Shown: positions 1 through 64,000 of the stretch, one piece after another | How the letters are laid out: the number at the start of each line of letters is the position of its first letter | Numbering within the stretch: position 1 is the stretch's first letter | NCBI GenBank assembly: GCA_016788865.1 | Contig: JAEUSB010000095.1 | Span: 1-64,000 of the forward strand | Length of the DNA stretch: 64,000 nucleotides | Origin: Leptospirales bacterium | GTDB lineage: Bacteria; Spirochaetota; Leptospiria; Leptospirales; Leptonemataceae | Reading direction: 5' to 3' | Notes under the pieces: model-generated | The model's input: the letters and a program-made list of their open reading frames with translations, nothing else | Database searches by the model: none | Told to the model about the DNA's origin: nothing | Made by a program: the position numbers and the translations under genes

Positions 1-2
1 GT

Positions 3-68
3 GAGACACAAGTCGATGAGCTGTGGGAACTGACGCTCGTGCGGCTTCGTTCCACGCCGGGCCGATGA
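3..68 (+). other. possible 3' end of a plus-strand gene cut by the window edge
   Basis: One plus-strand frame is open from the window edge to a TGA at 66-68 and reads like a plausible protein tail (ETQVDELWELTLVRL). It would be convergent with the MBOAT gene that ends at 142. Only about 21 codons are visible, so this could easily be chance. A small stem-loop (TCACCT-ATCC-AGGTGA, 71-86) follows, without a T-tract. Confidence 0.2.
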
Positions 69-141
69 GTTCACCTATCCAGGTGATCCCTGGGCCGTGA
101 GTTTGGAGGGATCTGGTGTGTGGGGTATGTGATGAGGAACG

Positions 142-1614
142 TCAAAACACAAAGTAAATAAAGGCACCACCATCTGGAGCCGCAAGTTGTATCAATAGTA
201 ATGCCAGGAACGGATAGATTGCAAACTCAAGCCAGAGCGGTACCTTGATCTGGAATTTTCCCTTTTCCCAGATCCAGTAGCCAAGCCATTCGCCGGCCAT
301 CATGATTCCAAAATATGTTAGAATTGGTTTGTAAAGCGATGGCGGAATCGGAGTTTTAGGTGCCTCGTAGAAATACATCAGTTTCATTTTGAATAGCGCA
401 TACGAGACAGTAGGTGAGCTAAACAAAACATGAATGGTTGTAACGCAAATCATTGCGTAGAACCAGCGCAAGCCCTCGAATGGCCAGCGAAGAAGTCGCA
501 TAACGGGTCCCTCCGGAAGTTTTGGACGTTTCTCATACCATTCCTGGAATATCGTCTCAGCAGCCAGCCAGATTCCAAAAATCAGTCCCCAGACAACAAA
601 CGTCCAGTTTGCCCCGTGCCAGAATCCACTCACCAGCATTGCAATTACCAGGTTTATCTTGTGGCGAAACCAGCTGACTCGATTCCCGCCGAGCGAGATA
701 TACAAATAGTCTCTGATCCAGCGGCCGAGTGACATATGCCATCTGCGCCAGTGTTCAGAAATCGAGCGGGCAATATGCGGCATGCGGAAGTTTTCTGGGA
801 GATGAAAGCCAAGCCAAATCGCTGAGCCCCAGGCCATATCGCTATATCCAGAAAAATCACCGTACATTTGTGTAATAAAACCAAACGCACCCAGCCAGGA
901 ACCTTCCGTTCCATACATTCCTTTATCGCCCAGCATCGCACTGACAGCGGGACCAACGTTATCTGCTATTACGGCTTTCTTAAAATAACCAAGTGCAAAC
1001 CAGCGGGCACCGTTCCGCAGTCGTTCTACCGTGAGTTCTGTGTCCGTGTAGAGCTGCGGAATAAAATCGCGTGCTGTTACAATGGGCCCTGCAACCAGTT
1101 GGGGGAAGAATGACTTGAATAAACCAAAACGTAGAAACGAGGCCTCCACGGCAGTTTTGCCGCGCCAGACGTCGATTACATAGCTCAAGGCCTGAAATGT
1201 AAAAAACGAAATACCAAGCGGCAGACCAATTGTATGCATGAACCAGTCGGGTTTGATTCCCACGAATCCAAGAACTTCAAGTAAATTGCCAAGGAAGAAG
1301 TTGTAGTACTTGTAGTAGCAGAGCAGTCCAACAAGAATACAGATCACGGCGAGCAAGAGCCAGTTGCGATAACGGTCCTTCAGGGATCCTGGGGTCAGGA
1401 AAAATGCTGAACCGTATGCTGTAATCGTGAAGAAGAAGAGCAGGAAGCTGTAGATCCAATCGTATGAAGCAAAAAAGACGTACGATGCAACAAGCAATGC
1501 CGCATGACGGGCCGGGCGCAGATACTTTTCCGGCATGAGCAAAGGAAGAACAGCCCAGTGAATAAAGAAGACTGCAACAAAGAAAAAGAAGTAGAGCGCG
1601 CTTGAGAATATCAT
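142..1614 (-). CDS. MBOAT family membrane-bound O-acyltransferase (AlgI/DltB type)
   Basis: A 490-residue polytopic membrane protein of normal length for the AlgI/DltB branch of the MBOAT family. These proteins move acyl groups across or at the inner membrane onto extracellular polysaccharides, lipids or teichoic-acid-like polymers. The family core is visible: YGDFSGYSDMAWG near 251-263, HWRRWHMSLGRWIRDYLY near 288-305 with conserved His293, and FWHGANW at 331-337 with the invariant catalytic His333. At least ten hydrophobic segments run through the chain. Its ATG overlaps the stop of the upstream CPBP gene by four bases (ATGA), so the two are probably translated together. The acceptor cannot be read from the sequence; no DltD/AlgJ-like partner is seen in the window. 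A second MBOAT gene lies at 9365-10774. Confidence 0.9.
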   Translation of the reverse strand: MIFSSALYFFFFVAVFFIHWAVLPLLMPEKYLRPARHAALLVASYVFFASYDWIYSFLLFFFTITAYGSAFFLTPGSLKDRYRNWLLLAVICILVGLLCYYKYYNFFLGNLLEVLGFVGIKPDWFMHTIGLPLGISFFTFQALSYVIDVWRGKTAVEASFLRFGLFKSFFPQLVAGPIVTARDFIPQLYTDTELTVERLRNGARWFALGYFKKAVIADNVGPAVSAMLGDKGMYGTEGSWLGAFGFITQMYGDFSGYSDMAWGSAIWLGFHLPENFRMPHIARSISEHWRRWHMSLGRWIRDYLYISLGGNRVSWFRHKINLVIAMLVSGFWHGANWTFVVWGLIFGIWLAAETIFQEWYEKRPKLPEGPVMRLLRWPFEGLRWFYAMICVTTIHVLFSSPTVSYALFKMKLMYFYEAPKTPIPPSLYKPILTYFGIMMAGEWLGYWIWEKGKFQIKVPLWLEFAIYPFLALLLIQLAAPDGGAFIYFVF

Positions 1615-2285
1615 ACTCTACGCAGTACCACCAGCGCACAGCCTCCGGCGAGGACCAGGCCTGCTATGACAATCATACCAGGCGCAAGAATCCAGCCTGC
1701 CCAGGTAAGGACAGTGAGCAGATTTGAAATCGAATGAATTGCAATCGAAGGCCCGAGGCTTCCGGTCCAGCTAGCGACGTGCGCCAGAACGAGTCCGGAC
1801 GCAAAGGCAAACAGAAATACGGCAGGGTTCAGATGCGAAACCGCGAAGAGGGCCGTTCCTGCCCAGATCGAAATGTTTGTCCGTCTCATCTCGTTTAACA
1901 GAAGCCCTCGAAAGAAGATCTCTTCTGACACCGGGCCCAGGACGACCATGCTGATAAACGCGGCAATAAGGTCTATTCCATCGCGCATGGGCCAGGGGGC
2001 CTGTGGCGAGACCTGCCCCAGGGCGAAAATCCCCGCTCCAACCGCCGGAATCACCAAAATGGAGCGGAAATCCGTCTCTGCGGCGGAAGTCCTACCAGGC
2101 GGTAATTCCAGCTGCCAGGGAACCTTTCGTCGCATCACATAATAGAAGAAACTCGTTAGGATTGTCGCCGCGAAAACGGGAATTCCCACGAACCAGAGGC
2201 CGGCTGGCAGAATCCACGAAACGAGCGCCGTCACCCCAAGGAAGGCTGCGCACCAGAGAAAGCCGCTGGACAGATCCGATTTCAT
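1611..2285 (-). CDS. CPBP family intramembrane glutamic protease (CAAX-protease/Abi type)
   Basis: A 224-residue membrane protein with the three motifs of the CPBP (CAAX prenyl protease 2/Abi) family: SEEIFFRG with Glu121-Glu122 and Arg126, FAVSH with His151, and HSISN with His184 and Asn188. These residues line the active site of Rce1-type intramembrane proteases. Bacterial members have diverse or unknown substrates. The stop codon overlaps the start of the MBOAT gene (ATGA), suggesting a two-gene operon. Its own start at 2285 lies only 18 bp from the divergent flbD start, so the two promoters must overlap or lie inside the neighbouring coding regions. Confidence 0.85.
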   Translation of the reverse strand: MKSDLSSGFLWCAAFLGVTALVSWILPAGLWFVGIPVFAATILTSFFYYVMRRKVPWQLELPPGRTSAAETDFRSILVIPAVGAGIFALGQVSPQAPWPMRDGIDLIAAFISMVVLGPVSEEIFFRGLLLNEMRRTNISIWAGTALFAVSHLNPAVFLFAFASGLVLAHVASWTGSLGPSIAIHSISNLLTVLTWAGWILAPGMIVIAGLVLAGGCALVVLRRV

Positions 2286-2303
2286 CTAGTTCTCTGAGAG
2301 CGC

Positions 2304-2504
2304 ATGATCGAAGTCCACAGATTGAACAATAGCGCCTTTTTTATCAACCACAAGCACATCGAAACAATGGAGGCCATCCCGGATACGGTCATCACGCTGG
2401 TGAACGAGAAGAAATACGTGGTCAAAGAGGCGATTCCTGAGATTATTTCCCGGATTCAGGCTTTCGAGGCTGCAATCGTCCGTTACACGCCCGGTCCTGC
2501 TTGA
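2304..2504 (+). CDS. flbD: flagellar protein FlbD
   Basis: A 66-residue protein matching the small FlbD family found in flagellar operons of spirochaetes and Gram-positives. It starts MIEVHRLNN, continues with a hydrophobic FFINHKHIETMEAIPDTVITL stretch, and has the characteristic NEKKYVVKEAIPEII segment. The molecular role is unsettled; it is normally encoded with motA, motB and fliL. Here fliL follows 80 bp downstream, but motA and motB are absent between them. The ATG has only a weak GAGAG element upstream. Its promoter must lie in the first part of the divergent CPBP gene. Confidence 0.85.
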   Translation: MIEVHRLNNSAFFINHKHIETMEAIPDTVITLVNEKKYVVKEAIPEIISRIQAFEAAIVRYTPGPA

Positions 2505-2584
2505 AAAAAATAGGCGGCATAGCGGCCCAATCGGCCGATTCTTATTTACGGGTACTCATATTTTTCCTTACCCAGGAGTAGCGC

Positions 2585-3130
2585 ATGGCCGGTGAAGAGA
2601 TACTGGATGAAGAAGAAGGCGGCGGGGAAGCCGCCCCTGCCGAAGCCGCCGGCTCGCCCTCGTCGGGCCTCAACAAAATTGTAAAGATACTGATCTACGT
2701 TGCCCTGGGGACCGTTGGTCTGGTGATCATGGCTGTGATCGCATACTATGTTGCATCCTTTGCCGCAGCGCGTCAGTACAAAGAAGTCGCGTCGATTGCT
2801 GTTGTTAAGCCACCACCACCAACAGAGAACTTCAATTTCACAGACGATTTCCGTGTGAACACGGCGGATACGGGAGATCCTCACTTCATTAAGTTGCGGT
2901 TGAGCCTTGGGTACGAGTTGGGTAATCCTGCCCTTACAGCCGAGCTGGGACAACGCAGTCCGCAGCTCCGAAATATCATCAACTTGATCCTTGCGGGAAA
3001 GACACGCGAAGATTTGCGTACTGTCCAGGATCAGCTTGAACTTCGCGAAGAGATCAAGGCTTCCATCAATCACGTTCTTTCGGATGGAAAGATCTCTGAA
3101 GTCTACTTCAACGAGTTTATTGTAAACTAA
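2585..3130 (+). CDS. fliL: flagellar basal body-associated protein FliL
   Basis: A 181-residue protein with FliL layout: an acidic, Glu/Ala-rich cytoplasmic N-terminus (1-28), one transmembrane helix around 34-60, and a periplasmic domain ending in LSDGKISEVYFNEFIVN. That tail matches the usual FliL C-terminus that packs around the stator. FliL sits at the flagellar motor, stabilises MotAB stators and affects torque; in spirochaetes this acts on periplasmic flagella. The start is supported by AGGAG at 2573-2577. The stop overlaps the start of the next gene (TAATG). It is the second gene of a flbD-fliL-GDPD unit. Confidence 0.88.
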   Translation: MAGEEILDEEEGGGEAAPAEAAGSPSSGLNKIVKILIYVALGTVGLVIMAVIAYYVASFAAARQYKEVASIAVVKPPPPTENFNFTDDFRVNTADTGDPHFIKLRLSLGYELGNPALTAELGQRSPQLRNIINLILAGKTREDLRTVQDQLELREEIKASINHVLSDGKISEVYFNEFIVN

Positions 3131-3789
3131 TGGCTGCGCCAATCCTCTATGCGCATAGAGGGAGCGCAATTCATCATCGCGAAAACACGGCGGGTGCATT
3201 TGATGCTGCACTCGCCCTGGGCTTCCAGGCATTCGAACTCGATCTTCTACGGTTAGGCGACGATACCATTGTTGTCTATCATGACTTCACGCTCAGCCGT
3301 CAGTTCAAGAAGCTCAAGCGCCTGAGTAAGATCACGCTGTCCGAGTTCAGGAAGATCAACAACAAGATTCTGACGTTTGAAGAGTTTGTCCGGCGTTATA
3401 GCAAGAAAGATATTACCGTGAACTTTGAAATCAAAGACGATGTTCGAACTCTTGGCCTTGCGCGTGCCGGAATTTCCAAGTTCAGAAAGCCCGTTGTATC
3501 GTCGTTTCGGTTGAAGGTTGTCGATGCGGCGGCAGCTCTGGGGCTGCCTGTGGGCTACCTGTTTGATACGGTTCGCGCGTTCAAGGCCAACAAGAAAAAG
3601 ATCAAGGGCCAACGTATTCACGTGTCAAAGAAGATGCTTGCAAAGCGACACAAGCCTGCTGTCCTTTTCCGTGGATATGAACTCCATGTCTATACAGTCA
3701 ATGACCCGGCTGAAGCACGTCAAATAGCCGAGTTTGATTTTGTGAAAGGTATTTTCACGGATACGCCGGAAGTTCTGCACGCATTCTGA
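3130..3789 (+). CDS. glycerophosphodiester phosphodiesterase family protein
   Basis: A 219-residue GDPD-family enzyme. The opening YAHRGS and ENT...ELDL segments supply the first catalytic His and the metal-binding Glu and Asp. YHD near residue 50 supplies the second catalytic His, and NFEIK is the later acidic metal-binding motif. The C-terminus has the usual YTVND and GIFTDTPE elements. It should hydrolyse glycerophosphodiesters to an alcohol and glycerol-3-phosphate. There is no signal peptide, so it is probably cytoplasmic like UgpQ. Its ATG overlaps the fliL stop, which makes it part of the flagellar unit by position although the function is metabolic. It converges on the YdcF-like gene with a gap of only six bases. 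Confidence 0.88.
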   Translation: MAAPILYAHRGSAIHHRENTAGAFDAALALGFQAFELDLLRLGDDTIVVYHDFTLSRQFKKLKRLSKITLSEFRKINNKILTFEEFVRRYSKKDITVNFEIKDDVRTLGLARAGISKFRKPVVSSFRLKVVDAAAALGLPVGYLFDTVRAFKANKKKIKGQRIHVSKKMLAKRHKPAVLFRGYELHVYTVNDPAEARQIAEFDFVKGIFTDTPEVLHAF

Positions 3790-3795
3790 AATATC

Positions 3796-4560
3796 CTACA
3801 AATAGCCCCGCAGACGATACGCAATCACTCCCGCATACTCTTTCAAAGCCATCGAGGTAACGGTCATTCCCGCAGAATGCGGAAAAATTGCCTCTATGCC
3901 TGGAAATTCGGTTGGGATGTAGTAATCAACGGGGAAGGGAACCACCTCAAGGCCGGCCTTTTCAAAGCATAAAGCGCTGCGCCACATGTGAAAAGCGGAT
4001 GTTACAAGAATCACTTTCTTTATTCCCCGCTGTTTTGCAATCGCTGCTGTTTCCGTTGCGTTCTCCGCAGTATTTCGCGAATTGCTTTCTGCAACAATCT
4101 GCGTTTCCGGAATTCCCTGCTGCACAAGCCAGGTCTTGAGAACGCTGGCTTCTGGTTCACCCAGTTGTGAGAGCAGGCCCGATCCTCCCGTGACAATGAT
4201 TAGCGGTGCCTTCTTGTTCTTTAGTAGATCGATCCCGGCAAGAATGCGGTCCACCGCGCTTGAGAATTCAGGCCTGTCCTTTTGAGGGGAAAGTGGAGTG
4301 ACCATGCCGGTTAAAACTACAACAGCATCTGTCTGAGGTGCTTCTGCTATAGACAATGGCGCATAACGTGATTCAAGTGAACGCATCAGGGGCGCGGCTA
4401 CTACATAGCTGGATCCCAGGACGACAGTAATCCACAGGATGAAACAGAATTTCTTGAATCGACCGGGTTTTAGTTTCAGCCCTGCAATAAGGGCGCAGAT
4501 CAGAAACAGCGGGTAGGGAAACAGGAGCCCGGGAAGGATTTTGGAGAAGAAAAAGAACAT
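3796..4560 (-). CDS. YdcF/ElyC/SanA family (DUF218) membrane-anchored protein
   Basis: A 254-residue protein with two N-terminal membrane helices (about 5-30 and 38-60) followed by a DUF218 domain. Family signatures visible are DAVVVLTG, the PLIIVTGGSG strand-loop, a WLVQQGIPETQIVAESNSRNTAENA segment and VTSAFHMWRS. E. coli ElyC and SanA, of this family, affect envelope and peptidoglycan precursor integrity; the biochemical activity is not firmly known. The start at 4560 lies six bases after the end of the orphan gene fragment at 4567-4740, suggesting that it was once the downstream member of an operon whose upstream gene has been lost. Confidence 0.8.
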   Translation of the reverse strand: MFFFFSKILPGLLFPYPLFLICALIAGLKLKPGRFKKFCFILWITVVLGSSYVVAAPLMRSLESRYAPLSIAEAPQTDAVVVLTGMVTPLSPQKDRPEFSSAVDRILAGIDLLKNKKAPLIIVTGGSGLLSQLGEPEASVLKTWLVQQGIPETQIVAESNSRNTAENATETAAIAKQRGIKKVILVTSAFHMWRSALCFEKAGLEVVPFPVDYYIPTEFPGIEAIFPHSAGMTVTSMALKEYAGVIAYRLRGYL

Positions 4561-4566
4561 TATGGA

Positions 4567-4740
4567 TTAGAAATTCAATTGCTTCTGTGTGTCCAGCGAG
4601 ACGGAGATAGCCTCAGATCCGCACACCACTGAGTTGATGCCAGGAGGCAGATGAAGTGGATCGTTATCTTTGCTATCTCCCACATGTTTCGTCTGGTTGA
4701 TCGTATCGGATCTGCCCGCGGAGACATAGCTCCGCCAGGG
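4567..4740 (-). pseudogene. orphan 3' fragment of a protein gene (about 57 codons)
   Basis: On the minus strand a frame is open from 4740 to a TAA at 4567-4569 with protein-like content (SDTINQTKHVGDSKDND, then SEAISVSLDTQKQLNF). It has no start codon of its own: an in-frame TGA at 4741-4743 closes it upstream, where the cassette-like region begins. It ends six bases before the YdcF-like start, as an operon partner would. I read it as the surviving C-terminus of a gene cut off by insertion or recombination. I do not recognise the family, and a chance open frame cannot be excluded. Confidence 0.35.
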
Positions 4741-4765
4741 TCAGTCCCACACTTACGTGGTGTGA

Positions 4766-5644
4766 CTAAGCAAACCGAAAACGCATAGTTGCGGATGCTA
4801 CCACCTCGAGTTCTCCGGCCTCGATACTTGGAACAGCAGATCCACTATCGGTGGCGCGCAATGCCGCCTCACGCATCAGAAGTTGCTCTGGCGAGCCGAA
4901 TCGGTGCTGCCGGGGTGTACCGACGGCGACCGTTGGACGCAAAGAGATCAATTTGCCAAGTTGTTGCCCGGCGCTTTGAGCTGCAGCTCTGGCGGTTTCT
5001 GTTGCTAACTCCACCGCCTTAGCGATCGCTGCGTTTTTTGCGTCCGTAACATTGGACAGTCGAAAGCTGAGTTCGAGTTCCGCTTTGTCCTCAGTGGCGA
5101 ACAATGCTGCATAGAATGTTTCCAGGGAATTGGCCGTGAGCGAAAATTTCACAGTGAACTCATGGGAGCCATTGAATCCTTTATTAAACATCTTGCGATC
5201 ATAATCATAGTCAGGCGCGATACGAAATTCCGAGGAGGCAACGAAAAGATCCGGTAAGCCGAGTGTCCGGATTTTGTCCGTTAGAGTGCGCGTTCGGGTA
5301 TCAAGTTCAGTTTGGCACGTGCGATAGTCCTTTTCTCGGGTGCTGAGAGTAATGGAGGCCCAAACTGTGTCCGGTCGCATTGTAACTCTGGCTATTTCTG
5401 TGACTGTGATCATGTCTTCTCCATCTGTCTCAACGATTTGCGTAATATCCGAGCGGGGGACAGAATGTGCGGACAGCGAAGCGAACTCGCTTTCCCGCAT
5501 TTCCCTTCGCCATTGCTGGCGTGCTGCAAGCTCTTCCTCCTGCAGTCTGCGACGCCTGGCCCTCTGCCGGCGAATCGCCCGATAGCCAATAAGCGCCGAG
5601 AAGGACAGCACAAGGATGGTGAGGATTGAAAATAGAACAGTCAT
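4766..5644 (-). CDS. SIMPL domain (DUF541) protein with N-terminal membrane anchor
   Basis: A 292-residue protein. Residues 1-21 form a membrane helix, followed by an Arg-rich stretch (RRQRARRRR) and then a DUF541/SIMPL domain from about 75 to the end. Domain signs are the V-T-E-I-A-R-V-T-M-R-P-D-T opening, alternating strands, LSFRLSNVTDAKNAAIAKAVELA, and a C-terminal VVASATMRFRF strand. SIMPL proteins are periplasmic or surface-associated and some are linked to stress protection; activity is not established. It begins just downstream of repeat site 5672-5701, so it may be the last unit of the cassette-like array. No matching site is seen after its 3' end. Confidence 0.75.
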   Translation of the reverse strand: MTVLFSILTILVLSFSALIGYRAIRRQRARRRRLQEEELAARQQWRREMRESEFASLSAHSVPRSDITQIVETDGEDMITVTEIARVTMRPDTVWASITLSTREKDYRTCQTELDTRTRTLTDKIRTLGLPDLFVASSEFRIAPDYDYDRKMFNKGFNGSHEFTVKFSLTANSLETFYAALFATEDKAELELSFRLSNVTDAKNAAIAKAVELATETARAAAQSAGQQLGKLISLRPTVAVGTPRQHRFGSPEQLLMREAALRATDSGSAVPSIEAGELEVVASATMRFRFA

Positions 5645-5671
5645 TCATGCAATCCGTTTTTCGACCGATTG

Positions 5672-5701
5672 CGCATAACGGATGCTAGCGCGAGTTCTGC
5701 G
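5672..5701. repeat. cassette-boundary inverted repeat, site 1
   Basis: The arms are CGCATAAC (5672-5679) and GTTCTGCG (5694-5701), one mismatch from an inverted repeat, around a core containing GCTAGC. The minus-strand gene 5685-6398 terminates inside it (its last codons read Q-N-S-R-stop). The core matches site 5 at 7532-7559. Confidence 0.7.
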
Positions 5702-6398
5702 TAGTGCTTGCAGCCTTTTTTGGGACCGATAACAGAAGGCGGTCGATAGCTTTTCCATTATCAAAAGTATTGATGACAAACCCGTTTCCACTCCAGAGAG
5801 GTTTGCCGGATTCGGAATCCACGAGAACGCCTCTGACAAGGAGTTGTTTGATGTAAACGGTGCGCCCGCCCACCATGGCCGCTGGTAGCGCCGCCAAAAA
5901 TTGGAGGCTGATGCAGCCCGGGGAATAATCTTTGTAAAGCGCAATGAGAACCATAACCGTTCTGGCTGAGCGGTCCCTTCCAAGACTGGCTGTCGCCGGA
6001 TAAGACTGGGACATATAGTAGAGATGGTCGCGCTCCTCTGATTTTTGCGCTAGCGTTCCGAGCTCTTGAAAAGAGGCCTTTGTCGCGCTATCGCTGGTAT
6101 TATTGGGAAATGGAATTGTCCCATTCTCGGACAATGCCTGAGACGGAACACCGCGCTGTGTGAGTTGGCTGGCAAGAATGTTTGGCAGATTGTCTGCGCG
6201 AAGCGCGGCTTGTTCGGCCGGAGTCAGTAGGCGTTCGGATGAACCATTCAGCTCCGTACGACCTGCATGAGCCAGCACAATCACGATTGAATCAGATACA
6301 TCGCCCGGGAAATGCGAAGACGTAGATGCAATCGGCTGAGCTATGCAATTCAGGGCTAATGTGGTTGGGAGGAAGAGGAGGTATAAGGTAGTCTTCAT
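5685..6398 (-). CDS. exported protein of unknown function (cassette-like unit)
   Basis: A 237-residue protein starting MKTTLYLLFLPTTLALNCIA, a clear signal peptide, so it is probably periplasmic or outer-membrane associated. I prefer this ATG at 6398 over the in-frame ATG at 6461 because it begins the signal peptide. The mature part has no family I recognise; it includes an SIVIVLAHAGRTEL strand, a DHLYYMSQSYPATASLGRD segment and a SGKPLWSGNGFV element near the C-terminus. Its start overlaps the stop of the small frame at 6395-6598 (ATGA). Its stop lies inside the boundary repeat at 5672-5701. Confidence 0.65.
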   Translation of the reverse strand: MKTTLYLLFLPTTLALNCIAQPIASTSSHFPGDVSDSIVIVLAHAGRTELNGSSERLLTPAEQAALRADNLPNILASQLTQRGVPSQALSENGTIPFPNNTSDSATKASFQELGTLAQKSEERDHLYYMSQSYPATASLGRDRSARTVMVLIALYKDYSPGCISLQFLAALPAAMVGGRTVYIKQLLVRGVLVDSESGKPLWSGNGFVINTFDNGKAIDRLLLSVPKKAASTTQNSR

Positions 6399-6598
6399 AG
6401 GTTCGCGTAGTTCTTGGCGGATTGGGCCCTGGCGGCAAGCCTTTCGCAAAGCGTGCGGCACTTGTTGTTATGCGACGGCAAGCCGCTGCTCACATTGGGT
6501 CGTTTGAGACGCCAATGCTCCGTGTTGTGTCTTACTTCTAGCTGGTGGGACTGAAAAAGGTTGCGAGCCTCTTTGGCATATAGAAATCCGAGCGCCAC
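6395..6598 (-). CDS. small basic hypothetical protein in the array (uncertain)
   Basis: A 67-codon frame that begins just after site 3 and stops in an ATGA overlap with the start of the exported-protein gene. It is His-, Arg- and Asn-rich, with no membrane segment or known motif. It is crossed by the degenerate boundary copy at 6460-6474, which encodes its S-H-N-N-K segment, the same residues that end the gene at 7102-7536. It may therefore be a decayed cassette, a read-through frame over an old site, or a short leader coupled to the next gene. Coding is not certain. Confidence 0.3.
   Translation of the reverse strand: MALGFLYAKEARNLFQSHQLEVRHNTEHWRLKRPNVSSGLPSHNNKCRTLCERLAARAQSAKNYANL
6399..6474. 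repeat. degenerate cassette-boundary site, site 2
   Basis: The plus strand carries ACTTGTTGTTATGCG at 6460-6474, identical in its GTTATGCG arm to the other sites and preceded by the same ACTTGTT as sites 4 and 6. No close CGCATAAC partner is present. Towards 6399-6413 there is a weak copy (minus strand GAACTACGCGAACC) resembling the flank of site 4. Between them are small stem-forming stretches such as CTTTCGCAAAG. I read it as a decayed or rearranged site. Confidence 0.45.
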
Positions 6599-6603
6599 TA
6601 TGT

Positions 6604-6632
6604 CGCTTAACGTGTTTAACGAGAGTTATGCG
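6604..6632. repeat. cassette-boundary inverted repeat, site 3
   Basis: The arms are CGCTTAAC (6604-6611) and GTTATGCG (6625-6632) around GTGTTTAACGAGA. The outer arms pair with one mismatch. The gene at 6626-6997 ends inside it: its TAA is part of the CGCATAAC arm read on the minus strand. Confidence 0.7.
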
Positions 6633-6997
6633 AAGTGCGGCCCGGTGCTTTCATGCAGCATCCGTGCAACATAGTCGGCAGCTAGTTCCGGATTCTCTTT
6701 CAAGTTTGTGACGAGTTGCTGCTCGTCATCCGTTGAGAAGTCAAGCAGGATCTCGGCAAGCGGGGGTGCAGTGGCAACGCGATCTTGAACTGTTTCAAGC
6801 GCGCAAGTTATGACAGTAGCTTTGATCAGATCTGGAGTTAGAAAAGAGAATATTTCGGAAAATGTATCCGCACCCAGCATTGAAAATAGAAGACAAACCC
6901 TGTCGAGACGTGTCGGCTCCTTTGCGTTAATTCGCTGCACGTTCTCCCACATCGCGTCCTGTTCGTCTTGTTCTTCGGGAGAGAGTCTGTTTTCCAT
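6626..6997 (-). CDS. small acidic cytoplasmic protein of unknown function (cassette-like unit)
   Basis: A 123-residue acidic protein without signal peptide or membrane helix, predicted mainly helical. It begins MENRLSPEEQDEQDAMWENV and ends ESTGPHFA; the last residues are encoded by the boundary repeat, where the stop codon lies. No family is recognised. About 90 bp of untranslated sequence separate its ATG from site 4. That is unlike its two upstream neighbours, whose start codons are inside the repeat. Confidence 0.55.
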   Translation of the reverse strand: MENRLSPEEQDEQDAMWENVQRINAKEPTRLDRVCLLFSMLGADTFSEIFSFLTPDLIKATVITCALETVQDRVATAPPLAEILLDFSTDDEQQLVTNLKENPELAADYVARMLHESTGPHFA

Positions 6998-7088
6998 AGT
7001 TCGAGGATCGAAACCTTCGTTAAGAATTCTACAGATGAGCCTGAGAATCTAGGCCCGCAATGTTTGAGTGTTTTCCGGGCCGGAATTG

Positions 7089-7118
7089 CGGCTAACGTGT
7101 GTTACTTGTTGTTATGCG
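7089..7118. repeat. cassette-boundary inverted repeat, site 4
   Basis: The arms are CGGCTAAC (7089-7096) and GTTATGCG (7111-7118) around GTGTGTTACTTGTT. The inner part matches sites 2 and 6 (ACTTGTT before GTTAT). The gene at 7102-7536 ends in it; its last codons, H-N-N-K-stop, are encoded by the repeat. Confidence 0.72.
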
Positions 7119-7536
7119 TAGTTCGCGCGCAGAAATCAGGCCAGAAAGGCCTTTGATGCGAGGTTCTGAGAACTTCGTGACGAGAGTCGAAATGCTCTAG
7201 TGCGCCATCCATCAGCGTCAATTTGATATGGAGATCTACGCAGCTGTAGTACCAGTCCTGTATGGCTCCCTGGCAAAAGAACTCGTCGGGATTTCCGTTG
7301 CGTGGGTTCCCGCGCAAAAATGTGCAGGCGAATCTTTCTTGCGGTCTATTTGAAGCTGGGATGTAAAACTGCAACTCTGCGGATGCCTGAACGGCATGTG
7401 GCATGGGTGCCAGCGCCATTTCTATGTGGCCACTTTTGAAGAGGAAATCACGAATGATCAAATTGTTGGGTTTTTGACAGGCTCCGGCCAGGAAGAACAA
7501 GCTGGCGAATCCTATAATAGTGCGGGAATTACGCAT
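7102..7536 (-). CDS. putative lipoprotein of unknown function (cassette-like unit)
   Basis: A 144-residue protein starting MRNSRTIIGFASLFFLAGAC, a signal peptide with a lipobox (LAGAC) and Lys at +3, so it is probably a lipoprotein. The rest is short, with aromatic and His-rich stretches (QDWYYSCVDLHIKL) and no recognised family. Its ATG is the ATG inside the GTTATGCG arm of site 5 and its TAA lies in site 4, so the repeats contribute both ends of the coding sequence. No Shine-Dalgarno sequence independent of the repeat is visible. Confidence 0.62.
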   Translation of the reverse strand: MRNSRTIIGFASLFFLAGACQKPNNLIIRDFLFKSGHIEMALAPMPHAVQASAELQFYIPASNRPQERFACTFLRGNPRNGNPDEFFCQGAIQDWYYSCVDLHIKLTLMDGALEHFDSRHEVLRTSHQRPFWPDFCARTTHNNK

Positions 7537-7559
7537 AACGTGCTAGCGAGAGTTATGCG
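7532..7559. repeat. cassette-boundary inverted repeat, site 5 (perfect arms)
   Basis: This copy has perfect 8-bp arms, CGCATAAC (7532-7539) and GTTATGCG (7552-7559), around the core GTGCTAGCGAGA. It contains the stop of the gene at 7543-8229 and the start of the gene at 7102-7536, both on the minus strand. The core is shared with site 1 and partly with site 3. Confidence 0.78.
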
Positions 7560-8229
7560 AAGTGCCCCCAAGGGACGAAAGTACGGTCTTTCGCAGCTGC
7601 TCGCAGCCGAGTTGAAATTGTACCCACATCACAAAAGCGGCAAGAGCGAAAATTACGAATGCACCAAACCCCGTGAAATAGACCGTTACGGCACACATCC
7701 CCCAGCAAAGTAAGAGCCCCATAGGGGATTGAGATATCGTTACGTTGAGCTTCGAGTCTTTGCTCCATCGAATATCAAAAGTGCTCGGACGCGCGTACAT
7801 TGCCTTGCCACCGACGGTTATAGAAACATGGTTCTCGTTTGTGGTTTCGTTAACTGCCCACCGTTCGGATTGATTCAAAAGTTGAATCAGCTTTGCCTTG
7901 GAGATGCTGTAATCACCGTGAATAAAGAAATAGTCATGGTGGAGCAGATTTTGAGCGAAGAAGGCCCACTTGGGCGCCGTGATGCGGAGATTCTCTGGGG
8001 TAGGGACAGAATCGTTAGTTGAGGAGTTGGCTTCGGGGACATCCGCAAAATTTGTCATGCTGCTAAAACTTTGCCCAATCAGAGCGATGCCGAGGAGGAT
8101 CAGAACGCTGAAGAAATAGCTCTGAGAAAGGAGTGCAAGTCCGATTACTATGAGGAGTATCCCCATAATGATCGCACCACCAATCTCCTTGGGTCCATCG
8201 ACCGGTGTTTTCTTGGGGGCATTACGCAT
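7543..8229 (-). CDS. membrane protein of unknown function (cassette-like unit)
   Basis: A 228-residue protein with two hydrophobic hairpins: about 16-56 (GAIIMGILLIVIGLALLSQSYFF onward) and about 170-205. A soluble, probably beta-rich middle domain lies between them. The overall plan resembles small DUF-type membrane proteins common in mobile gene cassettes, but I recognise no family. The ATG lies in the GTTATGCG arm of site 6 and the last codons (H-N-S-R-stop) in site 5. The same terminal residues N-S-R end the gene at 5685-6398, simply because both use the same repeat as their 3' end. Confidence 0.62.
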   Translation of the reverse strand: MRNAPKKTPVDGPKEIGGAIIMGILLIVIGLALLSQSYFFSVLILLGIALIGQSFSSMTNFADVPEANSSTNDSVPTPENLRITAPKWAFFAQNLLHHDYFFIHGDYSISKAKLIQLLNQSERWAVNETTNENHVSITVGGKAMYARPSTFDIRWSKDSKLNVTISQSPMGLLLCWGMCAVTVYFTGFGAFVIFALAAFVMWVQFQLGCEQLRKTVLSSLGGTSHNSR

Positions 8230-8253
8230 AACGGGTTACTTGTTGTTATCTGC
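8225..8253. repeat. cassette-boundary inverted repeat, site 6
   Basis: The arm CGCATAAC (8225-8232) faces GTTATCTGC (8245-8253), a near match to GTTATGC with one insertion, around GGGTTACTTGTT. It forms the upstream edge of the array. It supplies the start codon of the gene at 7543-8229 and lies 18 bp from the terminator of the preceding gene. Confidence 0.65.
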
Positions 8254-8271
8254 AGTTACGGCTAGAAAGAA

Positions 8272-8296
8272 GCTCCCGGACAGGAGGTCCGGGAGC
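8272..8296 (-). terminator. strong hairpin terminator of the SH3-domain protein gene
   Basis: A perfect 10-bp stem (GCTCCCGGAC / GTCCGGGAGC) with a 5-base loop follows the stop of the minus-strand gene ending at 8317. On the minus strand it continues into TTCTTTCT. It ends transcription just before the cassette-like array. Confidence 0.75.
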
Positions 8297-8316
8297 CAAG
8301 AACAGAGGTCGATCCT

Positions 8317-9111
8317 TCATTTGTGCAACGGGGAAATTCTATTGCAATAGAATCCTTCTTGAACTATTTGATCTCCCCAAACGACGCACTCTTTCCCGTC
8401 GCGATCTTTCGATAATGATGAGCGGCGGACAAATTGGCAGAGATCTTGGCGGATTATGAAGGCTGGGTTTTGAAGGAACTCAGAGTGGTGGGGTGATAGA
8501 AACCCCTGAGTTGCATGGTTCCAGGTTAGAGCAATCTTGCGCGACGGAAGTGCAACACTACGGTTCGCGTTTGGTTCACTAAATAGCGGATTACCGCTGA
8601 TGTTTCGTTTGCCTCCTTGCAATTCCAATACGAGACCGGAAGAAGATATGGAAAGAGTGCCTGTTTCTGTGCTTTCTTCGGAACCGCCCAACGAAAACTG
8701 ATGTTGCTGAAATAGAACGCGATTGCCAGTGATCTGGAGAATTGATTCTACTAAGATGTATCCGTCGCCTCCACCACAGGGCAGGGGCTGATTTGAAGAC
8801 GTGAATTTTACGGTCGGCATCGGCTTAGGTTTAGTGTCACTGAGGAATGCACCGAACACGTAGCCATTGATTGACGGAATCCTGTACCAAGGAGATGTTT
8901 GCCCCTGATAATTCCCCAAATGTGTAGTTTTTTCCACGTTAAGCGGCGTTCCGGGAGGCAATGGATTTATTGTGCGGGCTTGCAGATTGGGCTCCGCCCT
9001 GACAAAAAGTGCCGAGGCGGTAGAGTACTTTAATGTTTCTGCACTGGACGCAGTTGTCGCAAGTAGAGCAGCCGATAGAAGGAGGTAAATTCTCAACATG
9101 TTCATGGTCAT
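8317..9111 (-). CDS. exported SH3-like domain protein
   Basis: A protein of about 264 residues with a signal peptide (MLRIYLLLSAALLATTASSA) and a bacterial SH3-like domain at roughly 25-95. Its hallmarks are SALFVRAEPNLQARTINPLPPGTPLNV and WYRIPSINGYVFGAFL. SH3b domains usually bind cell-wall or protein ligands in the envelope. The remaining two thirds have no recognised family. Three closely spaced ATGs (9111, 9105, 9099) could start it. I chose 9111 because AGG lies about eight bases upstream and because the longer in-frame extension to 9162 runs through a GC-rich hairpin. It forms its own transcription unit with a strong terminator. Confidence 0.68.
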   Translation of the reverse strand: MTMNMLRIYLLLSAALLATTASSAETLKYSTASALFVRAEPNLQARTINPLPPGTPLNVEKTTHLGNYQGQTSPWYRIPSINGYVFGAFLSDTKPKPMPTVKFTSSNQPLPCGGGDGYILVESILQITGNRVLFQQHQFSLGGSEESTETGTLSISSSGLVLELQGGKRNISGNPLFSEPNANRSVALPSRKIALTWNHATQGFLSPHHSEFLQNPAFIIRQDLCQFVRRSSLSKDRDGKECVVWGDQIVQEGFYCNRISPLHK

Positions 9112-9120
9112 GACCAGCCT

Positions 9121-9140
9121 GCCGGCCATGGAGGGCCGGC
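9121..9140. other. GC-rich stem-loop just upstream of the SH3-protein start
   Basis: A perfect 7-bp stem (GCCGGCC / GGCCGGC) with a 6-base loop sits about 10 bp before the preferred start codon. In a transcript it would lie immediately upstream of the ribosome binding site, so it could limit translation. No regulator is implied by the sequence. Confidence 0.45.
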
Positions 9141-9364
9141 TTCGAGCCAGGAGATCCTTCATCGCGATGGCGCCTAACTATCTCTATCCGAGCCCAAGCT
9201 CAAATGCGGCCGCAACGACCGACTAAAGGCACGGCTTCGCCAGGTGAGTCCCAGGGCGATTTCGTGCCATCCACCCGGACGTTGTCAATCCTTGTCCTTG
9301 TGAAGCTTCATTTTATTTATATCGCCGAAACCAGTGGGCCATGGGGTGCGGCGGGGGGTGAACT

Positions 9365-10774
9365 CTAGAAATTAAAGTAAATAAAAGTTCCGGTTACATC
9401 GCCGTACAAATTCACAAGCAGACCAATCAGGAATGTTGAAACCGGCACAAGTGCCAGTTTGAGATTTGGTTTTTGTTCAAGCCACTCCTTAAACCCGCCA
9501 TAATATTGCGGAATGTTGAGTAAATAACCAAGGATTGCCAGGCCAATCATGGAACCAAGGTCTGCTATGGGCAAGCCTCGTTGATTTGAGATCACTCCCT
9601 TCACAATATCCATCGAATGATGGATGGTTGGAGCAGCAAAAAGCAGGCAACCGCCGCAAAAAATTATGTAGGTGTAGAGTACGCGAAGTCCGTTAAACCG
9701 ATTCTCCGGCAACAGACGATAGCCCGAATGCTCCCAGAGTCGCTCAAGCGACAAGATGATTCCGGTGTAGATACCCCAGAGCACCGTATTATAATTCGCC
9801 CCGTGCCAGAGACCACCGATTGCAAATGTAAGGATCAGATTCATGTAGGTGCGCCAGGGTCCAACGCGTGAACCACCCAGCGGAATATAGAGATAATCTC
9901 TCAGCCAGTGCGAAAGCGTAATGTGCCAGCGTTGCCAGAGTTCAGAATAGCTGCGCGCCAGGAAAGGGCCCTTGAAGTTTTCTGGAATTTCATAGCCCAG
10001 AAGTTTTGCGAGCCCCCGCGCCATATCCGTATAGCCGGAGAAATCGCAATAGATCTGAAATGCCCATACAAACGGAATCAGAAACAGTACAGTCGCATCG
10101 TATAATTGCGGATTCTGCCAGGCCGGATTCGTGATTGATCCAAGTCGATCTGCGATCAGTACCTTCTTTACAACACCCTGAAGAATGATCAAACATCCGT
10201 TTACCATGCGATCACGCGTCAATGACGGATGGTCAATCTGCGGAATGAGATCCGGCGCGCGCATGATTGGACCGGCAACAAAATGCGGGAAGAAAAGCGT
10301 GAACACGTAGAACTTCATTGGAGAAACTTTCTCCGTGATCTTGCCGGTGTAGCAGTCTACAATGAACGCGATTACCTGGAAAGTGTAGAAACTGATTCCG
10401 ATTGGTAAAATGATTTCGAACTTGAGATCGTGGATCCAGTTGGTGCGAAGTTCCACGAGATATGGAATGCCAAAAATGTGTCCGATTGACTCCGCAAACA
10501 AATAGAAGTATTTAAACACACCCAGGATTGATGCGTCGATAACGATGCCCGCGATGAGCAGTCCCTTGTTCTTGCTCTCAATTAGCCTCATCCCGATCCA
10601 GTAGTTTACGATCAGAAGGGCTACAAACATCAGCAGGAACGGGATGCTATACCAGGCATAGAACACGAGGCTGGTCAGGATGATGAGATACTGCTTACCG
10701 CGAACCGGCAATTGCCAGTATATCATGTAAACAACCAGGAAGAGTAAAATGAAGATGCCGGAATTAAACAGCAT
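9365..10774 (-). CDS. second MBOAT family membrane-bound O-acyltransferase
   Basis: A 469-residue polytopic protein of the AlgI/DltB MBOAT branch. It shows IYCDFSGYTDMARG near 241-254, LWQRWHITLSHWLRDYLYIPLGG from about 279 with His284, and GLWHGANY at 321-328 with catalytic His324. Its C-terminus (GTFIYFNF) parallels that of the first MBOAT protein (GAFIYFVF), yet the two are clearly diverged and so are paralogues rather than a recent duplication. It stands alone, divergent from the oligoendopeptidase gene, with a 25-bp inverted repeat between them. The acyl acceptor is unknown. Confidence 0.9.
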   Translation of the reverse strand: MLFNSGIFILLFLVVYMIYWQLPVRGKQYLIILTSLVFYAWYSIPFLLMFVALLIVNYWIGMRLIESKNKGLLIAGIVIDASILGVFKYFYLFAESIGHIFGIPYLVELRTNWIHDLKFEIILPIGISFYTFQVIAFIVDCYTGKITEKVSPMKFYVFTLFFPHFVAGPIMRAPDLIPQIDHPSLTRDRMVNGCLIILQGVVKKVLIADRLGSITNPAWQNPQLYDATVLFLIPFVWAFQIYCDFSGYTDMARGLAKLLGYEIPENFKGPFLARSYSELWQRWHITLSHWLRDYLYIPLGGSRVGPWRTYMNLILTFAIGGLWHGANYNTVLWGIYTGIILSLERLWEHSGYRLLPENRFNGLRVLYTYIIFCGGCLLFAAPTIHHSMDIVKGVISNQRGLPIADLGSMIGLAILGYLLNIPQYYGGFKEWLEQKPNLKLALVPVSTFLIGLLVNLYGDVTGTFIYFNF

Positions 10775-10814
10775 AGGAGCTCGGGATGAATACAGTGTTC
10801 ATAAAGTCTTTCGT

Positions 10815-10839
10815 GTTGCAAAGTGAATATTTTTGCAAC
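10815..10839. promoter_or_regulatory. inverted repeat in the divergent MBOAT/pepF intergenic region
   Basis: GTTGCAAA (10815-10822) and TTTGCAAC (10832-10839) form perfect 8-bp arms around an AT-rich 9-bp centre, the shape of an operator for a dimeric regulator. It lies 41 bp from the MBOAT start and about 70 bp from the pepF start. It could also simply be a small hairpin. Confidence 0.35.
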
Positions 10840-10909
10840 GCCGGGCCATTGATTTCAGGCGGTCTGGCCTCCATTCCTTCCAATTATTGATCGACATTGG
10901 CATCAAAAT

Positions 10910-12682
10910 TTGCAAGTCTGCCGCGTGTCGCAAGTTACGCTTCCCGCGTGGAACCTGAAAATCATCTATCCATCGACTGATCGGCGTGAGTCGGACAAGA
11001 GTGAACTCGTCTACCTCGCTGATGCATTCGTCGCAAAGTATCGCGGTAAGTTGAATGGTCTATCGGATTCGGATCTGGCTGAAGCATTTTCAGCCCACGC
11101 AATCATCTCAAACAAAATCGCTCGACTGTCTGTTCACGCCTACCTGACGTTCGCAGGTGACACTGCCAATTCTGAAGCCCAGGCGCTCGTTGCGGCCACG
11201 GAAGAGTTAAGCGCCGGCATCTGGGGTAAGCTCGTTTTCTTTGAACTCGAGTTGGGTCGTTTGTCAAAACGGACATTTACTGGCCCACTGGCGCAGTATT
11301 CGTATTTTATCAATAAGTGCATCGAAAGAGACGAGCACAATCTCACAGAGGACCTTGAATCGTACGGAATAGAGAAGAACCTCACCGGAATCCAGGCATT
11401 GACCGGGTTGTTTGATGAAGTCATGGGCAGTCTGGCCTTTGACTCAGTCGATCCAGAAGGAAAGCCGGTTCGTCTCACGCAGGAAACGGCACTTGCGTAC
11501 ATGCACCACAGCGACCGAGCCGCGCGCACCCGGATCTATTCACAATTCCTGGAAACAGTAGGCTCGCAAAAAACGGTCCTGGCCAATATCTACAATAGCA
11601 TTGTGCTCGACCACAAACTTGATACAAAGCGCCGAAAATACAAGGGCCCCATGGAGCCGCGCAATCTCAACAATCAAGTGAGCTCAGCGGCCGTGGATGC
11701 CATGCTGAGCGCTGTTGAATCCCGCTACAGCATTGTTCGCAATTACTATTCCTGGAAAGCACGTTATGCGGCAATCAGCGACTTTACCAATGCTGATATC
11801 TATGCACCCGTACTGCCCCGGGCTCGCCAGTTTTCCTTCCCCGAGGCTCGGGACGCTGTACTGAACGCCTACGGAAATTTCGATTCTGAATCTGGCAAGA
11901 TTGTTGATGCATTCTTTGCGGGCGAGCGCCTGGATGCAGCCCTTCGCGCCGGGAAACGCCCCGGCGCATTTTGCTACGGTGCCTCACCGGAGCTGGATGC
12001 TTTTGTTCATCTAAATTTTACGGGCGATTTGCGTTCGGTTCAGACATTGGCGCATGAATTGGGCCACGGTCTACATCATCAGCTTGCAAAATCACAAAAT
12101 CACGTGAACTTTGGAACTCCCCTGGTATCAGCAGAGACCGCTTCCGTTTTCGGTGAGATATTACTCAACGAGCTTCTGTTCAAGGATTCGGCGGCGCGGG
12201 AAGACAAGCTTGCCCTGGTCTGCGCACAGATGGAATCCGTTCTTGCCACGGTCTTCCGGCAAACAGTACTAACTCGTTTTGAACAGGCTGCGCATGCAGA
12301 GCGTGAGAAAGGACGCGTGTCCGCAGACAAACTCTGCGACCTCTGGCTGCAAGAAAATGGAAAGTTATACGGCAATGCAGTTCGTATGGTGGACGCGTAT
12401 AAATGGGGCTGGGCCTATATTCCGCATTTTGTCCATACTCCTTTCTATTGCTACGCCTACTCGTTTGGTCAGCTGATGGTGCTCGCACTCTATGAAGAAT
12501 ACATGAAGCGCGGGGACGATTTTAAACGTGATTACCTTCGTTTGCTGTCGCTTGGAGGTTCACTTCCTCCCGCGCAATTGATCCGTGAAACGGTTGGCCT
12601 TGATATCGAACGTGAAGACTTCTGGCTGCAGGCGCTTGCATTCATTGATCGAATGATGCAGCGGATCGAAAGCCTGGCTTGA
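10910..12682 (+). CDS. M3 family oligoendopeptidase (PepF type)
   Basis: A 590-residue zinc metallopeptidase of the M3B oligoendopeptidase F family, of normal length. The zinc motif HELGH (AHELGHGLHHQ) is at about His382-Glu383-His386, followed some 25 residues on by the metal-ligand helix ETASVFGE. The C-terminal YAYSFGQLMVLALY segment is typical of the family. It should cleave peptides of several to about twenty residues in the cytoplasm; no signal peptide is seen. The start is uncertain: the frame opens with TTG at 10910, and GTG at 10925 (MSQVTLPAWNL) is an equally good choice. No strong ribosome binding site decides. Confidence 0.9.
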   Translation: MQVCRVSQVTLPAWNLKIIYPSTDRRESDKSELVYLADAFVAKYRGKLNGLSDSDLAEAFSAHAIISNKIARLSVHAYLTFAGDTANSEAQALVAATEELSAGIWGKLVFFELELGRLSKRTFTGPLAQYSYFINKCIERDEHNLTEDLESYGIEKNLTGIQALTGLFDEVMGSLAFDSVDPEGKPVRLTQETALAYMHHSDRAARTRIYSQFLETVGSQKTVLANIYNSIVLDHKLDTKRRKYKGPMEPRNLNNQVSSAAVDAMLSAVESRYSIVRNYYSWKARYAAISDFTNADIYAPVLPRARQFSFPEARDAVLNAYGNFDSESGKIVDAFFAGERLDAALRAGKRPGAFCYGASPELDAFVHLNFTGDLRSVQTLAHELGHGLHHQLAKSQNHVNFGTPLVSAETASVFGEILLNELLFKDSAAREDKLALVCAQMESVLATVFRQTVLTRFEQAAHAEREKGRVSADKLCDLWLQENGKLYGNAVRMVDAYKWGWAYIPHFVHTPFYCYAYSFGQLMVLALYEEYMKRGDDFKRDYLRLLSLGGSLPPAQLIRETVGLDIEREDFWLQALAFIDRMMQRIESLA

Positions 12683-12748
12683 TTGTAAGATCACACCTCA
12701 AGGGGATTGATTCTGCGCTCATTTGTTGTGCTTGATAAAGTCTTTCGC

Positions 12749-13441
12749 TTAGTTCCAGATAAGGATGCCAATCGAAGCAACCAGGCTTCCGGTCATACAA
12801 ATGCCCGTAACGGCCGACCAGGCATTGTGAGTTTCCATTTTCTGCTCCGATTGATCGGCAAGAATGCTGCAATCGTACATTATCTTGCATTCTGACGTTA
12901 TATGCAACGCGGCGCCAGCTAAAGAGAGCAGAGCCGTTTCCCACAATCGAGATTGAAAAATGTGAACGATAGGTAGGGAGAATACCCAGGCAAAAATCAC
13001 GAGGAGAGCCAGAATAGAACCAATCAGGGGAGCCATCCAGCCTTCGATCTTCATTGACAGTATGCCGTGCAGACGCGGAACAAGAATTAACACCAAGAGG
13101 AAACCGAATCCGAGGATATGAGCCATGAGTGGAGCGAACACGATTGCAAAGGCTCCTTGAAAGATATTCGCAGCTGAGAATCCATTTGTTGCAAGGTTCA
13201 AGATGGGCAACAGCGTGGCGACAATTGCGCCGCGCAGCGTGGCAGGGAAAGCATAGCCGTGCATTCCGAAATACAGTAGGGCCCACAGTGCCGCGCCAAT
13301 GCAGGCGAGAACTAGTAGGATAGAAGGTGCTTTGATTCCTTGTTGAGCAGTGTAGTAACTTGCAGCGGGCAGACTTCCTGCAATCATGAGAAAGTGTATG
13401 GTTCGCAGACAGGCGTAGGCGATTCGACTGAGAGCACTCAT
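12749..13441 (-). CDS. polytopic membrane protein of unknown function
   Basis: A 230-residue protein with about six hydrophobic segments spread over the chain. A Cys-containing loop (SECKIMYDCSIL) near 185-197 precedes the last segment. No family is recognised. A longer minus-strand frame covers the same bases (12642-13487), but it is rich in Arg, Ser and Cys and lacks protein-like structure, so this frame is preferred. It lies 54 bp downstream of the 189-residue membrane protein gene at 13496-14065 and may be co-transcribed with it. Confidence 0.6.
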   Translation of the reverse strand: MSALSRIAYACLRTIHFLMIAGSLPAASYYTAQQGIKAPSILLVLACIGAALWALLYFGMHGYAFPATLRGAIVATLLPILNLATNGFSAANIFQGAFAIVFAPLMAHILGFGFLLVLILVPRLHGILSMKIEGWMAPLIGSILALLVIFAWVFSLPIVHIFQSRLWETALLSLAGAALHITSECKIMYDCSILADQSEQKMETHNAWSAVTGICMTGSLVASIGILIWN

Positions 13442-13495
13442 TTCGTGTACGACGATTCAATATCTGTTCCGCAGGGAAGTTGAGCAATCAGAAAA

Positions 13496-14065
13496 CTACT
13501 GCTTGCGAGAAGACCAAGCGTGAGCTTCGTCCTTCTTATCGAAGGAACGGGATTGTAAATCGGCGAGGGAGACTGCCTTCGAGAGATTTCCGCGGTATAG
13601 TAGGGCGGCTCGGATAAAGTGCACAGCTCTCAAGAGCTCGGCCGCTTCTTCTTTTGACAAATGACCAGCTTTCTGTTTCCGGCTCAAAATCCGATACGTT
13701 TCAAATGTAGCCTCGGCAGAATCCAGGAGGGCGGCTGGATTTGGGCCTGCGTGATTGTGAATTTCCAACAACAACATTTGTAGGACGATCTCATTGTGCC
13801 CGGGGATGTCCCACTCTCCAAAAACCATCGGATGAAAAAAGGCGCCGCTGAGATACTTCCATTTCAGTGGACCGCTGACCTCGATCGCAGCTTTTTGCCG
13901 CAGTCGTTGCGCTTTCTTCCATGCTCGCCTTTCAGCGGCGTACACAACCCAGAAAAAGAGAACAAGGCCTGCGCCCGCACAAAGCAAGGCGATTAGGGCG
14001 CCTGTCCACCCGTAGCTACTTTGTGCTGTGTAGATGAGGTATGCTAGCTTAAGAAGGCTCGTCAC
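13496..14065 (-). CDS. membrane-anchored protein of unknown function
   Basis: A 189-residue protein with one or two N-terminal membrane helices (about 18-42, WTGALIALLCAGAGLVLFFW), then a basic stretch (ERRAWKKAQRLRQKAA) that fits the cytoplasmic side. A soluble helical domain of about 120 residues follows, ending in a polar tail. No known domain is seen. It precedes the membrane protein gene at 12749-13441 in the same direction. Confidence 0.55.
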   Translation of the reverse strand: MTSLLKLAYLIYTAQSSYGWTGALIALLCAGAGLVLFFWVVYAAERRAWKKAQRLRQKAAIEVSGPLKWKYLSGAFFHPMVFGEWDIPGHNEIVLQMLLLEIHNHAGPNPAALLDSAEATFETYRILSRKQKAGHLSKEEAAELLRAVHFIRAALLYRGNLSKAVSLADLQSRSFDKKDEAHAWSSRKQ

Positions 14066-14407
14066 TATCCGATTCCACCAAGAGGCTTAATTCATTCTAA
14101 AGGCTCTGAGTCTGCCGCAATTGCTGCGTTTGTTTTTTATTCTGGCTTCTATAGACATCGCCGTTCACTTGATCACCGAAAACCCCAGGGGGAAGTCTCA
14201 AGAAGCAGACAGCTGTTTTTTCCGTAAACGAGATTTGCGGCTTTTGTTCGATGCTATGGCCCACTACCGCGCGTCCACCCACTCGGGCCGATCTCCCTCG
14301 CCGATCCCATCAGTCCAGATTCCATAAAAAAAATCCACCGTTTGCAGGATTTCGTGCTTTCCGAATCAAACTTTTTTCCTCTCCTTGCTGCGACCAAAGG
14401 AGGGACT
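14066..14407. other. intergenic region between divergent membrane protein and TerC genes
   Basis: This stretch of about 340 bp should hold the promoters of both neighbours. I see only T-rich runs, an A-run near 14325-14332, and the AAAGGAGGG ribosome binding site of the TerC gene (14396-14404). I looked for the manganese yybP-ykoY riboswitch that often precedes TerC genes and did not see its conserved elements. Short frames in it do not look coding. Confidence 0.5.
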
Positions 14408-15406
14408 ATGGACGTACTTTTTCCGCTGCAGGAGTATTGGTGGTTTTACGCAGTCTTCATGATATTCGTATTTGCCATGCTGGCCCTGGATCTGGGCGTA
14501 TTTCACCGCCAGGCCCATGCGGTGAGCATCAAAGAAGCTACCGTCTGGAGTATTGTCTGGATAACACTGGCGCTGGGTTTTAATGTATTTTTTTACTTCT
14601 ACGCTCGTTGGGAATTCATGTCGCAGGGCATGCCTGGCGCCGAGGATGAAGCTCGCCGTGTCGCCCTTGAGTTCTTGAGCGGATACTTGATCGAGAAATC
14701 GCTCTCGATCGATAACATCTTTGTATTTGTGCTGGTGTTTACTTACTTTTCCATCCCCCTCGCATATCAGCATCGAATCCTCTTCTATGGTATTCTTGGC
14801 GCACTTGTCTTCCGCGCAATCTTCATAGCTCTGGGTTCCGTACTGATGCAATATCACTGGGTACTGTATGTCTTCGGTGGGTTTTTGATCTTCACTGGAT
14901 TGAAAATGGCAATCGTCAAAGACAAACCGGTTGATCTTTCGCAAAACATCTTGATTCGTCTGATCAATCGGATTATGCCCACCACGCATAGCCTCGATCA
15001 TGCTCACTTCTTTACACGGGTGAACGGAGTGTTGCATGCTACTCCGCTTTTCGTGGCGCTGGTGTTTATTGAGTTCTCAGACATAATCTTTGCCGTGGAT
15101 TCGGTGCCGGCAATCTATGCGCTTACGCAGGAACCCCTGATTGTGTTCATTTCGAATGTGTTTGCGATTCTTGGCCTGCGATCACTCTTCTTTATGCTTG
15201 CCGGAATGGTGGATCGATTTCACCTGTTGAAGTACGGACTGGCACTGGTTCTTATCTTTGTGGGATTGAAGATGGTTTACCTGAACAATGCGTTTGGTGG
15301 CAAGTTTCCAATTACATGGTCCCTGGCGATCATTGGAACCCTCATAGGCAGTTTCACCATCCTGTCGTTGCTGGTTCCACAAAAGAAAGAAGCCCCGAAA
15401 GAATGA
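14408..15406 (+). CDS. TerC family integral membrane protein (Alx-like)
   Basis: A 332-residue TerC-family protein, about nine membrane segments. Family motifs are MLALDLGVFHR near the N-terminus, EKSLSIDNIFVFVLVF (acidic Asp of the SxDN motif), and a second acidic repeat, FIEFSDIIFAVDSVPAI. TerC/Alx proteins are linked to tellurite resistance and, for Alx/MntP-type members, to manganese export; metal export is a family-level inference here. I start at ATG 14408 because it follows an excellent ribosome binding site (AAAGGAGGG); the frame also extends upstream to a TTG at 14342. The serine hydrolase gene starts one base after its stop. Confidence 0.88.
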   Translation: MDVLFPLQEYWWFYAVFMIFVFAMLALDLGVFHRQAHAVSIKEATVWSIVWITLALGFNVFFYFYARWEFMSQGMPGAEDEARRVALEFLSGYLIEKSLSIDNIFVFVLVFTYFSIPLAYQHRILFYGILGALVFRAIFIALGSVLMQYHWVLYVFGGFLIFTGLKMAIVKDKPVDLSQNILIRLINRIMPTTHSLDHAHFFTRVNGVLHATPLFVALVFIEFSDIIFAVDSVPAIYALTQEPLIVFISNVFAILGLRSLFFMLAGMVDRFHLLKYGLALVLIFVGLKMVYLNNAFGGKFPITWSLAIIGTLIGSFTILSLLVPQKKEAPKE

Positions 15407-15407
15407 C

Positions 15408-16703
15408 ATGAAATTCGTAGCGCGCATAACTGATTCAATCTCTGTGTTTCAGGCTGCGCGCTACGTGGCCGGGTTAGCTGTCCTACTTATCCTGCTGCGG
15501 TTCGCAGCGGTTCATGCTGAAGAAAGTCCAATTTCAGCGGACTCGTCACGCGCGACCGAAGCGCCCGTAGACATAGACGTTTCCACGCCTGGCAAAGAGG
15601 GCCTGGGGATTGGCCCGCTGCTTGGCCTGACGGAGTTCGTACTCAAGAAGAAGCCACCCGTTTACTCAATTCTTATTTCTCGAAATGGTAAGCTGGTCTA
15701 TGAGATGTACACCTCCGGCCTAACGCGTGAGCATGCCCACTATTTGATGTCTATCACCAAGAGCTTTACGTCCACTCTGGTTGGAATCGCGATTGATCAG
15801 GGGCTGATCAAGGGCCTCGATGAACCCGTTTCAGACCTCTTTCCGCCTGAAGCGTTTCCATCTGCCACCAGGCGCACCGAATTTCAAAAGATTTCGCTTC
15901 GTAACGTCCTTTCAATGTCCGCTCTCGATGCTGTAGTTCCACCGCATAGCCGCAGTCAGGAAGCGGCGGAACGCAATCGGCTGTTTCACGAAGTAGAGAA
16001 TCGGAGCGTTTTCGCACTGGAGCAAAAGATCATTGCGCGGCCGGGTGAAGATTTTCAGTATCAGGATATTACTCCAGCTCTTGCAACCGGTGCACTCTTC
16101 TATGCAACCGGAAAGCGGCCTTTCGAATTCGCCCAGGACGCTCTGATGACGCCCCTGAATTTCAAGAACGCAGAATGGATGCATCGCGATCCCACCGGAA
16201 TCGATCTGGGGAGCTATGGGCTGCGTCTGCGACCCGTCGATATGCAGAAGCTTGGGATGATATATGTGAACCAGGGCAAGTATCGAGGAAAACAAGTTGT
16301 TTCGAAAAAATGGGTGGATCAGACTCTCCAGGCGCAAGTAAAGACATCTCCGCAAAAGACAGAAAAGAACTACGGAAACTATTTCTGGCATAGCTGGGAT
16401 GCACCAAAGTTCAAAGGAATTCTTGCCGTAGGGTGGCGCGGACAGCGAATTGCGATCTATCCTGAAAGCGGAGTGGTAGTTAGCATGACCGGTTGGCATT
16501 CAGATGCCGATGAGGAAAAATTCTTTTCAACTGTGATTCAAGACTACGTTATCAAGGCATTCTATAATCCAGAGACGAGTAATCCGGAAAGTGAAGCGAG
16601 GCTCCTCCGCCTGTTGGAACAAGTAAATAAAGAAGTAAACGTTATCCGCCACGAGCCAGACGAAGAGCGCATGGTTCCGTCTATTGATCCACTGGAAGAC
16701 TGA
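15408..16703 (+). CDS. serine hydrolase of the beta-lactamase/PBP class C family
   Basis: A 431-residue protein with an N-terminal signal or anchor segment (about 18-37, ending AVHAEES) and a class C beta-lactamase-like fold. The SxxK nucleophile motif is SITK with Ser115 and Lys118, and the YQD triad at DFQYQDITP takes the place of the usual YxN. It is exported. Members act as D-Ala peptidases, esterases or amidases; a true beta-lactamase is not implied. It is translationally close to TerC (one-base gap), so the pair forms an operon. The tail beyond about 385 is long and charged and outside the usual domain. Confidence 0.82.
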   Translation: MKFVARITDSISVFQAARYVAGLAVLLILLRFAAVHAEESPISADSSRATEAPVDIDVSTPGKEGLGIGPLLGLTEFVLKKKPPVYSILISRNGKLVYEMYTSGLTREHAHYLMSITKSFTSTLVGIAIDQGLIKGLDEPVSDLFPPEAFPSATRRTEFQKISLRNVLSMSALDAVVPPHSRSQEAAERNRLFHEVENRSVFALEQKIIARPGEDFQYQDITPALATGALFYATGKRPFEFAQDALMTPLNFKNAEWMHRDPTGIDLGSYGLRLRPVDMQKLGMIYVNQGKYRGKQVVSKKWVDQTLQAQVKTSPQKTEKNYGNYFWHSWDAPKFKGILAVGWRGQRIAIYPESGVVVSMTGWHSDADEEKFFSTVIQDYVIKAFYNPETSNPESEARLLRLLEQVNKEVNVIRHEPDEERMVPSIDPLED

Positions 16704-16717
16704 TTGCGCTCTTAATA

Positions 16718-16759
16718 CTTTCCTAATACAAATTAGCACTTCCCTAATCCTTTCCTGAG
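16718..16759 (+). promoter_or_regulatory. phased direct repeats upstream of kdpA, candidate KdpE operator
   Basis: Three near-identical 10-mers read CTTTCCTAAT (16718), CTTCCCTAAT (16739) and CTTTCCTGAG (16750). Their starts are 21 and 11 bp apart, that is two and one helical turns. Tandem repeats on one helix face are the usual binding pattern of OmpR-class regulators such as KdpE. They end about 60 bp before the kdpA start. Confidence 0.55.
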
Positions 16760-16822
16760 ATGAAATCGGGATTTTTCATCGCAACGATTTGACGTTCCAT
16801 ATTGGTGCGCCTTGCTGCGGGT

Positions 16823-18499
16823 ATGGAATCACGCCACTGGATTGAGCTGACTCTTCTCATCGGGATGTTGCTACTTCTTGCTTTCCCCATCGGGCGATAT
16901 ACCGCTGCCGTGCTTTCAGGTCAAATCCCCGAGATGCTCCTTCGTGTTGAATCGCGGCTGCTCCAGTCAATTGGTGTGGATGCGCAAGAGTCCATGAATT
17001 GGAAAACGTATTTGTTTGCTCTGCTAAGCTTCAATTTCCTGGGTTGCATTTTTACCTTAGGGGTATTGATGCTCCAGCAATTTCTTCCTCTCAATCCAGG
17101 AAAGCTACCAGGCCTAAGCTGGGACCTGGCGCTCAACACTGCGGTGAGTTTTGCGACAAACACAAACTGGCAGGCGTACTCCGGCGAAAGCACGCTCAGT
17201 TACTTTTCTCAAATGGTTGCTCTCGCCAGCCATAACTTCACATCTGCAGCCATAGGATATTCGGTATTTGCGGTGATCGTTCGCGGTCTATCGGCAAAGC
17301 AGACGGTCAACCTTGGAAATTTCTGGGTCGATCTTACACGCAGCACTGTGTATATCTTGATTCCGTTTAGTCTCGTTTTCGCAATAATACTCATTGGCCA
17401 GGGCGTTGTTCAGACCTTTTTAGCCTATCATGAGGCCACAACTCTCGAAGGCATTAAACAGATCATCCCCGTTGGGCCCGTCGCTTCACAGTTGGCAATC
17501 AAACAATTGGGAACAAACGGAGGAGGATTCTTTGGCGTTAATAGTGCCCATCCGTTTGAGAATCCCACGCCTCTGTCAAACTTCCTTTCTTGCGTTGCGA
17601 TTCTGCTGCTTCCACTCTCCATCGTTGTGGCTTTTGGACGCATGGTCGGAGATACAAAGCACAGCCGCGTTCTAATTTTGGCCATGATGCTGGTCATGCT
17701 CGTTGGACTGGGGGTTGGCTTGCATTCTGAGTTTCAGCTGAATCAGCTAACGGGAACTTCAATGGAAGGCAAGGAAGTTCGCTTTGGCGTTTTCAATAGT
17801 GTGGTGTGGTCAAACTGGACCACATTAGCGTCTAACGGTTCCGTAAATGCAATGCACGATAGTCTCAGCCCTTTGGCGGGATTGGTTGCCCTCTTCAATA
17901 TGCAGCTTGGTGAAACAATCTTCGGCGGTGTCGGGTCAGGAATGTACGGTCTGATCTTGCAGATCATCTTAACTGTTTTTGTGGCCGGTCTAATGGTTGG
18001 GCGAACACCAGAGTATCAGGGAAAAAAAATCGAAAAACAGGAAATCATTGCAGCAATGTTCGGGCTACTGCTTCCCTCAGTGAGTGTCCTGCTTCTTACA
18101 GCCGTGGCTCTTTCCACAACCTCTGGTACGGAAGCTGTTTCGAACCACGGACCCCACGGGCTATCGCAGGTGCTTTACGCATTCACTTCGCAATCGCAAA
18201 ACAACGGAAGTGCTTTCGCCGGTCTGGGAGTTAACACGCCATTCTATAATGTGCTCGGTTGCGTTGCGATGATTGTGGGCCGCTTTGGAGTCATGGTTCC
18301 AGTGATCTGGATCGCCGGTTCGCTGGCACGCAAAAGGCAAATTGTCGCTTCGGAGGGAACGTTTCGCACGGACTCGTTTCTATTTGGTGCATTATTGCTC
18401 TCTGTCATCGTAATTATGGGTGCCCTGACCTTCTTACCTGTTCTGGTGCTTGGACCGGGTCTGGAGCACCTATTATTACAAAAGGGGATGAGCTTCTAA
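16823..18499 (+). CDS. kdpA: potassium-transporting ATPase potassium-binding subunit KdpA
   Basis: The channel-like subunit of the Kdp K+ P-type ATPase, about 558 residues and about ten membrane helices. The selectivity-filter repeats are visible: FATNTNWQAYSGE, QLGTNGGGFFGVNSAHPFENPTPLSN, and later FTSQSQNNGSAFAG. It selects and translocates K+ at the inner membrane while KdpB hydrolyses ATP. ATG 16823 (MESRHWIELTLL) aligns best with other KdpA starts; the frame also allows TTG or GTG at 16802-16805. No kdpF is visible upstream. First gene of kdpABCDE, with candidate KdpE sites at 16718-16759. Confidence 0.95.
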   Translation: MESRHWIELTLLIGMLLLLAFPIGRYTAAVLSGQIPEMLLRVESRLLQSIGVDAQESMNWKTYLFALLSFNFLGCIFTLGVLMLQQFLPLNPGKLPGLSWDLALNTAVSFATNTNWQAYSGESTLSYFSQMVALASHNFTSAAIGYSVFAVIVRGLSAKQTVNLGNFWVDLTRSTVYILIPFSLVFAIILIGQGVVQTFLAYHEATTLEGIKQIIPVGPVASQLAIKQLGTNGGGFFGVNSAHPFENPTPLSNFLSCVAILLLPLSIVVAFGRMVGDTKHSRVLILAMMLVMLVGLGVGLHSEFQLNQLTGTSMEGKEVRFGVFNSVVWSNWTTLASNGSVNAMHDSLSPLAGLVALFNMQLGETIFGGVGSGMYGLILQIILTVFVAGLMVGRTPEYQGKKIEKQEIIAAMFGLLLPSVSVLLLTAVALSTTSGTEAVSNHGPHGLSQVLYAFTSQSQNNGSAFAGLGVNTPFYNVLGCVAMIVGRFGVMVPVIWIAGSLARKRQIVASEGTFRTDSFLFGALLLSVIVIMGALTFLPVLVLGPGLEHLLLQKGMSF

Positions 18500-18541
18500 T
18501 ATTAATCCGCCCTGCTAAAATTCGGTGGAAAGGAAACGCAG

Positions 18542-20626
18542 ATGCAAAAAACAATTTCTCTCCTGGATAGATCGATACTCACAGGTGCACTAGTGGGTGC
18601 CTTTCGCAAACTGAGCCCAGTCCATATGTGGAGGAATCCCGTGATGGCCATTGTTGCGATGGGGGCCGGGTTTTGCACCCTTCAGCTCATCCTGGACTTG
18701 TTCAATTCCAGATTTTCGAAGTTTGATCTCCAGATCAACGTATGGCTCTGGTTTACGGTGCTATTTGCAAACTTTGCAGAAGCAATTGCAGAGGGTCGTG
18801 GGAAGGCACGTGCAGACAGTCTCAAAAAAACGCGGGCTGATACAATGGCGAACCGTGTTAAGAACCAGAATCATCTTTCCTTTGAAGTTGTTTCTGCGTC
18901 GCGCCTGGCGGAAGGAGACCTGGTCGTTTGCTCTGCCGGCGAAGTGATTCCCGGGGATGGTGAGGTAGTGGCCGGGGTCGCGAGTGTTGATGAATCGGCT
19001 ATAACCGGCGAATCAGCCCCGGTCATCCGCGAGAGCGGAGGCGATAGAAGCGCTGTTACTGGCGGAACGCGGGTGCTATCTGATAGGATCGTTGTTCGGA
19101 TTACAGCTGCCCAGGGAAACACATTCATGGACCGCATGATTTCCCTTGTCGAAGGTGCAAGACGGCAACTAACACCTAACGAGATAGCGCTTTCAGTATT
19201 ACTGATCAGTCTGTCCCTAGTCTTTATTCTGGCCGTGTTTACCTTGCCCGCCGCTGCAACTTTTGTGGCTCGCGAGGGTAAAACCAGTATTGATCTGAAT
19301 GCCGTCGTACTCGTCTCACTCCTTGTGTGCCTGATTCCAACCACAATTGCGGGATTGCTCAGTGCCGTCGGAATCAGCGGAATGGAACGACTGATCAAAT
19401 TCAATGTTATCGCGATGAGCGGGAAGGCCGTAGAGTCCGCCGGAGACATCGATGTTTTGCTGCTGGACAAAACTGGAACGATTACTCTGGGCAACCGCGC
19501 TGCTTCCTCACTAATAACTGCGCCGGGTGTGGAAGCGTATGAGTTGGCAGACGCAGCACAGCTCGCATCACTTTCGGACGAAACGCCGGAAGGGCGATCA
19601 ATTGTGGTGTACTGCAAGGAGCATTTTCAACTGCGCGCACGTCAATTAGCCGATTTGAACGGCAAGTTCATCCAATTCAGCGCGGCAACCCGTATGAGTG
19701 GTGTGGATCTTATCTCTGGAGGCGCAGTTCGGATTGTGAGAAAAGGGGCTGCGGAAGCTGTCCGGAAACATGTTCAGGATCTGGGGGGCTCGTTCCCGCA
19801 GGCAATTGATCTCGCTGTGGATACCGTTGCGAGGCGCGGAGCTACGCCGCTGGTGGTTTGTGATGGTGATCGAGTACTTGGTGTAGTCGAACTCAAGGAT
19901 GTGGTCAAGGGCGGCATTAAGGAGCGATTTGAACGATTGCGGCGTATGGGGATTCGCACTGTCATGATCACGGGAGACAATGCGCTGACCGCGGCAGCAA
20001 TTGCTGCGGAAGCAGGAGTGGACGATTTTGTAGCCCAGGCAACGCCGGAGTCAAAACTGATCAAGCTGCGCGAAGAGCAAAGAAACGGCGCGCTCGTCGC
20101 AATGATAGGCGATGGAACAAATGACGCACCGGCTCTCGCACAGGCTGATGTTGGAGTGGCCATGAATTCTGGAACCCAGGTTGCTCGCGAAGCTGGCAAT
20201 ATGGTTGATCTTGACAGTAACCCCACTAAACTTATAGAAATTGTTGAAATCGGCAAGCAGTTGCTAATGACGCGTGGCGCTCTAACTACCTTCAGTATTG
20301 CGAATGACGTGGCAAAGTATTTTGCGATACTCCCGGCCATATTTGTGACGTTATTTGCTACTGATGGAATGCCGGGGCCTCTATCAGTATTGAACATAAT
20401 GCATCTGGCTTCGCCTCAGAGCGCTCTGCTGAGTGCGGTGATCTTCAACGCAATTGTAATTCCTTTTTTGATCCCACTGGCTTTAAAGGGAGTAAAATAC
20501 CGGCCTCTGGGCGCTGATCTCGTTCTCCGAAACAATCTCTTGTTATATGGAGTCGGAGGTCTCATTGTACCGTTTGTTGGCATCAAGCTTATCGATCTTG
20601 CGATTGGCCTGGCCGGTTGGGTTTAG
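18542..20626 (+). CDS. kdpB: potassium-transporting ATPase ATP-binding subunit KdpB
   Basis: A 694-residue P-type ATPase of normal KdpB length. The phosphorylation motif is [12 protein letters not shown] with Asp309. The actuator TGES-type loop appears as AITGESAPV, the nucleotide domain includes KGAAEAV, and the hinge motifs MITGDN and [24 protein letters not shown] are intact. It drives K+ uptake with KdpA and KdpC. The start ATG 18542 follows AAAGGAAA. It lies 42 bp after kdpA; the kdpC start is 8 bp after its stop. Confidence 0.96.
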
Positions 20627-20634
20627 GAGTGGAT

Positions 20635-21195
20635 ATGAAGCAACTATTGAGGTCTGTCACGATGTTTACATTCCTGACTTTACTCACGAGCGGAATGTAT
20701 CCGCTGGTCGTAACGGGTGTAGCCCAATTGTTCCCGCGCAAGGCTAGCGGCAGTTTGCTTTATGATTCAGACAAGCTAGTTGGATCGGAATTGATTGCTC
20801 AGAAGTTCGCAGATCCTCGATACTTTCACTGCCGCCCGTCAGCCTCAGACTTTGCCACTCTTCCATCCGGTGCCAGCAACGCGGCATTGACAAATCGAAG
20901 CTGGCAAGAAAGCTTATCTGACCGCAAACGAACGCTCCAACTGGAAAACCCCGAGCAAGCACTACCGGCCGATCTGCTTGCGGCGTCTGCCAGCGGGCTT
21001 GATCCGCACATTAGTCCGGCGGCCGCTCAATTTCAAATACGGCGAATAGCTGGCTCGCGGGGACTTTCCTCAGATCAAATTCAAAAGATTGGGGCACTGA
21101 TCGAAGAGCTCACGGAGAAACCCCAGTTTGGAATTCTCGGAGAGGAGCGCGTGAATGTCTTGCTCCTGAATCTCCGGCTGGATAAGAGTCTTTAG
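20635..21195 (+). CDS. kdpC: potassium-transporting ATPase subunit KdpC
   Basis: A 186-residue KdpC: one N-terminal membrane helix (about 8-30, including FLTLLTSGMYPLVVTGVAQLFP) and a periplasmic domain. It retains the typical GSELIAQKF, FHCRPSASDF, ASGLDPHISPAAAQFQ and VNVLLLNLRLD stretches. KdpC stabilises the KdpAB complex. I place the start at 20635, after TAGGAGTGG, rather than at an in-frame upstream GTG-type codon that would overlap kdpB. The kdpD start follows its stop by one base. Confidence 0.95.
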   Translation: MKQLLRSVTMFTFLTLLTSGMYPLVVTGVAQLFPRKASGSLLYDSDKLVGSELIAQKFADPRYFHCRPSASDFATLPSGASNAALTNRSWQESLSDRKRTLQLENPEQALPADLLAASASGLDPHISPAAAQFQIRRIAGSRGLSSDQIQKIGALIEELTEKPQFGILGEERVNVLLLNLRLDKSL

Positions 21196-21196
21196 C

Positions 21197-23791
21197 ATGG
21201 ACAGTCGTCCGGATCCCGATCGACTACTCGCCAGTATTCAGCAAGCTGGGGATCCGCATCGCGGAAAACTTAAAGTCTTTTTCGGTATGGCCGCGGGAGT
21301 TGGAAAAACCTGCGCCATGCTGCGTGCCGCTCACAGATTCAAGAACGAGGGAAGAGATGTTGTTATTGGTTTCATTGAAACCCATGGGCGGGCAGATACG
21401 GCAGCACTCCTGCCCGGGCTTGAAATAGTTCCACGAAAGCGCCTTGATCATCGTGGAATGCCCGTCGAGGACATGGACGTACAGGCCGTACTGGCAAGAA
21501 AACCCGAAGTGGTGCTCGTCGATGAGCTGGCGCATACAAATCCGCCGGGTTTTCGCCATACAAAGCGGTATCGCGACGTTCGCGAGCTCCTCGAAAATGG
21601 GATCGATGTCCTTACAACTTTGAATGTCCAACACCTTGAAAGCCAGGCGGAGGCCGTAGAGCGCACCACGGGTATTATTGTGCGCGAAACAATCCCGGAT
21701 TCAGTGTTGGACGAAGCGAATGAGATTGAGCTGGTGGATCTTTCGCCAGAGGATTTGCTAAAACGTCTTTCCGATGGCAAAGTCTATTCGCTAGAGAAAG
21801 CGAAGCTTGCCACAACCAATTTTTTCAAGAAGACAAATCTCGATTTTTTGCGGGAGCTTGCGCTGGACTTTACCGCCCAACTGGTTGGGCAGGCTCCAGG
21901 GAGTTCAATCCCCGGGAGTATACTTGCGGTAATCTCGGACCACCCCGGCATGGAGCACGTTCTTCGTCGTACCCGATTGCTGGCCTTTCACAGGAAGGCC
22001 ACCTGGTTTGCAATTCATTCTGACACCGGAGTTGCGCGATCCCCGGAAGAGGAAAAACGATTGGAAACGTATCTGGAATTAGCGCGTGAATTGGGCGCAG
22101 AAGTCCTGCTCGCACCTGATCCAGAACCAATTCGCGCAATTGTAAATACGGCGCGAAGAAAAGGCGTACGCGGGATACTGATTGGCGGGAGCAAAAGGAG
22201 ATATTTTTGGCAAACGAGCCTCGCGGAGCAGCTCTTGCGGAGATACGGTGCCGAGTTTGACATTCACGTTCTGGCTCTCGGTGAGCAAGTGGGCAGGAAG
22301 AAGGCGGGTTTTCGTTTTTCTGAACGTACCGCGGGGTGGAGTTCGTATCTAGCCGCAATCGAGATAGCCGGGATTGCCACGGTTTTCAATTTTGCAATCG
22401 CTTCTGGCACAGGCTATTGGACGTTATCCCTGGTGTATTTGCTTTCCGTATTGTTTGCCGGAACGAGACTTTCAAGAGGCCCGGCCTTCTTAAATGGAGC
22501 CTTGAGCGCCTTCCTCTGGAATTACTTCTTTATTCCGCCCAAATTCACATTCTTGATCAGCAGGGTCGACGACATCCTGATGTTTTGCGTTTTCCTGGTT
22601 GTGGCCATAGCAACCGGAACCATTACTTCCAAACTGAAATTGAGCCAGCGGGCTCTTTTGAAACGGGAAGCCCGCATGGTGGCTCTGTTTGAATTCACAA
22701 GGGATCTGAGCAAAGCTGTGTCCACGAATGAGATACTTCAATCTGCTGCGGAGAACATACAAAATGTCTTTGCTGTAGATGCCACAATTCTCACGGCTTC
22801 GGGACCCGAAACATTCTCAGATTTTCAGGCAGGTTCATTTGTGCTCAGTGAGCGTGAGCAGGGCGTGGCTGCCTGGGTTATGAAAAACCGCAAACCCGCA
22901 GGCAGATTCTCCGAAACATTGCCGGGGAGTATCGGTTACTATCAGCCGTTAATCGCGGCGAACGTAGTGATTGGCGTATTGGCTCTGGGCCTGAATGAGC
23001 GACTCAGCCTTGAGAAGAAGAGTCTCCTTGAAACGATGTCCAGCCTCATTGCACTCTCACTTCAACGTGTGCATCTGTCTGAGGAAGCGCGTGCAGCGAT
23101 GCTGGCTCGTCAATCGGAGAAGATGTACACCATTCTGTTGAATTCTCTTTCACACGAACTCCGGACACCACTGACAACAATTACTGGCGCCGTGAGTAGC
23201 CTTCTCGATACGGAGGCTGGACAATCCCCGGAAACCAGGAGCTCGCTGCTTCGCGAAATTCGTGAAAGCGGTTCAATCCTGAACCGACTTGTCGGGAATT
23301 TACTGGATATGAGTCGCTTCGAAAGCGGTCACGTCACGCTGCGGAAGTCCGAATGTGATTTGTATGAAATTGTTTCAACCGCGCTGAACCGTTTGGAGCC
23401 TGACTCCGGTCACACCTTTTTGAATCTCATTCAACCGGACTCGCTGCTTGTTAATGCAGATTTTGCATTGCTTGAACAGGTGTTCTTCAACTTGTTCTTG
23501 AATGCAATCGTCCACACCCCGAATGGGACCGTGATTCGAATTGAAGTCGTACGGGAAGGAATTGCCCCTGACCAGATTGGTCTGCTTGTCCGGGACAACG
23601 GTCCAGGCCTTGCAGAGCCGGAGCGCGTATTTGAAAAATTTTACCGTGGTCCTGTCCGGAGGGAAGCGGGTGCCGGGCTTGGACTTTCTATTTGCAAAGC
23701 GATTATCGAAGCGCACGGTGGATCAATCAGTGCAGAGAATCAGAATCCCGGGGTTGCGTTCCGGGTACGTTTGCCATTGAGGGCTGAGTGA
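21197..23791 (+). CDS. kdpD: osmosensitive potassium sensor histidine kinase KdpD
   Basis: An 864-residue sensor kinase with the full KdpD plan. The N-terminal KdpD domain (about 20-230) has Walker-A GMAAGVGKTCAML and VLVDELAHTNPPG. A universal-stress-like domain (about 250-370) is followed by a four-helix DUF4118 membrane block (about 385-490). Next come a GAF-like segment, the HisKA dimerisation helix with LSHELRTPLTT (phospho-His653), and an HATPase domain with NAIVHTP, RDNGPGL and GAGLGLSICKAI. It senses K+ limitation and phosphorylates KdpE. Its stop overlaps the kdpE start (GTGA). Confidence 0.95.
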   Translation: MDSRPDPDRLLASIQQAGDPHRGKLKVFFGMAAGVGKTCAMLRAAHRFKNEGRDVVIGFIETHGRADTAALLPGLEIVPRKRLDHRGMPVEDMDVQAVLARKPEVVLVDELAHTNPPGFRHTKRYRDVRELLENGIDVLTTLNVQHLESQAEAVERTTGIIVRETIPDSVLDEANEIELVDLSPEDLLKRLSDGKVYSLEKAKLATTNFFKKTNLDFLRELALDFTAQLVGQAPGSSIPGSILAVISDHPGMEHVLRRTRLLAFHRKATWFAIHSDTGVARSPEEEKRLETYLELARELGAEVLLAPDPEPIRAIVNTARRKGVRGILIGGSKRRYFWQTSLAEQLLRRYGAEFDIHVLALGEQVGRKKAGFRFSERTAGWSSYLAAIEIAGIATVFNFAIASGTGYWTLSLVYLLSVLFAGTRLSRGPAFLNGALSAFLWNYFFIPPKFTFLISRVDDILMFCVFLVVAIATGTITSKLKLSQRALLKREARMVALFEFTRDLSKAVSTNEILQSAAENIQNVFAVDATILTASGPETFSDFQAGSFVLSEREQGVAAWVMKNRKPAGRFSETLPGSIGYYQPLIAANVVIGVLALGLNERLSLEKKSLLETMSSLIALSLQRVHLSEEARAAMLARQSEKMYTILLNSLSHELRTPLTTITGAVSSLLDTEAGQSPETRSSLLREIRESGSILNRLVGNLLDMSRFESGHVTLRKSECDLYEIVSTALNRLEPDSGHTFLNLIQPDSLLVNADFALLEQVFFNLFLNAIVHTPNGTVIRIEVVREGIAPDQIGLLVRDNGPGLAEPERVFEKFYRGPVRREAGAGLGLSICKAIIEAHGGSISAENQNPGVAFRVRLPLRAE

Positions 23792-24474
23792 AAGGAATCC
23801 AGATACTTTTGATCGACGACGATGTGAGGATCAGTCGCATGTTGCGCCTCAGTCTGGAAGCAAACGGCTATTCGATCCTGGAGGCAGCAAACGGTGAGCA
23901 GGGCCTACAGCAAATTGCAAGCAAGCACCTGGATCTGATCATACTGGATCTGAACTTACCGGATATGCATGGCCTTGAAGTACTGAGGCGCGCTCGTGAA
24001 TTCAGCAAAGTCCCGGCCATCGTATTGTCCGTACTGACTGGCGACGAAGAGAAGATTGCGTTGCTTGACGCTGGCGCCGATGACTACCTGACAAAGCCAT
24101 TCGCCATGGGTGAACTGCTGGCGAGAATTCGTGTGGCCCTTCGGCGCAACTCTGTCCCGGGCGATTCAGTCCTCACTGTGGGGCATGTGTCCGTGGATTT
24201 GCTGAGGCGCGTTGTAAACTCTCGAGGAAAAGAAGTCCATCTCACGCCTACGGAATACCAGCTCTTTGTATTGCTCGGGAGGCATGCAGGGCGCGTGCTT
24301 TCGCATCAGCAAATTATTCGCGAGATCTGGGGCGAATCTGCGGGGAATGAATCTGGTGCACTTCGCGTGCACATCAACCAGCTCCGGCAGAAACTCGAGG
24401 TGAATCCTTCGCAGCCGGTATTGATTCGCACGGAGCCCGGAGTCGGTTATCGAATTGCTGACCCTGATTCTTGA
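23788..24474 (+). CDS. kdpE: KDP operon response regulator KdpE
   Basis: A 228-residue OmpR/PhoB-class regulator. The receiver domain (1-115) has acidic residues IDDD, the phospho-acceptor in IILDLNLPD (Asp54), and Lys in the TKPF motif. The C-terminal winged helix (about 130-228) has the VHLTPTEYQLF opening and the recognition region ALRVHINQLRQKLE with GVGYRI at the end. It should activate kdp on K+ limitation. The start is GTG at 23788, overlapping the kdpD stop by the four bases GTGA, so coupled translation is likely. The candidate binding sites are the phased repeats at 16718-16759. Confidence 0.95.
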   Translation: MKGIQILLIDDDVRISRMLRLSLEANGYSILEAANGEQGLQQIASKHLDLIILDLNLPDMHGLEVLRRAREFSKVPAIVLSVLTGDEEKIALLDAGADDYLTKPFAMGELLARIRVALRRNSVPGDSVLTVGHVSVDLLRRVVNSRGKEVHLTPTEYQLFVLLGRHAGRVLSHQQIIREIWGESAGNESGALRVHINQLRQKLEVNPSQPVLIRTEPGVGYRIADPDS

Positions 24475-24499
24475 TGGAGGTTCAAAAATTTTTTTGCAG

Positions 24500-24550
24500 C
24501 CAGGGTCCTTGATTCCGGCGCATTCATCTGGCGCCGGACCTTCCGCCCTG
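24500..24550 (+). terminator. hairpin region after kdpE
   Basis: CCAGGGTCC (about 24501) pairs with GGACC...CCCTGG (ending about 24550) enclosing a perfect inner stem CCGGCGC / GCGCCGG, about 25 bp after the kdpE stop. There is no T-tract after it, so termination is plausible but not proven. Confidence 0.4.
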
Positions 24551-24648
24551 GTGCGCAGGCACCCATTTGCGGTATAAAAAATGGTTGTCAGACATGTAAA
24601 CTCAGTCTAAGTTGAAACCAGCTTTGAAAGGAGAATAACAGGGGAATT

Positions 24649-25086
24649 ATGGAACTTGATCAGGCAAAGTTTGGCCTCTGTAAGCGCGAAGTTGTAGACC
24701 TACTCCGCGAAAAAGACATAAACCCGACCACGCAGCGCATTGAAATCGCTCACCTGATCCTACAAAAACCTCAGCACCTCTCCGCAGACGAAATCCTGGC
24801 AGAACTTAACCGCGAATATGAACAGGTTAGTCAGGCTACCGTGTATAACACGTTGCGCGTCTTCGTGGAAAAGAATGTGATTCGTGAGCTGGTCTTTGCC
24901 CCGGACCGCATTTACTACGATTCCAACACCCGCCATCATCACCACTTTATCGATGTAGAGACCGGCAAGATCTATGACATCTCCCCGGACTGTGTGAAAT
25001 GTCCTGAAATGAGTTATGTTGACGACCTCAAGGCAGAGGTTTTTGAAGTCAGCCTGCTGATGAAGGGCCGTATCCCCAAAGCCTGA
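24649..25086 (+). CDS. Fur family metal- or peroxide-responsive regulator
   Basis: A 145-residue Fur-superfamily repressor. The N-terminal winged helix (about 12-85) has NPTTQRIEIAHLIL and the recognition helix SQATVYNTLRVFVE. The dimerisation domain has the metal motif RHHHHF (His96-99) and a single CxxC (CVKC, about 122-125). A second structural CxxC is not present, so the structural zinc site is incomplete compared with PerR and many Fur proteins. Which metal or oxidant it senses cannot be read from the sequence; Leptospira species carry several Fur/PerR paralogues. It stands alone before the cNMP-patatin gene (48 bp gap). Confidence 0.88.
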   Translation: MELDQAKFGLCKREVVDLLREKDINPTTQRIEIAHLILQKPQHLSADEILAELNREYEQVSQATVYNTLRVFVEKNVIRELVFAPDRIYYDSNTRHHHHFIDVETGKIYDISPDCVKCPEMSYVDDLKAEVFEVSLLMKGRIPKA

Positions 25087-25134
25087 TCTCGTCCTCAAAC
25101 CCAATGCTGCCGTTATTGTAACTGAGCAGCAAAG

Positions 25135-27081
25135 ATGCCACGTGACCTGGTCAACCTCGAGCGGTTCCTGACCGCAGTCCCCTTATTTGCACGCATTCCT
25201 CCGGGCAGTCCTGGACTGAGGGAGCTAATGGTCGAATTGCGCACGCGCACGGTCAAGAAGGGAGATTCTGTATATCGGGCCGGGGGGATTCCAGAGGGGC
25301 TCTACCTGGTCCGTGACGGGGAAGTCCATGTATTCAGTGACACCGGCCCTGGTGAACGGCGGCTAATCGGTGTTCAGAGTCGGGCTAGCTTGTTTGGGGA
25401 AGTGAGCTTCCTTTCCGGAGAAACACATTCTTCCAATGCCGAGGCGGTCCTCGATTCAACGATTCTATTCATACCGGGGCCGGCATTCTTCCGCCTTCTT
25501 TCAACCGAGCCCACGGTCGGGGAATCCCTGTCAAAATTGCTTTCACAGCGCTTGCGCAATCGCATGCGTCCGGTTGAAAGCGAGCATTCGCACACATGTC
25601 TGGCGCTTTTATATCCGGATAATCCGCATAACGGGAGCGAACTCTGCGTAGCTCTTGGTGATGCCCTTGCCGAAATGAGTTCCGATCCAATCGCACTCCT
25701 ATCCTGGAACGCAGAGTCAGTTTTTCGCAACCGGACTTCAAAGCGTTTGGTAGATCTAATCGATGCATGGCCAGAATATCCGCAAGGCCTGGCAATGAAT
25801 GGATCGCTAGATGCGTTTTATGGCGAGTTGAGTCCAAAGGAACGTTCAAAACTCGCAAGCATACTTCCAGGTCTGATAGCCCTTCTCAAAAAATACTACG
25901 GCGCCGTAATCATCGATCCGCATTCTGTCTATGGTGATGCACTCACAAGAGAAGCCATTGTGCAAAGTGATCGGTCAATACTTGTGCAAGCCTGCCGAGA
26001 TCCCCGCGTATTGCGTAGTAAGATTTTTGCAGAAACCATTTCGCGCTGCGTGGAGATCGACAGTAGCTTCTTTTCCGGAGCGATTCTTGTTACGCATGAG
26101 TCAACAAACGATGGCCCGCTGCCGCACATTGTCGAAGGGAGATTCGAAAAACATGTTCGTCTTCCGGGATTGTCCGACCGAATTGAACAAACGGATGCTG
26201 GAACGCGCAGCGCCATCTTTCGCATTGCGCGTGTCATAACAGGAACATCGCGCGCTCTCTGCCTCGGTGGCGGAGGGGCCAGATCTTTTGCACACCTGGG
26301 AGTCCTTGAGGTCCTTGAGGAAAATGGAATTGAGTTTGATGCGGTCGCTGGCACTTCTATGGGCGCTGTCATTGGGGCTGCCTACTGCACAGGCCTCCGT
26401 GCAGAGCAGATTGAATACGAAGTGCGAAGACTCCTTCCGACTGCGGATGCAATTCTGGATCGAACCCTTCCGCTCGTGAGTTTCTTTCGAGGAAGGAAAC
26501 TGAATCGGGTATTATTGAAATTCTTTGGCAACACACGTTTTGAAGATCTGAAGCTTCCATTCTTTTGTAACAGTGCAGATCTAAATTCAGGAAAGAACAT
26601 TGTCTTCGAAAAGGGTTATCTGGCAACGGCTCTTCGAGGAAGCGTTAGTTTGCCCGGAGTATTTCCTCCGCTGCGCCTTGGCGATCACGCGCTCGTGGAC
26701 GGGGCTGTACTGAATAATTTGCCCGCTGACATTTTGCGGGCGCGTGGATTTCCCGTTGTGCTCGGCGTCAATGTCACGGCGCTTGAAGACAAGATTCCGG
26801 CAAACTTTGGCATTGGGTCAAAGAAGGGATGGTTTCGTGGTTTGCGAGATTACTTTGCAATCCCACCCATCCTCAAGATTATCAACCGCTCTATCACAAT
26901 GGAGAGCAGGGAACTCTTAAAGTTACGCTTGGGCGACTTCGATTATCTGCTGAGCCCGGATGTTACGGGCTTTGATACATTCGATTTTGACCGCAAGAAG
27001 ATGATCATTGAGGCGGGGCGTGTAATTGCGCGCGCGAAAATCGGTGAAATCAAAGAAGCGATCTCAAGACAGAAGCTGTAG
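25135..27081 (+). CDS. cyclic-nucleotide-domain patatin-like phospholipase (NTE/RssA type)
   Basis: A 648-residue protein resembling the bacterial and eukaryotic NTE-type enzymes. A cyclic-nucleotide-binding domain lies at about 18-125, with GLYLVRDGEVHVFSD and LFGEVSFLSGE. The middle region (about 155-345) has a ParA-like outline, including YGAVIIDPHS and SDRSILVQ, but I see no P-loop. A patatin domain covers about 375-600, with the oxyanion motif LGGGGARS, the GTSMG nucleophile elbow and the catalytic DGA. It should hydrolyse phospholipids or lysophospholipids, with activity possibly tuned by a nucleotide or other ligand. The enzyme lacks a signal peptide. Confidence 0.87.
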   Translation: MPRDLVNLERFLTAVPLFARIPPGSPGLRELMVELRTRTVKKGDSVYRAGGIPEGLYLVRDGEVHVFSDTGPGERRLIGVQSRASLFGEVSFLSGETHSSNAEAVLDSTILFIPGPAFFRLLSTEPTVGESLSKLLSQRLRNRMRPVESEHSHTCLALLYPDNPHNGSELCVALGDALAEMSSDPIALLSWNAESVFRNRTSKRLVDLIDAWPEYPQGLAMNGSLDAFYGELSPKERSKLASILPGLIALLKKYYGAVIIDPHSVYGDALTREAIVQSDRSILVQACRDPRVLRSKIFAETISRCVEIDSSFFSGAILVTHESTNDGPLPHIVEGRFEKHVRLPGLSDRIEQTDAGTRSAIFRIARVITGTSRALCLGGGGARSFAHLGVLEVLEENGIEFDAVAGTSMGAVIGAAYCTGLRAEQIEYEVRRLLPTADAILDRTLPLVSFFRGRKLNRVLLKFFGNTRFEDLKLPFFCNSADLNSGKNIVFEKGYLATALRGSVSLPGVFPPLRLGDHALVDGAVLNNLPADILRARGFPVVLGVNVTALEDKIPANFGIGSKKGWFRGLRDYFAIPPILKIINRSITMESRELLKLRLGDFDYLLSPDVTGFDTFDFDRKKMIIEAGRVIARAKIGEIKEAISRQKL

Positions 27082-27108
27082 CAGGTTCCACATGCACGTT
27101 TGACTCAA

Positions 27109-27675
27109 TCAGACGGGATGGCTCACACCCGGCAAGTGCATGGGTTCTGCAACAGAATCGCGCTTCTCCCGGCCGCAGAGCTGCTCAACCAACTCCAGTG
27201 CAAATTCAAATGAAGATCCCGGGCCAACGCTCGTTGTAATGTTTCGCGTTCGCACAACGCGTTCATTCACAAACGTGCCGCCATGTGCTTTGGGCATGGC
27301 GTCGGGGTGCATGGTGAATCGATCTTCACCTTTGAGAATTCCGTGCGCCCGCAACACGTTGGGTGCAGCGCAAATCGCTGCTATTGGTTTTCCTTTTTCA
27401 TTAAACGCAAGCAGGTTGGCCTTTAGCCTTGCATCGTTTTGCAGGGCAATGGCGCCCGGTCCGCCGCCTGGCAAGACGATCATATCAAATTCCTGTGAGA
27501 GCGCGGATTCAAGTGATTGATCGGCTACGTGTTTTGTTTGTCGCGCAGCGGTCACAACGTTACCCGTGAGGCTTGCAGAGACCACCTCGACTCCGGCCCG
27601 GCGAAGCACGTCGATTACGATCATACCCTCCATTTCTTCAAAACCGTCTGCCAGCGGAACGAGTACTCTGGGCAT
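27109..27675 (-). CDS. DJ-1/PfpI family protein (YajL/ThiJ type)
   Basis: A 188-residue DJ-1-superfamily protein with the class hallmarks: VLVPLADGFEEMEG at the N-terminus supplying the conserved Glu, MIVLPGGGPGA, and the nucleophile elbow AAICAAPNVL with Cys102. Relatives are proposed glyoxalases, chaperones or redox-stress proteins; which applies is unknown. I start at ATG 27675, preceded by AGGAGG at a proper distance; the frame also has an ATG at 27690 that would include this ribosome binding site. It lies 30 bp downstream of asd and is probably co-transcribed. Confidence 0.85.
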   Translation of the reverse strand: MPRVLVPLADGFEEMEGMIVIDVLRRAGVEVVSASLTGNVVTAARQTKHVADQSLESALSQEFDMIVLPGGGPGAIALQNDARLKANLLAFNEKGKPIAAICAAPNVLRAHGILKGEDRFTMHPDAMPKAHGGTFVNERVVRTRNITTSVGPGSSFEFALELVEQLCGREKRDSVAEPMHLPGVSHPV

Positions 27676-27705
27676 GGCAACCTCCTGCATCGGCGAGCCG
27701 AATGC

Positions 27706-28707
27706 TTAAACGATCTCTGCGATCTGCACTGCGTTCAGAGCCGCACCTTTCAGCAGTTGATCGCCGCAGCAAAACAAATCCATTTCACGACCATCCTTTG
27801 ACGCAATGTCTCGACGCAATCTACCAACGATTACGTCATCCTGGCCACTGGCCTCAAGAGGCATTGGGAAATGATTGGTTTTTCTATCGTCCTGTAACCG
27901 GACGCCAGGCGAATTTTCGATGGCGCGACGGATTGCATCTAGATCCACGGGGTTGGTTAGTTCGAGATGCACCGATTCTGCATGCGCGCGCATGGTAGAG
28001 ACACGGATGCATGTTGGCGAGATTGGAATGTCATTATGAAGAATCTTATGCGACTCCTCAATTACCTTGAGTTCCTCGCCGTTGTAGCCGGTTTCGGGAT
28101 CCATGGCAGCATTGTGACTGAAAACGTTAAACGCAATTGGGAATTGAAACACCGACGGAACTGGCGCCTTACCAGCGAGCACATCGGCGGCCTGGAGTCT
28201 AAGTTCTTCCATTGCCTTTGCACCCGCGCCCGATGCAGATTGATACGTGGATACAATGATTCGTTTGATTGGATTGATCTTATGAATTGGATAAACGGCC
28301 ATCAATAGAATGATGGCACAGCAGTTTGGATTTGCAATAATGCCCTTGTGCGACTTGAGATCTTCCGGGTTGATTTCCGGAATCACCAGCGGGGTTCCCG
28401 GGTCCATCCGAAAGGCGGAGGAGTTGTCTACAACGATGGCTCCAGCCTTTACCGCGGAGGGCGCAAACTGTTTTGTAGTGGTAGCTCCTGCGCTGAAGAG
28501 CGCCACATTCACTCCAGCAAATGAATCGTGCGTCAGTTCCTGAACGGGAACCTGCTTTCCCTGGAAGGTCATTGACTTGCCCAGCGATCTCTTGCTGGCT
28601 AGAAGCGTCAGCGTGGAAACCGGAAACTTTCTTTGTTCCAGTACCCGGATCATTTCCTGACCTACGGCACCCGTTGCGCCGACAATAGCTACATGCTTCA
28701 TTTTCAT
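27706..28707 (-). CDS. asd: aspartate-semialdehyde dehydrogenase
   Basis: A 333-residue enzyme converting aspartyl phosphate to aspartate semialdehyde with NADPH, the branch point to lysine/diaminopimelate, threonine and methionine. It shows the dinucleotide motif VAIVGATGAVGQEM, the substrate segment DNSSAFRMD, the catalytic Cys in NPNCC (Cys129), SASGAGAKAMEEL, and the late RVSTMRAHAESVHLEL with the base His. ATG 28707 follows GGGAGAAG. An in-frame extension to 28731 has no ribosome binding site. It is divergent from the CPBP gene at 28764, with only about 55 bp between starts. Confidence 0.95.
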   Translation of the reverse strand: MKMKHVAIVGATGAVGQEMIRVLEQRKFPVSTLTLLASKRSLGKSMTFQGKQVPVQELTHDSFAGVNVALFSAGATTTKQFAPSAVKAGAIVVDNSSAFRMDPGTPLVIPEINPEDLKSHKGIIANPNCCAIILLMAVYPIHKINPIKRIIVSTYQSASGAGAKAMEELRLQAADVLAGKAPVPSVFQFPIAFNVFSHNAAMDPETGYNGEELKVIEESHKILHNDIPISPTCIRVSTMRAHAESVHLELTNPVDLDAIRRAIENSPGVRLQDDRKTNHFPMPLEASGQDDVIVGRLRRDIASKDGREMDLFCCGDQLLKGAALNAVQIAEIV

Positions 28708-28763
28708 CTTCTCCCAGGGGCTGCCATGCACAAAAGGCGTGACAGTTCGGATATTTTGCTGCC

Positions 28764-29552
28764 GTGAGTCAGGTCAAGCGAGAACAATCGGCGCTCCTCT
28801 GGCGGTTGCTGCCGGCGAAAGTTAGACGCGAAATTGCCCGTTACCTGCGACTTCAGGAACTGCAGGATTTGAATACAGCTTTCGATTCCTATAAAAAGAA
28901 GAATCAAACCGATCGTCGACGAATCGAAGAAGCATTGCGCCGTGATATCAGTCGGGAAAGACGAGGGTTGCCGGCCTTACTCAGCATTTTGCTCCTGGTT
29001 AGCGGCACCGTACTCTGGGTTATTTATCCGACCCGACTGCCCGAGCATACCAGACTGGTCTTGTTTGCGCCTCTTCTCCTGGGAGCGCTATCACCGCTGG
29101 CATTGTATTTTCTGCCGCCCCATCGCATCCGGGCGCTGTTTCATCTCCCTGATAGACCGGAGAGCTTCCTTGTTTTTGTCGGGGCGACCCTGGCCTTGAT
29201 TTGGCTCGTCTCGTTGATCGGCATGGAAGACTTCAGCGGAGTCATTCACCAGGATAGACTCACTCTGTTCATACTGGTGCTTGGCGCCGGGCTTGCACCG
29301 CTCCTGGAGGAGGTGCTATTTCGCGAGCTCTTGCCGGGCCTTGCCGGCAAATCACCGCACTTTATAGGTCATTGTGCTTCTGTCTTGCTGTTTGCTCTGG
29401 CACATTTCCCTTCCAGTGGGACAATGCTTGCCTACTACATACTCTCTGGAGGATTTCTTTCGTTGCTCCGGATTCAAACCGGCGGATTGCTTCTCCCGTT
29501 AGCCGCTCATTCGATCGCAAATATCGCAGTAGTTCTTGTGCGATTCTGGTAG
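28764..29552 (+). CDS. CPBP family intramembrane glutamic protease with charged N-terminal extension
   Basis: A 262-residue protein. Residues 1-68 are highly charged and probably helical (RRRIEEALRRDISRERRG), followed by about six membrane segments. The CPBP motifs are LEEVLFREL with Glu182-Glu183 and Arg187, FALAHF with His214, and AAHSIANI with His249 and Asn253. It is the second CPBP protease of the window and is only distantly similar to the one at 1611-2285. The start is GTG 28764. It precedes nadD by 142 bp in the same direction. Substrate unknown. Confidence 0.82.
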   Translation: MSQVKREQSALLWRLLPAKVRREIARYLRLQELQDLNTAFDSYKKKNQTDRRRIEEALRRDISRERRGLPALLSILLLVSGTVLWVIYPTRLPEHTRLVLFAPLLLGALSPLALYFLPPHRIRALFHLPDRPESFLVFVGATLALIWLVSLIGMEDFSGVIHQDRLTLFILVLGAGLAPLLEEVLFRELLPGLAGKSPHFIGHCASVLLFALAHFPSSGTMLAYYILSGGFLSLLRIQTGGLLLPLAAHSIANIAVVLVRFW

Positions 29553-29694
29553 CTCGGTGCAATATCGGGTTCGAAGACTCTGCCTGGTCCGACGAGCCTT
29601 TTGTTCCCATGGCCATGTCATGATGAACCAGGGCCGTTCTCCACTGAGGCAATTTTAGCTTGCACAGATCGTCCATTCAAGCCACAGAACATTC

Positions 29695-30315
29695 GTGTTT
29701 GATCGGGTCGTTTTTGGTGGTTCTTTTGATCCCCCACATGCCGGGCACGAGCAAATGGCCCGCTTTGCGCTCGAGCGGACCAGGCATCTGTCTTTCCTTC
29801 CGGCGAATGCATCACCGTTCAAAGGTTCCTCACATGCAAGTTTTCAAAATAGAATGGAGATGATTTCAATTATCGCGGCAAAAATCACGGCCCATCTTAA
29901 GGAGAAGAAAGTCGACGTGCTGGATCTCGAAGGTCTCCGTGCTCCGCCCAGTTACACCTTTGAGACCATGCGCACATTACGTGCGAAATTTCCAGGCGAA
30001 TCGATCGCGCTGATTCTCGGCTCCGACAGTGTTGCCACTTTCGATCAATGGCGCGAACCGGCTGAAATTCTAAGGCACCATCCGCTGTTGGTCTTCATCA
30101 GAACGGGAGATTCCGGGTGGCCAGGCTCCGCAGAATCCCTCATAACTCGTTTTTCTGCGCGCATTGAAACCGAGGATCGCACCATTCCGCAGTGCGCGAG
30201 CCGGCAGATTCGTTCGGCAATTTCCTCTTCTCCTGCTGATACCATGATTCATGAATGTCTGGACAAGGGCGTGCTGAGCTTCATCAAAGCCCGAGGAATC
30301 TATTCGAATGTCTAA
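29695..30315 (+). CDS. nadD: nicotinate-nucleotide adenylyltransferase
   Basis: A 206-residue NadD of the nucleotidyltransferase superfamily, joining nicotinate mononucleotide and ATP to deamido-NAD in NAD synthesis. The ATP-binding motif GGSFDPPHAGH is at 8-18 (His15, His18), LILGSDSVATFDQW is the substrate loop, and the second signature is degenerate (SRQIRSAISS instead of ISSTxIR). The start codon is GTG at 29695, fixed by the conserved N-terminal strand; no clear ribosome binding site precedes it. It overlaps the next gene by 8 bp. The cluster nadD - LytR_C protein - rsfS is the arrangement I know from Leptospira. Confidence 0.9.
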   Translation: MFDRVVFGGSFDPPHAGHEQMARFALERTRHLSFLPANASPFKGSSHASFQNRMEMISIIAAKITAHLKEKKVDVLDLEGLRAPPSYTFETMRTLRAKFPGESIALILGSDSVATFDQWREPAEILRHHPLLVFIRTGDSGWPGSAESLITRFSARIETEDRTIPQCASRQIRSAISSSPADTMIHECLDKGVLSFIKARGIYSNV

Positions 30316-31426
30316 AATATACAAATGGGTGCTGGCCGCCTCCGCCGTTTTTGTACTCATCACTCTTGTGATCTTTGTTCGCAGATTCTTCTCCAACCAA
30401 CTGGAGAAGCGCATGAATGATAACGCTGCAGTCCCAATCCGTCTTACCATTAAGGATAAGGACAAAATCGAAATGCTGGCTCAGATGATTGTGTTTCCTG
30501 AGCAGAAGTGGATGTTATTTTACTTTGTGAACACGGACGCGTTTCAGCCGGATGCCTCCAAGCCTATCAGCGACCAGGCCGGACTGTTTGCGGATAACTT
30601 TGAGAAGTACACAGGGTTTAAGTCGGCTTACTCCATTGATCTGACCCGCCAGTCCATCGCACGGCTGATTGATCTGACAGAAGGGTTTCCCGTATACCTT
30701 GAAGCGGCGCAGGCGCTCCCTGGTTCCGCCTTCCAGTATCCGGCAGGCCGGAGTCGTTTTTCTGGTGAACAGGCGGCAGAGTACGCGCTTGTCCGCCGAC
30801 CGCAACCGGGGCAGGAGCATATGAATGGTCTTGAAAGGATGCGGAGAATGGAGACCATCCTTTTGAACGTGTTCTGGAACCTTGAGAAGCTGGAATCAAA
30901 GATGCGTGCCAAACCCCTCAAAGAGTTCGCCATCAAACTCGTTGAGTCAGACCTAACGTCGGCAGAATTACTCAGCCTTGGCGCCTTCATCGGAAATTGC
31001 AATGTTACCATTCTTGAGGTTCCGCTGGAGCTGGGGCCGGATCGCAAACTCGTTGTGAAGGAGAAGAGAGCTCGAACTGTCTATTCCGAGTTTTTCGACA
31101 ATTTGCGTTCAGGTCGGCTCAAGAAGGATGTCTTCTCGTTGGAAGTCTTGAACGGGACAGAAGTCGGCGGTCTGGCCAGGCGGGTGAAGCAATTTCTCCA
31201 GGACCGTGGTGTGTTGGTTTTAAATGCGGACAACTATCCCATTAAACCCGTTCCTAAGAGCGTGGTACTTGTCAGATCCGGTAGAACATCCCTGGGCCAT
31301 CACATGATGGAGATGACGGCGCTACCTGGGGAGAGTGTTTTCTTTGACAGAGGGATTCAGGACGTGGATGTGACGATTCTATTGGGTCAGGACTTTGACA
31401 TAAAGAAACTCCAGGTAATTGAATGA
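30308..31426 (+). CDS. membrane-anchored LytR/LCP-like protein with LytR C-terminal domain
   Basis: A 372-residue protein with one N-terminal membrane helix (about 7-26). An extracytoplasmic region (about 50-230) faintly resembles the LytR-CpsA-Psr domain, with conserved elements such as FSGEQAAEYALVRR and NGLERMRRMETIL. The C-terminal LytR_C domain (about 278-370) has LEVLNGTEVGGLARRVKQFL and VTILLGQDF. LCP enzymes attach polymers to the cell wall; whether this diverged member is active is uncertain because the usual Arg/Asp cluster is not obvious. It is sandwiched between nadD (8-bp overlap) and rsfS (ATGA overlap). Confidence 0.75.
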   Translation: MSKIYKWVLAASAVFVLITLVIFVRRFFSNQLEKRMNDNAAVPIRLTIKDKDKIEMLAQMIVFPEQKWMLFYFVNTDAFQPDASKPISDQAGLFADNFEKYTGFKSAYSIDLTRQSIARLIDLTEGFPVYLEAAQALPGSAFQYPAGRSRFSGEQAAEYALVRRPQPGQEHMNGLERMRRMETILLNVFWNLEKLESKMRAKPLKEFAIKLVESDLTSAELLSLGAFIGNCNVTILEVPLELGPDRKLVVKEKRARTVYSEFFDNLRSGRLKKDVFSLEVLNGTEVGGLARRVKQFLQDRGVLVLNADNYPIKPVPKSVVLVRSGRTSLGHHMMEMTALPGESVFFDRGIQDVDVTILLGQDFDIKKLQVIE

Positions 31427-31809
31427 GTAAAAAGCTCTCAGCGCGTGAAATATCCCCTGTAGAACAATTGAGCACTGATCTGGTACGTCTTCTTCAAGAG
31501 AAGAAGGCAAAGAACATAACTGTTTTGAATCTTACCCGCGTGAATCCGTACTTTGACTATTTTGTCATTGCATCTGCAACGTCGAGGGTTCAAATGAAAA
31601 CCCTCGCGCGTGAAATTCAGAAGTCATTTCCAAAGGCGCTTCATAGAAAACACAGTTCAATTGGCGCACCGGATCTGGAATCCGGCTGGTTGGTGCTTGA
31701 TTTCTTCGATATTGTAGTGCACATTTTTCTGGATGAGCAACGTAAGTTTTACAACCTTGAACGCCTCTGGGGTGACGCGCAGATTATTGAATATCCCGAT
31801 GAAGCTTAA
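31423..31809 (+). CDS. rsfS: ribosome silencing factor RsfS (RsfA/Iojap family)
   Basis: A 128-residue Iojap-family protein. It binds ribosomal protein L14 (uL14) on the large subunit and blocks subunit joining under starvation. Family features are the KKAKNITVLNL strand, NPYFDYFVIASATSRVQMKTLAREI, and the C-terminal GWLVLDFFDIVVHIFLDEQRKFYNLERLWGDA block, all in the usual order. It starts by ATGA overlap with the LytR-like gene. Its last codons overlap the end of the convergent membrane protein gene at 31784 by 26 bp. Confidence 0.94.
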   Translation: MSKKLSAREISPVEQLSTDLVRLLQEKKAKNITVLNLTRVNPYFDYFVIASATSRVQMKTLAREIQKSFPKALHRKHSSIGAPDLESGWLVLDFFDIVVHIFLDEQRKFYNLERLWGDAQIIEYPDEA

Positions 31810-32155
31810 CGGTTAGAGATAGAATCGCAGTTCCAGTCAGAGCGAGAGCAAGTATCACAACCGGAATGCCCGCCGGCATCGCCAACGAGAATGGAAGAAA
31901 CAGTCCGATCGCAATAAGCAGGCAGGCTCCTGTCTTCAGTAGCCTCGGTCCTGCCTTGGCGCGTCGCAGAAAGAATGCGAAGATAGGAATAGCGGCAATC
32001 GCCATTAGCACGACTGCCCCTACAACTTGAGCCGTCTTTTGAGCAGCCGGCAGATCGGGCCGAGCGACCATGCTCGCCATTCCAAATGCCGGGAGCAGTA
32101 TCAGGGTTCCCGCAATCAGAGAGGCGATGTAAGCAAAGCGATGTATCTTTTCCAA
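31784..32155 (-). CDS. small polytopic membrane protein of unknown function
   Basis: A protein of about 123 residues with four hydrophobic segments separated by short polar turns (FFLRRAKAGPRLLKT in the middle); no family recognised. I set the start at TTG 32155, which follows AAGGGG near the end of the upstream gene, rather than at a far-upstream ATG inside that gene. It is the third gene of a minus-strand unit with the methyltransferases at 32158-32898 and 32917-33633. Its 3' end overlaps that of rsfS in a convergent arrangement. Confidence 0.5.
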   Translation of the reverse strand: MEKIHRFAYIASLIAGTLILLPAFGMASMVARPDLPAAQKTAQVVGAVVLMAIAAIPIFAFFLRRAKAGPRLLKTGACLLIAIGLFLPFSLAMPAGIPVVILALALTGTAILSLTVKLHRDIQ

Positions 32156-32157
32156 AA

Positions 32158-32898
32158 TTAAGCCCCTTCGGCCAGGCGGCCGGTTCGTTTGAGAGTTTCT
32201 GCAAGCAGTTGAAAGGCTAACAAGCCGGCAAATGCGATCCAGAGCCCGCGAAACGCTCCCAGGGGCATATCGTAACGCAGGTGAAACTTTGTAATACCAT
32301 AAAGGCACAAAGCGCCAAAATTTACGACAGCAGTACTATGCTCCTTGCGAATCAAACGTTTCCAGGAGAACTCCATTTCCTGCACTGAGGCACTCCATTT
32401 GCTCAGATTTCCGGGAAGAATACGATTTGGTACTTCTGCTTTGTACTTCTCGTAGTCATTGCCAAACCTGTTGGAAAGAAAATCTTCCTCTGCAGCAATG
32501 ATTGCGTAGTAGATGAAGTAGAATAGCGGAAGAACCAGCAAATAGAATGCAGAGTTGTTAACGAAAATGATCGCACCGGTGACTATTAACAGATTTCCCA
32601 GATACATTGGATTTCGCGTATGAGCAAAGACTCCTTTGTTTTGAAGTGTTTCCGCGTAGATCTTCTTGTTTAGTCCGCCACGCTTAATGTACGCATAACC
32701 GATTGTGATCGACCGGACGAACTCACCTGCGGAAGCAAGAATAAGACCGACTATGGATGTCCAGACGTCACCGCTGTATCCGTCCGGGTTTAGAACAGCA
32801 ACCCCGGCCGTAAAGAATGCGGCGAGGAAGATCAGCGAGAAGGCGGTATCGCGCCACTTGAAGAAGAAATTGCCAAATGCAAGTACAAAGCGTTTCAT
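32158..32898 (-). CDS. isoprenylcysteine/phospholipid methyltransferase-like membrane protein
   Basis: A 246-residue membrane protein of the ICMT/PEMT-like methyltransferase group. The core is the central NPMYLGNLLIVTGAIIF segment (compare the RHPxYxG motif of the group), preceded by FAHTR, and a C-terminal EEDFLSNRFGNDYEKYKAEV that matches the E-E-x-L-x-x-x-F-G-x-x-Y-x-x-Y block binding S-adenosylmethionine. The substrate is probably a small lipid or a prenylated or thiol group, but this cannot be read. It lies 18 bp after the CmoA-like gene and two bases before the small membrane protein gene. Confidence 0.72.
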   Translation of the reverse strand: MKRFVLAFGNFFFKWRDTAFSLIFLAAFFTAGVAVLNPDGYSGDVWTSIVGLILASAGEFVRSITIGYAYIKRGGLNKKIYAETLQNKGVFAHTRNPMYLGNLLIVTGAIIFVNNSAFYLLVLPLFYFIYYAIIAAEEDFLSNRFGNDYEKYKAEVPNRILPGNLSKWSASVQEMEFSWKRLIRKEHSTAVVNFGALCLYGITKFHLRYDMPLGAFRGLWIAFAGLLAFQLLAETLKRTGRLAEGA

Positions 32899-32916
32899 CT
32901 GTCTGGTTTGGCCTTG

Positions 32917-33633
32917 TTACTTGATTGCGACAGTACCTTCGAAACAAAGGTACCGCATGATGCTCATGCAGTCTTTGAATCCGGCCCTGGTGAGTAGGTC
33001 CAGATTTCCGGCTGTAGAGAAGGGCTCAAGAACTCCCTTCAGGCTGCGCGCTTTTCCCAGGATTTCTTCGGCATTGTAACCCTGTTCGCTTTTGTAATCG
33101 TTGTAGAGCCCCGTGAGAATATCCTGGAAACGTGCATCTGGCCCGCGCACTTTTTCAAACATCAGAAACGCGCCGCCCCATTGAAGGCTTTGCCAGACGC
33201 GATTCAACAAATCCTGTCTGAATGCCGGGCGAACAAATTGAACAGTGTAATAGGCGATCACAAGATCACAAGGCTGCATTTCAAATTCTAGTAGTTCACT
33301 GCACTGAAAACTAATACGCGGGTCACTTTTGCATTTTTCATTTGCCATCTCGACCATGCCCGGCTCGCGGTCGATGCCGATCAGTTTGATTGATCTGGAA
33401 GGATGACGATTGGCGATTTTCAGCAAGAGTTCGCCGGTGGAACAGCCCAGGTCGTAAATGGTTGAGCCATCCTGTAAGAAATAGTCCGAAAGCTTGCAGA
33501 TTATATCATGCCCCTCCTCGTAGAGGGGAACAGATTTGGAGACATGCGCATCAAAGGACTTGGGAACGTCTCCGCCAAAGGTCCAACTTGAGTTTTCCGC
33601 TTGAATATTGTCCCCGACGGAGGCCACAGGCAA
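32917..33633 (-). CDS. CmoA-like class I SAM-dependent enzyme
   Basis: A 238-residue Rossmann-fold enzyme. The order of motifs follows CmoA, which makes carboxy-SAM from SAM and prephenate for tRNA wobble uridine modification. It has an N-terminal WTFGGDVPKSFDAHVSKSVPLYEEG, motif I YDLGCSTGELLL, motif II LIGIDREPGMVEMA, AYYTVQFVRPAFRQ, GGAFLMFEK and a YLCFEGTVAIK end. No CmoB is in the window, so function as true CmoA is an inference; a related methyltransferase is the alternative. First gene of a three-gene minus-strand unit, divergent from mrp. Confidence 0.7.
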   Translation of the reverse strand: MPVASVGDNIQAENSSWTFGGDVPKSFDAHVSKSVPLYEEGHDIICKLSDYFLQDGSTIYDLGCSTGELLLKIANRHPSRSIKLIGIDREPGMVEMANEKCKSDPRISFQCSELLEFEMQPCDLVIAYYTVQFVRPAFRQDLLNRVWQSLQWGGAFLMFEKVRGPDARFQDILTGLYNDYKSEQGYNAEEILGKARSLKGVLEPFSTAGNLDLLTRAGFKDCMSIMRYLCFEGTVAIK

Positions 33634-33701
33634 TGTTAAAATGAGCTGCTTATAAGAAAAGTGTTTTCACGGCTCGCCCCTCTTGAATTCCTTCCTGACA
33701 T

Positions 33702-34757
33702 ATGTCTACAATTGCCGACCTGGAAAAGGTAGTCCGCGATGCACTCGATCAAATCGAACATCCAGCCTTAAAGGAAACCTTACTTGATCTTGGAATGTTC
33801 GACCGCATCGAAGAAGACGCGGAAGCATTTACCGTTCACTTGAAATCTCCGGACAGCGATCGCAAAGCGCAGATCCAGTTGGAGGCCCAGATTCGGGGCT
33901 TCCTGACAAAGGCTTCCCCTGGCAAGCGCGTTAAGATCCGCTTCACGGTTGATGAGAGCCTGAAACCAGAAGAACAGGGAAACCGGATTCGGGGAGTTAA
34001 GAACGTTATCGCAATTGGTTCGGGTAAGGGCGGTGTGGGCAAGTCAACCGTGTCTGCAAACATCGCCGCCGCATTGAAGCTCAAAGGATTGAAAGTTGGT
34101 TTGCTCGATGCCGACATCTACGGGCCGTCAATTGGTAAGATGTTCGGAGTTCCTGGGAAGCTCGCTCTTCAGGGTGATGGAAAAAACAAGATCATACCGT
34201 TTGAAGCCAATGGTATCAAGATCATTAGTTTCGCTTTTATGCTCGCTCCGGAGCAGGCTGTGGTCTGGCGCGGACCCATGCTCGGCAAAGCCGTCGAGCA
34301 GTTCCTTTACGAGGTCATCTGGGGTGAGCTCGACGTCTTGCTGATTGATCTGCCGCCAGGTACCGGCGATGTTCAACTTTCTCTCGCGCAACTGGTTGAT
34401 TTGGATGGGGCAGTCATCGTTACAACGCCGCAAAACGTCGCTCTTCAAGATGCTTCGAGGGCGGCATCAATGTTCCAGCAGGTGAAAATCCCAATCCTGG
34501 GAGTAATAGAAAACATGTCCGAGTTCCAGTGCCCAAAGTGTGGGCATGTCACCAATATCTTTTCCAGAAATGGTGGTGCCGCGATGTCGGCTAAGCTTAG
34601 TGTTCCCGAGCTTGGATCTGTTCCCCTCCAAAAGGAGATCATGGACTCAGGCGAAGACGGACTTCCAATTACGCTCAAGGATCCGGACGGTCTCGTCGCC
34701 ACGGCGTACAAAAAAATAGCAGACAAAATACTGGTCGAAGTAGAAAAATTCAAATAA
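33702..34757 (+). CDS. mrp: Mrp/NBP35 family iron-sulfur cluster carrier ATPase
   Basis: A 351-residue Mrp/ApbC protein. The N-terminal MIP18/DUF59 domain (1-85) is followed by the P-loop ATPase with the deviant Walker A GSGKGGVGKSTVSANIA, the LLDADIYGPSIGKMFG switch region, LLIDLPPGTGDVQLSLAQ and VIENMSEF. The cluster-binding CPKC motif follows. It is expected to carry and transfer Fe-S clusters in the cytoplasm. Its stop overlaps the start of the next gene (TAATG), so it heads an operon with a DUF5683-like protein and a beta-propeller protein, an association with no obvious functional reason. Confidence 0.92.
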   Translation: MSTIADLEKVVRDALDQIEHPALKETLLDLGMFDRIEEDAEAFTVHLKSPDSDRKAQIQLEAQIRGFLTKASPGKRVKIRFTVDESLKPEEQGNRIRGVKNVIAIGSGKGGVGKSTVSANIAAALKLKGLKVGLLDADIYGPSIGKMFGVPGKLALQGDGKNKIIPFEANGIKIISFAFMLAPEQAVVWRGPMLGKAVEQFLYEVIWGELDVLLIDLPPGTGDVQLSLAQLVDLDGAVIVTTPQNVALQDASRAASMFQQVKIPILGVIENMSEFQCPKCGHVTNIFSRNGGAAMSAKLSVPELGSVPLQKEIMDSGEDGLPITLKDPDGLVATAYKKIADKILVEVEKFK

Positions 34758-35680
34758 TGCTACGTAGTCTGTGTTTGCTTGTCCTACTGCTCCTGGCTGG
34801 TTCTCTTGCCGCTGAGAACGTGTACCTGCGTGATGGACGGGTCATTTCCGGTCGGATTTCAAACCAGACCCGGACTGACATTACCATTGAAACAGCCCAG
34901 GGTACAATGAAAATCAACAAGGATCAGATTCGGAGAATCCAGTATGATACCCAGGTAGACGACAAAGCCAAAGAAGAAGCGCGCAAAGCAGAAGAGAAAC
35001 GTCGTCTCGAAGAGTACAATCGGCAACAGGCTGAGCAGCGCAGACAAAACGAAGAGCGCATGAAGCAAGAAGAGGCCAAGCGTCTCGAAGCTGAGAAAAA
35101 GAATCAGGATGAGGCCAAGCGCCTGGCAGATCAAAAGAAATTAGAGGAAGATAAGAAGAAAGCTGATGCGGATAAGAAGCGTCGCGACGATGAATCAAAG
35201 ATGAAGCCTGCCGGTCCATTCTGGTATGGAGCAATGGTTCGCAGCATGGTCCTTCCGGGTTGGGGTCAGTATTATCAGGGCAGGAACCGCGCAGCCTTTC
35301 TCAATGGTGGACTAACGTTAGGCCTGGGCATCTTCTCATTGTATGAGGAAGGTCATTACCACAGGAATCGCAATAACTACTCGAGCACCTCGACAACATT
35401 TCTTCTCGGGACTCCGTTCGTGGCTCGAAACTACTTCAACGTTTCACAGACGGACGGCCAAGCATATTTCTGGTTCTTAAAAGGGTATGGCCAGACCAGT
35501 TCTGCTCGCATCCGCATGGAAACCCATGCACAGCGCCTCCGTGTGGCTCGAACTGCGTTCCTGTTGGCATATGCCTGGAACGTAGTGGATGTCGTGCTGT
35601 TTAATCCTACCACAACAACCAAAGTGGGTTTGCAAACGGGTCCAGGCAACTATCGTTTGGCGTTTGCAATGACTTTTTGA
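34757..35680 (+). CDS. exported coiled-coil protein with C-terminal DUF5683-like domain
   Basis: A 307-residue protein with a signal peptide (1-20). A small SH3/Sm-like beta domain (about 22-70) has NVYLRDGRVISGRIS and MKINKDQIRRIQYD. A Lys/Glu/Arg-rich coiled coil (about 72-155) follows. The C-terminal hydrophobic domain (about 160-307) begins VLPGWGQYYQGRNRAAFLNGG, as in DUF5683-type proteins. The same three-part plan is repeated at 45584-46426, so both belong to one paralogous family. Role unknown; an envelope scaffold is a guess. It overlaps mrp by one base, and the beta-propeller gene starts one base after its stop. Confidence 0.75.
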   Translation: MLRSLCLLVLLLLAGSLAAENVYLRDGRVISGRISNQTRTDITIETAQGTMKINKDQIRRIQYDTQVDDKAKEEARKAEEKRRLEEYNRQQAEQRRQNEERMKQEEAKRLEAEKKNQDEAKRLADQKKLEEDKKKADADKKRRDDESKMKPAGPFWYGAMVRSMVLPGWGQYYQGRNRAAFLNGGLTLGLGIFSLYEEGHYHRNRNNYSSTSTTFLLGTPFVARNYFNVSQTDGQAYFWFLKGYGQTSSARIRMETHAQRLRVARTAFLLAYAWNVVDVVLFNPTTTTKVGLQTGPGNYRLAFAMTF

Positions 35681-35681
35681 G

Positions 35682-36833
35682 ATGAGAAGGAGACCTTTGA
35701 CTCTTTCAGGGTTAAGGACGGCTCCCTTTCTACTGCTGTTTGGCTTCGCGCAATGCTATGTCCCCGCTTCCTGTAAAGACCTGACATGTAATCCGGCGCT
35801 CATGTCGGTACTGTTTTCGCGAGTTCTCGTTTCGAGATTCTTGTATGTTCCCAGTCAGGGAACCAACTATGTCACGGCTTTTTCCATTGACCGGAGTTCC
35901 GGCAGATTGTCGCAGATTCAAACTATAGGCTCATTCCCCGGAACTCCAAACGGTTCTTGTCTTGATCCAGACAGAAACTATTACTTTGTTGGGGAACAGA
36001 CCGGCACGGGGCCAATCCATCCTTTTGCCATAGACCAGCGAACAGGTATGTTATCGATCAGGACGCCCTTGACGCAGTCTTTTGGAAGTAATCCACAATC
36101 TTGCGTGGTGGTCGGCAGCACCGTGTACGTTGCTGTGTCAATTGCCACCAACAACGTCTTCTTACACTCGATCACATCCTCGGGTACCCTTCAAGCAATG
36201 GGCCTTGTCAGCACGGGCGCACTGGGCCTGAGCGAATCTTCAGCAGAACCTGCCGGTGAATTCGTGTATTTCTCCGATAGTGGAAATAGCGTTTTTGTTT
36301 TTAGGGTCGGCGCAAACGGAGCTTTGACGGCCGGTACAGGATCACCACTTGTGCTCGCAGGGGCCCCGAGTTCTCTTTCATTCTCCGGGAATCGCGTGTA
36401 TGTAGCCAATGGATCTGGAAACGTGGCCGGGTATACGCGCGCATCAAACGGACAATTGACACTGATAGCCGGGTCTTCGCAGGCTACAGGGGCCGCGCCC
36501 ACGAATACTGCAATTGATCCAGGTGGGCGATTTCTATATGTCGTCAACAATGGGGGGGCCAGCCTCTCGGGCTATGTTATTAGCAGCAGCGGCACGCTCA
36601 CACCCGTGAGCGGCTCACCTTTTGCGACGAGTGCCAACCCCAATGGCATTGCGATGGATGCCGGTGGTCAGTATGTGTATGTATCGCATGCTAGCGGAAC
36701 GGTCGGTGTTTTTGCTATCAATCAGAGCACCGGTCAACTGACGAATACTCAATCGATCTCAGGCGGATCAACGCCGACTGACGTGGCTATTGTGAATGTC
36801 ATGGTGAACTCTTATTTGGGTGGGCTTGACTGA
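35682..36833 (+). CDS. lactonase-like beta-propeller lipoprotein
   Basis: A 383-residue protein made mostly of repeated propeller blades of the YVTN/lactonase (Lactonase_7) type: RFLYVPSQGTNYVTAFSIDRSSGRLSQ, then similar units ending in PTDVAI. The repeating pattern is G-x-x-Y-V-x-N/S-x-x-G-x-V-x-x-F/Y. The N-terminus has a hydrophobic segment ending FGFAQC (about 18-25), a possible lipobox, so a lipoprotein is likely. Lactonase activity is not implied; many relatives are surface-binding or scaffold proteins. It begins one base after the DUF5683-like gene and closes the mrp operon. Confidence 0.8.
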   Translation: MRRRPLTLSGLRTAPFLLLFGFAQCYVPASCKDLTCNPALMSVLFSRVLVSRFLYVPSQGTNYVTAFSIDRSSGRLSQIQTIGSFPGTPNGSCLDPDRNYYFVGEQTGTGPIHPFAIDQRTGMLSIRTPLTQSFGSNPQSCVVVGSTVYVAVSIATNNVFLHSITSSGTLQAMGLVSTGALGLSESSAEPAGEFVYFSDSGNSVFVFRVGANGALTAGTGSPLVLAGAPSSLSFSGNRVYVANGSGNVAGYTRASNGQLTLIAGSSQATGAAPTNTAIDPGGRFLYVVNNGGASLSGYVISSSGTLTPVSGSPFATSANPNGIAMDAGGQYVYVSHASGTVGVFAINQSTGQLTNTQSISGGSTPTDVAIVNVMVNSYLGGLD

Positions 36834-36947
36834 TTCGGCACCCGTTTTCAGGGTGAGGGCAAACAACGACGGCCTTTACAATGGCCGGGCGGTGATATCC
36901 GAACGTTGACAGGTCTTCAGCAAAACTTACGCGATCAGGAAAGAGAA

Positions 36948-37316
36948 ATGAAATGGAAAATCTTTCTGGGTGCAGTATCTGGCTTGCCGATTCACGTTCT
37001 ATTTTTCCCGATTATCAGGGAGAACATTTTCCTTTGCGCGCTAATAGTTTCCGCAGTCGCGGGTGGAATCCTCTCCCTTTTTGAAAGGCGTCATTGGTTC
37101 TCAAGTCTCTGGGACAGGCTTCTCTTGTGGTTCGGTTTTACGATGTCTGTTCTCCAATTTAATGCGATTGCATTCGTGGATCGAAGGCTTCTGGGCCCGC
37201 CGAATGAAAATGCCATGTACTGGGTGAATGAACTCCTGACGATCGCAGTGTGCGCCATCGTTTCCTGGGGGATCTACGTGAGCATCCTCAGGCGCAGCAA
37301 GAAAGGGATTTCGTAG
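36948..37316 (+). CDS. small membrane protein of unknown function
   Basis: A 122-residue protein with four probable membrane helices starting MKWKIFLGAVSGLPIHVLFFP and a basic C-terminus (RRSKKGIS). ATG 36948 follows GGAAAGAG; the frame can be extended to a TTG at 36906 but without support. No family is recognised. It is separated by about 115 bp from the beta-propeller gene and converges on the chemotaxis receptor gene. Confidence 0.55.
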   Translation: MKWKIFLGAVSGLPIHVLFFPIIRENIFLCALIVSAVAGGILSLFERRHWFSSLWDRLLLWFGFTMSVLQFNAIAFVDRRLLGPPNENAMYWVNELLTIAVCAIVSWGIYVSILRRSKKGIS

Positions 37317-37378
37317 CCCAGGCAGGGGCCGAGCATACCCATTGTCTCGCATTCAGGCTCGGGACTGAACAGGTTTAC

Positions 37379-39214
37379 CTAAGTTTTCCTTAGTCCCGTA
37401 ATGTACGCGCCGTATTTCTTATCTTCCACCAGGATGTGATTGCTCAACCACATCCAGACCTCTCCACACATCTCAAAGGCCAGGAAGCGCAAATCGTCTG
37501 CTTGATTGGCACGCGCAGCAAAGGTGCCTACAGTTTCCACGAACTGAGCATGGAGCCTGGCGTGTTCTTCAAGCCCCGGAAATCCTTTGGCAAGCATGAA
37601 CCGCTCTTCACTCGCCAGGTGGAACTTACAATAATCCGTAAGAGCTTCCATGATTCCCTGCATTTCTTCCCTGGTGGCGTCATGGTTCGCAGTGATCAAA
37701 GTGAGCTTGTTTAGAATATCAAAAATGGCCGCATGCTCCTTATCCATGGTTGCGTCATTTACGCTATACGATTCAGACCACTGAAAGACTTTCCCGGCGG
37801 TTGGCATTTTGTACCGCGAAATTACCCGCTCCATCAATGCTGCCAGGTCCCTCACTTGCCCCACAATTCGATTCAATCGATCCGCATCTTCCACCAGGAT
37901 GCGTGATGAATTCGCGGAGGTTTCAACACTGGCGGAAATTTCAGATGTAGTTAATCGTTGCTCTCGCATGGCCTGGTCGATCTCAGCAGAAGAGGAAACG
38001 ATTTCTGCCGCTTCCTTTGTGATCTGGCTAGTGTTTTGATCCTGAGACTCGAGAGCGATTCCAACTTGCGAGAATGCGTCAGCCATCTGTCTGGTTCCTG
38101 TTTCCAGACCGGAAAGTACACCCAGCACGCTCCGCACACTCTCGCTGCTCGATCGCATTTCGTCGGATGTCTGCCCAATGAGTCTGGCAATTTCCTCGGC
38201 GCTGGTTGCCGCGTGTTCTGCTAGCTTCGATATTTCAGACGCAACCACTGCGAATCCACGGCCGGCTTCACCCGCCCGCGCAGCCTCAATCGAGGCGTTG
38301 AGTGCAAGTAAGCTTGTTCGCTCTGCTATCCCATTGATGACGGCAACCACTTCGTGAATTCGTTCTGAGGTCTCTTGCACATGATCCATTGCCTTAAGGC
38401 CAAGATCCATGGAGCGCCGGCCATCCACCACACGTGTAAGTGCTTCTGTGGAAATGCTGCGCACCCGTTCCATGCTGCGCGAAATCTCGTGAATATCATG
38501 GCCCAGATTGCGAACGTTTTCTTCAATCCTGCGACTGATAAGGACCAGGCGTTCCGCGCGCCCTCCAACATTCTCAGCAGCAGCGCTCAATTCCTCGAGT
38601 GCTGCAGATCCTTCCTCCGTGCCGGCGGCCAGATTTTCTGCTGCTCCAGCAAGGCGACCGGAAGAGCCCTCAAGCTCTGTTGCTTGATGACGTACCAGCG
38701 AAGATTGTTCGTGCACTTGCAAAACAAGAAAGGAAACACTTTCCATGAATGCATTCACCCAGGAAGCAATCTGGCTCATTTCTTCGCTATTGCCCTTTGG
38801 AATTCGAACTCCCAGATCGTTTCCAACCAGAGCCCGATTTAATGTTTTGCGCAATTCGTAGATTGGTAAAAGGAAACCACGATGCATTCCAATGCCGGCC
38901 CCAACAATGAGGAGAGCCACCAGAATGAGCTGGGCAATATTGCTAATCCAGGCGATCTCAACACTTCTTTCGATTTTTGAAGATGAATGGGTGACGCGTT
39001 CCAGGCTGCGCTCCCGCAGCGCAGATATTCGTTTGGTGAGGGCTTCTGCTTCACCATCAAACGTGGTCATGTATCTGTTGCCGGCGGCCTGACCTTGTTT
39101 CAAATAGGTATCACTCATTCGCCGCCCGGTCCTATAGAAGGATTCAAAATCCGACAGGATTGAATCGTACTCTGCGACTTCAACATTGCCCTCGATCTTT
39201 CTGTATTCCGCCAT
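37379..39214 (-). CDS. methyl-accepting chemotaxis protein with C-terminal hemerythrin domain (5' end frameshifted)
   Basis: The continuous frame encodes 611 residues. It contains a periplasmic helical part (about 1-85), a membrane helix (about 88-110), HAMP (about 110-165), and the chemoreceptor signalling helices with the conserved tip [29 protein letters not shown] bacteriohemerythrin domain (about 475-607) has iron ligands visible as [22 protein letters not shown] and HILVED. Such receptors report oxygen to the flagellar motor. The first membrane helix expected in front is missing from this frame. It is encoded just upstream (39291-39377) one reading frame away, so the gene has a single-base frameshift near 39293-39310, real or a sequencing error. 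Confidence 0.85.
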
Positions 39215-39290
39215 GGCCGTTTTGAAATTGTTATACGCCTGCTCTGCGTCCTTGTAGCCATCCGAATCGCCCGTTGCGGAGACGTCTGTT

Positions 39291-39377
39291 AGGAAGTGAA
39301 CAGGGTTAGCACTGCCAGTGCGAGTAGACCTGTATTAAACCGAGAGCGGAGGCTTTTCATCCGCCCCAGATTCATGG
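39291..39377 (-). pseudogene. out-of-frame N-terminal membrane segment of the chemotaxis-hemerythrin receptor
   Basis: From ATG 39377 or 39362 the minus strand reads [21 protein letters not shown] and then stops at TAA (39291-39293). In the frame of the receptor the sequence continues [19 protein letters not shown] without a stop into the annotated frame. Joined, they give the usual basic-hydrophobic receptor N-terminus followed by the periplasmic part. The two frames differ by one base. Start 39377 and start 39362 are in the same frame. Confidence 0.6.
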
Positions 39378-39459
39378 AAGTTGTCAGTGAAGCAAGGATT
39401 TCGTCGGGTTCGAGTTTATTGTTACTGCGTGGTTTCCTGGTGCGTCAGAATTTTTAGGC

Positions 39460-39489
39460 AAAAAAAAAGCCGCTCGAAAGCGGCTTTTT
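39460..39489. terminator. bidirectional intrinsic terminator after flgM
   Basis: GCCGCT (39469-39474), loop CGAA, AGCGGC (39479-39484) with TTTTT on the plus strand and an A-run (39460-39468) giving a long T-run on the minus strand. It follows the minus-strand flgM-like gene and lies upstream of the receptor gene. Confidence 0.85.
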
Positions 39490-39507
39490 CGCCTGGCAGA
39501 GTTGTTG

Positions 39508-39807
39508 TTACTGAACGCTGCTCTGGAACGCGCTGGCTACCCGATCAGCAACCTTGTTCAACATTTCATCTGAAAGGTTGTCGTAGTCTCCGCGAGCAAG
39601 TTTCTCGCGAACTTCCTTGATCTTTTCCGCTCTGGATTCATCCGGCGAGTTAGCCAGTTTTTGAATTTTAGCGGCTTCCGCTGCCTTCAGGGCTTCTTCA
39701 GAAATGCTGAGGTTGTCGGACGCGCGAACAGGGCTTTCTGCCTTCGCAACCGGTTCCGACTTGCGGGGGGCCTGGTTGGGTGTAATGCCGCCAATTTTTT
39801 CAATCAT
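39508..39807 (-). CDS. FlgM-like anti-sigma-28 factor
   Basis: A 99-residue, largely unstructured then helical protein. The N-terminus MIEKIGGITPNQAP and a polar linker precede the C-terminal FlgM-type segment: LSISEEALKAAEA, then SPDESRAEKIKEVREKLARGDYD, then LSDEMLNKVADRVASAF. This part binds the flagellar sigma factor FliA. It should hold back late flagellar transcription. AGAGAGGACC precedes the ATG, and an ACCGATAA box (39829-39836 on the minus strand) lies about 22 bp upstream, like a sigma-28 -10 element. A strong terminator follows. I am fairly but not fully sure of the family because FlgM proteins are short and diverged. Confidence 0.68.
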   Translation of the reverse strand: MIEKIGGITPNQAPRKSEPVAKAESPVRASDNLSISEEALKAAEAAKIQKLANSPDESRAEKIKEVREKLARGDYDNLSDEMLNKVADRVASAFQSSVQ

Positions 39808-39828
39808 AATGGTCCTCTCTCTCAGACT

Positions 39829-39850
39829 TTATCGGTCCGGTCTACCTTTA
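39829..39850 (-). promoter_or_regulatory. candidate sigma-28-type promoter of the flgM-like gene
   Basis: The minus strand has ACCGATAA, matching seven of eight bases of the sigma-28 -10 box GCCGATAA, placed 22 bp before the ATG. A TAAA lies upstream (39847-39850), but the spacing between them is about five bases shorter than the usual 15, so only the -10 part is convincing. Confidence 0.35.
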
Positions 39851-40018
39851 ACATAAGGAAAAAAGCCCTGGTCCAGGTCTCCTACTCGATCATCCTGCGC
39901 ATGAACGACATGCTGGATGACTTGATCGTCATTTCTGGTCAGAATCCCGGCCAAAACCCCTGGTTTTCTTGGGATATTTCTGGTTGAGACTGCGCCCACC
40001 TCGCTCATCAAGGAGAAA

Positions 40019-41005
40019 ATGGAAAAAGCCCTCGTTACTGGAGCCACTGGTCTCATAGGATTCAATATTGTCCGCCAACTTTTGGACGCCGGAGTGCCGG
40101 TTGCCGCCCTGGTCCGTTCACCGGAGCGAGCCCGCACCATGCTTCCGGCCGCTTGTGAACTCATCAAAGGGGATGTGACCGATGCTGCCAGCCTTGCGGC
40201 TGCCGTTCGGGGATGCCAGATCGTCTATCACGCGGCCGGATTTCCCGAACAATGGATGAAAGACCCCGGCATTTTCACAGAAGTTAACGTTGGTGGGACT
40301 CGCAATATGCTTGAGGCCAGTCGCCAAGCGGGTGTTAGGCGATTCGTGTACACAAGCACAATCGACGTTTTTCGGGCTGGCCCTGGCGAACGCTATGACG
40401 AAACAGAGCTCGATCCAAAGCCCAAAGGAACCTACTACGAACGTTCTAAGCAAGAGGCAGATCAACTCGCAGTCGATTTCTTACAGAAGGGTATGGACAT
40501 AGTCTTTCTTCATCCGTCGGGTCTCTATGGCCCTGGTCCCTCCACTTCACCCGGATTGAATCTGCTGATCATCGACCTCAAGAAAGGGAAGATTCCCATG
40601 CTCTTGCCTGGCGGATTTCCCGTTGTATTTTCTGAAGATGTTGCGCGCGGCCATTTGCTCGCAGCAAACAAGGCTAAAGCCGGGGACCGATTCATCCTGA
40701 GTGAAAACTATTTTGATCTGGCGGACGTTGCGCGGATCGTGTGTGATCAGCTTGGAATCAAGAAGGTGCCGCGCGTGATGCCTCTTTGGATGGGGAAAAC
40801 AATTTCAATTGCAGGTGAGGCGCTTTCCTCAATAACAGGGAGACCACCTTTGATCCCCAGAGGGCAGTTACACTTCATGCAATGGCGCGCCATCCCGGTG
40901 AGCACCCACGCTCAACAGGCGCTGGGATGGAAGCCGCTTGAATTCAAAGAAGGCATTCGGCAAACCATCGCCTATCTGCAGTCAACCGGCGCGCTTCCTC
41001 GATGA
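40019..41005 (+). CDS. NAD(P)-dependent epimerase/dehydratase (extended SDR)
   Basis: A 328-residue extended short-chain dehydrogenase/reductase. The cofactor motif is TGATGLIGFNIVRQL, with GDVTDAAS and YHAAG following. The catalytic triad is visible as YTSTIDVF and YYERSK (Tyr and Lys). It is most like the HpnA/dihydroflavonol-4-reductase-like group, acting on a sugar nucleotide, sterol or other lipid alcohol; the substrate is not evident. The start ATG 40019 follows AAGGAGA. Its stop overlaps the uup start (ATGA), so the two are translated together. Confidence 0.87.
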   Translation: MEKALVTGATGLIGFNIVRQLLDAGVPVAALVRSPERARTMLPAACELIKGDVTDAASLAAAVRGCQIVYHAAGFPEQWMKDPGIFTEVNVGGTRNMLEASRQAGVRRFVYTSTIDVFRAGPGERYDETELDPKPKGTYYERSKQEADQLAVDFLQKGMDIVFLHPSGLYGPGPSTSPGLNLLIIDLKKGKIPMLLPGGFPVVFSEDVARGHLLAANKAKAGDRFILSENYFDLADVARIVCDQLGIKKVPRVMPLWMGKTISIAGEALSSITGRPPLIPRGQLHFMQWRAIPVSTHAQQALGWKPLEFKEGIRQTIAYLQSTGALPR

Positions 41006-42774
41006 ATATTGTCTCTGCGGATAAAATTTCAAAGCACATAGGTGATCGCTCGCTCTTCAACGAGATCTCTTTTGGCGTCGATTCGAATGACAAGCTCGGC
41101 TTGATCGGAACCAATGGATCGGGCAAGACCACTTTACTCAGAATCATTGCCGGGCTCGACGAAACCGACCAGGGGAAAATCACAAAAACCAATCAACTAC
41201 GGATCGCCTATCTTCCTCAGATCCCTGTTTTCGAACCAAACCTTTCGATTCGCAGCGCCATGTTGGAGCCAGTTTCGCCGGTGAACTCAATTACCGGGGA
41301 CGATCTTGAACGGCAGATGACAAATATTTTGGCGGAAATCGATGTAACGAACCTTGATCAGACAATTGGGAATCTGTCTGGTGGGATGCTGAAAAAGATT
41401 GCCCTGGCCCAAACTCTGGCCCTTGAGCCGGACCTGCTAATACTCGATGAGCCAACGAACCATCTGGATGCATGGACCAACCTCTGGCTGGAGGAACGCC
41501 TTGCAGCATGGAAGAAGGCGATCTTCCTGATCACGCATGATCGATACTTTCTGGAAAATGTGACGGGAAGGATTCTCGAGCTGGACCAGGGGCAACTGTT
41601 TCAGTACGACGGAAATTACTCTTACTACCTGGAAAAGAAGGCAGAGCGCGAGATGGCCGCAGCTCGCGTCGAAGCAAAGGCTTCGCGATTGCTCAAATCG
41701 GAATTGGAATGGTTGCGCAGGCAGCCGAAGGCCCGGGGAACAAAACAGAAAGCTCGTGTAGATAGAATTGAAGATCTGCAAACATTGAGCAAGGGTGCGA
41801 GCAATCGGAGCTTCGAGTTTGATTCTTCCGCAGTGGAAAGCAAGAATCGGATTCTTGAAGTCAAGAATCTTTCAGCTGCATTCGAAGATCGGGTGCTATT
41901 CTCGGGATTCGAGCATATCTTCAAATCCCGCGAGCGATTGGGTGTGCTTGGCCCAAATGGTTGCGGAAAATCAACCTTCTTCAACCTGCTCATGGGTGTC
42001 CTCACGCCTGCCACGGGTGAAATCAAGAAGGGCTTGCACACACGATTTGGATATTTTGATCAGACGTCTCGCGACCTGGACGGAACAAAAAAGGTCATCG
42101 ATTACGTTAAGCGGAATGCCGGTGAAATTCTAGCCCGCGGCGACGGTGTGGTCATGGAGGCCGCCCGCTTGCTTGAGTATTTTGGTTTTTCAGGCCGGAT
42201 GCAGCAAGGTCTAATTTCACAGCTTTCTGGTGGTGAACGGCGGCGCCTTCATCTTGTCCTGGTGCTGATGGCTTCACCCAACTTTCTAATTCTTGATGAG
42301 CCAACCAATGATCTGGACATTGCGACCCTGGTGCTCCTCGAAGACTTCCTGGCCGATTTCCAGGGTTGCGTACTTGTGGCATCGCATGATAGGTATTTTC
42401 TGGATCGCGTCGTGAGTTCGCTGTTGGTGTATGAAGACGGCGAAATCAGACGTAGCAATCAATCGGCAAGTGAGTACATTGCAATCAATCGCGATCGCGG
42501 GCATGAAATCGTACCAGCAAAAGCCGCGCGAACCCAGGCAAAAGCACAGGAAAAGAGACGACTGGCCGCTGAAGAGATTAAAGAGTATCGGGCCCTGGAA
42601 CGCGAGATCGAGACAATGGAGAAAAAGAAGTCAGAACTGGAAACACAACTCAGTAACCCTGCCGCTGACTATGCTAAGTTAACAGCCCTGGGTGTTGAGT
42701 ATGAGGCTTTGAACAAGGTCCTGGTTGAAAAATGGGCACGATGGGAAGAGCTGGGGGAAAGAAAGGACGGTTGA
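41002..42774 (+). CDS. uup: ABC-F family ATPase (Uup type)
   Basis: A 590-residue soluble protein with two ABC domains and no membrane part. Domain 1 has Walker A GTNGSGKTTLL, signature LSGGMLKKIALA and Walker B ILDEPTNHLD. The linker (about 215-260) is basic. Domain 2 has GPNGCGKSTFF, LSGGERRRLHL and ILDEPTNDLD. The C-terminal coiled coil (about 515-590) is that of Uup, which binds DNA or ribosomes and affects transposon excision; ABC-F proteins act on the ribosome E site. A role in antibiotic resistance is not implied. It overlaps the SDR gene and converges on the AI-2E-type gene. Confidence 0.88.
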   Translation: MNIVSADKISKHIGDRSLFNEISFGVDSNDKLGLIGTNGSGKTTLLRIIAGLDETDQGKITKTNQLRIAYLPQIPVFEPNLSIRSAMLEPVSPVNSITGDDLERQMTNILAEIDVTNLDQTIGNLSGGMLKKIALAQTLALEPDLLILDEPTNHLDAWTNLWLEERLAAWKKAIFLITHDRYFLENVTGRILELDQGQLFQYDGNYSYYLEKKAEREMAAARVEAKASRLLKSELEWLRRQPKARGTKQKARVDRIEDLQTLSKGASNRSFEFDSSAVESKNRILEVKNLSAAFEDRVLFSGFEHIFKSRERLGVLGPNGCGKSTFFNLLMGVLTPATGEIKKGLHTRFGYFDQTSRDLDGTKKVIDYVKRNAGEILARGDGVVMEAARLLEYFGFSGRMQQGLISQLSGGERRRLHLVLVLMASPNFLILDEPTNDLDIATLVLLEDFLADFQGCVLVASHDRYFLDRVVSSLLVYEDGEIRRSNQSASEYIAINRDRGHEIVPAKAARTQAKAQEKRRLAAEEIKEYRALEREIETMEKKKSELETQLSNPAADYAKLTALGVEYEALNKVLVEKWARWEELGERKDG

Positions 42775-42788
42775 TGAGGCTCAGGATT

Positions 42789-43964
42789 CTAGCGTTTTCG
42801 AGCGGAGCGAACTTGACCCTTACGGGGGCTCCGCGCGCGAATTGCTGAGCTGTCACTTCCCTGTGTGTCCGTTCCCTTAAACCATTCTGTCCCTCGATAG
42901 AGATCAAGCAGATCCTTTCCCAGTACCTTCAAAGACCCCGTAATCGGCAGAGCAAACAACATGCCAATTAAGCCGCCTAACGTCCCTCCCGCGAGCAAAG
43001 CGATAATGACAGTGGCAGGGCTTAACCCGAGCTTCTCTCCTACGATGCGCGGTGTGAGGACGTAGCCTTCGAGAATCTGAACGGTTCCAAATACAATTGC
43101 AACGCCGCCGAGTGGAGCGATTCCGTGCCAGTCAATGAGCGCAAGGAGAACAGAAACTACGCAACCCGTGATGGCACCTACGTAGGGAATGAGGCTCAAG
43201 CATCCCGTCAAGATTCCAACCGCTATTCCTGTACTCGTTTTCATTCCGGCCAGGTAGAATACGATCCCAAACCCGGTGGCATACAGTATTGCAAGGATTC
43301 CTGCCACCTGGAGTTGGCCCCGAAACCAATGGCCTACAATCTCATCTATCTGAATCAATCTGGAAAGAACATACTCGCGCTTGCCGTCAGGAATCAGGCC
43401 CTTGAAAAAATCAAAAATGGAATCCAGATCCCGCGCGAAATAGAATGTGAAGAGCGGAATCAGCACCACGTTGAGAAGGCTCGAAACAATGGCGCCCGTG
43501 GTCGTGATCGCGCCAGGAAGCCACGATCCTACTTTGTTCAGGATTCCGGGTAGCGCAGATTTCACATTATCGCCGTACAATTCAAGCGCCGTTGTGACGT
43601 TTTCCGGAATTGCAACTCCCATATCCTGGAGCCATGGAATTACATTGTCCTGAAGGGTGCTAACGAGTGCGGGCATACGATCCGCCAGGAGGATAACCTG
43701 TGCCCGAACTATTGGAATTAGAAACGTTACTGCCAGTAGTATGAGTGCAAGGAGGAAGAGCAGCACTACCGCAACGCCGCCCGTCCTGCCGAGACCAGCG
43801 GAATCAAGTTTGCGAACGAGGGGATCCATCAGGTATGCCAGGATCAAGCTGCAAAAAACCGGAAAGAGAACTCCGCCTAGCGAAACACCCAGCCAGTAAA
43901 TTGCAAAGCAGATGGCTGCAAGGATCAGGACGCGAAATATAACTGGTGCGTATTCACGTGGCAT
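42789..43964 (-). CDS. AI-2E family transporter (UPF0118/PerM-like)
   Basis: A 391-residue membrane protein of the PerM/AI-2E exporter family. Hydrophobic pairs at the N-terminus are followed by a periplasmic or cytoplasmic helical part (about 90-160), then FARDLDSIFDFFKGLIPDGKREYV, GHWFRGQLQVAGILAILY, IPYVGAITGCVVSVLLALIDW and the PRIVGEKLGLSPATVIIALLAGGTLGGLIGMLFALPITG block typical of the family. Members export small molecules or ions; the substrate here is unknown. The C-terminus is basic and disordered (RARSPRKGQVRSARKR). Confidence 0.85.
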   Translation of the reverse strand: MPREYAPVIFRVLILAAICFAIYWLGVSLGGVLFPVFCSLILAYLMDPLVRKLDSAGLGRTGGVAVVLLFLLALILLAVTFLIPIVRAQVILLADRMPALVSTLQDNVIPWLQDMGVAIPENVTTALELYGDNVKSALPGILNKVGSWLPGAITTTGAIVSSLLNVVLIPLFTFYFARDLDSIFDFFKGLIPDGKREYVLSRLIQIDEIVGHWFRGQLQVAGILAILYATGFGIVFYLAGMKTSTGIAVGILTGCLSLIPYVGAITGCVVSVLLALIDWHGIAPLGGVAIVFGTVQILEGYVLTPRIVGEKLGLSPATVIIALLAGGTLGGLIGMLFALPITGSLKVLGKDLLDLYRGTEWFKGTDTQGSDSSAIRARSPRKGQVRSARKR

Positions 43965-44003
43965 AGCCGTAAGTTCGCTCAGCCGCGTTCTGTTGTCAAC
44001 GCG

Positions 44004-45587
44004 CTATTGAAGTATTATGGCTTCATACGGTTGCAATTCATACGAGGATGTGAGCTTATCACCTTTCTTGCGATGCGTTGAAAGCACGACTGTGCCGCCA
44101 TGACTGACAACTTGCGGCCTGTCCGCAAAGTTCAGAAGGATCGATTTTTTGTCTTTGTCGTGCTGACGGATGTAGCCGAAAACGTTTGCGGACGTCCCCT
44201 CAAGCTCAGCCCAGGTCCCAAGGCGCAGCGCCGGAGATTCCTTGCGCAGGCGAATGAGCTTCTTGTGCCAGGACAAGAGCGATTCGGGATCGGCGAGCTG
44301 TGCCGCGACGTTTCTCTGGGGGGTGTCGTCGTTTAACGGCAGCCAGGGATCTCCGGATGTGAAGCCACCTTTGTCGGTGCCATCCCACGGCATTGGAGTT
44401 CTCTGCGGGTCACGACCTGGATTGAGGGGCCAGTAACGAATGCCAACAGGATCTTTCAATTGATGGCGGGCAATTGTTCCGTCTTTCATGCCCAGTTCTT
44501 CCCCGTAATAGAGAAACGGGGTGCCGCGCGAGGTCAAAAGCAGGGTTGCCAGAAGTTTGGCCCGAGCATCGCTGTTCTTGCCGCTTGCATACCGCGAATA
44601 GGACCGACCCTGATCATGATTGTTCAGTACAAGCGATGGCCAGTTTTCAGGTCCGCAGGCGCGCATCCAATTTCGCATAACGGTCGCAAAGGCATCGGAT
44701 GACCACTTCTGAAACATGATAGTGAAATCAAATGCCAGATGCAACTCATCAAAGTTACCAAGATAGCTTGCCGCTTTGTTTGGATCGCCGGGATAGTCGC
44801 CAAAAACTTCCCCGACAGACATAGCCTTGTACTTGTCCAAGAGCTTCCGCAAATCACGCAGCAATGGGTGCATTTCGGGCTGTGACATATCGTACGTGTG
44901 GTACTGTAGTTCGTAGGGCCTGGGATATTGCCAACCCCAGAAACGCGGGGGATTGTTGCGTAGCAGTGCATCCTTAAAGTACAGGTTCACAACGTCCAGG
45001 CGAAAACCCGCCACACCGCGCTTGAGCCAGAACTCAACATCGCTGAAAATTTGCTTCTTCACTGCCGGGTTGCGCCAATTCAAATCAGGTTGTTCGCTGA
45101 GGAATGAATGGAGAAAGTATGATTCAGTGCTTTCATCCCATTCCCAGGCAGATCCGCCAAATACGCTCTTCCAGTTGTTGGGGAGCTGGCCTTTCTTCCC
45201 TGGTTGCCATATATACCAGTCCCGTTTGGGATTGTTCTTTGAAGATCGAGATTCAATGAACCAGGGATGGAGATGTGATGTGTGATTGACGACGAGGTCC
45301 ATCAGGATCTTCAAGTCAAGCTTGCGGGCCGCCTTGATGAGCGAATCAAAATCTTTCATTGTCCCGAATTGCGGATCAATAGCACGATAGTCAGAGATAT
45401 CGTACCCAAAGTCAAACATGGGCGATACATTGATGGGAGAAATCCAGAGCGCGTCTACGCCAAGGTCCTTCAGATACGTTAGACGCTGTTGTATGCCGGA
45501 AATGTCACCGACTCCATCTCCGTTTGAATCCTGAAAACTGCGCGGATATATCTGATAGATTACCGCTTCTTTCCACCAGTGCTTCAT
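44004..45587 (-). CDS. GH13 alpha-glucosidase (oligo-1,6-glucosidase/trehalose-type)
   Basis: A 527-residue glycoside hydrolase of family 13. Conserved region I is DLVVNHTSHLHPWF, region II GFRLDVVN with nucleophile Asp198, region III SVGEVFG with acid/base Glu260, and region IV LNNHDQGR with Asp325. The opening WWKEAVIYQIYPRSFQDSNGDGVGDISGI is the classical start of this subfamily (alpha-glucosidase, oligo-1,6-glucosidase or trehalose synthase-like). No signal peptide, so cytoplasmic. Its start overlaps the stop of the DUF5683-like gene at 45584 (ATGA). Confidence 0.93.
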   Translation of the reverse strand: MKHWWKEAVIYQIYPRSFQDSNGDGVGDISGIQQRLTYLKDLGVDALWISPINVSPMFDFGYDISDYRAIDPQFGTMKDFDSLIKAARKLDLKILMDLVVNHTSHLHPWFIESRSSKNNPKRDWYIWQPGKKGQLPNNWKSVFGGSAWEWDESTESYFLHSFLSEQPDLNWRNPAVKKQIFSDVEFWLKRGVAGFRLDVVNLYFKDALLRNNPPRFWGWQYPRPYELQYHTYDMSQPEMHPLLRDLRKLLDKYKAMSVGEVFGDYPGDPNKAASYLGNFDELHLAFDFTIMFQKWSSDAFATVMRNWMRACGPENWPSLVLNNHDQGRSYSRYASGKNSDARAKLLATLLLTSRGTPFLYYGEELGMKDGTIARHQLKDPVGIRYWPLNPGRDPQRTPMPWDGTDKGGFTSGDPWLPLNDDTPQRNVAAQLADPESLLSWHKKLIRLRKESPALRLGTWAELEGTSANVFGYIRQHDKDKKSILLNFADRPQVVSHGGTVVLSTHRKKGDKLTSSYELQPYEAIILQ

Positions 45588-46426
45588 TGGAGAGGAAACG
45601 TAAAGGACACATGAACATCAGGTTTCTGGATCAACTGCCCCGCCGTGCGATGCTCTGGCCCGTAGAGGAATGCATCTGCTACGTTGGAAAAATACCAACC
45701 CAGGTAAAGCCCTGTAAATAAATTTCCGCGCGCGGCAATCTTCTGCAAATTGTTCCGCTTCTCATTGGCGTTCAAGAAGGCTCCGCCTATCATGCCGGAA
45801 TTTGCCGTAGCCGCGGACATGAGTGAAAGGTTGGAGGCTTCATTGTATTCGTTCCGCGCTTTGATGTATTGCTTTCTTGTTTTGAACAGCATGAGTCCCG
45901 TGAAGGCGGCGCCACCCATGAAAATGTACCCTCGTGTCTTATCTCCGCGATAATGTTGTCCCCATCCTGGAAAGACCAGGCTTCGCCAGATGGAGGAACG
46001 TCCGGCGCGCGAAGCTGTTTCAACGCGTTTCGCTTCCTCTGCTTTTGCCTTCTTCTCGCGTTCCTCTATTTCTTTTGTCCGGCGTTCAAGCTCTTCGCGT
46101 TCCTTGCGAAGCTCCTCCGATTTGATCTGCTTTTCTCTTTCTGCCCGTTCTTTGTCTGCGTTATCATCGGCAGTTTTGTCATCGTAGGAAATTCGCCGAA
46201 TGACGGCTTTGCTGTACGTGCGTTCACCCGTCGATGTTTTGAGCTTTACCGAATTCTGATCCTGAGCTATGATGCTTCCATGAATTGTATCGCCGTTCTT
46301 TAGATAGATGGTGTCTGCATGCAGCGCGGCTGTGGAGAGCAGCACAATGGCTGTAAGGAGCCGCAAAAAGGTTCGCCTGCGGTTAGGTGAATCGGGATTT
46401 CCGCGGCCTGTATAGATAATAAGCAT
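45584..46426 (-). CDS. second exported coiled-coil protein with DUF5683-like domain
   Basis: A protein of about 280 residues with a signal-like hydrophobic segment (FLRLLTAIVLLSTAALHA), then a small beta domain (DTIYLKNGDTIHGSIIAQDQ), a charged Glu/Lys/Arg coiled coil, and a C-terminal part that begins LVFPGWGQHYRGDKTRGYIFMGG. The same order of parts is found at 34757-35680, so the two are paralogues. I start at ATG 46426; the frame extends to a TTG at 46486, and the true start may lie closer to the signal segment. It is coupled to the GH13 gene by an ATGA overlap. Function unknown. Confidence 0.68.
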   Translation of the reverse strand: MLIIYTGRGNPDSPNRRRTFLRLLTAIVLLSTAALHADTIYLKNGDTIHGSIIAQDQNSVKLKTSTGERTYSKAVIRRISYDDKTADDNADKERAEREKQIKSEELRKEREELERRTKEIEEREKKAKAEEAKRVETASRAGRSSIWRSLVFPGWGQHYRGDKTRGYIFMGGAAFTGLMLFKTRKQYIKARNEYNEASNLSLMSAATANSGMIGGAFLNANEKRNNLQKIAARGNLFTGLYLGWYFSNVADAFLYGPEHRTAGQLIQKPDVHVSFTFPLQ

Positions 46427-46490
46427 GGCTGAAATAGTCCGGTTGGGAGAATGGCGCCAACCTGCGCGCTGCTTAGGGTTACGCAATCCA

Positions 46491-46513
46491 AAAGCGCGTA
46501 ACGCGCGCGCTTT
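46491..46513 (-). terminator. candidate terminator after acs
   Basis: AAAGCGCG (46491-46498) and CGCGCTTT (46506-46513) form a perfect 8-bp stem, followed on the minus strand by TTTTGG. It lies about 85 bp after the acs stop and in front of the DUF5683-like gene. Confidence 0.55.
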
Positions 46514-46521
46514 AGGATGTT

Positions 46522-46595
46522 GCTCCTGCCACCAGAACCCGATTGCCTTATGTCCCCCCTGGGGGCCCGGTTTATCGCCGTTTCAGGGCAGGAGC
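46522..46595. other. long inverted repeat between acs and the DUF5683-like gene
   Basis: GCTCCTGCC (46522-46530) and GGCAGGAGC (46587-46595) are perfect 9-bp arms. An inner CCCCC/GGGGG stem (about 46555-46565) lies between them. Immediately after the acs stop codon, the region would fold into a branched RNA and may protect the transcript end or stop transcription. Confidence 0.45.
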
Positions 46596-46596
46596 G

Positions 46597-48546
46597 TCAG
46601 CCCAGCCGCTTTCTCTCTTCTACGAGCTTATCAACGACGCCCGGGTCTGCGAGCGTGGAGATGTCGCCTAACGCAGAGAACTCATTCTCCGCTATCTTGC
46701 GCAGAATTCTTCGCATTATCTTGCCGGATCTGGTCTTGGGTAGGCCGGGAGCCCAATGGATGACGTCCGGCCGGGCAATTTTACCGATCTTTTCAGAGAC
46801 GGTTTCCAGAATTTCTTTCTTCAGGGAATCAGATGGATCAAAACCATTCTTCAAAATGACGTAGGCATAAATTCCCTGGCCTTTGATATCGTGTGGGTAA
46901 CCAACGACCGCTGACTCGGCAACTGATTTGTGCTCTACAATCGCTGATTCAACTTCCGCACTACCAATTCGATGACCCGAAACGTTTAACACATCGTCCA
47001 CGCGACCGGTGACCCAGTAGTAGCCGTCCTTATCGCGCCTTGCTCCATCGCCAGTGAAGTAGTAGCCTTTAAACTGCGAGAAGTATGTCTGATGAAAACG
47101 ATCCGCGTCACCATAGACCCCACGCATAATAGATGGCCATGGAGATTTGATGGCCAGGTTTCCGCTCGTTTCGCCTTCCAGAATTTTACCTTCGCCGTCC
47201 AGGAGAACGGGTTGGACGCCAAAGAATGGAACGGTTGCGGAGCCGGGCTTCAATGCCGTGGCGCCCGGCAGCGGAGTGACAATGATGGAGCCGGTTTCGG
47301 TTTGCCAGTACGTATCTACAATCGGGCAACGCTCTTTGCCAATATGCGTGAAGTACCATTCCCAGGCTTCCGGGTTAATCGGTTCACCCACGGTTCCAAG
47401 TAGACGCAGCGACGCAAGTGAGCGTTTTTCAACGTGAGCTGTGCCTTCTTTGGCAAGCGCTCGTATCGCAGTCGGTGCTGTGTAGAAAACGTTTACTTTA
47501 TACTTATCAATTATATCCCAGAAGCGACCCCAGTCTGGATACTGTGGGACACCCTCAAACATGATTGAGGTCGCACCATTTGCGAGCGGCCCGTACAGAA
47601 TATAACTGTGGCCTGTAACCCAGCCAATGTCAGCAGTACACCAGTACGTATCTTCCGGCTTGTGATCAAAAACATAGTGATGTGTGAGACTCGCGCCTAG
47701 CAAGTAGCCCGCCGTAGTATGAAGCACGCCCTTTGGCTTGCCGGTTGAGCCAGAGGTGTAGAGGATGAAGAGAGGATCCTCTGCATCCATTTGCTCCGGT
47801 TCGCAATCATCGCCAATGGAAGGATCTCGAAGAAGGTCTTGCAACCAATGATCTCGTCTATCTGTCCACTTGAGCGAATAGCCGGAACCAACTCGTTTCA
47901 CAACGATGACTGTATTTACTTTCTGCACGGACTTCTCAAGCGCCGCATCGATATTGTGCTTCATGTCGATGATCTTTCCACCACGATAGCCGGCATCTGC
48001 AGTGATAACCAATGAAGGCTTACAATCTTCAATCCTTCCTACAAGTGATTCAGGAGAAAAGCCGCCGAATACAATCGAATGGATTGCCCCAATTCGAGTA
48101 CAGGCAAGTGCGCTGATGGCAAGTTCCGGGATCATGGGCATATACAATAGAACCCGATCTCCGCGTCTGACGCCTTGCTTCTTAATCACATTTGCAACAC
48201 GACATACCTCACGGTGTAGTTGCTGGTAGGTGTATGTCTTTGATTCATTTGGGTCATCGCCTTCCCAGATCAGCGCGGCCTTATTCTTGATGGTTGTGTT
48301 GAGATGTCGATCCAGGCAGTTGTATGAAACGTTCAGCTTGCCGCCCGAAAACCATCGAATGTTCGCGTTTGCAAAGTCTGAATCCTGCACTTTGTCCCAC
48401 TTTTTGAACCACGTTAGACGTTCCGCCATGCGGGCCCAGAAAGCATCTGGCTGAGAGATGGACTCTTTGTAAAGCTCCTGATATTGTTGGTTTGTCAGGT
48501 TCGCCTTTGATACGAAATCCTGCGATGGCTGAACTACTCTTTCCAT
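46597..48546 (-). CDS. acs: acetyl-CoA synthetase (AMP-forming)
   Basis: A 649-residue Acs of normal length, activating acetate to acetyl-AMP and then acetyl-CoA. Visible motifs are [19 protein letters not shown], the AMP-binding P-loop [40 protein letters not shown] and, near the end, [16 protein letters not shown] with the Lys that is acetylated in relatives. I start at ATG 48546, after a GGGGGAAAT ribosome binding site, rather than at 48561. A branched hairpin region and a terminator follow the gene. Confidence 0.96.
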
Positions 48547-48641
48547 ATTTCCCCCGGGCAAGGCCGAGGTGGATTTAGATTGCTACTTTCTTTGGGTCAA
48601 GAAAAAACGAACAACTACCCGCATGGATTCGTCGGGTAAGT

Positions 48642-49370
48642 ATGAGGCAATTCATGCAAAAGCTCGTAATATCAATTTTGTTCGTATTTCTCGCCGTTCA
48701 GGTCCAGGCGGACGAGCCCAAGGCGCTTGCCCTGGTCGTGCAGGCTACAGGTAAGTCGGAGATTGTCCGCGCCGGAAAGCCAGTCGGAGTTAAGGTGAAT
48801 GAGCTGGTCAAGAAAGGGGACGTACTTCGTACGTTAGCCGACGGCACTATGTCCGTCCAGTTGTCAACAGGAGCTATCTTTCGCATGGCTCCTGGAACCG
48901 AGGTCGTCCTGCAGGATCTAGTTCGGGACAATTCTGGCTTCCGCGTTCGCCTCGATGTGAAACGAGGTTCGCTTGCATCCAAGCTTGACAAGCTCGGCAA
49001 GAGCGATGCTTACGTCGTTTCAACACCTACTGCAATCGCTGGAGTCCGTGGGACAGAATTCCTGGTTGAAATCGCACAGGCGGCTTCGGCGGCTTCTGTC
49101 ATGGTAAATGACGGTTCCGTCGCAGTGGCCGGATCAGAAGGTGCCCAGGAGCAAGTGTGCCCTTCCGGAAGCAAAATCGTATCTGACGGGAAAGCAATGG
49201 TTCAAAGCCTTCTCGAAATCCATGAGAAAGAAAAGATGCGCATCTTTGCGGAGTTGAAGAACTTTCAGCGCGCGAATTTTGAAACGCTTGTGGAACAACA
49301 GCGCAAAAACCAGGAAATGATGCAACAGATGCGTCAGCAGAATTCCCCCCTGGATCAAGTTCAGCCGTGA
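48642..49370 (+). CDS. exported FecR-domain protein
   Basis: A 242-residue protein with a signal peptide (about 1-23) and a FecR domain (about 50-150): VKKGDVLRTLADGTMSVQLSTGAIFRMAPGTEVVL, then VRLDVKRGSLASKL and VVSTPTAIAGVRGTEFLVE, the usual order of the family. In spirochaetes such stand-alone FecR-domain proteins occur without a sigma factor partner, and none is present here. The C-terminal 60 residues are a charged helix rich in Gln and Met. Its role is likely envelope-related, but this is inference. Confidence 0.78.
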   Translation: MRQFMQKLVISILFVFLAVQVQADEPKALALVVQATGKSEIVRAGKPVGVKVNELVKKGDVLRTLADGTMSVQLSTGAIFRMAPGTEVVLQDLVRDNSGFRVRLDVKRGSLASKLDKLGKSDAYVVSTPTAIAGVRGTEFLVEIAQAASAASVMVNDGSVAVAGSEGAQEQVCPSGSKIVSDGKAMVQSLLEIHEKEKMRIFAELKNFQRANFETLVEQQRKNQEMMQQMRQQNSPLDQVQP

Positions 49371-49447
49371 TTTTGTCGCTGCCGGTCAGCCCTACTATTT
49401 CATTTCCTCAAGCAGAGACCAGGGATCATACTGCGAGAGGGAGTTGA

Positions 49448-50074
49448 TTGTTCACCGGCATTGTTGAAAGCACGGGGCGCATTCTTGAAGTGCGCCCCGC
49501 TGAGAACGGCGGCGCGCTCACCTTCCAGATTCAAGCATCGTTTGCCAGTGAGTTGAGCGTAGGGCAGAGCGTCGCGCACAATGGGGTTTGTCTCACCATT
49601 GAGACCGTCAATCCTGGCGCCCAGTCCTATCAGGTCACTTTAGTCCAGGAAACTCTAGATAAGAGTTCGCTCGGTGGATTGCAGCAGGGCACAATCGTCA
49701 ATCTCGAGCGCTGCCTCCGTGTGGACGCCAGGATCGATGGTCACATCGTGCAGGGGCACGTAGACGCAGTCGGAAGAATCCTTCGCGCAGAATTAGAACC
49801 CGGCCAAAAGCGCTTCACGGTTGCCTTTCCGGCTGATTTTGAACCCCTGGTTGTCCCCCAAGGAAGTATCTGTATCGATGGGATCAGCCTCACAGTTGCG
49901 GCCTCCGACGTGAAAGCGCACACTCTCGATGTTTGCCTGATTCCACACACCCTGGAGATTACCAACGCGGGTTCATGGAAAACCGAGGACCTTGTGAATC
50001 TGGAATTTGATGTTCTAGGAAAATACGCAAAAAAATGGATGGATATTCGAGGCGGCCTGCATTTCCCTGAATAA
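49448..50074 (+). CDS. ribE: riboflavin synthase alpha chain
   Basis: A 208-residue riboflavin synthase that dismutates two lumazine molecules to riboflavin. The two tandem barrel repeats are clear: MFTGIVESTGRI ... GQSVAHNGVCLTIE ... QETLDKSSLG, then DARIDGHIVQGHVDAVGRI ... GSICIDGISLTVA ... HTLEITN. Translation begins with TTG at 49448: the conserved MFTGIVE fixes this start, and GAGAGGGAG is its ribosome binding site. No other rib gene is adjacent. I saw no FMN riboswitch upstream. Confidence 0.94.
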   Translation: MFTGIVESTGRILEVRPAENGGALTFQIQASFASELSVGQSVAHNGVCLTIETVNPGAQSYQVTLVQETLDKSSLGGLQQGTIVNLERCLRVDARIDGHIVQGHVDAVGRILRAELEPGQKRFTVAFPADFEPLVVPQGSICIDGISLTVAASDVKAHTLDVCLIPHTLEITNAGSWKTEDLVNLEFDVLGKYAKKWMDIRGGLHFPE

Positions 50075-50079
50075 TAGAT

Positions 50080-50652
50080 ATGGGGACGCTGTCCAGATTG
50101 CGCGACGCGTATCGTAAACTTAGTGAAATGAAATACTTCCGCCTCACGCGTTCAGTTATTCTGGGTGCCATCCTCCTCATCGGTGCAGTGTACCTGCTTC
50201 AGCCTCGCCTCCCGGGCAAGACCAATCTTCCTGACTTTGAGCCGGAACTCGTCGCCCAAACAGACAAAGCCCAGGTACTCGATTGGAAGCAACTGCGGGA
50301 ATTAAATGTAAAGACCAACGTGGCCTCGCCCAAGCTCAAAGCAGCGGATGGTAAGACCGTGCGCATTGCAGGCTTTATGGTGCCGCTTGAGGACCAGGCG
50401 GACAGCGTAACGGAGTTTTTGTTAGTCCCGTATCCGCAGGCCTGTATCCATGTGCCTGCCCCTCCGCCAAATCAAATTGTTCACGTCAAGATGGCCGGCG
50501 GTAACAAGGCGAATATGGTCTGGTGGGAACCTATCTGGGCGCAGGGCAAACTGAAGATTGTACGTACACCTAACATGTATACTGAATCGTCTTTTCAACT
50601 GTCGGGAATCAAGACAGAGCCCTATCAAGATGATTACGATGCGCCGTACTGA
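50080..50652 (+). CDS. DUF3299 domain protein with membrane anchor
   Basis: A 190-residue protein with an N-terminal membrane helix (about 25-42) and a DUF3299-like domain (about 65-175). The signature is VRIAGFMVPLEDQADSVTEFLLVPYPQACIHVPAPPPNQIVHV, with a conserved Cys-Ile-His triplet that could bind a metal. DUF3299 proteins are exported and often linked to metal transport or lipoprotein systems; function unproven. It lies five bases after ribE and six before the caspase-like gene, so these three are likely one operon. Confidence 0.78.
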   Translation: MGTLSRLRDAYRKLSEMKYFRLTRSVILGAILLIGAVYLLQPRLPGKTNLPDFEPELVAQTDKAQVLDWKQLRELNVKTNVASPKLKAADGKTVRIAGFMVPLEDQADSVTEFLLVPYPQACIHVPAPPPNQIVHVKMAGGNKANMVWWEPIWAQGKLKIVRTPNMYTESSFQLSGIKTEPYQDDYDAPY

Positions 50653-50658
50653 GGCTCC

Positions 50659-51912
50659 GTGCGGCTGATTTCCATTCTACTTCTATTTTGCGTGACTCCT
50701 TTTGTCGTCCAGGCGGAGGACTGGGACCCGGCCAATACCTCGGGGCTAATCGTAGGTGTGCTCGAATGGCAAAAGCCTGGGCTTGATCCGTTTTCAAACG
50801 TTCATCGTAAGGATCGGGAGCTATTTGACGTGTTTACGAAACGCGGCGTAAAGTCAGATCGTCTGGGTCTGATCCTTGACGGGCAGGGAACGCGAGCCCG
50901 GATACTGGAGGAACTGCGAAACCGAGCAAAATCCGCCACTGCTGGTTCTACATTCATCTTCTATTATGCCGGTCATGGATTGCAAGAGGGCGGCAAGACC
51001 TTCCTTGCAAACTATGATATCGATGCGGACGATGCGGCTTCCACAGGGCTCAGCGTAGAGGACCTCTCGGCAATTCTAGTGCGGGATTTCAAGGGTAGTA
51101 CGGTTCTCCTTATGGGAGACTTCTGCTATTCCGGCGCGCTGAAACTCGCTGCAGAAAAGATTTCCAAATCTGGTAAGCGGGCTGTGTACCTCACTTCGTC
51201 CTCGGCATCGAACGAATCGACGGGTAACTGGACATTTTCACAGACCGTAATAGACTGCTTCTCTGGTTATGGGCTATGTGACGTGAATTCCAATGGCAAA
51301 ATAACTGTACAAGAAATGAGCGCTGAAGTCTCAAGTGCGATGATCAACCGAGAGAAACAATTGTTTGGTTACGGCCTCTACAACGTGGACCCGGGATGGA
51401 CGATTGCTCTTGCATCTACTCGGGCTGATCGTCAGGGATTGATAGGCTCATACGCCCTTGCTCCTTACGACAAGCGACTGCAGCCAGCGCGCGTGATTGG
51501 CGAATCGAGCTCAAACCTTGTAGTTGAATTTTACTTCTACAGCGATAAGAAATCCCTGACACTTCCAAGAAATCAGATCAAACCGCTGGCCCTGAAGACT
51601 TTGCCCGTAGGTACGCGCACCAATGTTTCCTGGGGCGGGAAATGGTATCCGGCAAAAATTCTGCGCGTTCGCGAAGGGTTTCACCTGATAACATACGAAG
51701 GATATGATTCAAGCTGGGATGAATGGGTCACAATGGACCGGATGGTTGATCCAAACGGCGTAATGATCGAATGGAAAGGCAAATGGTATCCCGGGCAGAT
51801 AAAGAAGAAGGAAAACCAGAGGTATCTGGTTTCCTATGATGGCTATGGTTCAGAATGGGACGAATGGGTTGGCTCAAATCGTCTTCAGATTGGAGCCAAC
51901 CACGCCAAATAA
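50659..51912 (+). CDS. secreted caspase-like peptidase with C-terminal Tudor-knot-like repeats
   Basis: A 417-residue protein with a signal peptide (1-19), a caspase p20-like fold (about 28-250), and a C-terminal tail of Tudor/agenet-type modules (about 275-410). The catalytic pair is intact: YYAGHG with His106 and GDFCYSG with Cys155. A calcium-loop-like element, DVNSNGKITVQE (204-215), sits near the end of the caspase fold. The tail has two near-identical units, GGKWYPAKILRVREGFHLIT with YEGYDSSWDEWV and KGKWYPGQIKKKENQRYLVS with YDGYGSEWDEWV, plus a more diverged first copy. It starts with GTG 50659. The likely role is extracytoplasmic proteolysis; the Tudor-like modules suggest binding of a modified or basic partner. 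Confidence 0.85.
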   Translation: MRLISILLLFCVTPFVVQAEDWDPANTSGLIVGVLEWQKPGLDPFSNVHRKDRELFDVFTKRGVKSDRLGLILDGQGTRARILEELRNRAKSATAGSTFIFYYAGHGLQEGGKTFLANYDIDADDAASTGLSVEDLSAILVRDFKGSTVLLMGDFCYSGALKLAAEKISKSGKRAVYLTSSSASNESTGNWTFSQTVIDCFSGYGLCDVNSNGKITVQEMSAEVSSAMINREKQLFGYGLYNVDPGWTIALASTRADRQGLIGSYALAPYDKRLQPARVIGESSSNLVVEFYFYSDKKSLTLPRNQIKPLALKTLPVGTRTNVSWGGKWYPAKILRVREGFHLITYEGYDSSWDEWVTMDRMVDPNGVMIEWKGKWYPGQIKKKENQRYLVSYDGYGSEWDEWVGSNRLQIGANHAK

Positions 51913-51916
51913 CGTC

Positions 51917-52216
51917 CTATCCCTTCTCGTGCCTCAAAATCATATAGTCAGCTACAAATGTTCCAAATGGGACTAGAGTTGACAGGAACAGGATTATGGC
52001 TCGCGCCCAACTCCAGGAATAGGCCAGAGTGGCTTGCAGAAGGAAAAGCAGGTAAACCAGAAATAAGATGCCGTGCGCCATCCCGATTACCCGGACGAAT
52101 TGTGGCATACCAAACATGTATTTCAGAGGCATCGCAAGGAATAGCAGCAATAGGAAGGATATCCCTTCAATGAGACCAATGATTCGAAGTCTCCCAAGTG
52201 GAGTGTGCAGCGTCAT
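51917..52216 (-). CDS. DUF3817 family small integral membrane protein
   Basis: A 99-residue protein with three membrane helices (MTLHTPLGRLRIIGLIEGIS, then LLFLAMPLKYMFGMP, then HGILFLVYLLFLLQ and a last segment ending FVADYMILRHEKG), matching the short DUF3817 family. ATG 52216 gives the usual family start; the frame extends to 52297, but the added part looks unlike the family. It is convergent with the caspase-like gene (four-base gap). Function unknown. Confidence 0.78.
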   Translation of the reverse strand: MTLHTPLGRLRIIGLIEGISFLLLLFLAMPLKYMFGMPQFVRVIGMAHGILFLVYLLFLLQATLAYSWSWARAIILFLSTLVPFGTFVADYMILRHEKG

Positions 52217-52368
52217 TTTATTACCATCCAGAATTAGTTGCCTGCAATGAATAAATCCGGCCGTGAACCAGCCACATGTTAATTTGTGGTTCCGCAAAAA
52301 TAAATCACGCTCGTATTTGCTCTTGAAAAAATCATAGACTCATAGCGCCGCGTTCTTTCAATTCGGAG

Positions 52369-53037
52369 ATGAAGAAATGGGGTGTGGTTCTGCTGATTTT
52401 CGTCGGGGTAGGCTGGTTTCTCCTGCGTACTACGCGAATCAATTCGCCGGAGACGCCGGGTTTTGAACCGCTCCGTGACGATGCCCTGGCCCAACGTTAT
52501 GCCCCCTCCATAATTTCTCCGGAGGAGTTTGACCAGCCCGTTGCACTCTATTACCGCGCCGCCAGATCGAATGGTAAACAGTACATAACCTACCACTTTG
52601 TCTGGGCCGGGGAAACAAATCCAGCGCCGGGATTTTTCCCCTGGTTGAATCGAAGTCTGTACACCGGTGGCCTTCGCCTGCAGAAGATCATGTTCGGCAA
52701 AGGAGATGTGGAGATGGTTTCCCTGGTGATTGATGCGGCCGGCAATCTGGATGAAGTCATCTATGAAACCGCTGAGAATCACGACCCATCGGATTTCGGG
52801 GTCAAGCATAGCACGGTCCGCACTGTTGCAAAGCCTCCGCTCGTGTTTGAAGTGGTGTCGTGGAATCATCTTTTTCTTTTGAAAGATTCGGCGGACCAGA
52901 GGGGAACTGCGAGACTACTGCGTCCGGAGTATTTTACGCAATCACTCTGGGAAGAATATGAAATGGTAAAGGAGCGCGAAACGGTCTTGAAGCGAAGCCG
53001 GGCTCATCAGGCCTACGAACGGCGCGCCGCCCCCTAA
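52369..53037 (+). CDS. exported protein of unknown function
   Basis: A 222-residue protein with an N-terminal membrane or signal segment (about 4-20, WGVVLLIFVGVGWFLL). An otherwise soluble region has alternating strands: VALYYRAARSNGKQYITYHFVWAGETNP, GLRLQKIMFGKGDVEMVSLVI. The C-terminus is charged. I do not recognise a family. It lies alone, 110 bp before the TetR operon and in the same direction. Confidence 0.6.
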   Translation: MKKWGVVLLIFVGVGWFLLRTTRINSPETPGFEPLRDDALAQRYAPSIISPEEFDQPVALYYRAARSNGKQYITYHFVWAGETNPAPGFFPWLNRSLYTGGLRLQKIMFGKGDVEMVSLVIDAAGNLDEVIYETAENHDPSDFGVKHSTVRTVAKPPLVFEVVSWNHLFLLKDSADQRGTARLLRPEYFTQSLWEEYEMVKERETVLKRSRAHQAYERRAAP

Positions 53038-53149
53038 GGAGAGTGCCTGCAACCAGCAAGGTCAATTCTCCTGTCTCCGGGAATGTGCGCCTGCCAGACT
53101 CAAAACGCCTGCAAAATACCAATCGCCGATATTTGAATCGGGAACCTTG

Positions 53150-53184
53150 TTATTAACCAGACGGTCTAACCGTTTGGTTAATAA
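53150..53184. promoter_or_regulatory. 35-bp palindrome at the start of the TetR-TolC-RND operon (candidate operator)
   Basis: The arms TTATTAACCAGACGGT (53150-53165) and ACCGTTTGGTTAATAA (53169-53184) are inverted copies with one mismatch in 16, separated by CTA. The shape and length fit operators of TetR-family dimers, and it lies at the head of the regulator gene, so autoregulation is likely. If translation began at TTG 53147 the palindrome would be coding; TTG 53186 right after it is the alternative. Confidence 0.7.
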
Positions 53185-53185
53185 C

Positions 53186-53905
53186 TTGGAAGCCGGCGAA
53201 GCGAAATCAAAAATCCTCAAGGCCGCCAGTGTCGAATTCTCAAAACGAGGCTTTGCCGGCGCGCGAATGGAGTCTATCGCAAAGGCTGCGCGGATCAACA
53301 AGGCAATGCTCCATTACTACTTTAAGAACAAAAAGGCCCTGCATGCCCACGTGGTTCGTTCTCTAATTGAGGAAGAATGGGAGCAGGATGCTCCAATCCT
53401 GGAGCTTGCCCGGGAGCTGCCGCCATTGCAGCAGCTCTACTTTACGCTTCACGCAATCGCTTACCGCCATCTTCGCGGTAAGGATCCAACGTTACGTCGC
53501 ATCATGGCCTGGGAATTGGCCGAGGGTGGCCAGGCCTTCCACGAAGTTTACCGTCGCTATGTCGTTCCTCGAATGCTACTGAACCAGGCGTTTATGGAGC
53601 AGGGCATGGCGGAGGGGATATTCCGAAAGACAGACCCGCTCCTGGTCGTATGGAATGCTGTCTCATTCTTTGTACTCTATTCAATGCAGAAAGAGAGTTA
53701 CCAGGGGACGGAGCTACACAACCAGTTGTACGTCCGTCGCGGAATGGGCCATTTGCTGGATCATATCCTGGATACCACGGCCAGGATGCTTGATCTGGAG
53801 CCCGGATTTCCGCTGCCAGATATGCCGGATAACGTTCTTAAGCTAATCAAGCAGATGAGAAAAGAGATCTACGCTCAGGATAAAAATCGTGTCAAAAAGA
53901 AATAG
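53186..53905 (+). CDS. TetR/AcrR family transcriptional regulator
   Basis: A protein of about 239 residues. The helix-turn-helix domain occupies the first 60 residues (ILKAASVEFSKRGFAGARMESIAKAARINKAMLHYYFKNKKAL), the classical TetR signature with conserved Phe-Tyr at the third helix; the rest is an all-helical ligand-binding domain. It probably controls the downstream TolC and RND genes through the 35-bp palindrome. The start is uncertain: TTG 53186 sits just past the palindrome, TTG 53147 before it gives 13 extra residues. Its last codons overlap the start of the TolC-like gene. Confidence 0.87.
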   Translation: MEAGEAKSKILKAASVEFSKRGFAGARMESIAKAARINKAMLHYYFKNKKALHAHVVRSLIEEEWEQDAPILELARELPPLQQLYFTLHAIAYRHLRGKDPTLRRIMAWELAEGGQAFHEVYRRYVVPRMLLNQAFMEQGMAEGIFRKTDPLLVVWNAVSFFVLYSMQKESYQGTELHNQLYVRRGMGHLLDHILDTTARMLDLEPGFPLPDMPDNVLKLIKQMRKEIYAQDKNRVKKK

Positions 53906-55400
53906 TTACCTGCTGCCAATATTGTTGTTCTGGGCGTGTACTTCTGAGCCAGTCAAGGTTGGCAGCAACGAAGTGCCAAAGGCAGTCGAAGAAGCCACGG
54001 GTGTAAGTAGCGCGGATGTAGCCGTCGCCAGGTCGTCCGGACCAGACATTTCAAATCCTACGTCAGGTGATACTAAAACTGAGCCAGCGAGTCTCGCGGT
54101 GAGCAAAGCAAACCTGACCCTGGATGAAGTGTATGCGCTTGCGGTTACTCGTACAGAACGGATGGCCATGCGCCAGGAAAGTGTAATCCAGGCAGAGGCG
54201 CAGAAAAACCAGGCGGTCGGCTCCTGGATTCCTTCGCTTTCCTTCCGCGACGCGCAGAGTACGTACATCCCGAACAATCACGCCAGAATTGCAAAAGAGC
54301 AACAGCAGCAACGGCAGCTCCAGGCAATTCTCACGGGGCAGTCGCTCCTGGCTGCTTCCACAACCACCAGTCAAACTTTGACCACCGGTGTGCCCTCGAG
54401 GGCACTTGTGTTGCATATTCCGATTTTTACCGGCTTGAACGAGTACGCTGGAGTGAAAGCTGCCGAGCCATTGATACAACAACGTCGTCGCGAACTATTC
54501 CACGATGCCGGCCGCTTTTATCTGGAAATTGCGCAGGCTTACTTTACAGTGCTTCAGTATGAGAGTTCACTCAAGAGTCAAGAGGAAGTGTTGGCTCTCT
54601 CAAGACAGAACCTTGCACAGCTTGAGTACTTTGTTGGGCTCGGAAAGGCGCGGAGAACGGATCTTTCGAGCGCACGGACCACGATTGCGCGCTCGGAAGC
54701 TACCATTCAGGCGACCCGCGACGCACTGTCTTCTAATCGTGAACGACTCGCCACGCTCACAGGAACCACCGTTGGTGCCATATTAAAGCGAGATCTCACC
54801 TGGGCGGAGCCTTCCTTTACGCGAGATCAAGCTGACGCCGTCGCAGATCAAAGAGCTGACGTTGAGGCTGCACGTTCAAGCCTTGAAGTTGCAAAAGCCA
54901 GTCTAACTGCGGCCTGGGGCGGGCATCTTCCTTCCGTCTTTGTCGATGGCTACTATGGTCTGCCTCAGCACAATCGCACCTATACTAAGGACATTTATGC
55001 GCAGCTAACAATTCAGGTTCCAATATTTTCCGGCGGTGTTGTTACGGCAAAAATCAAACAGGCGGAATCGGAGAAACGTCAGGCGGAATTGGCCTTAAGC
55101 CAGACTAAACGTTTGGCGGCGCTTGAGATCAGACAGGCGTACGACGCCTGGCGTGCCTCCCGTGAAGAGGTATTGGCTTACAAGAAAGCGCTCGACGCGG
55201 CGCAGCAAAACTACGCGTTTCAAAGCGATTACTATGCCCGACGGCTCGTCACAATTCTGGATCTGCTGACTTCTCTCACGTCTCTGGCTCAGGCAAAGGA
55301 TGACTATGAGCGAGCTCTCTTACAAGAAAAACTGAATCGAATCTGGATCGGCGTTGCAGTTGGCGAACTTCCAATCCGAAAATCCGCATCCAAAGGCTAA
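53889..55400 (+). CDS. TolC-like outer membrane efflux lipoprotein
   Basis: A 503-residue outer membrane factor of the TolC/OprM family. The N-terminus (MSKRNSYLLPILLFWACTSE) carries a lipobox (LFWAC). A low-complexity linker follows, then the two OEP repeats made of long helices: ALAVTRTERMAMRQESVIQAEAQKNQ and DRLVTILDLLTSLTSLAQAKDDYERALLQ, with the aromatic LPSVFVDGYYGLPQHN barrel part in between. It forms the exit duct of a tripartite pump. The start is GTG 53889, overlapping the end of the TetR gene by 17 bases. The RND gene follows 11 bp downstream. Confidence 0.88.
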   Translation: MSKRNSYLLPILLFWACTSEPVKVGSNEVPKAVEEATGVSSADVAVARSSGPDISNPTSGDTKTEPASLAVSKANLTLDEVYALAVTRTERMAMRQESVIQAEAQKNQAVGSWIPSLSFRDAQSTYIPNNHARIAKEQQQQRQLQAILTGQSLLAASTTTSQTLTTGVPSRALVLHIPIFTGLNEYAGVKAAEPLIQQRRRELFHDAGRFYLEIAQAYFTVLQYESSLKSQEEVLALSRQNLAQLEYFVGLGKARRTDLSSARTTIARSEATIQATRDALSSNRERLATLTGTTVGAILKRDLTWAEPSFTRDQADAVADQRADVEAARSSLEVAKASLTAAWGGHLPSVFVDGYYGLPQHNRTYTKDIYAQLTIQVPIFSGGVVTAKIKQAESEKRQAELALSQTKRLAALEIRQAYDAWRASREEVLAYKKALDAAQQNYAFQSDYYARRLVTILDLLTSLTSLAQAKDDYERALLQEKLNRIWIGVAVGELPIRKSASKG

Positions 55401-55411
55401 GGAGCATTGCC

Positions 55412-58400
55412 ATGGCTAGTTTACCAGAAATTTCAATTAGAAGACCGGTGTTCGCCTGGATCTTGATGCTCGGGCTTATCTTCTTTGGCTGGGTTAGCTT
55501 CCGTCAGCTCGGAGTGTCAAGCATGCCTGACGTTGATTTTCCCGTGGTTAACGTCCAACTTTCCATGACCGGGGCCTCACCCGAGGTAATGGAAACAAAC
55601 ATAGTAGACCTGGTTGAAGATAGTATACTGTCTGTTGAAGGAGTGAAGACCATCACGTCGACTTCCAGTTACGGAAGCGCGAATATTACCGTTGAACTCA
55701 ACCTGAATCGAAACGTGGATGCGGCGCTCCAGGAAGTACAGACTCGGGTGGCGCAGGCTCAGAAGCTTTTGCCCAAGGCAATGGACCCGGCTATCATCAC
55801 CAAGTTTAATCCAGAAGATCAGCCAATCATGTTCATCGCGCTCTCAAATGATAAAGAGAATCTGCGCGACACAATGGTGTACGTGCGCGATCATCTGAAG
55901 ACAGAGTTCAGTGTTGTTCCGGGAGTAGGGCAGTTGGTGCTTGGTGGATGGGTAGACCGCAATCTGCGAGTATGGGCCAATCGAAACAAACTTGCTGCGC
56001 GGGAGCTTACCGTTGCGGACATCATGACGGCTATTGGGCGGGAGCACCTGGAGCAACCGGCGGGGCTCATCGAGAATCCCGTAAAACAATACAACGTTAG
56101 ATCCCTCGGTGAGGCGCCAACGTCAAAAGCATTTGGTGATCTGCCCATTCTCTATCGCGGGGGCCAACCCATCTTTGATACGCTGATTCGCATTCGTGAT
56201 GTTGCGCGAGTTGAAGATGGGCTCGACGATCGATATCGCATTTCCCGTTTTAACGGTAGATCTGCTGTTGGGATTGGCATTATCAAGCAACGTGGAACCA
56301 ATGCGATCGACGTTGCAAGGGCTGCCAAGAAACGGATGGCGGAACTTGAAAAAACCCTGCCAGAAGGATATCACCTGGGCGTAGCATTCGATTCCACACG
56401 ATTCATTGAGGAGTCAATAGGCGAATTGGAGTTCACTCTGGTTCTGTCTGCGATTCTAACGAGTCTGGTCTGTTATTTCTTCCTGGGCAGTTGGAGTTCC
56501 ACTATCAACGTACTGCTTGCAATTCCCACATCGATCATGGGAACAATGATTGTCCTAAATATTTTTGGATTCACACTGAATACATTCACGCTCCTGGCTC
56601 TTTCGTTGGCCATTGGCATTGTTGTCGACGATGCGATTATGGTTCTCGAGAATATTGTGCGACATCGTGAGATGGGGGAGGGAATGGTCGAAGCAGCCCG
56701 GAAAGGGGCAACGGAAATCACCTTTGCTGCGATTGCCACGACCCTGTCGATCTGCGCGATCTTTCTCCCTGTTGTATTTATGTCGGGTATCATTGGGAAG
56801 TTTTTCTTTCAGTTTGGAGTTACGATTACGGCCGCCGTTCTTTTGTCTCTCCTCGAGGCTCTCACGCTGACTCCAATGCGGGCTTCACAGTTTTTACAAG
56901 TAGGTCACACTAATCGCCTGACGTCCAGGGTGGACGAGTGGTTCAAGTCGCTGGGCGAGAAGTATCGTCGGCTTTTGCGGTGGTGCCTTGACCATCGCTG
57001 GACGGTACTGTTAATCTCCACCCTGTTGTTTGCGCTCTCGTTTGGCTTTTTGATCCCAATCAAGAAAGAGTTTGTGCCGGCGCAGGATCAAAGTATCTTT
57101 CTTCTTCGCGTTCAGACTCCAGTCGGCTCTTCGATTCAGTACACAGACAGTTTCTCAAAGCGATGCGAGGACTTCTTGAAGTCCAGGCCGGAGGTCGCAC
57201 GCTATTTCGTCGCAGTGGGAGGTTTTCAAGGTGGCCAGACAAATCTAGTAAACCTGTTCGTTACGATGCATGAGATGAAGGACCGGCCAGTTGATCCACA
57301 GAAAAAGAAGAAACTTTCGCAGCAGGAGTTTGCCGGTGTAGTTCGCGAAGCGTTGAGCAGAGATTTCCCGCAGCTTCGCGTCTCGGTTCAGGATCTTTCG
57401 ATGCGTGGCTTCTCATCGAGCCGCGGCTACCCGGTTGAGATTACAGTAAAGGGATCTGACTGGGAAAAGTTGACGGAGTCATCGAGACAAATTATGGAAG
57501 AGATGAAAAAGTCCGGAAACTTCACCGATGTGGATTCAAACTTTCTTGAGGGTCAGGAGGAAGCTCAAATATTCCCCAATCGACCCCGAGCCGCGGAGTT
57601 TGGCGTGAGTGTGGACACGATAGGCGACGTTCTGGGTGCAATGATTGGTGGTGTGAAAGCCGGACAGTTCACTGAGGGCGGGCATCGCTACGACATTCGA
57701 GTGCGCATGGAGGAAGTCGATCGGCAGAAGGTTACCGATATACGGAATTTGTATGTGCGCAATAACAGAGGCGAGCTGGTTAGTCTTGCCGACGTAACTT
57801 ACACAGAGGTTCGTCCTTCACTCCAAAGTATCACTCGGTTAAATCGCCAGCGAGCTGTGACAATCTTTGCAAATCCGGCGCCAAAGGTTGGCCAGACCGA
57901 TGCGATCGCGCAGGCGATCCAGATTGCAAAAAGTATTCTGCCCAAAGAGTACACTGCTGAGGCTACCGGATCAGCGCAAACCACTGCGGAGTCGTTTGGA
58001 AGTCTTGGAATGGTTCTGGCGATGGGTATTATCGTTGCGTACATGATTCTCGGCAGTCAGTTCAATAGCTTCCTTCATCCTGTGACTGTTTTAATGGCAT
58101 TGCCGTTCAGTTTCTCTGGCGCAGTGTTGGCCTTGTTTGTGTTTGGGCAGTCGCTCAACATCTACAGTTTCATTGCTTTACTGTTACTCATGGGTCTGGT
58201 TAAAAAGAATTCGATCATGCTCGTTGACTTTACCAATCGGATGCGCGTGGACGGCTTGCCGGTTAAAGAGGCATTGCTAGCAGCCTGTCCGGTCCGCCTT
58301 CGTCCCATTCTCATGACTTCGATTGCAACCATCGCCGCTGCGATTCCGCCCGCGCTGTCCATTGGTCCCGGTGGAGCTACCATGATCCCAATGGCAATCG

Positions 58401-58513
58401 CCGTGATTGGCGGGACAATCGTTTCAACTTTGCTTACGCTGGTTGTGATTCCATGTGTTTACTCTCTGTTCCAGCGATTTGAGCGATTGAAGCCGGAAAG
58501 CATGGGCCATTGA
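55412..58513 (+). CDS. RND efflux transporter (HAE1/AcrB family)
   Basis: A 1033-residue inner membrane pump subunit of the HAE1 type with twelve predicted membrane helices and two large periplasmic loops. The start MASLPEISIRRPVFAWILML is standard. The proton relay is present as GIVVDDAIM (Asp406-Asp407) in helix 4 and MGLVKKNSIMLVD in helix 10. It pumps drugs or detergent-like molecules out with proton influx. ATG 55412 follows AAGGAG. The operon has TetR, TolC and RND genes but no membrane fusion protein, so the adaptor would have to come from elsewhere or be absent. Confidence 0.93.
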   Translation: MASLPEISIRRPVFAWILMLGLIFFGWVSFRQLGVSSMPDVDFPVVNVQLSMTGASPEVMETNIVDLVEDSILSVEGVKTITSTSSYGSANITVELNLNRNVDAALQEVQTRVAQAQKLLPKAMDPAIITKFNPEDQPIMFIALSNDKENLRDTMVYVRDHLKTEFSVVPGVGQLVLGGWVDRNLRVWANRNKLAARELTVADIMTAIGREHLEQPAGLIENPVKQYNVRSLGEAPTSKAFGDLPILYRGGQPIFDTLIRIRDVARVEDGLDDRYRISRFNGRSAVGIGIIKQRGTNAIDVARAAKKRMAELEKTLPEGYHLGVAFDSTRFIEESIGELEFTLVLSAILTSLVCYFFLGSWSSTINVLLAIPTSIMGTMIVLNIFGFTLNTFTLLALSLAIGIVVDDAIMVLENIVRHREMGEGMVEAARKGATEITFAAIATTLSICAIFLPVVFMSGIIGKFFFQFGVTITAAVLLSLLEALTLTPMRASQFLQVGHTNRLTSRVDEWFKSLGEKYRRLLRWCLDHRWTVLLISTLLFALSFGFLIPIKKEFVPAQDQSIFLLRVQTPVGSSIQYTDSFSKRCEDFLKSRPEVARYFVAVGGFQGGQTNLVNLFVTMHEMKDRPVDPQKKKKLSQQEFAGVVREALSRDFPQLRVSVQDLSMRGFSSSRGYPVEITVKGSDWEKLTESSRQIMEEMKKSGNFTDVDSNFLEGQEEAQIFPNRPRAAEFGVSVDTIGDVLGAMIGGVKAGQFTEGGHRYDIRVRMEEVDRQKVTDIRNLYVRNNRGELVSLADVTYTEVRPSLQSITRLNRQRAVTIFANPAPKVGQTDAIAQAIQIAKSILPKEYTAEATGSAQTTAESFGSLGMVLAMGIIVAYMILGSQFNSFLHPVTVLMALPFSFSGAVLALFVFGQSLNIYSFIALLLLMGLVKKNSIMLVDFTNRMRVDGLPVKEALLAACPVRLRPILMTSIATIAAAIPPALSIGPGGATMIPMAIAVIGGTIVSTLLTLVVIPCVYSLFQRFERLKPESMGH

Positions 58514-58599
58514 TCCTGAGAAGAGGTCGATTTTCCGGCCTTGCTGGTTTTGAGGATTTTTGCGATTGCGATTCGTGAGTGCGGAGAAATGCTTAGCTC

Positions 58600-59220
58600 A
58601 TGAATCGCATACTCGTCTCGCTTTTGTTCGCCTCCGTCTCTTTGTTTGTGCCGGCACTTCAGGCACAGGCGCAGAAGAAAGGAACTTGTCTCACCTGGTC
58701 AGAAGGGGATTCTCAGAGCCTGCAGGATTGCAAAGCAGCCACACAAGCCGAGTGTGCAAAGAGCGCGAAGCGCATTGATAACAAAGCCACTGCCTTTCAG
58801 AACTACAAAGGACTGCTATTCCAGAATCCCGGCGAATCAGAAATTTTTGAGTTCAGGACTGAGGCAGCAACACTTTGCAAGAAGGAACTGATTCAATCCG
58901 CGCGTGCCGCAGAAGGAACAATGAGTTCCCAGTGGGGTTACGCCGTTTACTCGGAGACGCTGGGACCGGGAAAAAAGGCGTTCGTATATGGCACTTCCGT
59001 TTCGCTTCGCGAAAAGGCATCTACAAGTTCTACGCGACTTGCAACCCCGGCGGATCGGGCAGAAGTTAAGATTCTGGAGAAATCGAAGGCCAGAGATTCA
59101 GTCTCCGGTCTCTATAGTGCATACTGGTTTAAGGTTGTAGTTGCCGGCAAGACCGGCTGGATTTACGGTCAATTCTTGCATCCAGATCCCAACAGCTCGG
59201 AATCATTCATTTCAAATTAA
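58600..59220 (+). CDS. exported SH3-like domain protein
   Basis: A 206-residue protein with a signal peptide (MNRILVSLLFASVSLFVPALQAQA). Residues 25-115 contain conserved-looking Cys (CLTWSEGDSQSLQDCKAATQAECAK and LCKKEL), and a C-terminal SH3b domain covers about 122-195: VYGTSVSLREKASTSSTRLATPADRAEV and WFKVVVAGKTGWIYGQFL. SH3b domains here usually bind envelope components. It shares the SH3 idea with the protein at 8317-9111 but little sequence. It stands alone between the RND gene and the convergent SSS gene. Confidence 0.7.
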   Translation: MNRILVSLLFASVSLFVPALQAQAQKKGTCLTWSEGDSQSLQDCKAATQAECAKSAKRIDNKATAFQNYKGLLFQNPGESEIFEFRTEAATLCKKELIQSARAAEGTMSSQWGYAVYSETLGPGKKAFVYGTSVSLREKASTSSTRLATPADRAEVKILEKSKARDSVSGLYSAYWFKVVVAGKTGWIYGQFLHPDPNSSESFISN

Positions 59221-59289
59221 TGTCTGGCAGGTCTGTCCAGTTTCGGTTTGGATCAGTGTTTTAAAAGTCTGGCGTCTGGTTCAGTGTAT

Positions 59290-60666
59290 TCAGGCTAAGC
59301 GACGTAGCCTGGAATTGACCAGACCCGAAGTTAGACAAACAAGCAGGGCTGTAATTGTCGAAACCAGAATCTGCACTGTCCATGCAGGCGCGGGTTGCCA
59401 GGTCTGACTCCATAGTGTGGCCGCCGGGGCTGCAAGGATTGTGAGAACGATTCCCGTGGGGCAGATCAACCGAGGGAAGAACGTATACGTCATTAAGATT
59501 GCTATCAAAGCCCCGTGCACATAACTCATGGAGCCAAGGGCCAGACTGAGGAAGTCGGATCGTCCCAGCCAGGAAAACAGCAAAGCGGAGAAGACAAGAC
59601 AAATTAGGGAGAATACAGACCAATAGATCCCCGGTTGTTTGGAATTGAAAATGAACTTCCAGATGGCTCCCGTGGAATTCGTGGAGGAATCAAGCGATGA
59701 CATGCCGGTGGAAAGCAATAATACAGCAAAACACCCTGCAAGCAAGGGAACCTGCATACGAAAGATATAATCAACGAGCGGAGACTTTGCGTCCAGCTCG
59801 GTGTGTCCGGTTACCCGGAGCAACACCCCGATCCCCAGATACGTCAGAATCACAATCGTAGCACCAAGCGCGGAATAGAAGACTGAGCGCGATGCTTTGC
59901 CCGCATCCCGCGTGGCCAGGAGTCGCTGGATCATGTCCTGGTCGGCGCCGTGGGTCCCAATGGAGAGAACCATTCCCCCCAGGAAGAGTGTTAGCCAGAA
60001 GTTTGAATTGCTGGCGCTTGCGGTTGTATCGATCAGGCGAATGCTTGAAACAGGGACAGTGTTTTGCATCCCAAACAGGCTCCAGATCAGAATGCCGCAT
60101 AACGTCAGTCCCATGAGGTAGATGACGGATCCCTGGATCTGATCTGTTACCACGACTGCCCGGATCCCGCCAGTCAGGCTGTAAACAGCGACAATTGCCG
60201 CAACCAGCACGATCCAGCCCACAATCGACCAACCAAATAGCTGCTGCAATGCGTAACCGGCCATATAAAACCTTGCCCCATTAGCAATATACTTTGCCAG
60301 GATGTATGCCAGAGCCAGAGGTACGCTGCCCGATCGCGACCCACCGATTGTTTCGTAAATGGAGAGTTTGTGATTCTCATATAGCTTCTTCATAAAAAGC
60401 CAGCCAACAAGTCCGCGCCCGGCTACATAACCCAGGCAGAGCCAGAGCAGCACAAAATCAGAGGCGAATCCAGCAGCGGGAAAAATCATCACTGTAGCCA
60501 CAGAAGTCTCGTTGGCCACTACGGAGAGAATTGCCGGGGTGGCGGCGATGTTTCTTCCAGCCAGAAAGTATTGCCCATCGCCCCTGTCCTGGTCGCGCAG
60601 CCAGTAGGCAACCAGTAGGAGCGAGAGCAAGTATATCAATGGCGGGAGAAAAATGAGCTCGGACAT
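59290..60666 (-). CDS. sodium:solute symporter (SSS family)
   Basis: A 458-residue membrane protein with about 12-13 helices. The N-terminal YFLAGRNIAATPAILSVVANETSVATV and the GIRAVVVTDQIQGSVIYLMGL helix are typical of the family, as is the MSSLDSSTNSTGAIWKF helix that carries a sodium site. Substrates of the family include sugars, amino acids, vitamins and urea; none can be assigned. The ATG at 60666 follows GGAGAA. It is divergent from mgtE with about 100 bp between starts. Confidence 0.86.
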   Translation of the reverse strand: MSELIFLPPLIYLLSLLLVAYWLRDQDRGDGQYFLAGRNIAATPAILSVVANETSVATVMIFPAAGFASDFVLLWLCLGYVAGRGLVGWLFMKKLYENHKLSIYETIGGSRSGSVPLALAYILAKYIANGARFYMAGYALQQLFGWSIVGWIVLVAAIVAVYSLTGGIRAVVVTDQIQGSVIYLMGLTLCGILIWSLFGMQNTVPVSSIRLIDTTASASNSNFWLTLFLGGMVLSIGTHGADQDMIQRLLATRDAGKASRSVFYSALGATIVILTYLGIGVLLRVTGHTELDAKSPLVDYIFRMQVPLLAGCFAVLLLSTGMSSLDSSTNSTGAIWKFIFNSKQPGIYWSVFSLICLVFSALLFSWLGRSDFLSLALGSMSYVHGALIAILMTYTFFPRLICPTGIVLTILAAPAATLWSQTWQPAPAWTVQILVSTITALLVCLTSGLVNSRLRRLA

Positions 60667-60765
60667 TTCTCCATGGATCTATGCAGCACTCTGAACTGAA
60701 TTCATTTTTCTGCTTCCAATCAAAGGAAATTTGACACCTCCCTGGCGCGTCGGGGAATAGCCGTT

Positions 60766-62163
60766 ATGACCCAAATCCAGGACAAGGAACCGAGCGAAGA
60801 ATATTCATTTCGTCGGGATGATCCTGAGGCCGGTAACCAGATTGTTGGCCTCCTGGAGACCAACCAGCATCCGCAGCTGGATCAGCTTCTCGAAGAGCTA
60901 TACGATGCAGATGTCGCATACATTCTGCAGCACCTCGACTTTGAGCAGATGGAGCGTTTGTTCCTTCGCCTCCCTGCAGAACGGCGCGGACTCGTACTTC
61001 TTGAACTGGACGATCCAATCAAGCAGGAGCTGCTGGAATCGCTCACGCCTCGTCAGGTTGCGGAGATTGTCCAGGAACAAGAATCGGATGCGGCCGCAGA
61101 TATTATGGAAGATCTGCCGGAGGAAACATCCGGCGAGGTGATCTCACTACTGCCTCAGGAAGATCGGCAGGAAGTTACAGAACTACTCTCGTATCCGGAA
61201 AACACGGCGGGCGCCTTGATGATGAAGGAGTTCGCCGTCGTACTTGAAACGAGTACAGTGAAGCAGGCAATCAAATCGATCCGTCGTGCAACGTCAGAAG
61301 CGGATGACATCTACACCGTTTACGTTGTTGACGCGGAAGGGAAATATAAGGGGCACATTGGGCTCGATCGATTGATTCTCGCAAGCTCGCGGACCCGGAT
61401 AAAGAAGATCACAGAAACTGAAATCTTGCCAATCCCGGTGACGACAGACCGCGAAGAAGTGGCCCAAATCTTCACCCGGTATAATTTTCTATCAGCTCCT
61501 GTTGTTGACGCTAACGACGTCATGGTAGGGCGAATAACGGCAGACGCAATTCTTGAAGTTGTCGAGGAGGAGGCCAGCGAAGATATCTTGCGCATGGGTG
61601 GTGTTTCCGGAGATGAAACGCTGTCTTCTCCAGTAATTTCCTCTGCAATGAAGCGGAACCTCTGGCTCTCGGTAAATCTTTTGACGGCGTTTCTTGCGTC
61701 CTCAGTCGTTAGTCTCTTTGGCGAAACGATTGAAAAAGTCGTAATCCTTGCTTCTCTCATGCCGATTGTGGCCGGAATGGGGGGCAACGCGGCCAGTCAG
61801 ACCATGGCTGTGATCATTCGCAATATCGCTCTAGGTGAGCTGTCCCCTTCGGGTCTGCCACGTGCGATTCTTCGCGAGGGTGTCATGGGTTCTATGAATG
61901 GCCTCATTCAGGGATTCGCAACGGGTTTGTTTGTGTTCTTGTTTACCCACAAGCTGGTTCTGGCGGGCGTGATTACTGCCGCAATGATAGCAAACATGTT
62001 GATTGCCGCGACAGCCGGCACTGCCATTCCTTTGATCTTGAAGCGATTCGGAATTGATCCGGCCGTTGCTTCGAGTATCTTTGTGACCACGTTTACTGAT
62101 GTCTGTGGTTTCATGAGTTTTCTCGGGCTTGCGCGGTTGATGCTTCCGTGGCTCATGAACTAA
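60766..62163 (+). CDS. mgtE: magnesium transporter MgtE
   Basis: A 465-residue MgtE with the full domain order. The superhelical N domain (about 30-135) ends in YPENTAGALMM. A CBS pair (about 140-275) carries the Mg2+ sensing acidic residues. The C-terminal membrane domain of five helices has MPIVAGMGGNAASQTMAVIIRNIALGEL, the ion-pathway motif. It is a Mg2+-gated Mg2+ channel/transporter in the inner membrane. I saw no M-box riboswitch upstream; a TTGACA at 60731 may be a -35 element. The FAD-enzyme gene follows 28 bp later with a GGGGGAG ribosome binding site. Confidence 0.94.
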   Translation: MTQIQDKEPSEEYSFRRDDPEAGNQIVGLLETNQHPQLDQLLEELYDADVAYILQHLDFEQMERLFLRLPAERRGLVLLELDDPIKQELLESLTPRQVAEIVQEQESDAAADIMEDLPEETSGEVISLLPQEDRQEVTELLSYPENTAGALMMKEFAVVLETSTVKQAIKSIRRATSEADDIYTVYVVDAEGKYKGHIGLDRLILASSRTRIKKITETEILPIPVTTDREEVAQIFTRYNFLSAPVVDANDVMVGRITADAILEVVEEEASEDILRMGGVSGDETLSSPVISSAMKRNLWLSVNLLTAFLASSVVSLFGETIEKVVILASLMPIVAGMGGNAASQTMAVIIRNIALGELSPSGLPRAILREGVMGSMNGLIQGFATGLFVFLFTHKLVLAGVITAAMIANMLIAATAGTAIPLILKRFGIDPAVASSIFVTTFTDVCGFMSFLGLARLMLPWLMN

Positions 62164-62191
62164 GTCTGATCATCTTAATTGGGGGAGTAAT

Positions 62192-63772
62192 ATGAGTAAT
62201 GAGTTTGATGCAATTGTAATTGGTTCCGGTATGGGCGGTCTGACAGTCGCCAGTATCCTGGCCACCGTTGGCAAGAAACGTGTCCTGGTTCTGGAGCGCC
62301 ATTTCCGGGCTGGCGGTTTCACGCATGAGTTTAATCGCAAGAAATATCACTGGGATGTAGGCGTTCACTACATTGGAGACCTCGCAGAGACCAGCATGCT
62401 CCGCAGGCTATTCGACGTAATTACGGGAAGCCAGGTAAAATGGCAGAAAATGGAAGAGCCGTTTGAAATGTTTGTCTATCCGGATTTCTCCTTTCCAGTC
62501 TACGGTGATCCCGAACGGTTCATAGGCGACGTCGTAGCCATGTTCCCGGACGAAGAACCGGCTATCAGACGTTATCTTGAAGATGTAAAGAAAGCGGCGG
62601 CGTGGTTTGGTCGCCATGTCACTATGAAATCCTTGCCTCCATTTCTCGATGGCTTGACCCATCTGCTCGATTCCCTGGGGCAGAAGTCCGCCCTTATGAC
62701 AACAGGGGAATATTTGAATCTCCATTTCAAGAATGAGAAGCTCAAGGCATTGCTGTTATCGCAATGGGGCGACTACGGCCTCCCTCCTGCTGAAAGCACC
62801 TTTGTAATCCATTCGCTTATTGTGACGCACTATCTGAACGGTGGATACTATCCAGTAGGCGGCGCGGGTAAGATAGCGGAGAGTGTCGAGGCCATATTGA
62901 ACGCGAACGGTGGTGAAATTCGTGTGTCGCACGAAGTAACTGAGGTTATCGTTGAAGAAGGGAAAGCGGTGGGCGTTCGGGTGAAAAAACTCCCTGAACG
63001 ACCCGACAGCAATATTGAATTTCGCGCGCCACTCATCGTTTCAGATGCCGGAGCCTGGACTACGTTTATGCGGCTGGTCCCTGAGTCTGTTTCCTTGCCC
63101 TTCAGATCTGACCTGGATGAGTTCTACAAACAGCAACCCGTGACGACCAACGTTACATTGTATTTGGGACTCAAGGAAGACCCACGTAAGCAAGGGTTTC
63201 ACGGAGAGAACTACTGGATTTACTCCACGTATGATCACGATAAGAACTACTTGAACCGCAGCAAATGGGTAGAAGAATCAAATCCTACCGGAGCGTATCT
63301 GTCTTTCCCGTCATTGAAGAATCCAGAAAGCCAATCCCACACGGCAGAGATCATTGCATTTGCTGATTACAAAACATTCGAACCGTGGAAAGGGGGAGCC
63401 TGGAAGAAACGTGGAATGGAGTACGCTGATCTCAAGGAGAAGATAGCACAACTATTGATTGCCTACATTGAGAAGCATTTGCCGGGCTTTAAGGATAATG
63501 TCGAGTTCTATGAGCTTTCCACTCCGATCACAAACGAGCATTTCACGGCGCATCCTCTTGGATCAATCTATGGACTGGCCTGTGTACCGGATCGCTTTCG
63601 AGAAAGCAAAGCTTCGTTCTCGCGTGCGAGAACGCCCGTTCCTGGTCTTTTTCTGACCGGTGCCGACGTCTCTTCTCCCGGTGTTGCCGGTGCAATGATG
63701 GGTGGTTTTGCCACACTGGCGCATCTGATAAATGGATTCAGTATTCTTTCCTTGTTCAGACGTCCCCGGTAG
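62192..63772 (+). CDS. RetSat/CrtI-like FAD-dependent oxidoreductase
   Basis: A 526-residue flavoprotein of the phytoene desaturase/retinol saturase group. The FAD-binding GxGxxG is IGSGMGGLTVASIL, followed by RVLVLERHFRAGGFTHEF with the conserved ribose-binding Glu. Next come GGYYPVGGAGKIAESVEAIL and the C-terminal FAD motif VPGLFLTGADVSSPGVAGAMMGG. Relatives reduce or desaturate carotenoids, retinoids or long-chain lipids; no carotenoid gene is in the window, so the substrate is open. It is probably co-transcribed with mgtE and the next gene (12 bp away). Confidence 0.88.
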   Translation: MSNEFDAIVIGSGMGGLTVASILATVGKKRVLVLERHFRAGGFTHEFNRKKYHWDVGVHYIGDLAETSMLRRLFDVITGSQVKWQKMEEPFEMFVYPDFSFPVYGDPERFIGDVVAMFPDEEPAIRRYLEDVKKAAAWFGRHVTMKSLPPFLDGLTHLLDSLGQKSALMTTGEYLNLHFKNEKLKALLLSQWGDYGLPPAESTFVIHSLIVTHYLNGGYYPVGGAGKIAESVEAILNANGGEIRVSHEVTEVIVEEGKAVGVRVKKLPERPDSNIEFRAPLIVSDAGAWTTFMRLVPESVSLPFRSDLDEFYKQQPVTTNVTLYLGLKEDPRKQGFHGENYWIYSTYDHDKNYLNRSKWVEESNPTGAYLSFPSLKNPESQSHTAEIIAFADYKTFEPWKGGAWKKRGMEYADLKEKIAQLLIAYIEKHLPGFKDNVEFYELSTPITNEHFTAHPLGSIYGLACVPDRFRESKASFSRARTPVPGLFLTGADVSSPGVAGAMMGGFATLAHLINGFSILSLFRRPR

Positions 63773-63784
63773 GGAAAGGGAAAC

Positions 63785-64000
63785 TTGGGCAAAGCGACGG
63801 TCGTTATTTTCCTCTGTCTTTCATTTGCAAAAGTCGCTGAGGCGCGTGAAATCAAGACAAGTTACGACGTTGAGCTCCGCGCAGGCCAGGGGCTGGTATG
63901 CGGCACCTGCAAGGAAAACGTGCCGTGGGAGCCAGGACCCAAGGTCGATCTCCTTCTGAAATCATTCTTTCCGCTGATCCCTTCGTCTTACGGAACGATA
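63785..64000 (+). CDS. N-terminus of an exported protein (cut by the window end)
   Basis: A frame open from TTG 63785 to the last base of the window (72 codons), preceded by AGGGAAAGGG. It starts with a signal peptide (about 1-22, ATVVIFLCLSFAKVAEA). The visible mature part includes a Cys pair (VCGTCKENVPWEPG) and SFFPLIPSSYGTI. The Cys-x-x-Cys could hold a metal or form a disulfide. Too little is visible to name a family. The gene continues beyond the window. Confidence 0.6.
   Translation, partial: MGKATVVIFLCLSFAKVAEAREIKTSYDVELRAGQGLVCGTCKENVPWEPGPKVDLLLKSFFPLIPSSYGTI

Follow-up and report, generated by a model that had tools for sequence, protein, structure and literature searches.

The short inverted repeats that separate small genes in the window (the whole 64-kb stretch of DNA that was analysed) are very probably attC-type sites of an integron-like cassette system, from which the centre has been deleted. 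We put the probability of this explanation, including the mechanism proposed for a tyrosine recombinase on contig C24 of the same genome, at about 0.85. The integron-like working of the system is well supported by sequence comparison, and such a system is widespread in the leptospire-related class. By the definition based on the IntI-specific domain it falls outside the integron family, and it appears to run on an integrase without the domain regarded as defining for integron integrases. The array in the window is an old, collapsed, integrase-free cluster of this system.

We searched the window for pairs of the arms CGCATAAC (R'') and GTTATGCG (R'), allowing at most two mismatches over both arms. 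Six pairs were found in the 64 kb, whereas 0.07 (maximum 1) were expected from Markov shuffles and 0.13 (maximum 1) from scrambled inverted arms. They lie where an earlier interpretation of this DNA, the sequence-only reading, had placed six repeat sites, and its decayed copy is the one at 6445 (Table 1). That reading was also correct in recognizing an integron-like cassette array with attC-type AAC/GTT boxes, stop codons inside the repeats at 5685, 6626, 7102, and 7543, ATG starts in the repeat arm at 7536 and 8229, and no integrase adjoining the cluster. The spirochaete affinity that it suggested is borne out by a Leptospira-specific NCBIfam domain present in two window proteins, which supports a leptospiral affinity of the host. 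In the congener G001, the two genes flanking the array are ~90 bp apart and the array is missing, and in G002 an unrelated insert is present at this locus. The gain or loss of genes between relatives expected of a cassette array is thus observed; the array may have been gained by the source lineage or lost from G001.

Table 1. Sites and genes of the cassette array (window coordinates) and the recombinase gene on contig C24
Feature	Position	Strand	Sequence (R''-centre-R') or remark
Gene upstream of first site	8317..9162	-	SH3_3 domain protein (PF08239); probably first cassette
Short site, R'' variant	8225..8252	-	CAGATAAC-AACAAGTAACCC-GTTATGCG
Cassette gene, 228 aa	7543..8229	-	No family; start is the R' ATG, stop in next site
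Short site	7532..7559	-	CGCATAAC-TCTCGCTAGCAC-GTTATGCG; only window site with both arms perfect
Cassette gene, 144 aa	7102..7536	-	Lipoprotein-like, no family
Short site	7089..7118	-	CGCATAAC-AACAAGTAACACAC-GTTAGCCG
Cassette gene, 123 aa	6626..6997	-	No family
Short site	6604..6632	-	CGCATAAC-TCTCGTTAAACAC-GTTAAGCG
Decayed short site	6445..6474	-	CGCATAAC-AACAAGTGCCGCAC-GCTTTGCG
Cassette gene, up to 258 aa	5685..6461	-	No family
Short attC-type site	5672..5701	-	Minus strand CGCAGAAC-TCGCGCTAGCATCC-GTTATGCG
Gene after last site	4766..5644	-	SIMPL domain (PF04402); probably last cassette
Stretch without counterpart in G001	4582..9364		
Tyrosine recombinase, 347 aa	C24:17238-18281		

Further copies of the repeat are present elsewhere in the genome: perfect-arm pairs numbered 39, compared with 0 for a reversed control pattern, and the exact arm pattern occurs on contigs C5 (the window), C18, C22, C36, C45, C48, and C66. 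When decay was allowed, the genome total reached at least 66 short sites (24–37 bp, commonest at 28 and 30 bp) and 18 long sites (91–390 bp), and short and long sites together form same-strand cassette arrays on eight contigs including C24. On C48, where the sites share one orientation, long sites of 196–390 bp extend from 510 to 13113; short ones take over from there and continue almost to the end of the contig (31365). The longest ORF was sense in 67 and antisense in 8 of the 75 inter-site intervals, a pattern that corresponds to the one-gene cassettes of integrons lying in one orientation. Of the 67 sense ORFs, 64 were ≥90 aa long. Most cassette ORFs start 20–35 nt past R' and stop 15–25 nt ahead of R''; the ATG of R' is the start in 7 of the 64, and the stop lies inside the next site in 16. 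Thus, the proposal that the sites supply start and stop codons holds for the window genes for which it was made and is not general, and codon supply was rejected as the purpose of the sites. An alternation of two core types, read earlier as recombining half-sites, is not general either, since the AACA type accounts for 35 of the 66 short sites genome-wide and frequently occurs in runs.

The R' that opens an integron cassette and the R'' that closes it come from one circle. In the source genome, variants of R' at one boundary matched the R'' at the next (GTTATACG/CGTATAAC, GTTATCTG/CAGATAAC, and GTTAGACG/CGTCTAAC). Nine such R'(n)/R''(n+1) matches were counted, whereas 20000 permutations gave a mean of 0.5 and a maximum of 6, and no variant match was found within a single site. 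The two boxes agreed at 48 of 62 boundaries in G006 (permutation mean 9.8) and at 86 of 124 in G032 (permutation 18.6); arrays in class relatives comprise 68 and 134 sites spanning 120 and 210 kb. R' variants matched the cassette end in 6/6 cases in the long region, and in the short region three did so and most others were mismatched. The agreement across the cassette indicates that exchange takes place, as it does in integrons, at a point between R'' and the R' core. Judged from these comparisons of sequence only, the cassettes appear to move as units, with the cut at the R' core.

The long sites consist of R'' (CGCATAAC), 4 nt, L'' (~8 nt), a middle, L', 5–7 nt, and R' (GTTATGCG). L' is complementary to L'', and the order is that of the inverted R''-L''-L'-R' boxes of attC. 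The middle is similar among long sites whose L boxes differ and resembles that of sites in two other genera of the family. An alignment of 22 long sites revealed compensatory changes in 26 of the 36 predicted pairs, and the covarying pairs include the hairpin GCGCGGATGCGCGC...GCGCGCACCGCGC. One long-site strand folded better than 200 of 200 shuffles (z = -5.1). No Rfam family was detected in the long sites at gathering scores.

A 220-bp cassette links the two size classes, because its copies have sites of 204–205 bp on both C24 and C48, whereas at C48:19857 the site is 24 bp long. Since one cassette family has both long and 24-bp sites, the short sites are best read as internally deleted long sites. 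When short sites were compared with the long-site families of the source genome (at least 7 nt required), the first 7–11 nt after R'' matched a long family in 35 of 66 short sites, with a peak match length of 10 (the 4-nt spacer and 6 nt of L''), and the 3–7 nt preceding R' usually matched the long 3' spacer. In these 35 sites L' is gone and L'' is partial, and the sequences overlap by 1–3 nt at the junction in 20 of them. The short sites thus correspond to long sites minus a stretch that begins within L'' and ends within the 3' spacer, and what is left of the four attC boxes is mostly the R stem only. Intermediate forms of 91 and 37 bp are present. The R boxes of short sites carry unmatched mutations, which long-site R boxes do not, and no short site was seen beside the recombinase; for these two reasons the short sites are read as the older ones. 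Short forms are found in the source genus and none occurred in the G006 or G007 loci examined. On the evidence of the 220-bp cassette, a primary short-site system, as the sequence-only reading had assumed, was rejected: the sites are deleted forms of 91–390 bp sites in the same genome. Two points count against the deletion model: a match to a long family was obtained for only 35 of the 66 short sites, and the short sites vary less in size than random deletion would suggest.

It is conceivable, if rather doubtful, that the 24–32 bp sites still function as minimal recombination sites made of R boxes only, and that their cassettes remain mobile. The C48 cassette at 14720-15305 has a copy at 22993-23576 that is ~97% alike, with unrelated flanks and with edges exactly at the R' boxes, and both copies share the rare 25/26-bp form AACAAGT(A)AC|GTT. 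Since this form is common to both, shortening probably preceded copying, and this single case suggests mobility after shortening. The R boxes are also largely retained (48 deviations in 1056 letters), and single strands of short sites fold into an 8-bp R stem. Against minimal sites stand the R-box mutations just described, the loss of L boxes from most of them, and the inactivity of most truncated attC sites in class 1 integrons (PMC4670013). Furthermore, the clear duplication is a single one, and the same short deletion could arise twice.

The opposite order of events, in which a structured element entered the loop of originally short sites and made them long, is very improbable. It would account for the similarity of the middle between genera and between sites whose L boxes differ. 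However, every family has an L' that pairs with its own L'', a match that an inserted element would not bring with it, and the short sites retain part of L'' without L'. Long-site model matches occur across the class, the G006 and G007 loci examined hold long sites only, and the 91- and 37-bp intermediates exist.

The sequence-only reading had called for a recombinase search. A tyrosine recombinase other than a canonical IntI is indeed encoded in the genome, on another contig (C24). 3' of its gene, the same strand carries, in this order, an R' box (position 18342), one cassette, a site of 382 bp, a non-coding cassette of 220 bp, and a site of 205 bp, after which the contig ends. The box at C24:18342, ~60 bp past the gene, is attI-like (GTTATCTG). 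In G001, synteny extends over the recombinase and 16 kb of flanking DNA, and the first cassette there is a relative of the second C24 cassette, with similarity starting exactly at ACGTTATACG, indicating that one whole cassette was gained or lost at attI. The site beside the integrase gene is thus of the attI type, with a one-cassette difference between the two genomes. In a protein-level search of the congener loci the coding cassettes had no relatives, and only the small non-coding cassette was matched.

The solved fold closest to the C24 recombinase is VchIntIA bound to attC (2A3V), followed by XerA, and the protein clusters with canonical IntI, apart from XerC/XerD. The tyrosine recombinase catalytic residues are in place, and R198, K223, H288, R291, H314, and Y323 are invariant in 26 homologues. 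The protein scored 200 bits against a cut-off of 265 with the curated integron-integrase model TIGR02249. It has 20 residues where VchIntIA (2A3V) has 62, and the distance from box I to HxxR is 56–63 aa in homologues of the phylum versus 98–99 in three canonical IntI. The IntI-specific insertion of ~41 residues, and with it the additional domain expected of an integron integrase, is absent. This domain has been called defining (PMC9668308), and the same article, citing Messier and Roy (2001), reports it as necessary for IntI activity. An extra N-terminal domain of ~70 residues is predicted in the C24 recombinase; in one relative the N-terminal domain was HARP-like at E = 1e-4, below the cut-off. 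Small catalytic-only recombinases on C22, C36, and C101 were also considered as the driver; one of them is located ~0.3 kb past the first R' in the array on C22, and the other two have no adjoining array. The sub-threshold score and the missing domain speak against the favoured explanation, as does the state of the source genome: it is a 94% complete draft in which C24 and C48 are separate contigs, so that another integrase could be missing from it.

Movement of dif-type modules (pdif) by the host XerC/XerD is highly improbable. The 28-bp total length, inverted arms resembling the XerC arm, and XerC and XerD genes in the source genome would agree with it. Xer/dif modules have two 11-bp arms around a 6–8 bp centre, whereas the inner ends of the core boxes here are mostly 12–14 bp apart; longer homologous sites with L boxes exist, and neither XerC nor XerD is the recombinase found at the start of the array. 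A reading as palindromic intergenic repeats of the REP/MITE or terminator-like kind, with no link to cassette recombination, can hardly be maintained: the sites are short, palindromic, and mostly intergenic, but the idea is contradicted by the cassette-bounded duplication and gain or loss, by R'/R'' matches across the cassette and not within the site, and by same-strand order and a platform with a recombinase, and REP/RAYT elements, with which a Y1 (RAYT) transposase is associated, are unlikely given the descent from long sites.

We scanned a genome collection that did not include the source genome itself. Canonical IntI over the cut-off was detected in none of 48 class genomes and in one genome of another class, which served as a positive control; a canonical IntI in the leptospire-related class was rejected on this result. 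The long-site model matched in 20 class genomes and in 0/13 others. Among the 48 class genomes, matches were present in 19 of 27 with the insertion-less recombinase versus 1 of 21 without it (p = 4e-6), and p was 3e-5 when the genomes used for model building were omitted. This association is not proof that the insertion-less recombinase does the work.

In the integron-like system with deleted centres that we favour, the C24 recombinase or its close relatives would bind the folded single-stranded site and exchange strands at the R box, and circular cassettes would be inserted at attI, as by IntI. The IntI-specific domain may be substituted, perhaps by the extra N-terminal domain together with the folded middle that is conserved among the long sites. 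Once cassettes are inserted, the long hairpin-forming sites of the source genus would lose their middle by deletions with 1–3 nt microhomology at most junctions, leaving 24–32 bp scars with intact R boxes. We are doubtful of the fuller proposal of a class-wide integron-type system in which a recombinase without the IntI-specific domain reads large structured sites and one genus has R-box-only 28-bp sites that are still recombinable.

The system resembles integrons and chromosomal superintegrons in having a recombinase beside an attI-like site, same-strand arrays of one-gene cassettes mostly of no known function, R''/L''/L'/R' boxes, and exchange between the core boxes. It differs from them in the absence of the IntI-specific insertion and in its sites. 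Known attC sites are 57–142 nt long with a variable middle (PMC2727003), whereas the sites here are 190–390 bp with a middle conserved across genera or, after mass collapse to mostly 24–32 bp, 24–37 bp, with a lone 91-bp intermediate. The C24 recombinase shares its fold and catalytic residues with VchIntIA (PDB 2A3V) and XerA and belongs to the IntI clade apart from XerC/XerD, and it differs from VchIntIA by the absence of ~41 IntI-specific residues and the N-terminal addition. If the insertion-less recombinase is confirmed, cassettes can be captured without the IntI-defining domain, with consequences for the view of integron evolution. IntegronFinder relies on the IntI-specific domain to recognize the integrase and on models of conventional sites to recognize attC (PMC9668308, PMC9024848), and may therefore miss systems of this kind, which reach 134 cassettes in 210 kb. 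No co-mention of Turneriella and integrons was found in the literature covered, to which most subscription papers did not belong, and Treponema has been named as the sole spirochaete clade with integrons (PMC3607928). The chromosomal integrons of Treponema likewise have a spirochaete host, an integrase oriented as the cassettes, and attC sites said to have shortened during speciation, but these are 63–132 bp long and accompanied by IntI (PMC3607928). Fused class 1 cassettes with truncated attC are also joined by partial attC loss; they are rare and sporadic (PMC4670013), whereas here dozens of sites have collapsed to a near-equal size with the R boxes kept, and the genus provides a natural record of attC death and of arrays freezing into operon-like clusters.

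Two species carry unrelated inserts between the ElyC-like gene and the MBOAT gene, and a third has next to nothing there; the locus may be an insertion hotspot. One cassette of 220 bp, which is present in several copies in the source genome and also in the congener G001, contains no convincing gene and is a non-coding cassette. Cassettes ending in the core box R''=CAGATAAC have in common a terminator-like hairpin (GGCTCCCGGAC...GTCCGGGAGC) directly before the site.

Three small tyrosine recombinases of the source genome (L019-L021, ~200-235 aa) consist of the catalytic domain only. The one on C22 lies ~0.3 kb past the first R' box of an array (CGCATAAC at C22 15550).

Coordinates of the inserts, cassettes, hairpins and recombinases (source genome unless marked G001 or G002)
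Feature	Position
ElyC-like/MBOAT insert	window 4582-9364
ElyC-like/MBOAT insert	G002 C71:4474-7090
Non-coding cassette	C24:19294-19518
Non-coding cassettes	C48:1361-1586, 4331-4555, 19632-19857
Non-coding cassette	G001 C112:277-513
Hairpin	window 8276-8304
Hairpin	C24 18870-18938
Hairpin	C48 11707-11762
Hairpin	C36 4355-4442
Small recombinase	C22:15872-16390
Small recombinase	C36:29532-30065
Small recombinase	C101:18426-18902

In two near-complete genomes of the same class, arrays of 134 (G032 C1:3457625-3668003) and 68 (G006 C1:2326334-2447925) attC-like sites of 190-240 bp each adjoin an insertion-less recombinase. In other phyla, attC-like arrays with 116-210 bp sites were found close to insertion-less recombinases in Peregrinibacteria (L103) and Pirellulaceae (L100).
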